Made by a program: the position numbers and the translations under genes
IMG/VR virus record: IMGVR_UViG_3300042371_001057
Coordinates: 1 to 21,657 of that record
Source of the DNA: a virus
Reading direction: 5' to 3' (one strand)
Length of the DNA: 21,657 bases
Notes under the pieces: model-generated
What the model was told of the DNA's origin: nothing
Database searches by the model: none
The model's input: the letters and a program-made list of their open reading frames with translations, nothing else
Shown: positions 1 through 21,657 of the stretch, piece after piece
Layout: each line of letters starts with the position of its first letter
How positions within the stretch are numbered: position 1 is the stretch's first letter

Positions 1-7
1 GGCCGGT

Positions 8-898
8 ATGGACTTCGTCCGCAACCGCGGCCTCGTCTACCCCGTCGCCGGCGCGGGCGTCGGGATGCCCTTCTACGCGGGCGCGACGGCGCTGGAGGGC
101 GCGACCGTGGAGTACACGTCGACGAGCGCCGGAAACCCGGTGGTGGTCCGCACGGTGCGGGCCAACACCTCGGGCGGTTGGGTCGCCAACGCGCCCGTCG
201 GCACCTACGCGTCGACGCGCCTCGAGCTGGAGAGCTACGACGCGGCCGATCCGACGAGCGGCCTACTCACGCTGCGGATGCCCTCGGCCGTCGTCCTCTT
301 CGACGCGATGGTCGGCACCGACACGCTCATGCTGCGGATCCCCGCCCAAGTCACGCCCGACGACTACATGACGATCGGCACGATGATCGTCGGGCGCGTC
401 CGCCTCTTCGGGCGGCAGTACAGCCGCGGGCGCGGGCTCACCTTCAAGCCAGCCTACGAGCTCGCCGAGACGCGCTCGGGCGCCCGGCGGGGGCGCGCCC
501 TCGGGCCGACTCGACGCGCGATGGAGATGGCGTGGGACGACGGCGTCGACACGACTGGGCTGCACACCCCCGGCACGGCGCCCGACTACTACGGCCTCGG
601 CTACGCCGGTGCCGACGGCCTCACCGCCATCGCGGACACGCCGCGGACGCTCGCGGGCATCATCGCCGAGACGGACGGCGCGGTCCTGCCGGTGGTCCTC
701 CTGCCCGCCATCCGGCAGCAGTCGAGCGCACCCGGTACCACCGGGCTCCAGCTCCTCGATCCCGAGGCGCACCTCTACGGGCGCGTGATGACGGAGACGC
801 TCCGGGTGGACGCGTCGAGCTCGGTGCGGGGTGACGAGCTCCGCGACCCCGGTGAGATGGTCCAGATCAGCACGGTACGCATCGAGGAGGAGGTCTGA
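8..898 (+). CDS. Phage structural (tail-associated) protein, possibly 5'-partial
   Basis: The protein is 296 aa from the first visible ATG, but the frame is open to the window edge and no clear ribosome site precedes this ATG, so the true start may lie outside. I do not recognise the family. The N-terminal half is rich in Val, Thr and Gly with short alternating strands, and no signal peptide or membrane segment is visible; this composition is common in virion proteins. Around residues 135-175 there is a basic stretch with several Arg-Gly pairs. It is the first of three genes linked by start/stop overlaps, the next of which carries a tail-fibre motif, so a tail-tip, baseplate or fibre-associated role is inferred from context only. 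Confidence 0.55.
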   Translation: MDFVRNRGLVYPVAGAGVGMPFYAGATALEGATVEYTSTSAGNPVVVRTVRANTSGGWVANAPVGTYASTRLELESYDAADPTSGLLTLRMPSAVVLFDAMVGTDTLMLRIPAQVTPDDYMTIGTMIVGRVRLFGRQYSRGRGLTFKPAYELAETRSGARRGRALGPTRRAMEMAWDDGVDTTGLHTPGTAPDYYGLGYAGADGLTAIADTPRTLAGIIAETDGAVLPVVLLPAIRQQSSAPGTTGLQLLDPEAHLYGRVMTETLRVDASSSVRGDELRDPGEMVQISTVRIEEEV

Positions 899-1344
899 TG
901 GCGACGACTACGGTGTGCCCTGTCGCGTGGATCCAGATCGGCAGCGCCCAAGCCGACGCGGCGGCGCGCGCCCTCATCGTCCAGGCGGGCTCGGGCGTGA
1001 CGCTGACGACGACGACGACCGGGGGCGTGGCGACGACGACGATCGCGGCCTCGGGCGGCGGCGGTGGCGGCACCCCGACTGGCGCGGCCTCCGGAGACCT
1101 CGCCGGCACCTACCCGGCGCCGACGGTGACGCAGGCCCGAGGCCTTCGCGAGTCGGCGGGCCCGACGACGTTGACGATGGGCGCGGTGGCCGACGGCCAA
1201 GTGCTCAAGCGCTCGGGCTCTACCATCGTCGGCGCGTTCCTCTCGCTCGCCCTCGTCGTGTCTCAGCCCGACGCCTACGTCGCGCTTGAAGGGCTCTCCG
1301 TCGTCTACCCGTCCATCATCTCGTCCGGAGGCACCGTCGCATGA
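898..1344 (+). CDS. Small tail-fibre-like structural protein
   Basis: 148 aa. The TGA of the previous gene and this ATG share one base (TGATG), so translation is probably coupled. A Thr-rich stretch and a poly-Gly linker (about residues 38-59) are followed by a GDLAGTYPAPTV segment near residue 67. That segment matches the G-D-L-x-G-x-Y-P-x-P-T-V motif often seen in phage tail-fibre and collagen-like adhesin proteins, where it precedes a receptor-binding or trimerisation region. The motif and linker are seen directly; the tail-fibre role is inferred from them and from the position between other structural genes and the lysis-like genes. It is short for a complete fibre, so it may be a fibre segment or connector that works with the neighbouring proteins. 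Confidence 0.6.
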   Translation: MATTTVCPVAWIQIGSAQADAAARALIVQAGSGVTLTTTTTGGVATTTIAASGGGGGGTPTGAASGDLAGTYPAPTVTQARGLRESAGPTTLTMGAVADGQVLKRSGSTIVGAFLSLALVVSQPDAYVALEGLSVVYPSIISSGGTVA

Positions 1345-2315
1345 GTCTCGCCCCTCTCGCATGGCGCTACGTCGGAGCGCAGGCCTTCGCCAGCGCGACC
1401 GTAGCCTCTGCCCTTGACGCGCTCTACACCCTCGGGCTCAAGGTCACCTACGACGACGCGACGACGCGGACGCCGGGCTCGGGCTCGGCGTGGACGTGGT
1501 CGCGCTTCCAAAACGCCAGCGTCACGGAGGCCTGCTACGCCACGCCGCCGACTGACACGCTTGGCCTCCGTGTGATCCTCGCCGGCGCAGCCGTGGCCCC
1601 CGTGCCGGTACAGACGATGGCGGTGCCCGATGTGGCCGCCGCGGGAACCATGCACTGCAACGTCGTGAAAAACGCCGGTGCGTTCGCGTCGTGGAACGCG
1701 GCTTCACCCTTCACTTCTGGGCAGACGTTCGGGTATTGGCGCGTGTGGGCCTCGGCGTCCGGGGCTGGCACCGTCCGGCTGTACGAGGGGACCGAGGCGG
1801 TCCTCGTGCTGATCTCGACGGGCGGCGGCAGCATCTACGGCGTGTTCCTCGGCGCCCTGCTCGACCCCGAGAGCCCCGACGTAACGAGCGATGCCGAGAG
1901 CGATGGCAAGCTCTACGGGATGATCACCTCGGGCATCGCGACCGCCATCAGTAGCGCGATGAACACGGCCACCGCGTTCCTGGACCATTCGGTCACCGCA
2001 AGCCAGAATCACGCCGGTCTATTTACGCCCAGCGGAAGCGCCCTTCTCACCATGAACCGCCGCGCCCCCGCCAATAACGCGTTGACGACGACCTCGCTGA
2101 AGACGCGCTCAGGTCGGTACGTCCGCGCGCCCTACGATTACAGGTCGACGGCCGCCGCACCCAACGACGCGTCACTCGGCCGCCTTCGAGAGGTCAGTAT
2201 GTTCGCCGATGGGAAGACCGGGACTCGGCTGATTTCGGGCGCGACCACCATCGGCTACCTCGTCAGCGGCTCGACTTCAATCGACCAGGACGCCATCATC
2301 CTGGCGCACGCATGA
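1341..2315 (+). CDS. Putative tail-fibre or receptor-binding-region protein
   Basis: 324 aa, starting at an ATG that overlaps the previous stop by 4 nt (ATGA). No family is recognised. The sequence is rich in Ala, Ser, Thr and Gly, lacks a signal peptide, and has a YWRVWASASGAGTVRLYEG segment that looks like beta-sandwich strands near residues 131-150. The DNA between about 1980 and 2300 is slightly less GC-rich than its surroundings, as is common for host-range parts of tail genes that are exchanged between phages. Position after the GDLAGTYP-motif protein and before the lysis-like genes fits the distal tail, where fibre and adhesin genes usually end the structural operon. The function is inferred from context. 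Confidence 0.5.
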   Translation: MSLAPLAWRYVGAQAFASATVASALDALYTLGLKVTYDDATTRTPGSGSAWTWSRFQNASVTEACYATPPTDTLGLRVILAGAAVAPVPVQTMAVPDVAAAGTMHCNVVKNAGAFASWNAASPFTSGQTFGYWRVWASASGAGTVRLYEGTEAVLVLISTGGGSIYGVFLGALLDPESPDVTSDAESDGKLYGMITSGIATAISSAMNTATAFLDHSVTASQNHAGLFTPSGSALLTMNRRAPANNALTTTSLKTRSGRYVRAPYDYRSTAAAPNDASLGRLREVSMFADGKTGTRLISGATTIGYLVSGSTSIDQDAIILAHA

Positions 2316-2515
2316 GCCCGGCCGTCGCCTGGGTCGCAGCCCTCGCCGCCGAGGGCCACACTCCCGTCCGCATCGAGGCGCCGGGCGTCCATCACGCCGA
2401 TCTCATCGCGGCTGGGTACGCGCCCGAGTCGGAGCGCGACGGGCGAGCCGGCCACATCGTCGTCACTGACACGAACGTCGCCGAGTGGGCGGCGAACCTG
2501 CCGGAAACGTGGTAG
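2312..2515 (+). CDS. Small hypothetical phage protein
   Basis: 67 aa, with its ATG overlapping the previous stop (ATGA). The protein is compact and acidic and ends in AEWAANLPETW. The segment HTPVRIEAPGVHHADLIAAGY has a mixed strand-helix look. No domain is recognised and no membrane segment or signal peptide is present. Coupling to the fibre-like gene and a following gap of only 22 nt suggest it belongs to the same structural/lysis transcript. A small tail-associated or chaperone role is possible but not supported by any motif. Confidence 0.5.
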   Translation: MSPAVAWVAALAAEGHTPVRIEAPGVHHADLIAAGYAPESERDGRAGHIVVTDTNVAEWAANLPETW

Positions 2516-2537
2516 TCTTGCGCGTGCGAGGTTGACT

Positions 2538-2849
2538 ATGCCTAACGACGCTCCCGCTTGGTACAGCAAAGCTTTCCGGGTCGAGGGCCCCGCCGGCATC
2601 CTCGCGATGCTCCTGTCCAGTGGAGTACTCGGCGCGACCGCAGCGGGCGGCGTCGGGGCCTACACACGCGACGGCGACCTTGCCGCGGTGGACGCTCGCG
2701 TAGATGCGCGCATGGGCGCGGTAGTCGAGCAGCTCCGGCGCGAAGCCCAAGTGGCGACCGAGGCGACCGAGGCCCTCGCTGGCGTGCGCTACGAGGAGAT
2801 CTTGCGCCGGCTCGACAGGATCGAGAGGCGGTTGGACACGACGCCTTGA
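2538..2849 (+). CDS. Membrane-anchored coiled-coil protein, holin-like candidate
   Basis: 103 aa. The ATG at 2538 is preceded at 2528-2531 by GAGG with good spacing; a TTG at 2532 would add two residues. Residues about 18-41 (GILAMLLSSGV onward to GGVGAY) form a single hydrophobic, Gly/Ala-rich segment. Residues about 53-100 are a charged heptad-like helix ending in EEILRRLDRIERRLD, a typical coiled coil. One transmembrane helix plus a cytoplasmic or periplasmic coil is an architecture seen in some phage holins and other lysis-module proteins. The gene lies after the tail genes and overlaps a DUF5675 gene by TTGA, the usual place for lysis genes. The membrane segment and coil are seen; holin function is inferred and uncertain. 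Confidence 0.5.
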   Translation: MPNDAPAWYSKAFRVEGPAGILAMLLSSGVLGATAAGGVGAYTRDGDLAAVDARVDARMGAVVEQLRREAQVATEATEALAGVRYEEILRRLDRIERRLDTTP

Positions 2850-3310
2850 CCCCGCCCACCCTCCGCATCCGCGTGACCCGCGACGAGCCGCACGACGCCG
2901 GCACGCTCGGCGTCGTCGAGCTCGACCTCCCCGACGACGGGGCCGGCTGGATGCCCTTCGGCTACTGCTCCGAGGACGTTGACCGGCGCCTCGAGGTCGA
3001 TCCCCGGATGAAGATCCCCGGGCAGACCGCGATCCCCACGGGCACCTACGCGGTGCGCCTCTACCACAGCCCGAAGCACGGCCCGGACACCCCCGAGCTC
3101 GTCGCCGTCCCCGGCTACCAGCACGTCCAGATCCACAGCGGCAACGGCGCACGCGACACGCTCGGGTGCCTCCTGTTCGGGCTCGGGCGCGACATCGGCG
3201 CGGGCATCGTGACGCGGAGCCGGCCCGCCTGCGCGTGGATCCGGGGCGAGATCGCCCGGGTCATCAAGGCCGGCGGCACGGTGACGGTGGAAGTCCGGAG
3301 GGCGGCATGA
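2846..3310 (+). CDS. DUF5675-family phage protein
   Basis: 154 aa from a TTG whose bases overlap the previous TGA (TTGA). An in-frame GTG at 2873 would remove nine residues but would also cut the first strand (LRIRVTRDE). The conserved pattern of DUF5675 is visible in order: GTLGVVEL near residues 19-26, KIPGQTAIPTGTY near 56-68, VPGYQHVQIHSGN near 88-100, and DTLGCLLFG near 104-112. His97 and Cys108 are candidate key residues. The family is common in phages and often sits in or beside lysis cassettes; its biochemical function is not established to my knowledge. No separate recognisable lysozyme or amidase is present in this window, so a cell-wall role is a reasonable but unproven idea. Confidence 0.8.
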   Translation: MTPPTLRIRVTRDEPHDAGTLGVVELDLPDDGAGWMPFGYCSEDVDRRLEVDPRMKIPGQTAIPTGTYAVRLYHSPKHGPDTPELVAVPGYQHVQIHSGNGARDTLGCLLFGLGRDIGAGIVTRSRPACAWIRGEIARVIKAGGTVTVEVRRAA

Positions 3311-3525
3311 CCAACCCCGACCGGTCCCAGCTCGCCGCCCTCGGGCGCCCCGTCGCCGTCCCCGGCGTCCACTTCCCGAGCGCGAGCGACGACGAGGCCC
3401 TGGGGCGCCACCTCCGCGCCGACGCAGCCGAGGACCTCGACGCGCTCCGGCGCGTGAGCGATGCGGCGATCGGGGACGAGCTCTTCCGGCGCCGTGAGGC
3501 GCGCACCCCGACAGGAGCGACATGA
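3307..3525 (+). CDS. Small hypothetical phage protein
   Basis: 72 aa, starting at an ATG that overlaps the DUF5675 stop (ATGA). The protein is charged and largely helical in appearance in its second half (SDDEALGRHLRADAAEDLDA onward). It has no membrane segment or signal peptide. An upstream in-frame extension exists inside the DUF5675 gene but is incompatible with that gene's strong conservation, so the overlapping ATG is preferred. Its neighbours on both sides are coupled by 4-nt overlaps. The function is unknown. Confidence 0.5.
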   Translation: MTNPDRSQLAALGRPVAVPGVHFPSASDDEALGRHLRADAAEDLDALRRVSDAAIGDELFRRREARTPTGAT

Positions 3526-3827
3526 CCCCCACCGATCGCCGCGCCCACCGCGCCGCCCGCATCGCCCACGCCCGCACCCGTCTCCCCGCGCGGTCCTGGC
3601 TCCGCGCCCGCATCGAGCCGCTCATCCTCGCCGGCCAGTCCGACGACCAGGTGGCGCGCCAGATCGCCACCGCCCTCGACGGCCTCTTCGCGCTGGACCG
3701 GCTCATCCCCGGCCCCGTGGGGCAGCTCGCCGAGGCGGTCGACGGGGACATCCTCTACGCCGTCGCGCTCCCGATCGTGAAGGGCGCGCGGCGCGCGATG
3801 GTCAAGGCGCAGATCGTGCACGCGTAG
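3522..3827 (+). CDS. Small hypothetical protein, last gene of the structural/lysis operon
   Basis: 101 aa, ATG overlapping the previous stop (ATGA). The N-terminus (residues 1-28) is very basic with many Arg and His, followed by helix-like segments; residues 75-90 (DILYAVALPIVKGARRAM) are moderately hydrophobic but too short and charged for a confident membrane helix. No family is recognised. A hairpin begins six nucleotides after the stop, and the opposing integrase gene ends about 240 nt further on, so this is the last gene of the rightward operon. Confidence 0.5.
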   Translation: MTPTDRRAHRAARIAHARTRLPARSWLRARIEPLILAGQSDDQVARQIATALDGLFALDRLIPGPVGQLAEAVDGDILYAVALPIVKGARRAMVKAQIVHA

Positions 3828-3832
3828 GGGGC

Positions 3833-3857
3833 AACCCTCAAGGAATTCGTGAGGGTT
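3833..3857 (+). terminator. Hairpin between convergent operons, possible terminator
   Basis: Perfect 8-bp inverted arms (AACCCTCA and TGAGGGTT) enclose a 9-nt loop and begin six nucleotides after the stop of the last rightward gene. There is no T-run on either strand, so intrinsic termination is uncertain. The position between convergent operons favours a transcription end; a recombinase-related site is the alternative. Confidence 0.4.
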
Positions 3858-3861
3858 CGGG

Positions 3862-4047
3862 GTGTGGGAAGACCGTGGGAAGACCGGGGCACGAATGGCC
3901 GTGGAGCGGCAATCCAGGCCAGCCAGAACCGCCGCTAAGTGCCCGTCATTACCCGCGAACCGCAGCCGAGCCGCACAGGTATGCCCTGTTCCAAGATCCG
4001 CATCAACAGCGGATCGTAGAGCGGTGTGGGAACGAGTGTGGGAAGAC
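3862..4047. other. attP: Candidate attP: paired integrase arm sites around a core inverted repeat
   Basis: The 9-nt direct repeat GTGTGGGAA occurs at 3862-3870, 4024-4032 and 4036-4044, and a further GTGGGAAGACC at 3875-3885 repeats 3864-3874 in tandem. This gives two pairs of like-oriented sites with 11- and 12-nt spacing, about one helical turn. Between the pairs, GATCCGC (3995-4001) and GCGGATC (4009-4015) form 7-bp inverted arms around a 7-nt centre, the geometry expected for core sites and overlap region of a tyrosine recombinase. The element lies directly after the integrase stop. By analogy with lambda-type attP, the tandem repeats would be arm sites and the inverted repeat the crossover core. 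No tRNA 3' end could be recognised. The repeats are seen; the assignment is inferred. Confidence 0.5.
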
Positions 4048-4069
4048 GGCCGGGGCCGCGTGTACCGCT

Positions 4070-5263
4070 TTACGACGACGTGAACGGGAGCACGGCCCCG
4101 AGCTGCGCGCGGGCCACAGCTCGCCGCTTGTCGTCGAGGCTCGGGCGCCGGTAGCGTCGGGCGGCCTCGGCGGCGGAGTGTCCCTGCACGCTCGCCCCCG
4201 TCGCCGGCTCCACGTCCGACCGGCCCATCTCGTCCGTGGCCCACCGGCGAATCGCGTGCGACGTGAAGCGCCCCTCGGCGAGCCCCAGTCGAGCGGCGAC
4301 CCGAGCGCAGGCGGCGGGTAGGAGCTTCATCGTGCGGCTCACCGCGGTGACGGGCTGGACCCCGAGCACCCACCGCGCGCGGATGTCGAGGGGCATCTGC
4401 CGGCGGCCCTGCCCCTTCGGGTCCTCGGTGCGGTCGCGCCAGGTGCGGAGGGCCTCGGCCACCTCGTCGCCGATCGGTACCTCGCGCTCGCCCGTCTTCG
4501 CTGCCCCCGCGTGCCGCCCGAGGGAGAGGTAGGGCATCGGCCCGAGCCGGCAGTCGGCCCACTCCAGAGCGGCGATCTCGCCCACGCGAGAGCCCGTGGC
4601 GTACATGAGCCAGATCAAGAGCCCGTAGCGGGGCGGGAGCTCCTCGATGAGCGCAAGGATCTCCTCTCGCGCCGGGGTGCGGGTGGGTCGCTTCGGGCGG
4701 GCGGCGAGCGGCTTTGGCGAGAGGATCGGGCACGTCGTCCACCGCTTCTGCCGGGCGTACTTCAGGACCATCTGGAGGACCGAGACGTCATCGTTGATCG
4801 TCTTCGTCGCGTGTCCCGCGGCGGCCCGAGCGAGCGCGTAGTCCTCGATCGCCGTCTCCTCGAGCGCGTCGAGGACCAGGTCCCCGATCGTGCCCTCGCG
4901 CTTCCGGGAGATGAGCCGCCGCACGCTCGCGGTGTAGGCGAGGAGGGTGCGCGCCGTGATCTGGTCGGCCTCCATCTCGCTCGCCTTCCGCCCGAGCCAG
5001 AGCTCGGCGGCGTCCCGGATCGTGTAGCCGCTGGACTCCCGAGCCGCCGGCGCCGCCGCGAGGTGGTCAGCTACCCACCGGATCGCCTTCGCCTCGATCT
5101 CGGCGTGCGTCCCGCGCCCGAGCACGGGCTTCTGCTTCTCGCCCTTGACGCACGAGTACCCCCTCCACCACCACCGCGCGTCCTTCTCGGTCGGCTCCCG
5201 CTCGGGGTAGACGGTCAGCGGGCCGACGACGATCGGATCGGGCTTGCGGGGAGGGCGGGCCAT
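4070..5263 (-). CDS. int: Tyrosine recombinase integrase
   Basis: 397 aa site-specific recombinase that would insert and excise the phage genome between attP and a host site. All catalytic residues are visible: Arg226 in ATGSRVGEI, Lys256 in AAKTGEREVP, His336 and Arg339 in SHAIRRW, His362 in GHSAAEAARRY, and the nucleophile Tyr371. Residues about 80-175 have the SAM-like core-binding fold (start TIRDAAELWL), and the first about 75 residues probably form the arm-binding domain. The length is typical of phage integrases. The stop lies just beside the candidate attP. No Shine-Dalgarno sequence precedes the ATG; the 27-nt gap from the excisionase-like gene instead holds a short hairpin (5277-5290), which may limit integrase translation. 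Expression is from the leftward operon. Confidence 0.95.
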   Translation of the reverse strand: MARPPRKPDPIVVGPLTVYPEREPTEKDARWWWRGYSCVKGEKQKPVLGRGTHAEIEAKAIRWVADHLAAAPAARESSGYTIRDAAELWLGRKASEMEADQITARTLLAYTASVRRLISRKREGTIGDLVLDALEETAIEDYALARAAAGHATKTINDDVSVLQMVLKYARQKRWTTCPILSPKPLAARPKRPTRTPAREEILALIEELPPRYGLLIWLMYATGSRVGEIAALEWADCRLGPMPYLSLGRHAGAAKTGEREVPIGDEVAEALRTWRDRTEDPKGQGRRQMPLDIRARWVLGVQPVTAVSRTMKLLPAACARVAARLGLAEGRFTSHAIRRWATDEMGRSDVEPATGASVQGHSAAEAARRYRRPSLDDKRRAVARAQLGAVLPFTSS

Positions 5264-5290
5264 CTCAGGAGGCTACGCGCCGACCGGCGC

Positions 5291-5548
5291 TCAGTCCACC
5301 GATACTCGACGTGCCCGGTCGACCGGCGGGCGTCTCGGAGGTGCGGCCACGAGCTGGGCGCCGTCCCGCTCCCGCTTGAGCGCCGCGTTGATCTCGCCGA
5401 CCTCGAAGCGCAGCCCCGCCCCCGGCGTCGGAAGCGCGAGCCCACGCGCCCGAGCCCACGCCAACGCCTTCTCCCGGCCGCAGCCGAGGTGGCGGGCGAG
5501 CTCGTCGTCCGTGAGGAGGTCGCGATCTCCGAGGCCGCGGGGTGCCAT
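5291..5548 (-). CDS. Excisionase-like small HTH protein
   Basis: 85 aa. Residues about 12-60 (LLTDDELARHLGCGREKALA, then the AWARARGL helix and the FEVGEINAALKRE end) fit the MerR/excisionase-type helix-turn-helix (HTH_17-like) used by recombination directionality factors. The tail of about 25 residues is basic and Pro-rich. It stops 27 nt before the integrase start and its own ATG lies 2 nt after the preceding gene's TAG. Excisionases typically bind att arms and bend DNA to favour excision over integration. The fold is read from the sequence; excisionase function is inferred from size and position. A repressor role cannot be excluded. Confidence 0.65.
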   Translation of the reverse strand: MAPRGLGDRDLLTDDELARHLGCGREKALAWARARGLALPTPGAGLRFEVGEINAALKRERDGAQLVAAPPRRPPVDRARRVSVD

Positions 5549-5550
5549 GG

Positions 5551-5985
5551 CTACGGCATCCCCGACACGATCTCAGACGCCATCCGCTCCCCACGCGCCC
5601 GAGCCTTGATGAGCTCACGCAGCCGCTCCACCTCGTCCAGCAGCGCCCCCACGTCCATCCGATACGCCGCCTGCCAGCCGGTGCCGGTGGCGCGGGAGAG
5701 CACCTGACGGATGCCGGTGAGGTCGAGGGATGCGACGGCGGGGGGCCCCTCGTCAATGGCGACGACTTCGGCGCCGGCCATGACTGCGCGCCACCATTCG
5801 ACGGACTCGCGACATGCGCCGCGCTCCCCGTCGACGATGGTGGTGTAGGTCCAGCTTACGAGCCACCCAGATACATCCAGCACGGTCGCCTCGTAGCCGG
5901 GAAGCCCGTACCGGACGACGTCGCCCGCCCGCGGATCCACCCGAGGATCGCGCCCCTCAACATCGGCGGGGGTGGGGCGGGTCAT
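5551..5985 (-). CDS. Hypothetical early-operon protein
   Basis: 144 aa from an ATG that overlaps the upstream gene's stop by 4 nt; the same frame is open much further upstream but would run through the neighbour's coding sequence. Residues about 18-50 (RAGDVVRYGLPGYEATVLDV onward) look like a small SH3-like beta barrel, and residues 108-132 (RMDVGALLDEVERLRELIKA) look like an amphipathic helix or short coiled coil. No known family is recognised. It is one of a run of small coupled genes between the recombination genes and the integrase, typical of accessory genes in leftward phage operons. Confidence 0.6.
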   Translation of the reverse strand: MTRPTPADVEGRDPRVDPRAGDVVRYGLPGYEATVLDVSGWLVSWTYTTIVDGERGACRESVEWWRAVMAGAEVVAIDEGPPAVASLDLTGIRQVLSRATGTGWQAAYRMDVGALLDEVERLRELIKARARGERMASEIVSGMP

Positions 5986-6335
5986 GGCGCACTCTCCAGG
6001 GCGGCGACCAGGGCCTCGGCTTCGGTGGTGTGATAGCCGCCAAACTCGCCACCGTCCCCGATTAGCGACCACATCCGCCCGCCGTTCAGGATCCCAACAA
6101 ACTGGCAAATGGCGCCAACGCCCTCGTCTTCGCACACCTCCCGCACCAACGCGAGGAGACAGCCGAGCGTGGCGGGGTCGGCCAACACCGGGAGTACCTC
6201 GGCTCCCGCGTACCAAGGCCAGTTCTCCCCCACGCGAGCGCGCCACGCGCCGTCCGCGAGGAGCATCCCCGGCATCCATCGCCAGCCCTTGCAGGCGACG
6301 GCGCGGCGGGAGAGGGCGATCTGCTCTTCGGTCAT
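5982..6335 (-). CDS. Hypothetical phage protein with WRWMPGM motif
   Basis: 117 aa. The ATG at 6335 is chosen over an upstream in-frame start because a strong GAGGAGAAG ribosome site precedes it and it overlaps the upstream stop (ATGA). The N-terminal part, ACKGWRWMPGM at about residues 12-22, resembles a motif I associate with many small prophage proteins of unknown function. The C-terminal GYHTTEAEALVAALE resembles the end of proteins that follow a date- or table-like repeat. It has no membrane segment. The gene is coupled on both sides by 4-nt overlaps. The function is unknown. Confidence 0.6.
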   Translation of the reverse strand: MTEEQIALSRRAVACKGWRWMPGMLLADGAWRARVGENWPWYAGAEVLPVLADPATLGCLLALVREVCEDEGVGAICQFVGILNGGRMWSLIGDGGEFGGYHTTEAEALVAALESAP

Positions 6336-6532
6336 GGCTTCTCCTCGCGGCGGTGCTCGCCGCTCTTGATTCGATCCGCACAGAACGACATCCAAGGATC
6401 CCCGCCGTCTTCAGCCCATCGCTCCAAAGCGGCCCCCACGGCGGCGCGCTCTTCCTGTGTCGCCATCTCCACGATGCGGGGCAGCGCATCCACAAGCGCA
6501 TCCAGGGCTTGCACCATCACCGACGCGCTCAT
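6332..6532 (-). CDS. Small hypothetical helical protein
   Basis: 66 aa from an ATG that overlaps the upstream stop (ATGA). The protein looks almost fully helical: VQALDALVDALPRIVEMATQ followed by EERAAVGAALERWAED, with a basic end. No domain is recognised. It is co-translated with genes on both sides in the leftward accessory block. Confidence 0.5.
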   Translation of the reverse strand: MSASVMVQALDALVDALPRIVEMATQEERAAVGAALERWAEDGGDPWMSFCADRIKSGEHRREEKP

Positions 6533-6741
6533 GACCGCAGGCTCCAGAGGTTGACGACCCCGCGGCCCATGTGGCGCGTGCGGGGGACGGTGACGCACTC
6601 GGCGATGCCGAGCAGGTAGAGGGCGCGGAGAGCGCCGCACGCCTGCGCGGTGCTCACGCCGATGGCTTCGGCGACCTCGGCAGCGGGGCTACTCGGCTCG
6701 GCCGCGAGGTAGTCGCGGGCTCGGGCGCGGATGGTGGTCAC
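6529..6741 (-). CDS. Small winged-helix-like protein
   Basis: 70 aa from a GTG that overlaps the upstream stop (GTGA); the longer reading frame upstream is low-complexity Gly/Ala and is not credible. The sequence VTTIRARARDYLAAEPSSPA then EVAEAIGVSTAQACGALRAL, LLGIAECVTV and GRGVVNLWSL follows the helix-turn-helix-wing order of a small winged-helix domain, with the recognition helix near residues 33-45. It could act as a DNA-binding regulator or DNA-mimic partner; no specific family is recognised. Confidence 0.55.
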   Translation of the reverse strand: MTTIRARARDYLAAEPSSPAAEVAEAIGVSTAQACGALRALYLLGIAECVTVPRTRHMGRGVVNLWSLRS

Positions 6742-6944
6742 GCCGGCACCGTGCCCAGCAGCGCCGCCCGGACCTCGGCCCCGTCCGCCGTCAGGATCCA
6801 CCGCCCCGCCGGCCGGGTGGTGGTCGGCCGCATGGACGCCAGCCCGAGCGTGCCCGCCTCGGCCCACAGCGCGGACGAGGGGGCGAGGTGGGGGGCGGCG
6901 AGGGCGTCGCGGAGCTCGGGGGTGAGGCGGGAGAGGCGGATCAC
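6738..6944 (-). CDS. Small hypothetical protein
   Basis: 68 aa, with a GTG start overlapping the upstream stop (GTGA). The order LSRLTPELRDALAA, SALWAEAGTLGLA and RWILTADGAEVRAALLG resembles a reduced winged-helix domain ending in a short wing and an L-T-A-D-G turn, similar in flavour to its neighbour at 6529-6741. No family is recognised with confidence. The gene is coupled to both neighbours. Confidence 0.5.
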   Translation of the reverse strand: MIRLSRLTPELRDALAAPHLAPSSALWAEAGTLGLASMRPTTTRPAGRWILTADGAEVRAALLGTVPA

Positions 6945-7360
6945 GACAGCGCCCCGCCGACGTACCCGCCGCGCCCGGCGGCGAGGGCGTCCTCGGCCGC
7001 TTCGGCGCGGGCGACTACGTCGTGGTAGTCGACCTCAAAGGCTTTGACGCCAGCAAGGACGCCGCGGATGGCTTTCAGCTCGGCGAGCTCGCGGAGCAGC
7101 TCGGCGTCGTCGTGTACCTCGAGAAGGCCGAGTTCCTCGCGGATGGTCCCGACGAGGTCTCTGAGCTGGTCACGCTCGGCGGCGAGGGCGCGCACGCTGT
7201 CCCCCTCCTCGAGCTTGTCGTATGGGTCGACGCCGGCCTCGTCGAGGGCCGCGAGCACGTCGTACAGGCGAGCCTCGAAGCCCGCGGCCTCCTGTCGCCA
7301 GAACTCAACAGTGGCAGCGCCACCCGGGGGGATCGTGACGCCCGATTCAGCCCGCCTCAC
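6941..7360 (-). CDS. Coiled-coil hypothetical protein
   Basis: 139 aa from a GTG overlapping the upstream stop (GTGA). Residues about 15-130 are mostly charged helix with heptad spacing (VRALAAERDQLRDLVGTIRE and AELLRELAELKAIRGVLAGV), a clear coiled-coil pattern. The C-terminus is Gly-rich. Such proteins are frequent in the small-gene blocks of phages and may dimerise, but nothing indicates a specific role. It has no membrane segment or signal peptide. Confidence 0.6.
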   Translation of the reverse strand: MRRAESGVTIPPGGAATVEFWRQEAAGFEARLYDVLAALDEAGVDPYDKLEEGDSVRALAAERDQLRDLVGTIREELGLLEVHDDAELLRELAELKAIRGVLAGVKAFEVDYHDVVARAEAAEDALAAGRGGYVGGALS

Positions 7361-7875
7361 GCCGCCACCGCCAAGTCAGCGCGGCCCGACTCGCTCAGGC
7401 GGTAGCGGGCGGGGCGATGCCCGTCGCTCACCAGCCAACCCTCGGCGGCGAGGCGGCTCACGAAGCGGGCGATGGAGGACTCGGAGAGGCCGGAGAGGCA
7501 CTCGGGCGTGCCGTAGATGATGTGCTCCGCGATCGCCGGGGCCGTGGGACCGTAGACCTCACCCGCGAGCCAGTCCACCGAGGAGAGTACGTGCCGCCTC
7601 CTCTCCGCCGACAGCGGCTTGACCGGCGCGGGGGTGAGGGCGTCGAGGCGGGCCTGGAGGGCGTCGCGCTCGGCCTTCACCACGGCCGCCTCGTCAAGCC
7701 ACCGCTGCGCGTGATCGCGGTAGCTGTCGCGGTCGGACTCGGCGACGTAGAGGGCGCCGCGGAGGCCCTCCACGTCCTCACGGGTAGAGCGGAGGTCGCG
7801 CTCGAGCTGGGTGACGATGGGCGAGACGCGAGCGGCTCGGGGCGTGGCGATGAGTTGGGCGATGCGGGTGAGCAT
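7357..7875 (-). CDS. Coiled-coil plus C-terminal winged-helix protein
   Basis: 172 aa with an ATG start and a GGAG ribosome site in the 54-nt gap after the SSB gene. Residues about 20-80 form a charged helix with heptad pattern (DLRSTREDVEGLRGALYVAE and VKAERDALQARLDAL). Residues about 95-170 look like a winged helix: APAIAEHIIYGTPECLSGLS, then SSIARFVSRLAAEGWLVSDG and RPARYRLSESGRADL as the wing. The fold suggests a DNA-binding protein that dimerises through its N-terminus. The gene is the first of the coupled accessory block, so it may regulate that block; this is inference. Confidence 0.6.
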   Translation of the reverse strand: MLTRIAQLIATPRAARVSPIVTQLERDLRSTREDVEGLRGALYVAESDRDSYRDHAQRWLDEAAVVKAERDALQARLDALTPAPVKPLSAERRRHVLSSVDWLAGEVYGPTAPAIAEHIIYGTPECLSGLSESSIARFVSRLAAEGWLVSDGHRPARYRLSESGRADLAVAA

Positions 7876-7929
7876 GGGGGACTCCGAGGGGGTGAACCGG
7901 GGCCGTGACGTGGCCCCGGCGGTGGGCGG

Positions 7930-8421
7930 CTAGAACGGGATGTCGGCGTCAACGAGCGGGCCCCCGTCGCGCGGGGGCGCGCCGCCCCCGCCGCCCCGGG
8001 GCTCCTCACGGCGCGGCGTGACGCCATCGCCGAACCCGCCCGGGGCCTTGTTGATCCACTTCACCTTGGGCTTCGTCTCGCCCTTGTAGGTGTCGTCCTC
8101 CACCACGATCTCGACGTCCTTGTTGTAGAACGCCTGCCGCACAGCGGTTTCGTCCTCGAGGTCCATCGCCTTGTTCCAGATGCACGCCTCAAAGAGCATG
8201 GCGATCTGAAAGCCGGCCTTCCCCTCGGCGATGAGCCACGCCTTGCGGGTGCGGCAGTCACGCGCCTCGAAGGTGACGATGAGCTGGGCGAGCCCGGCGC
8301 CGTTGGTGCGACCGAACTCGTGGCCGATCACGCGCACGATGTGCTTCCCGACGGGGAGGTAGTTGCCGCCGCCGTTGCCGCTCTCGCGGTCCTTCTTGTA
8401 GTCGCTGGGGTCGAACTTCAT
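7930..8421 (-). CDS. ssb: Single-stranded-DNA-binding protein
   Basis: 163 aa. The final residues are DADIPF, matching the acidic DDDIPF tip through which bacterial SSB proteins recruit partners, and the preceding 30 residues are a Gly/Arg/Pro-rich flexible tail. The N-terminal 125 residues fit an OB-fold-like domain of the phage DUF669/SSB type (YLPVGKHIVRVIGHEFG near 21-35, LIVTFEARDCRTRKAW near 47-62, WINKAPGGFGDG near 121-132). It would coat single-stranded phage DNA in replication and recombination. It lies 3 nt from the Sak4-like ATPase gene, and the two probably work together. Confidence 0.85.
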   Translation of the reverse strand: MKFDPSDYKKDRESGNGGGNYLPVGKHIVRVIGHEFGRTNGAGLAQLIVTFEARDCRTRKAWLIAEGKAGFQIAMLFEACIWNKAMDLEDETAVRQAFYNKDVEIVVEDDTYKGETKPKVKWINKAPGGFGDGVTPRREEPRGGGGGAPPRDGGPLVDADIPF

Positions 8422-8424
8422 GGT

Positions 8425-9426
8425 CTACTTGGCCTCGGGCTGGTTGGTGGAGAGGGGGGAGCCGGAGAACGCGCGGATCGCGCCGGCCCTCCTGCCAGGA
8501 GCGATCTCGGAGCCCTTGGCGGCGCCGAACGAGTCGACCACCTCCATGAGCTGGGCGGTGGTCCAGCCGCGGATCCAGGCCTCGCGCATGGCGTTGGACA
8601 CGTCCTCGGCGGTCGGGGGCGCGTTGGTGTCACGGTTCACGGGGGCGACCGGGCGAGCGCGGCACCGCGCGTCCCGCTCGTCCCACTTGATCGCCTTGGC
8701 GAACGCCTCCCAGGAGAGGGCGATCTCGAAGGGCAGGGCGTACCGATTCTTGGCGTCGAACGCGGGGCGGCGCTCGGTGTAGAGGATGCGGTCGGGCGCG
8801 CGGTCCAGGGCCTTGCCCTTCTTGAGGATGTCGGGGGCGTTGCCGCCGTCCGCGACCCGCACCTTGACGTCAAAGTTGGCGAACAACACGCAGTCGGCCC
8901 AACCCGACCAGAGGGCGGCCGTGTCCTTGTGCATCCGGATCTGGTAGCGGTCGTACGCGGCCTCGGTGGGGTCGTCGAACTTCTTGATCTCGGTGTGGGC
9001 GAGCCCGATCACGGCCATGCGGCGCTTGGTGCGGAGCGCGTCGAGCGAGGTGATGAGCTTGAGCATCTCCTCGGCGGCGATCTTGTAGCCCTTGCCGTAG
9101 CCGCCCTCGATCTTCTCCATCGACTTCTCGCCCTTGGTGAGGTGGAGCTGGAGCAGGCGCTCTAGAAAGTCGAGGGTGTCGAACACGACGACGCGGTAGT
9201 CGTGCGGCTCGTCGGTGAGGGCGCGCACCGCGTCGAGGGCGTCGGCCCACGTCGCCACCTTGATCCTGTGGAGGTCGAGATCCCCGCCGCCGTCCTCGGG
9301 CCCGATGAAGATCGCGTTGGGGGCGCCGGCCGCGAACGTGGTCTTACCCACGCCCTCGACGCCCTGGACGACGATGCGGAGGGGCTCGTGAGACGGGCCG
9401 GTGTGAACGAGCTTCTGGAGTTGCAT
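8425..9426 (-). CDS. sak4: Sak4-like RecA-family ATPase (single-strand annealing)
   Basis: 333 aa from the ATG at 9426, which has an AGGGGA ribosome site; upstream in-frame sequence lies inside the neighbouring gene. Walker A is GVEGVGKT at residues 22-29, and the Walker B-like strand YRVVVFDTLDFL spans 77-88. GLAHTEIKKF (141-150) resembles the strand with the conserved H/polar residue of the AAA_24/Sak4 group. A C-terminal extension (about 255-333) contains AEDVSNAMREAWIRGWTTAQ, a small helical module. Sak4 proteins are phage RecA-like annealing proteins reported to be stimulated by their own SSB, and the SSB gene is adjacent. It would promote recombination of phage DNA. Confidence 0.8.
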   Translation of the reverse strand: MQLQKLVHTGPSHEPLRIVVQGVEGVGKTTFAAGAPNAIFIGPEDGGGDLDLHRIKVATWADALDAVRALTDEPHDYRVVVFDTLDFLERLLQLHLTKGEKSMEKIEGGYGKGYKIAAEEMLKLITSLDALRTKRRMAVIGLAHTEIKKFDDPTEAAYDRYQIRMHKDTAALWSGWADCVLFANFDVKVRVADGGNAPDILKKGKALDRAPDRILYTERRPAFDAKNRYALPFEIALSWEAFAKAIKWDERDARCRARPVAPVNRDTNAPPTAEDVSNAMREAWIRGWTTAQLMEVVDSFGAAKGSEIAPGRRAGAIRAFSGSPLSTNQPEAK

Positions 9427-9437
9427 GGATTCCCCTG

Positions 9438-9881
9438 TCAAAGCGAGTTGCGATCGTTGTGGTCCCGAAGCGCCCAACCTGCCACCGGCCGCCGCTCCAG
9501 CCGAGCCGCGCGATGCTCCGCGTTCACGAGGAGCTTGGGCGTGACCGCGGCGAGGTAGCGGGTGGGGTAGGGGATGACGCCGCGGGCGATGTCCGCGGCG
9601 CTGGGCTCGGCTTCCCACCCCGCGGCGTGCTCGCGAAGGAAGGCGAGGGCCTCGGCCGGAGCGTCGGATCCGAGGAAGAAGAGCTCGCTGTCCGCCCGCG
9701 CAGCCCACGCCCGCTCGTCGGCGGTGAGGCCGGGCGAGCCGCGGAAGGACCGCCCCTTCATGCGGTCCTCGGCGAGCTCGCGGGCGATGGCGAAGTCGTC
9801 CACGATGTCGTCGCGGTCGGTGTGCCGGGCGAGCATCCCGAGCATGTCGGGGGCGATGGGGTCGGCGTAGAGGCTGCTCAT
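9438..9881 (-). CDS. Hypothetical early-operon protein
   Basis: 147 aa from an ATG that overlaps the stop of the small membrane-protein gene upstream (ATGA); a GTG five codons earlier is possible. No domain is recognised. The protein is helical and charged in appearance (ADSELFFLGSDAPAEALAFL near 73-92) with no membrane segment. It precedes the Sak4-like gene by 11 nt in the leftward operon, suggesting a role in the recombination module, but the sequence does not show one. Confidence 0.6.
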   Translation of the reverse strand: MSSLYADPIAPDMLGMLARHTDRDDIVDDFAIARELAEDRMKGRSFRGSPGLTADERAWAARADSELFFLGSDAPAEALAFLREHAAGWEAEPSAADIARGVIPYPTRYLAAVTPKLLVNAEHRAARLERRPVAGWALRDHNDRNSL

Positions 9882-10045
9882 CCGAGCACCCAGCACAGCG
9901 CGTAGGCCGCGCCGAGCGTGCAGAAGAGCGCCGCGCCGGCCTTGAGGCCCTCGACCGGGTCATCCGGCGGCGCCTCGGCGGCCGGGCGAGGCCAGAGGAC
10001 GTACCAGGTCATCATCCACATCGTGGCGGCGGCGAGGAAGATCAC
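9878..10045 (-). CDS. Small two-helix membrane protein
   Basis: 55 aa, read from a GTG at 10045 that overlaps the upstream stop (GTGA) and ending in a TGA that overlaps the next ATG (ATGA). Two hydrophobic segments are clear: residues 2-18 (IFLAAATMWMMTWYVLW) and 37-54 (GAALFCTLGAAYALCWVL), joined by an acidic Pro-rich loop (PRPAAEAPPDDPVEG). The hairpin topology and position early in the leftward operon resemble small membrane proteins that phages use for host interference or superinfection exclusion. The membrane segments are seen; any function is a guess. Confidence 0.65.
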   Translation of the reverse strand: MIFLAAATMWMMTWYVLWPRPAAEAPPDDPVEGLKAGAALFCTLGAAYALCWVLG

Positions 10046-10236
10046 GAGGCCACCACGTCAGCCGCCGCCATCTCATGGAGCCGCCGGCGCACCTCGGCGA
10101 GGTGCGCCTCGGTGGTGGTGAGCTGGGCGAGGGCGGAGACGTAGTCGCGGGCTTCGATGCGGCGACTGACGTAGGCGCCGGTGAGGTCGATCTCGACCAG
10201 GAGGGACGGGAGGGAGAGGGGCGAGGGGGAGGACAT
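10042..10236 (-). CDS. First gene of the leftward operon, small hypothetical protein
   Basis: 64 aa from the ATG at 10236; upstream in-frame codons run into the promoter/operator region and are not credible. The protein starts with a Ser/Pro/Leu-rich stretch (SPSPLSLPSLLVEIDLTGAY), then a long helix (EARDYVSALAQLTTTEAHLA and EVRRRLHEMAA). Only a weak ribosome site (GAGAG) precedes it. As the first gene after the candidate operator and leftward promoter, it would be made early. No family is recognised. Confidence 0.5.
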   Translation of the reverse strand: MSSPSPLSLPSLLVEIDLTGAYVSRRIEARDYVSALAQLTTTEAHLAEVRRRLHEMAAADVVAS

Positions 10237-10257
10237 CGGGCTCTCGGTGACCTCGTC

Positions 10258-10286
10258 ATAGTGACACGTCGGCCCGTTGTCGGCAA
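10258..10286 (-). promoter_or_regulatory. Candidate leftward early promoter (pL-like)
   Basis: On the minus strand, TTGCCG (10286-10281) and CACTAT (10263-10258) are separated by exactly 17 nt, a sigma-70-like arrangement. The -35 element lies inside the operator palindrome at 10276-10295, so a bound repressor would block it. The predicted transcript starts about 15-20 nt upstream of the first leftward gene. Confidence 0.5.
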
Positions 10287-10295
10287 GATGACAAC
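10276..10295. promoter_or_regulatory. Operator-like palindrome in front of the leftward operon
   Basis: GTTGTC and GACAAC flank an 8-nt centre, a perfect 6-bp inverted repeat. A TTGTC-N8-GACAA site of the same spacing lies at 11159-11176 in the repressor/Cro-like switch, so the same regulator probably binds both. The palindrome overlaps the -35 element of the candidate leftward promoter. Confidence 0.55.
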
Positions 10296-10300
10296 ACCCG

Positions 10301-10500
10301 TTAGCGCCGATTAGCGCCAAAATGTATGACGAACTACAGAACCGTCCCCCGCCCGCAGCTTTGGCCCCTTGGAGCTTTTGGAGAGTTGGCGCCCTGGGCA
10401 CCGCGAACTCTTGGAGTTCTTGGGGATGCCCGCCTACGGGTCAATGCCCCGTTCTACGGGTGGCGTAGCGTGTCTCGTCGCCATCGCGACAAGGAGCCCC
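10301..10500. promoter_or_regulatory. Non-coding region with short direct repeats and palindromes
   Basis: No credible gene is seen here. TTAGCGCC is repeated in tandem at 10301-10308 and 10311-10318 (10-nt period). TTGGAG is repeated with a 9-nt period at 10369-10374 and 10378-10383, and again as TTGGAG/TTGGGG at 10411-10425. GAACTC-TTG-GAGTTC (10405-10419) is a perfect 6-bp-armed palindrome, and CTACGGGT occurs at 10433-10440 and 10455-10462. GC content is lower than in the flanking genes. The elements may bind regulators; no function can be assigned from sequence. Confidence 0.4.
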
Positions 10501-10726
10501 ATGCCTCACACGCCGCCCCCCACCGTCCACCCCGAAGGGGGGGGGGGGGGGGCAAATAGTCCAGTTTCCAGGCTCATATAGCGGGCAGGAGCTACAGGAG
10601 CGGCGCGACCGTAGGGGAGAGACGATCGCGGAAGAGCTACTCCGGCTCGTCGGCGGGATGAGCAGCGAGGCGCAGGTGGACACCATCATGTGGGCCCGTG
10701 CTCGCCTTCGGCGTGACTCGCGCTGA
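10501..10726 (+). pseudogene. Small ORF split by a G16 tract: possible phase-variable gene or homopolymer error
   Basis: An ATG at 10501 with AAGGAG at 10491-10496 begins MPHTPPPTVHPE and runs into 16 consecutive G (10537-10552). With 16 G the frame soon ends (stop at 10579-10581). With 15 or 18 G it would join a frame that stays open for 57 more codons from CAA at 10553 to the TGA at 10724, encoding QIVQFPGSYSGQELQE and then a long amphipathic helix (ETIAEELLRLVGG and QVDTIMWARARLRRDSR). The corrected protein would be about 74-75 aa. Its 3' end overlaps the end of the repressor gene on the other strand by about 90 nt. Either the tract is slippery in nature or it was miscounted by sequencing. 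No family is recognised. Confidence 0.45.
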
Positions 10727-11095
10727 CGCAGGGGGGGCGCGGTCGGCGAGCCAGGTGAGGAGCTGCCGGGCCATCGCGCGATCGGCCCCCTCGACGACGG
10801 CGAGGCCTCGGGCGGCCTCGGAGAGGAGCGCGATCTCGCCCTCGTCGAGGCCTGCGACCGCGTCGAGGAGGCCGGTGTACTCGGGCGCGACGGCGACCTC
10901 CGGGCCGGCCACCTCGAAGCTCCCCCCGCACGCCGCGACCCAGGCCTCGATCATCTCCCGCCCGGGCATCCGTGAGCCTCGCTCGACGTGGCAGACGGCG
11001 CCGGCCGTGTAGCCGATGCGCGACGCGAGAGCGGCCTGGGTGAGCCCGCTGGTGCGACGCATGGCGAGGAGGCGCGCGCCGATCGAGACGGTCAT
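10637..11095 (-). CDS. XRE-family transcriptional repressor (CI-like, no peptidase domain)
   Basis: 152 aa. Residues about 5-50 form an XRE/Cro-C1 helix-turn-helix: GARLLAMRRTSGLTQAALAS, RIGYTAGAVCHVERGSRMPG. The remaining region is acidic and helical (LDEGEIALLSEAARGLAVVE) and then a basic, disordered-looking tail; no S24 Ser/Lys protease signature of LexA/CI-type repressors is present, and the protein is short for that class. The ATG at 11095 is preferred because the candidate minus-strand -10 element lies just upstream. Divergence from a Cro-like gene over shared operators makes it the probable lysogeny repressor. Confidence 0.75.
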   Translation of the reverse strand: MTVSIGARLLAMRRTSGLTQAALASRIGYTAGAVCHVERGSRMPGREMIEAWVAACGGSFEVAGPEVAVAPEYTGLLDAVAGLDEGEIALLSEAARGLAVVEGADRAMARQLLTWLADRAPPASARVTPKASTGPHDGVHLRLAAHPADEPE

Positions 11096-11104
11096 GCGCC
11101 GCCC

Positions 11105-11110
11105 TATATG
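11105..11110 (-). promoter_or_regulatory. Candidate repressor promoter -10 element
   Basis: Read on the minus strand this is CATATA within TGCATATAG, which mirrors the TGCATATTG of the rightward promoter. No good -35 element lies 16-19 nt upstream (the best is AACAAG), as expected of a weak, activator-dependent maintenance promoter. The predicted transcript would begin only about 3 nt before the repressor ATG. Confidence 0.4.
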
Positions 11111-11130
11111 CACCCCCCGCGGGATTCCTT

Positions 11131-11147
11131 GTTGCCGTCTGGACAAC
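11131..11147. promoter_or_regulatory. Operator-like site in the divergent promoter region
   Basis: GTTGCC and GACAAC flank a 5-nt centre; the right half matches the GACAA(C) half-site seen at 10276-10295 and 11159-11176, while the left half has one change and the spacing is shorter. It overlaps the -35 element of the rightward promoter. It may be a weaker operator or a half-site pair. Confidence 0.4.
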
Positions 11148-11160
11148 GTGAGTGCATATT
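11132..11160 (+). promoter_or_regulatory. Candidate rightward early promoter (pR-like), leaderless
   Basis: TTGCCG (11132-11137) and CATATT (11155-11160) are separated by exactly 17 nt. The leftward early promoter has the same TTGCCG -35 and the same spacing. The expected transcription start, seven nucleotides after the -10, is 11167, which is the A of the Cro-like ATG, so the mRNA would have no leader. No ribosome site is seen. Confidence 0.5.
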
Positions 11161-11176
11161 GTCACCATGACGACAA
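11159..11176. promoter_or_regulatory. Operator overlapping the Cro-like gene start
   Basis: TTGTC and GACAA flank an 8-nt centre that contains the ATG of the Cro-like gene. The half-sites and spacing match the palindrome at 10276-10295 before the leftward operon. A protein bound here would cover the transcription start of the rightward promoter. Confidence 0.5.
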
Positions 11177-11418
11177 CGCTCGCTTTCGCGTCTCTCGCCC
11201 GATCGTGGCGCCCCGCTGGTCTCTCGCAGGCCGAGGCGTCGCGGCGGCTTCGCGTTGGTCGAAGCACTCTAAATAAGATCGAGCACGGGGAGCGGGGGGC
11301 TGCGACCTGGGTGCTCGACCGGATGCGGGCCGTCTACGCGCTCGACGAGGCCGACATCGCGGCGGGCGTAGCTGCGCTCGCGGCCGATCGGGCGCGTCGG
11401 GTGGCGGGTGGGGAGTGA
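11167..11418 (+). CDS. Cro-like small XRE-family DNA-binding protein
   Basis: 83 aa. Residues about 18-60 (GLSQAEASRRLRVGRSTLNK, IEHGERGAATWVLDRMRAVY) form an XRE-type helix-turn-helix, with recognition helix near 29-39. A GTG at 11152 would add five residues but lies inside the candidate -10 region, so the ATG at 11167 is preferred. It faces the repressor gene across a 71-nt region with operator-like palindromes, the arrangement of lambda-type cI/cro switches; it would repress the maintenance promoter and early promoters during lytic growth. Its stop overlaps the GTG of the next gene (GTGA), placing it at the head of the rightward early operon. Confidence 0.75.
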   Translation: MTTTLAFASLARSWRPAGLSQAEASRRLRVGRSTLNKIEHGERGAATWVLDRMRAVYALDEADIAAGVAALAADRARRVAGGE

Positions 11419-12017
11419 CCTCCCCCGACCACCTCCGCACCCTCGCCCTCATCGTCGCCCACCCCGGCGCCCTCGACGCCGCGGCGATCGGGCAGTCCCT
11501 CTACATGCCGAGGATCCGCGGCACCGGTGACGTGCTCGCAGCGCGGGCCGCCATCCTCGCGCAGGGGACGCGCCCCGTCCGCACCTCGACGCTCCGGCTC
11601 CCCCCGCTGCCCGCTACGCCCCAAGAGCGGCGCCCGTGGTCCACCGACGTCGCCGAGATCCTCACGGTGCTCCGGAGGCGCGGGCTGATCGAGCGCAGGC
11701 GCCCGCCGATGCTGTCCGAGGAGTGGGCCGAGCTCGATCACGAGTGGGCGATGCTCGACTGCGACGACTCCGACGAGCTCGCCGTCAAGCTCGTCGCGAT
11801 GAAGCTGGACACGCCGGACGGGGCGGAGACGAAGGCGAAGCTCCTCTCGAAGCTCATCCTGTGTCAACCCATCACCGTAGCAGGCTGGGTAGGAACCGAC
11901 CCCCCGGGCAACGTGCAACGCGCCGTCGCCGAGCTGGTCGAGCTCGGCTTCGTGATCCCACCCTCGAGGCGGTGGCCGACCGAGGCGGGGATCGCGTTGG
12001 TGGAGGTGGGGCGATGA
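11415..12017 (+). CDS. Putative winged-helix regulator of the early operon
   Basis: 200 aa from a GTG overlapping the Cro-like stop (GTGA). Two winged-helix-like regions are suggested: residues about 70-98 (WSTDVAEILTVLRRRGLIER) and about 150-198, where GNVQRAVAELVELGFVIPPS and RRWPTEAGIALVEV have the helix-then-wing order ending in the T-x-x-G turn of MarR/PadR-like proteins. The middle region (100-145) is acidic. No family is firmly recognised. As the second gene of the rightward operon it might tune early expression, in the place where other phages carry CII-like regulators. Confidence 0.55.
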   Translation: MTSPDHLRTLALIVAHPGALDAAAIGQSLYMPRIRGTGDVLAARAAILAQGTRPVRTSTLRLPPLPATPQERRPWSTDVAEILTVLRRRGLIERRRPPMLSEEWAELDHEWAMLDCDDSDELAVKLVAMKLDTPDGAETKAKLLSKLILCQPITVAGWVGTDPPGNVQRAVAELVELGFVIPPSRRWPTEAGIALVEVGR

Positions 12018-13552
12018 CCCGCAAGCCCACCGAGATCGACGTGGACCTCTTCGCCGGCGGCGGGGGCGCCTCCGAGGGGATCCGGATGGCGACGGGCGCC
12101 GCGCCCTACCTCGCCATCAACCACGACGCGCACGCGATCTCCATGCACGCCGCGAACCACCCTGACACCATCCACCTCCAGGCCGACGTCTTCGAGGTGA
12201 CGCCGCGGCACGCCGTAGGCCGGCAGCGCGTGCGACTGCTGTGGGCGAGCCCGAGCTGTACGCACTTCAGTCGAGCTCGAGGAGGCGCGCCCAAGTCGGC
12301 CCAGCTTCGCTCCCTCGGGTGGGTCGTGGTCGATTGGGCGCGCGACGTGCGCCCCCGCGTCATCATCTGCGAGAACGTCGAGGAGTGGCTCACCTGGGGC
12401 CCGCTCGGCGAGGACGGCCAGCCCGACCCCGCCCAGGTCGGGGACACCTGGCGCGCGTTCGTCGGTGCCCTGCGCGAGCTCGGCTACGTCGTGGAGTGGC
12501 GCACCCTGAACGCCGCCGACTTCGGAGCGCCCACGTCCCGCAAGCGCCTCTTCATGGTCGCCCGGTGCGACGGCGCCGCGATCGTGTGGCCGGAGCCGAC
12601 GCACGGCCCTGGGCGCGCCCTCGCGTACCGCACCGCCGCCGAGTGCATCGACTGGAGCCTCCCCGTCCCGTCGATCTTCGACCGGAAGAAGCCGCTCGCC
12701 GAGGCGACCCAGCGCCGGATCGCGGAGGGGATCCGCCGCTACGTCCTCAACAACCCGCGGCCGTTTATCGTCCAGACGGGACACCAGAGCAACGACGCCG
12801 GCAAGGTGCGGCCTGTCGAGGCGCCGATCTCGACCATCGTGACGAAGGCCGAGCATCTCCTCGTCGCCCCCACGCTCATTCAGACCGGCTACGGCGAGCG
12901 CATCGGGCAAGCCCCGCGCGTGCTCGACATCGGCGCACCGCTCGGCACCGTCGTCGCGGGAGGCGCGAAGCACGCGCTCGTCGCGGCCTGGATGGTGAAG
13001 CACTTCGGGGGCGTCGTCGGGCACGGGCTCGATCGCCCGATCGGGACCGTCACGGCGACCGATCACCACGGCCTCGTGACCGGCTTCCTGGCCCGCGCCC
13101 ATTCGCACGGGTGGGATGGGAACGGGAGCGACACCCGCTCCCTCGAACGGCCGGGCTGGACCGTGACCGCGAAAGACGGAAGCGCGCTCGTCGCCGCCTT
13201 CCTCACTAAGTTCTACGGCGAGGGCAGCACGTCCCAGCCGCTGGACCGGCCCCTCGACACGATCGTGACGAAGGACCGCTTCGGCCTCGTGCAGGTCCTC
13301 GTCGACGGGGAGCCTCACGTCATCGTCGACATCGGCATGCGGATGTTGCAGCCGCGCGAACTCGCGACCGCCCAGGGCTTCGGGCCCGAGTACAAGCTCA
13401 CCGGCACGAAGAGCCAGCAGGTAGCGCGCATCGGCAACAGCGTGTCGCCGTACCCCGCCGCGGCCCTCGTTCGCGCCAACGTGGTGACGTCCTCGCCCGC
13501 CCGCCGCCTCCGTCCTGCTTCGCCGTTGTTCGGCGAGATGGCGGCCAAGTGA
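12014..13552 (+). CDS. dcm: DNA (cytosine-5) methyltransferase
   Basis: 512 aa from an ATG overlapping the previous stop (ATGA). It transfers a methyl group from S-adenosylmethionine to cytosine C5. Motif I is DLFAGGGGASEGI (residues 11-23), the catalytic motif IV is SPSCTHFS with Cys82, motif VI is ENVEEW (120-125), motif VIII is PTSRKRLF (173-180), and motif X is GNSVSPYP (474-481). The usual PCQ is replaced by PSCTHFS, a variant I associate with a phage-encoded subgroup. The target-recognition region (about 265-430) consists of repeated units with P-x-x-TIVT and HHGLV-like steps. No restriction enzyme gene is nearby, so it is probably a solitary enzyme that protects phage DNA. Confidence 0.9.
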   Translation: MTRKPTEIDVDLFAGGGGASEGIRMATGAAPYLAINHDAHAISMHAANHPDTIHLQADVFEVTPRHAVGRQRVRLLWASPSCTHFSRARGGAPKSAQLRSLGWVVVDWARDVRPRVIICENVEEWLTWGPLGEDGQPDPAQVGDTWRAFVGALRELGYVVEWRTLNAADFGAPTSRKRLFMVARCDGAAIVWPEPTHGPGRALAYRTAAECIDWSLPVPSIFDRKKPLAEATQRRIAEGIRRYVLNNPRPFIVQTGHQSNDAGKVRPVEAPISTIVTKAEHLLVAPTLIQTGYGERIGQAPRVLDIGAPLGTVVAGGAKHALVAAWMVKHFGGVVGHGLDRPIGTVTATDHHGLVTGFLARAHSHGWDGNGSDTRSLERPGWTVTAKDGSALVAAFLTKFYGEGSTSQPLDRPLDTIVTKDRFGLVQVLVDGEPHVIVDIGMRMLQPRELATAQGFGPEYKLTGTKSQQVARIGNSVSPYPAAALVRANVVTSSPARRLRPASPLFGEMAAK

Positions 13553-13662
13553 CCCCCCAACAGCTCCCGCTTCTCCCGCCGCCGCGCGACGTGCTCGCCG
13601 ATGCGCGGGCCGTGGCCGAGCGGCACCGGCGCGACGTCAACGCGCTCTCGGGGCGGCGATGA
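13549..13662 (+). CDS. Small 37-aa protein between methyltransferase and resolvase
   Basis: 37 aa from a GTG overlapping the methyltransferase stop (GTGA), ending in a TGA that overlaps the next ATG (ATGA). The sequence is a Pro/Leu stretch (MTPQQLPLLPPPRDVLADAR) followed by a basic helix ending in SGRR. The matched overlaps at both ends support translation, since neither would be expected by chance. It has no membrane segment. The function is unknown. Confidence 0.5.
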   Translation: MTPQQLPLLPPPRDVLADARAVAERHRRDVNALSGRR

Positions 13663-13994
13663 CCTTCCTCATCCCCCTCCGCCTCCCCAGCGCCGCCAAC
13701 CTCCGCGAGCACTGGCGCGTCCGCCACAAGCGCGTCCAAGCCCAGCGCCAACTCGTCGCCATCTACATCGGCGGCAAGCCCCGCCCGACCCTCCCCGTGG
13801 TCGTCACCCTCACCCGCATCGCCCCCCGGGCGCTCGACGGCGACAACCTCCAGAGCGCGTTCAAGGCGATGCGGGACGAGGTCGCGAAGTGGCTCGGCGT
13901 CCCCGACAACCACCCCTCGATCCGGTGGGAGTACGGGCAGAGGCGCGGTGGGGTGGGGGAGTACGGGGTGGTGATCGTGGTGGGGGCGGTATGA
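13659..13994 (+). CDS. rusA: RusA-like Holliday-junction resolvase
   Basis: 111 aa, ATG overlapping the previous stop. RusA-type enzymes are small dimers that cut four-way DNA junctions during phage recombination and clear branches before packaging. The characteristic acidic cluster is visible: Asp60 and Asp62 in ALDGDNLQSAFKAMRDEVAK, Lys69 and Asp73 in the same helix, and Asp83 in WLGVPDN. An N-terminal strand pair with basic residues (LREHWRVRHKRVQAQRQLVA) precedes it. The length fits the family. In this operon it sits between the methyltransferase and replication genes, where many lambdoid phages carry it. Confidence 0.8.
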   Translation: MTFLIPLRLPSAANLREHWRVRHKRVQAQRQLVAIYIGGKPRPTLPVVVTLTRIAPRALDGDNLQSAFKAMRDEVAKWLGVPDNHPSIRWEYGQRRGGVGEYGVVIVVGAV

Positions 13995-15070
13995 AGCCCC
14001 AGGACCGCACGCGCGCGATCCTGCGCTCGACGCTCGACGCCGAGTGCCGGCTCGTCGCCATCGCCCTCGCCGACCACATGGACGTCCACGACGAGGCGTA
14101 CCCGTCCGTGGGCACGCTCGCGACCGAGACGGCCTTGTCCGAGCGCACGGTGCAGGACGTGATCCGGCACGGGCTCGCCCATCGGTGGGTGCAGGCGAGG
14201 GGCACGAACGGCGGGCGCCGCACGCTCACGATCCTGTGGGCCTACCTCACCGCGGAGCATCCGTCGCGGAAGGCGGGGGTGGAGAAGAAGGCCAACCCCC
14301 GCACGCGGCGCACCGGTGCGCCGCTCGCACCGGTGCGCCCGGCGCACCCCCCACCCCCGCACGCGGCGCACCCCTCCCCCGCGCCGGGCGCACCGGTACC
14401 CCCGCACGCGGCGCACCCCATGGGTGCGCCGGGCGCACCCGAAGCGTGTACAGATGAAGCGACCACTGAACCGCCCAGGGGGGGGCCGGTTCCCGTTGTC
14501 TACCTCGACCCCTTCGAGGACCCCAGCGACCCCTTCTACCTCCCCCCCGAGGACCGCCTCCCCGCCCAGCCCACCCCAGCGCCTCGCCCTCCCGTCGCGC
14601 CTGTAGCCCCTCCCCAGCGCGCCAAGGGCCCGACCCGCCCGTCTCTCCCTCCCGGTGTCCCGAGCGACCTCCCAGCCCTTCTCAGCGCGGGCCCGGGGCA
14701 TCGTGGGGGCGAGGTCGACGGGCTCACCAGCGTGGGGCGGATCTCGGTCATCCCGTGCCTCCTCGGCGCGGGGATCGAGGACGCCGAGATGCTCCTCTCC
14801 ATCGCCCCCGAGCGGCTCCCGTTCCAGGGCGTGAAGGACGCGGTGGCCCTCCGCCTCCGCGCCCACCTCCGCGCGCGGTGGGGCCTCGAGCTCGGGTGTC
14901 TCGCCGAGGCCGTCGCTGCGCCCGAGCCCGAAGCTCCGCCCCCGCCCATCATCCCCGGCGCCCCGCAGTACCCGCACGAGAGTGGGTACCGGTTCGCGGT
15001 GCGGCGGGAGAACGAACGCAGGTCGGGGATCCGGCCGTTGACCTACTTCCCCGAGGCCGCCAATGGCTGA
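13991..15070 (+). CDS. Replication initiator-like protein (lambda O-like)
   Basis: 359 aa; the ATG overlaps the resolvase stop (ATGA), and the longer open frame upstream overlaps two genes. Residues about 15-80 contain a helix-turn-helix of the phage replication-protein type (YPSVGTLATETALSERTVQD, VIRHGLAHRWVQARG). Residues about 100-155 are a Pro/Ala/His linker with repeats of HAAHP and GAP, and a second Pro-rich region spans about 170-230. The C-terminal part (about 245-305: ISVIPCLLGAGIEDAEMLLS and KDAVALRLRAHLRA) is helical. In lambda the O protein binds iterons inside its own gene, and an iteron-like cluster lies here inside the linker-coding DNA. The following gene looks like a helicase loader. 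Origin-binding is inferred. Confidence 0.65.
   Translation: MKPQDRTRAILRSTLDAECRLVAIALADHMDVHDEAYPSVGTLATETALSERTVQDVIRHGLAHRWVQARGTNGGRRTLTILWAYLTAEHPSRKAGVEKKANPRTRRTGAPLAPVRPAHPPPPHAAHPSPAPGAPVPPHAAHPMGAPGAPEACTDEATTEPPRGGPVPVVYLDPFEDPSDPFYLPPEDRLPAQPTPAPRPPVAPVAPPQRAKGPTRPSLPPGVPSDLPALLSAGPGHRGGEVDGLTSVGRISVIPCLLGAGIEDAEMLLSIAPERLPFQGVKDAVALRLRAHLRARWGLELGCLAEAVAAPEPEAPPPPIIPGAPQYPHESGYRFAVRRENERRSGIRPLTYFPEAANG
14296..14439 (+). repeat. Iteron-like repeat cluster inside the initiator gene, candidate origin
   Basis: A 19-bp sequence, CCCCCGCACGCGGCGCACC, occurs three times without change at 14296-14314, 14354-14372 and 14399-14417. Its core GGCGCACC occurs six times and the reverse complement GGTGCGCC three times in this 144-nt stretch. 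Three head-to-head pairs form long palindromes, including a perfect 20-bp one at 14305-14324. A less GC-rich segment follows (14441-14473). The arrangement resembles phage origins placed inside the initiator gene, but the same DNA also encodes a Pro-rich linker. Confidence 0.5.
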
Positions 15071-15746
15071 GCCCTTTCAGATCGAGGAGATCCTCGCGCA
15101 CCTCAACGGCCTCTACGGCGGGCGCTTCAACCCCGACGCGGCCAAGCGGAAGGCGTGGATCGAGGTGCTCGGGCCGTTCACGAACGACGAGCTGTGGAAC
15201 GCGACGCGCGCGACGCTCGCGGACCCCAAGTGCTTCGAGTGGGCGCCGACCCCGATGCAGATCGCGGCGAACGTGCCGAAGCGGGTGGGGGCCACCGTCG
15301 GGGGCAAGGTGGGTGGGTGCCCTGACTGCGCGGCCCTCGACGGCTGGCGCGAGATGGCGATCCGCTTCGCCCTCCCCGACGGCCGGCAGGACGCGCGGGT
15401 GGTCCTCGCGGCGTGTGGATGCGCCCTTGGGGAGACCCGGCGGGTCGCGGGCGTGCTCCCGTGGCGGGAGCAGTGGGCGAGGTGGCAGGGCATCAAGGCC
15501 CGGCTCCTCGCGGACGGTGGGGAGATCATCGGGGCGGTCTACACGAGCGAGCGCCGGCCCCTGCTGACGGACGAGGACCGCTACGCGCCCGACGTGCTCG
15601 GGCGACTGGAGCGGAAGCCGAGGGCCGCGGCGGTGGCGCTGCTCACGGAGGCGGTGCGCGGGCAGGACTCGCACGCGTGGGCGCGGGAGCGGCAGGTGGA
15701 GCGGGAGCGGGAGCGGGACGAACGTGGGTGGGAGGAAGCATCATGA
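15063..15746 (+). CDS. Putative helicase loader / replication protein (lambda P-like)
   Basis: 227 aa, overlapping the end of the initiator gene by 8 nt. Residues about 6-70 are helical: EEILAHLNGLYGGRFNPDAA, then ELWNATRATLAD and WAPTPMQIAANVP, a pattern seen in phage helicase loaders whose N-terminal domain ends in a T-P-T-x-x-x-I-A turn. Cys86, Cys89, Cys118 and Cys120 (CPDC, CGC) could bind zinc. The C-terminal 30 residues are extremely Arg/Glu-rich and low in complexity. The position after the O-like gene makes a loader that recruits host DnaB the most likely role, but no decisive motif is present. Confidence 0.5.
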   Translation: MAEPFQIEEILAHLNGLYGGRFNPDAAKRKAWIEVLGPFTNDELWNATRATLADPKCFEWAPTPMQIAANVPKRVGATVGGKVGGCPDCAALDGWREMAIRFALPDGRQDARVVLAACGCALGETRRVAGVLPWREQWARWQGIKARLLADGGEIIGAVYTSERRPLLTDEDRYAPDVLGRLERKPRAAAVALLTEAVRGQDSHAWARERQVERERERDERGWEEAS

Positions 15747-16318
15747 GTCGAGCACTTCAGGCGGCCGCGCGCCGCCCCTTGGACGCCTACCACACCCCCG
15801 ACCCGCTCGCCGCGGCCCTGGTGGGGCTTCTGCCCATCGAGCCGACGGACACGGTGATGGAGCCTCACGCGGGCGGTGGGGCGTTCGTGCGGGCCTTGCT
15901 CCCGGTCGCGCGCCGAGTCCACGCGTGCGACGCGAACCCCGAAGCCGAGGGGCTCCACATCGACGGGGTGTCAGCCTCGTTCGGGGGCGTGGACTTCCTG
16001 CAGTTGAAGTACGGGCGGGCCCGGTGGATCGTCGGCAACCCACCCTTTCGCGGCTTTGAGGCGCACGTCGAGCACGCGCTAACCCTCTCCCGCCACGTCG
16101 CCTTCCTGCTCCGGCTCGCCTCGATGGAGACCGCCGCGCGGGCGCCCATGTGGCAGCGGTGGCCGCTCCGGAAGGTGTGGGTGCTCGCCGAGCGCCCGAG
16201 CTTTACGGGCGGGGGCACCGACAGCGCCGCCTACGGGTGGTTCTGGTTTGACCGGCTCTACGAGGGCCCTGCCGAGATCGTGCCTGGGTGGTCGTGGAAG
16301 GGTGGGGGTGTCTCGTGA
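15743..16318 (+). CDS. DNA adenine (N6) methyltransferase
   Basis: 191 aa from an ATG overlapping the previous stop. The S-adenosylmethionine-binding motif is EPHAGGGAFVRALL (residues 40-53), Asp63 in ACDANP is the expected acidic residue after strand 2, and the catalytic motif is NPPF (99-102), the signature of N6-adenine or N4-cytosine amino-methyltransferases. After NPPF the sequence continues HVAFLLRLASMET and ERPSFTGGGTDSAAYGWFWF, as in phage enzymes of this group. It is shorter than bacterial Dam and lacks an obvious separate target-recognition domain. Its likely role is modification of phage DNA against restriction. Confidence 0.8.
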   Translation: MSRALQAAARRPLDAYHTPDPLAAALVGLLPIEPTDTVMEPHAGGGAFVRALLPVARRVHACDANPEAEGLHIDGVSASFGGVDFLQLKYGRARWIVGNPPFRGFEAHVEHALTLSRHVAFLLRLASMETAARAPMWQRWPLRKVWVLAERPSFTGGGTDSAAYGWFWFDRLYEGPAEIVPGWSWKGGGVS

Positions 16319-16776
16319 TCGCCGACGAAGGCCCGGGGGCGATCCGCTTCGGCGCCTACCTCGCCGCCCCCGAGGGCAAGGTGTGGCCCGACGGCGCGTG
16401 TCGGTGGCGCGTGACGGGGCCGGGGGTGTCGCGGCTGACGCGGCTGCTCCGGCGGGCTGACGCGATGGGGGAGGTGTACCGATGGCTCCAGGAGACCGGG
16501 ATGGGCGGGGTGCGGCCGGCGGCCTGGGTCGAGGTGGTGCCGCAGGAGCCGCTGAAGCGGAAGACGTACCGACAGGTCGAGGCCGAGGAGCCGCTTCCGG
16601 CGTGGGTGGTGGTGGACGAGGGGAAGCCCCTGGGCGTGTGCATCGTCGCCTACTGTGGGGCGGTGGTGGTGACGCGGCGGCTGTGCGGGGCCCATGACCG
16701 GAAGGCGCGGGCGCAGGGGATCCGGGAGCGGATCGGGCCCCCAGCGGTCGTGAAGGCGAAGGGCGTGTGGCGGTGA
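16315..16776 (+). CDS. Zinc-motif hypothetical protein
   Basis: 153 aa from a GTG overlapping the methyltransferase stop (GTGA). The C-terminal part contains Cys109, Cys114, Cys124 and His127 in VCIVAYCGAVVVTRRLCGAH, the C-x4-C-x9-C-x2-H spacing of a small zinc-binding motif common in phage proteins, followed by a basic helix (DRKARAQGIRERI). The N-terminal part is unrecognised. It may bind nucleic acid; the gene sits between the adenine methyltransferase and the sigma-like gene, coupled at both ends. Confidence 0.55.
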   Translation: MIADEGPGAIRFGAYLAAPEGKVWPDGACRWRVTGPGVSRLTRLLRRADAMGEVYRWLQETGMGGVRPAAWVEVVPQEPLKRKTYRQVEAEEPLPAWVVVDEGKPLGVCIVAYCGAVVVTRRLCGAHDRKARAQGIRERIGPPAVVKAKGVWR

Positions 16777-17156
16777 GCGGGGCGCCCGACCCTCGGGTCT
16801 CGCCTCCCATCGGCCACGCGATCAAGGCGGCTCCAGACCTGTCCGACCCGAAGGTGGTCCGGCTCGCCCGTCGCATGTACTTCAGCCGCTTCGCTGACCA
16901 GGTGACCGAGGCCGGGATCGAGGCAGAGGACGGGCTTCAAGAGGTGCTCTTGCGTTTGTTCCTGAAGTCGCAGTCGCCATCGAGGTGGAACCCCGAACGG
17001 GGCGGGCTGACGACCTGGCTGTTCGTCGCGACCGGGGGGGTCGTGCTCAACATGATCGACAAGCACCGACGGTTCGTGAGGCGGGCGGGCGAGGTCTGCA
17101 ACGAGGGCGATGCGGCGTGCATGGCTCGTGCGGTTGAGGCCACTGGCGACGAATAA
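16773..17156 (+). CDS. Short sigma-70 region-2-like protein, candidate late regulator
   Basis: 127 aa from a GTG overlapping the previous stop (GTGA). Residues about 25-105 follow the sigma-70 region 2 pattern: VVRLARRMYF, then EAEDGLQEVLLRLFL (50-64), a WNPERGGLTTWLFVATG segment (72-88) and NMIDKHRRF (93-101). The D-x-x-Q-E core and the W-F-R-x-x-T-W segment are the features that contact core RNA polymerase and the -10 DNA. No region 4 follows, so it could not read a -35 by itself. It is the last gene before the terminase operon, the place where lambdoid phages carry the late antiterminator. Activation of late genes is therefore a reasonable inference. Confidence 0.65.
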   Translation: MSGAPDPRVSPPIGHAIKAAPDLSDPKVVRLARRMYFSRFADQVTEAGIEAEDGLQEVLLRLFLKSQSPSRWNPERGGLTTWLFVATGGVVLNMIDKHRRFVRRAGEVCNEGDAACMARAVEATGDE

Positions 17157-17331
17157 AGCGACATAGACACGCAGAAAGGTGTGTGTGAGGCCTTGACAGG
17201 TGCCCATGCCCCCTCATCGGTACCACCAAGGGGGTGTGAGAACGGTCGGACCCCCCACCCGGCCTACGCACGTCGAGCCTCGCGCGCGAGCTCTCGAAAA
17301 AAACCGCCAAAGTTCAAGGAATTGACACCCC
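17157..17331 (+). promoter_or_regulatory. Intergenic region upstream of terminase: promoter/packaging-site candidate
   Basis: No gene is seen in these 175 nt. TTGACA occurs at 17193-17198 without a clear -10 element 17 nt later. CCCCCT (17209-17214) and AGGGGG (17229-17234) can form a hairpin that encloses CGGTACC at 17218. A perfect 12-bp palindrome, CTCGCGCGCGAG, lies at 17279-17290 and is followed by a run of seven A. A cos or pac site is usually near the terminase small-subunit gene, so this region or that gene is a candidate. The AAGGA before 17332 is the likely ribosome site of the next gene. Confidence 0.4.
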
Positions 17332-17955
17332 ATGAGACGGTCACGCCTTGACAAGTCCTCGTCGTCTGTGCGTCGGGCCGCCGTCGAGAAGGCTCTGCGA
17401 GAGCGCGGGTGGTCCGAGGTCGTCGTCGAGTCGCTCATCGCCGAGACCGGGTCCAGCCGGGCCACCCTCTACCGGGACCGCGACGAGATCGCGAAGGTGC
17501 TGGCGCAGGAGGAGACCGCCGGCCTGCCCGAGCGCCGGGCCCTCTTCCTCAGCGACCTCCGCCGCATCCGCGACGGGTCGCACGTCGACGGGGCGTACAG
17601 CGCCACCGCCCGCCTCCTCGACATGGAGGCCAAGATCCTCGGGCTCGACCGCGTCCCGCTCCCCGAGGTCGAGGCCGAGAAGGAGGGCGAGCTCGACACG
17701 TCGCTTGAGGGCGTGCTCCTCGAGGTCCGCAAGCTCCGGCGGCAAGCGCAGGCGGGGCACTCCTACGTCGCGGCCGACAAGCTCCTCGCCCGTGAGCACG
17801 AGCTCGTCATGTCCATCCGGCAGCGTGACGAGGCGATCCGCGCCGCCGAGCTCGCCCACCTCAACGAGGAGGGGCTCATCGACATGATCATCGCCAACGT
17901 CGCGACCCTCCCCGACACGCTCCGGGCTCGACTCCGTGAGGCCCTCGGGGAGTAG
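17332..17955 (+). CDS. terS: Terminase small subunit (putative)
   Basis: 207 aa with an ATG start and an AAGGA ribosome site 10 nt upstream. Small terminase subunits recognise the packaging site and hand the DNA to the large subunit. Residues about 14-55 form a helix-turn-helix (EKALRERGWSEVVVESLIAE, TGSSRATLYRDRDEI). Residues about 91-106 are ATARLLDMEAKILGLD, similar to the conserved helix of many small subunits, and a long charged helical region follows to the end. The gene lies directly before the large subunit. A TetR-like regulator is an alternative reading of the N-terminus alone, but size, context and the second motif favour terminase. Confidence 0.7.
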   Translation: MRRSRLDKSSSSVRRAAVEKALRERGWSEVVVESLIAETGSSRATLYRDRDEIAKVLAQEETAGLPERRALFLSDLRRIRDGSHVDGAYSATARLLDMEAKILGLDRVPLPEVEAEKEGELDTSLEGVLLEVRKLRRQAQAGHSYVAADKLLAREHELVMSIRQRDEAIRAAELAHLNEEGLIDMIIANVATLPDTLRARLREALGE

Positions 17956-18014
17956 CAGTCCCGGCCCTACCCACCCAACGCCGGGCACGGGTAGGAACCG
18001 GACACGAGCGCAGC

Positions 18015-18028
18015 CGGTACCACGGCGC
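18015..18028 (+). promoter_or_regulatory. CGGTACCACGG motif directly before the terL start
   Basis: CGGTACCACGG followed by three nucleotides abuts the GTG of terL. The same 11 bases plus three nucleotides abut the portal ATG (19508-19521), and CGGTACCAC also occurs before terS at 17218. The distance to the start and the lack of a Shine-Dalgarno sequence suggest a control element for late transcription or translation. Confidence 0.4.
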
Positions 18029-19501
18029 GTGACAGCTCCCCCCCGGGCCATGCTCCTCGCTCTCCTCCGCGGCACCGGCGGCCTCGTCGAGCACGTCGCG
18101 CGCCACCCGCTCGACTACTCGCGGTGGACCGAGCCCCAGGAGGAGTACCTCACCAACCGGTCGAACCGGAAGCTCCTCCGCATCGGCAACGGCGGCGGGA
18201 AGTCCCGCGTAGCCCTCGCCGACGTGGTCATGCGCGCCCGCAAGTCACACCCGTTCCGCCCCGATTGGAACGCCCGCCGGGGCCCGACGAAGCAGTGGAT
18301 CACGACGGTGACCTGGTCGCAGGCCGTCCCGCTCATGCAGATGCTCCGCTCGTTCCTCGGCGAGGGGGAGCTGGCGAAGGCGCCGAACTGGGACCCCGCG
18401 AAGGGGTGGGGCAAGGATTCGCCCGTCCTCGTGTGGCCCGACGGGTCGACGGTGGGGTGGCGCACCTCCAACCAGGGCCCGCTCGCGCACGCTGGCGCCG
18501 AGCTCGACCACATCCTGATCGACGAGCCGGTGGCCGCCGAGACCTACCGCGAGCTCGAGCGGCGTGTGGCCCGCCGCGGCGGTGACCTCTCCCTCGCCAT
18601 GACGCCGATCAACTGCCCCGGCGACATCGCGTACCTCCGCGACCTGTGCACCGAGGGCATCGTCGCGGACCTAAACTTCCCGATGAACGAGCGGCTCTTC
18701 CGCTACACCGACGGCGACATCCGCAGGCTCCCCGACGGTACGCCCTGCGATGCCACCTGGATCGCGGAGCAGATCCGGCAGGTGCTCCCGGCCTACCGCG
18801 ACATCGTCATCAACGGCGGGTGGGACGAGATCACCGTCGACGGTCGCTTCACGGACGCCTTCAGCCGCTCTCGCCACGTCGCCGAGTTCCGCCTCGACGG
18901 CTCCGAGGTGCTCTCTCTCGGGACGGACCACGGATCCCAGGCCTTCACGGAGACGGCGGTGCTCGTCGCGGTCGACCAGTCGAAGGAGTACCCGCACATC
19001 TACATCCTCGACACCTACGAGGCGCAGCGCGACAGCCCCGCCGATGCCGACGCGCGGGCCATCCTCGAGATGCTGGCGCGTCACGGGAAGCGCTGGGGGA
19101 GCCTGAAGCACGTCACCGGCGACATCGCCCACTACGGCGGGCGCGGGCGCATCAACCGCAAGAGCAACCAGGAGCTCGCCTACGAGATCGCGCGCGAGCT
19201 CCAGCTCGGGCGCAACGCGTCACTCGTCCCGCCCATCCGGACGGCGAAGACGGGCGCCGGGGCGGGCCCCCGCGGGTCGGTCTACCGCGGCACGTCCTGG
19301 CTCTACCGGGCGCTCCTCCGCGAGGGCCACGTCACCGTCCACCCCCGGTGCGTCTCGCTCATCAAGGCCTTCGAGAACTACAAGGGCGGGAGCACCGACG
19401 AGCACGGCCACCTGGTCGACGCTCTCCGCTACGCCCTCGACCCGTGGATCAACCGGGGGCAGCAGCGCAACGTCCCGAGCGCCACGGTGGTGGTGGGGTA
19501 G
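18029..19501 (+). CDS. terL: Terminase large subunit
   Basis: 490 aa motor and nuclease that packages phage DNA into the prohead. The ATPase domain has Walker A GNGGGKS at residues 53-59 and Walker B ILIDEP at 162-167. The nuclease domain shows Asp300 in GTDHGSQAFTET, Asp365 in VTGDIAHYGG and Asp464 in HGHLVDALRY, the three acidic residues that bind metal. The GTG at 18029 is chosen because CGGTACCACGG lies at the same distance before it as before the portal start; the ATG at 18050 is the alternative and would shorten the protein by seven residues. Neither has a good ribosome site. A 73-nt gap separates it from the small subunit. Confidence 0.9.
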   Translation: MTAPPRAMLLALLRGTGGLVEHVARHPLDYSRWTEPQEEYLTNRSNRKLLRIGNGGGKSRVALADVVMRARKSHPFRPDWNARRGPTKQWITTVTWSQAVPLMQMLRSFLGEGELAKAPNWDPAKGWGKDSPVLVWPDGSTVGWRTSNQGPLAHAGAELDHILIDEPVAAETYRELERRVARRGGDLSLAMTPINCPGDIAYLRDLCTEGIVADLNFPMNERLFRYTDGDIRRLPDGTPCDATWIAEQIRQVLPAYRDIVINGGWDEITVDGRFTDAFSRSRHVAEFRLDGSEVLSLGTDHGSQAFTETAVLVAVDQSKEYPHIYILDTYEAQRDSPADADARAILEMLARHGKRWGSLKHVTGDIAHYGGRGRINRKSNQELAYEIARELQLGRNASLVPPIRTAKTGAGAGPRGSVYRGTSWLYRALLREGHVTVHPRCVSLIKAFENYKGGSTDEHGHLVDALRYALDPWINRGQQRNVPSATVVVG

Positions 19502-19507
19502 GGCACT

Positions 19508-19521
19508 CGGTACCACGGGCG
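19508..19521 (+). promoter_or_regulatory. CGGTACCACGG motif directly before the portal start
   Basis: This is the second exact copy of the 11-base motif seen before terL, again ending three nucleotides before the start codon. It fills most of the 20-nt gap between terL and the portal gene, which has no recognisable ribosome-binding sequence. Confidence 0.4.
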
Positions 19522-21135
19522 ATGTCGACCCACATGCTGGCGCCCCCGCTTCCCGCCAACCCGGTCGAAGCGCAGCGCGTGGAGCACACCCGCCTCCGCC
19601 GGCGCGTGCTCTACTCGATGCACGAGGGCGACGTGCGCGCCCGGCTCTCCGAGGCCGTGGGCCCCACCCGCGCGCAGGCGTGGAAGCTCACGGACATGAC
19701 GTCCAACCCGGCGTGGTACGTCTGCTCTCAACTCGCCGCGCTTCACCGCGAGACCCCCGAGGTCACGCCCCCCGACGGTGGCGAGGACGTGGCCGCCTCG
19801 GTCTCCGAGTCGGGGTTCTGGCAGCTCGCGCAGCGCGTCCAGCGCGACACCATCGGGCTGAACGACCTGTTCGTGCGGGTCGACATCGACCCCGAGACGA
19901 AGGAGCCCGGCTACCGGCTTGTCCCGCCCGACCTGGTCGAGATCATCACCAACCCGTTCGCCCCCTCCCAGCCGCTCGCGATGAAGGAGTGGATCCAGGA
20001 CCCCGACAACGCCGGGCAGTGGGTCCAGCTCGTGACCGACCCGCGCGAGGCGCTCTACATGGCCCTCGACGCGGAGGGCATCGACGTGTCCGCCCGCGTG
20101 CTCAAGGGCGACTTCCGGGGCGAGGCCTACCCCTGGTTTGTCGGCGGCAAGCCCGTGCTTCCCTACATCGGGTACCACGCCGCCGAGACCGGCTACGCGC
20201 TCGAACCCTACGGTGGGCGCGAGGTGTTCGAGGGGTCCCTACAGCTCGGCGTCTACTACAGCTTCTTCGGCCACATCCTCCGCAACGCCGCGTGGGGGCA
20301 GCGCTGGATCCTCGGCGCCGAGCCCGTCGGCGGCGATGTCGACGAGGACGGCCGGCGGAGGGAGATCGTGGCCGACCCCGCCACCCTCCTCGTGCTCCGG
20401 CAGATGGAGGACGCCGCGGGCCAGGCGCAGGTGGGACAGTTCGCGCCCCCGGTCGACCCCGACCGCATCCTCGCCGCGATCGAGCGCTACGAGCAGCGCG
20501 TGGTCGAGATGGCGCTCTCGACGGTGGGCGTGTCCCGCCGCGAGTCTGACGTCCGCTCCGCCATGTCCCTCGCCGTCTCCCGCGAGGCCCAGCGCGAGGC
20601 GCAGCGGGCCTACGAGCCCGTGTTCCGCCGCTCCGACATCCGCCTCCTCCGCCTCACCTCGGGCCTCATGGGCGGCCCGGTGGACGGCTGGCGCATCCAG
20701 TACAAGGGCGCCCCGCGCGACTCCATCGAGCTCGACGCCGAGCTGACCCGGATGCAGGGGCAGATCGCCGCGGGCCTCCTCGACAAGGTCACAGCCTACC
20801 AGCAGCTCCATCCCGGCCTCCTTCGCGACGAGGCGGAGGCTGCCGTGAAGACGATCACCGAGACGAACCGCCGGCTCTCTGGCGGCGCGATCGAAGTGGT
20901 GACCGGCGCCCCCGCCGCCGATGCGCCCGCCCCCTCGGCCATGCCCACGATCGCGCTCACCTCCACGGACATCGCCTCCATCGTGACCGTCGACGAGGCC
21001 CGCGCCTCCCAGGGGCTCCCCCCGATCGGCGGCACGGACGGAGCGCTCACCGTCGCCGAATTCCAAGCGAAGAACGCGGCCGTGATCGCCGCGGCCGCCA
21101 ACGCCACCGCCGGAACCCCGACCCCGACCCCGTAG
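19522..21135 (+). CDS. Portal protein
   Basis: 537 aa from the ATG at 19522; the same frame is open far upstream inside terL but that part is a shadow. Portal proteins form the dodecameric ring at one vertex of the head through which DNA is packaged. The order WYVCSQLAALHRETPEVTPP (near 70), RLVPPDLVEIITNPF (near 132-146), a central domain with YSFFGHILRNAAWGQRW (near 246-262), and a helical stem (AAIERYEQRVVEMALSTVGV near 316-335) fits known portals. The C-terminus contains VTVDEARASQGLPPIGGTDG (489-508), a motif I recognise from phage portal proteins, followed by an Ala-rich tail. It follows terL directly, as usual. Confidence 0.8.
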   Translation: MSTHMLAPPLPANPVEAQRVEHTRLRRRVLYSMHEGDVRARLSEAVGPTRAQAWKLTDMTSNPAWYVCSQLAALHRETPEVTPPDGGEDVAASVSESGFWQLAQRVQRDTIGLNDLFVRVDIDPETKEPGYRLVPPDLVEIITNPFAPSQPLAMKEWIQDPDNAGQWVQLVTDPREALYMALDAEGIDVSARVLKGDFRGEAYPWFVGGKPVLPYIGYHAAETGYALEPYGGREVFEGSLQLGVYYSFFGHILRNAAWGQRWILGAEPVGGDVDEDGRRREIVADPATLLVLRQMEDAAGQAQVGQFAPPVDPDRILAAIERYEQRVVEMALSTVGVSRRESDVRSAMSLAVSREAQREAQRAYEPVFRRSDIRLLRLTSGLMGGPVDGWRIQYKGAPRDSIELDAELTRMQGQIAAGLLDKVTAYQQLHPGLLRDEAEAAVKTITETNRRLSGGAIEVVTGAPAADAPAPSAMPTIALTSTDIASIVTVDEARASQGLPPIGGTDGALTVAEFQAKNAAVIAAAANATAGTPTPTP

Positions 21136-21154
21136 ACCCGAGAGGACACCCCCC

Positions 21155-21657
21155 ATGGCTGAACCCGAGACCCGCGAGCCCGTACCCTACGAGCGCTTCC
21201 AGACCGTCGTGAGCGAGAAGAACACCCTGACCGCCGAGATCACCACGCTCCGCGGCGAGGTCCAGAAGCTGACCGAGAAGGCCGCGACCGTCGACACGCT
21301 CTCCACCGAGGTCACCCGCTGGAAGGGCGAGGCCGAGGCCGCCGCCGGCCGCTTCAACACCTTCACCGAGATCTCTGGCGCGCTCGGGTCCAACGACCCC
21401 GACGTGATCGCCGCCTTCGACGGCAAGTACAAAGCCCTCCCCGAGAAGGACCGCCCCACACGCGCCGCGTGGGTCGAGGCCCTGAAGGCGAAGCCCGAGG
21501 ACGCCCCCGGCGTGCTCCGCCCGTGGCTGACCCCCGCGCCTGGCGCCAAGGGCCCCGAGCCGAAGCCGGCCCCCCGCAACCCGGCCGCGCCCAGCTCGCC
21601 CCCCAACGCCCCGGCCGCGATCGTCGGCGCCGAGGTGGCGCGCATCAAGGCCACCTG
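21155..21657 (+). CDS. Scaffold-like head protein, truncated by the window edge
   Basis: At least 167 codons from an ATG with a good ribosome site (AGAGGA), with no stop before the window ends. Residues about 12-75 form a charged coiled coil (YERFQTVVSEKNTLTAEITT, LRGEVQKLTEKAATVDTLST), followed by a small helical domain (SNDPDVIAAFDGKYKALPEK) and then a Pro/Ala-rich disordered region. Coiled coil plus disordered tail, placed right after the portal and expected before the major capsid gene, is the layout of phage scaffolding proteins. The role is inferred from shape and position; a protease domain could still follow beyond the edge. Confidence 0.65.
   Translation, partial: MAEPETREPVPYERFQTVVSEKNTLTAEITTLRGEVQKLTEKAATVDTLSTEVTRWKGEAEAAAGRFNTFTEISGALGSNDPDVIAAFDGKYKALPEKDRPTRAAWVEALKAKPEDAPGVLRPWLTPAPGAKGPEPKPAPRNPAAPSSPPNAPAAIVGAEVARIKAT

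Follow-up and report, generated by a model that had tools for sequence, protein, structure and literature searches.

The DNA analyzed here (the window) is the whole 21,657-base record IMGVR_UViG_3300042371_001057, a fragment of an uncultured high-GC temperate phage. The left-reading side carries the integrase together with SSB-like and Sak4-like genes, and the right part carries an HTH repressor, a cro-like gene, a C5 methylase, and the terminase. A small rightward gene with a G tract near its 5′ end (the tract gene) lies between them, so that the left operon is followed by the tract gene, the repressor, and the cro-like gene in turn. The repressor-like gene (HTH_31/HTH_3, 10637–11095, minus strand) is convergent with the tract gene, and the cro-like HTH_31 gene (11167–11418, plus strand) is divergent from the repressor. 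Directly after the cro-like and MarR-like genes comes the C5-cytosine methylase gene (12011–13552, Pfam E-value 2e-28), which contains no homopolymer tract. A second record, IMGVR_UViG_3300042390_000674 (G004), matches window positions 1–7495 and 15798–21657 at 99.95–100% and corresponds to the same phage cut at a different place. Combined, both records give a circular map of ~33 kb, and since they close this circle only jointly, neither is complete; G004 lacks window positions 7496–15797, the tract region included. Regarding more distant relationships, alignment of the terminase against 85,000 bacterial and archaeal genomes gave no match, nor did cultured phages queried with terL, the portal, and the DNA of the region, or plasmids searched with the integrase, and for the Sak4-like ATPase distant matches only were obtained.

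The G16 homopolymer (10537–10552, plus strand), a putative slippage tract, is unique in the window, where no other G/C run exceeds 8 bases. It is separated by 33 nt from the ATG at 10501, which has a Shine-Dalgarno-like (SD) AAGGAG (10491–10496, plus strand) 4 nt on its 5′ side. With 16 G, as assembled, the frame of this ATG comprises 26 codons plus a stop (10501–10581, plus strand), translating as MPHTPPPTVHPEGGGGGANSPVSRLI with the stop codon at 10579–10581, and this corresponds to the OFF state. With 17 G, the stop would fall at 10557–10559, and only 15 or 18 G, that is, a number divisible by three, joins the ATG to QIVQFPGSYSGQELQERRDRRGETIAEELLRLVGGMSSEAQVDTIMWARARLRRDSR, whose stop is at 10724–10726. 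This downstream frame (10553–10726, plus strand) has 57 codons plus a stop, and no ORF starting at ATG, GTG, or TTG was found to reach it at 16 G. The product would then be of 74 or 75 residues at 15 or 18 G, and of 26 residues at 16 G. The original prediction described an ORF with a ribosome site that enters 16 G, soon stops, and would join a 57-codon frame at 15 or 18 G, and both the early stop and the joining are reproduced by the reading-frame analysis. Long homopolymers close to the 5′ ends of genes are established sites of phase variation (PMC2831843), and as in a contingency locus, the homopolymer is placed early in the ORF and its length decides between a full and a truncated product. 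A search of IMG/VR for the flanking DNA with a variable tract, in a scan from which the closest records may have been absent, returned no other contig and thus no second length.

The region around the tract gene also contains a cluster of operator-like palindromes. The motif TTGTC-N8-GACAA is present at four sites with at most one mismatch in the window, against 0.15 expected, all of them inside 10277–11176. The first one, TTGTCGGCAAGATGACAA (10277–10294), is exact and lies upstream of the leftward early operon; the second, TCGTCGCCATCGCGACAA (10475–10492, one mismatch), overlaps the first bases of the tract gene's SD; the third, TTGTTGCCGTCTGGACAA (11129–11146, one mismatch), lies between the repressor and the cro-like gene; and the fourth, TTGTCACCATGACGACAA (11159–11176), is exact and overlaps the start of the cro-like gene. 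No additional sites with up to two mismatches are found in the window, none of 100 shuffles exceeded one site, and other spacer lengths give either no sites or a pair of overlapping variants of those already listed, with no comparable cluster. Since inspection of the two exact sites led to the choice of the motif, a fair statistic comprises only the two one-mismatch sites, both being inside the same 0.9-kb stretch. As far as can be read from the sequence, this placement is the layout of phage-repressor operators, in agreement with the earlier proposal that the gene lies between two early control regions. Because operator-like sites accompany the left operon, the tract gene, and the repressor/cro pair, the tract gene is apparently part of the regulon of the repressor, through these putative operators. 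Searches for sigma-70 promoters and terminators found none.

The same array bears on the possibility that the tract is an assembly chimera or a poly-G base-calling artifact linking unrelated sequences. Poly-G artifacts are common in two-color sequencing, but the motif is found on both flanks of the tract (10277 and 10475 on one side, 11129 and 11159 on the other), so the DNA on the two sides belongs together and a chimeric join is unlikely. Moreover, the order of left operon, tract gene, repressor, and cro-like gene fits a temperate-phage control region, and artifactual poly-G is placed at contig ends, as in several contigs of the survey described below, and not internally. An origin of this kind would be extremely improbable.

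An open frame by itself is little proof of a gene. In a composition-matched simulation, 57 codons remain open by chance in ~26% of cases for one given frame and in ~59% for any of the three. The codon score of the downstream frame (0.06) is the highest among the six frames, yet only 2.5% of true-gene windows score lower, and 11% of wrong-frame open windows reach the same value. The final ~27 codons (90 nt) of the repressor gene overlap the downstream frame, and in this overlap, the plus-strand frame scores 0.15 versus −0.14 for the repressor frame. Also, the homology of the repressor to that of a relative (G003, see below) ends before the overlap, and together with the better score, this suggests that the overlap may be part of the plus-strand gene. 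For the isolated downstream domain, AF2 run on the single sequence predicts a two-helix hairpin (helices 11–32 and 38–56, mean pLDDT of 75). A protein search of IMG/VR with the 57-residue frame gave no match, and the best E-value in a PDB fold search with the helical hairpin was 3.7.

The weak codon score, the probability of chance openness, and the lack of a homologue or family would fit a decaying or non-coding stretch, with a tract that arose by neutral expansion between genes, behind the repressor, and a downstream frame left open by chance. Nonetheless, the window gene has an SD, an ATG, and an operator-like site, and its frame outscores that of the repressor where both overlap, whereas in G003 the sole long homopolymer occurs at the same place and precedes a frame whose coding signal is clear. 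Given these observations, we consider a non-coding origin unlikely.

The G003 record has 27,495 bases and shares with the window 81% identity in terL, 73% in the portal, and 61% in a scaffold-like protein, and its repressor is 32% identical to that of the window over about 100 residues. It bears a C18 tract (L014:18–35) directly 3′ of an ATG, and no other G/C run of the record exceeds 9. Only one further run is longer than 8, a C9 at L014:4160–4168. The contig end of G003 lies 17 nt from the C18 tract, consistent with a loss of reads at G tracts (PMC9187656). The small gene that contains the C18 reads rightward and converges on the HTH repressor, beyond which lies a divergent HTH_31 gene; this gene order matches that of the window. 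With 18 C, the frame of the ATG has a non-coding codon score (−0.94); the frame joined at 17 C has a coding-like score of 0.23, or 0.34 if counted from a GTG behind the tract. In its assembled form, the small gene of G003 is therefore OFF as well, and 17 C would bring the ATG and the coding-like frame together. The GTG 3′ of the tract is a possible start as well, and in that case the tract would be part of the leader.

The small protein of G003 is likewise predicted to be a helical hairpin, and in both predictions the second helix begins near M-S/T-x-E. No sequence similarity is detected between the tract proteins of the two phages, their local alignment being no better than that of shuffled sequences, and Pfam and PHROG searches with both gave no match. 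The tract position is thus retained in the relative; the base (G versus C) and the surrounding protein are not. Absence of the downstream frame from relatives had been named as an observation that would speak against a switch, and G003 does have a comparable small frame at the same place, although with no detectable similarity in sequence. A more distant relative (G005, 50% in terL) has no long tract and no detectable match to the repressor, and for both reasons it is not informative.

The presence of G in the window and C in G003 is more compatible with slippage than with a strand-specific RNA signal or structure. If the tract acted as a nucleic acid structure (G-quadruplex, pause, or terminator) or through slippage of the RNA polymerase, instead of as a DNA length switch, its placement between two convergent genes would be suitable, and quadruplex formation by G16 is possible in principle. 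However, G003 carries C on the same strand, so the strand polarity is not conserved, an argument that applies to the structures and leaves slippage of the RNA polymerase untouched, and neither a terminator-like stem nor an Rfam match was found when searched. Such a mode of action is very unlikely.

A different concern is the assembled length itself. The tract could be real with its length miscounted, in which case the usual form of the gene would be intact (15 or 18 G) and ON at all times, the OFF state being a homopolymer error. Illumina reads fail or miscount in G tracts (PMC9187656), and in another case the tract length differed between two methods (PMC10877375). Also, the assembled lengths break the frame in both phages, an outcome that two random length errors would often produce. 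Against a gene that is permanently ON, even ~15 bases would leave the tract very prone to slippage during replication, making a fixed state unlikely, and a phage would be expected to lose a tract that it does not need. A miscounted but constant gene is, then, an explanation to which we give a small share of the probability, similar to that of a non-coding stretch.

A survey of ~2.9 million viral contigs for an SD, an ATG, and then G14 or longer within 33 nt retrieved 46 contigs with this layout other than the window, part of them being contig-end artifacts. In L025 (IMGVR_UViG_3300036791_000427), the tract belongs to an HTH_3 regulator (13414–13707, Pfam E-value 4e-8) located between an integrase and an HTH_17 gene. 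Its ORF is readable only through a G16 placed about 12 codons after the ATG and is in frame at 16. HTH queries for repressor-adjacent tract genes in the survey loci retrieved L025 only, plus a weak match in L042. Moreover, C5-cytosine methyltransferase-like genes with G14–15 tracts are present in L026, L031, L034, L043, L053, L060, and L062, each tract being located either at motif I or ahead of the ERSG.WREM block, and some of the frames are broken at the assembled length; it is possible that these tract-bearing viral methylases are phase-variable. Additionally, an element of the form CTACGCAACATAATTCAA-G(14–17)-TAGTTTAGGTAAG is conserved in ten contigs (L022, L028, L033, L038, L048, L054, L056, L059, L063, and L065), two of which, L033 and L054, are 98% identical and differ in tract length (15 versus 14); after the tract of this element, no long ORF is found in any frame. 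Taken together, the survey results indicate that start-proximal poly-G tracts of variable assembled length do occur in phages, albeit rarely.

The window locus shares several features with known systems. As in the poly-G/poly-C contingency loci of bacteria, such as the polyG genes of Campylobacter jejuni and the pilus G tracts of Bifidobacterium breve (PMC9187656), a long G tract is proximal to the 5′ end, the start is cut off at some lengths, and the second frame lacks a start of its own. Unlike them, the window and its relative are phages, the tracts have 16 to 18 bases, and the gene is a very small one in an immunity region. In addition, variation is measured in bacterial contingency loci, whereas the window locus is known from one assembled length and its product is apparently not a surface structure. 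In the Pgl system of Streptomyces coelicolor, a G8 tract in pglX varies at 1e-2 to 1e-4 (PMC4365076). Both this case and the window involve a high-GC replicon, a G tract within an ORF, and the conflict between phage and bacterium, but Pgl is a host defense gene with measured variation and the tract gene belongs to a phage. The L025 regulator resembles the window in having an ATG-tract-ORF arrangement with G16 in a phage lysogeny module, and differs in that its tract lies within the regulator gene, which is ON at 16 and has no sequence similarity to the window gene. Finally, lambda-type immunity regions also place an accessory gene, with operators on both sides, between the repressor and the operon read leftward early on; in contrast to them, the window gene runs toward the repressor in convergent orientation, contains a homopolymer, and has a putative operator to itself. 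In the literature, where subscription papers were thinly covered, no homopolymer switch was found in a lysogeny-control region of a phage.

Based on this evidence, the locus is probably a poly-G contingency locus in a phage immunity region, where a small early gene is toggled by slippage. This small early gene would start at 10501, directly behind a repressor operator, with the G tract early in its sequence. When phage or host DNA is replicated, slippage would alter the tract by one or two bases, and this change would either join the start codon to the helical domain of ~57 residues or sever it from the domain, the assembled 16 G being OFF and 15 or 18 G being ON. Also, occupancy of the operators by the repressor would gate transcription of the tract gene, and its product would then depend on two conditions, an ON genome, which only a subset of the phages would have, and operators free of the repressor. 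The product itself may be a small protein that modulates the circuit of lysogeny or of early takeover, this being the most likely function given the convergence with the repressor and the place between two operator regions. We infer slippage in nature, the function of the operators, and translation of the gene from the arrangement described above, and the role of the product from its position.

Regarding the initial idea of an on/off product that could affect lysis-lysogeny or the interaction with the host, the switch gains from a second phage with a frame-breaking homopolymer at the syntenic place and from the location of the gene inside the operator-like array, and an effect on lysis-lysogeny or the host is suggested by this position only. 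Overall, the tract gene looks like a random on/off switch within a lysis-lysogeny control region. More tentatively, this phage lineage may keep a slippage switch in its immunity region, with a repressor-controlled gene that would be ON in a fraction of the virions and would diversify lysis-lysogeny or superinfection outcomes before infection, and regulators of the L025 type may use the same device. Homopolymer switches are familiar from surface and defense genes of bacteria. If the switch described here is real, heterogeneity in the decision of a phage could be carried by the DNA of the individual particles, beyond what arises from noise in expression.
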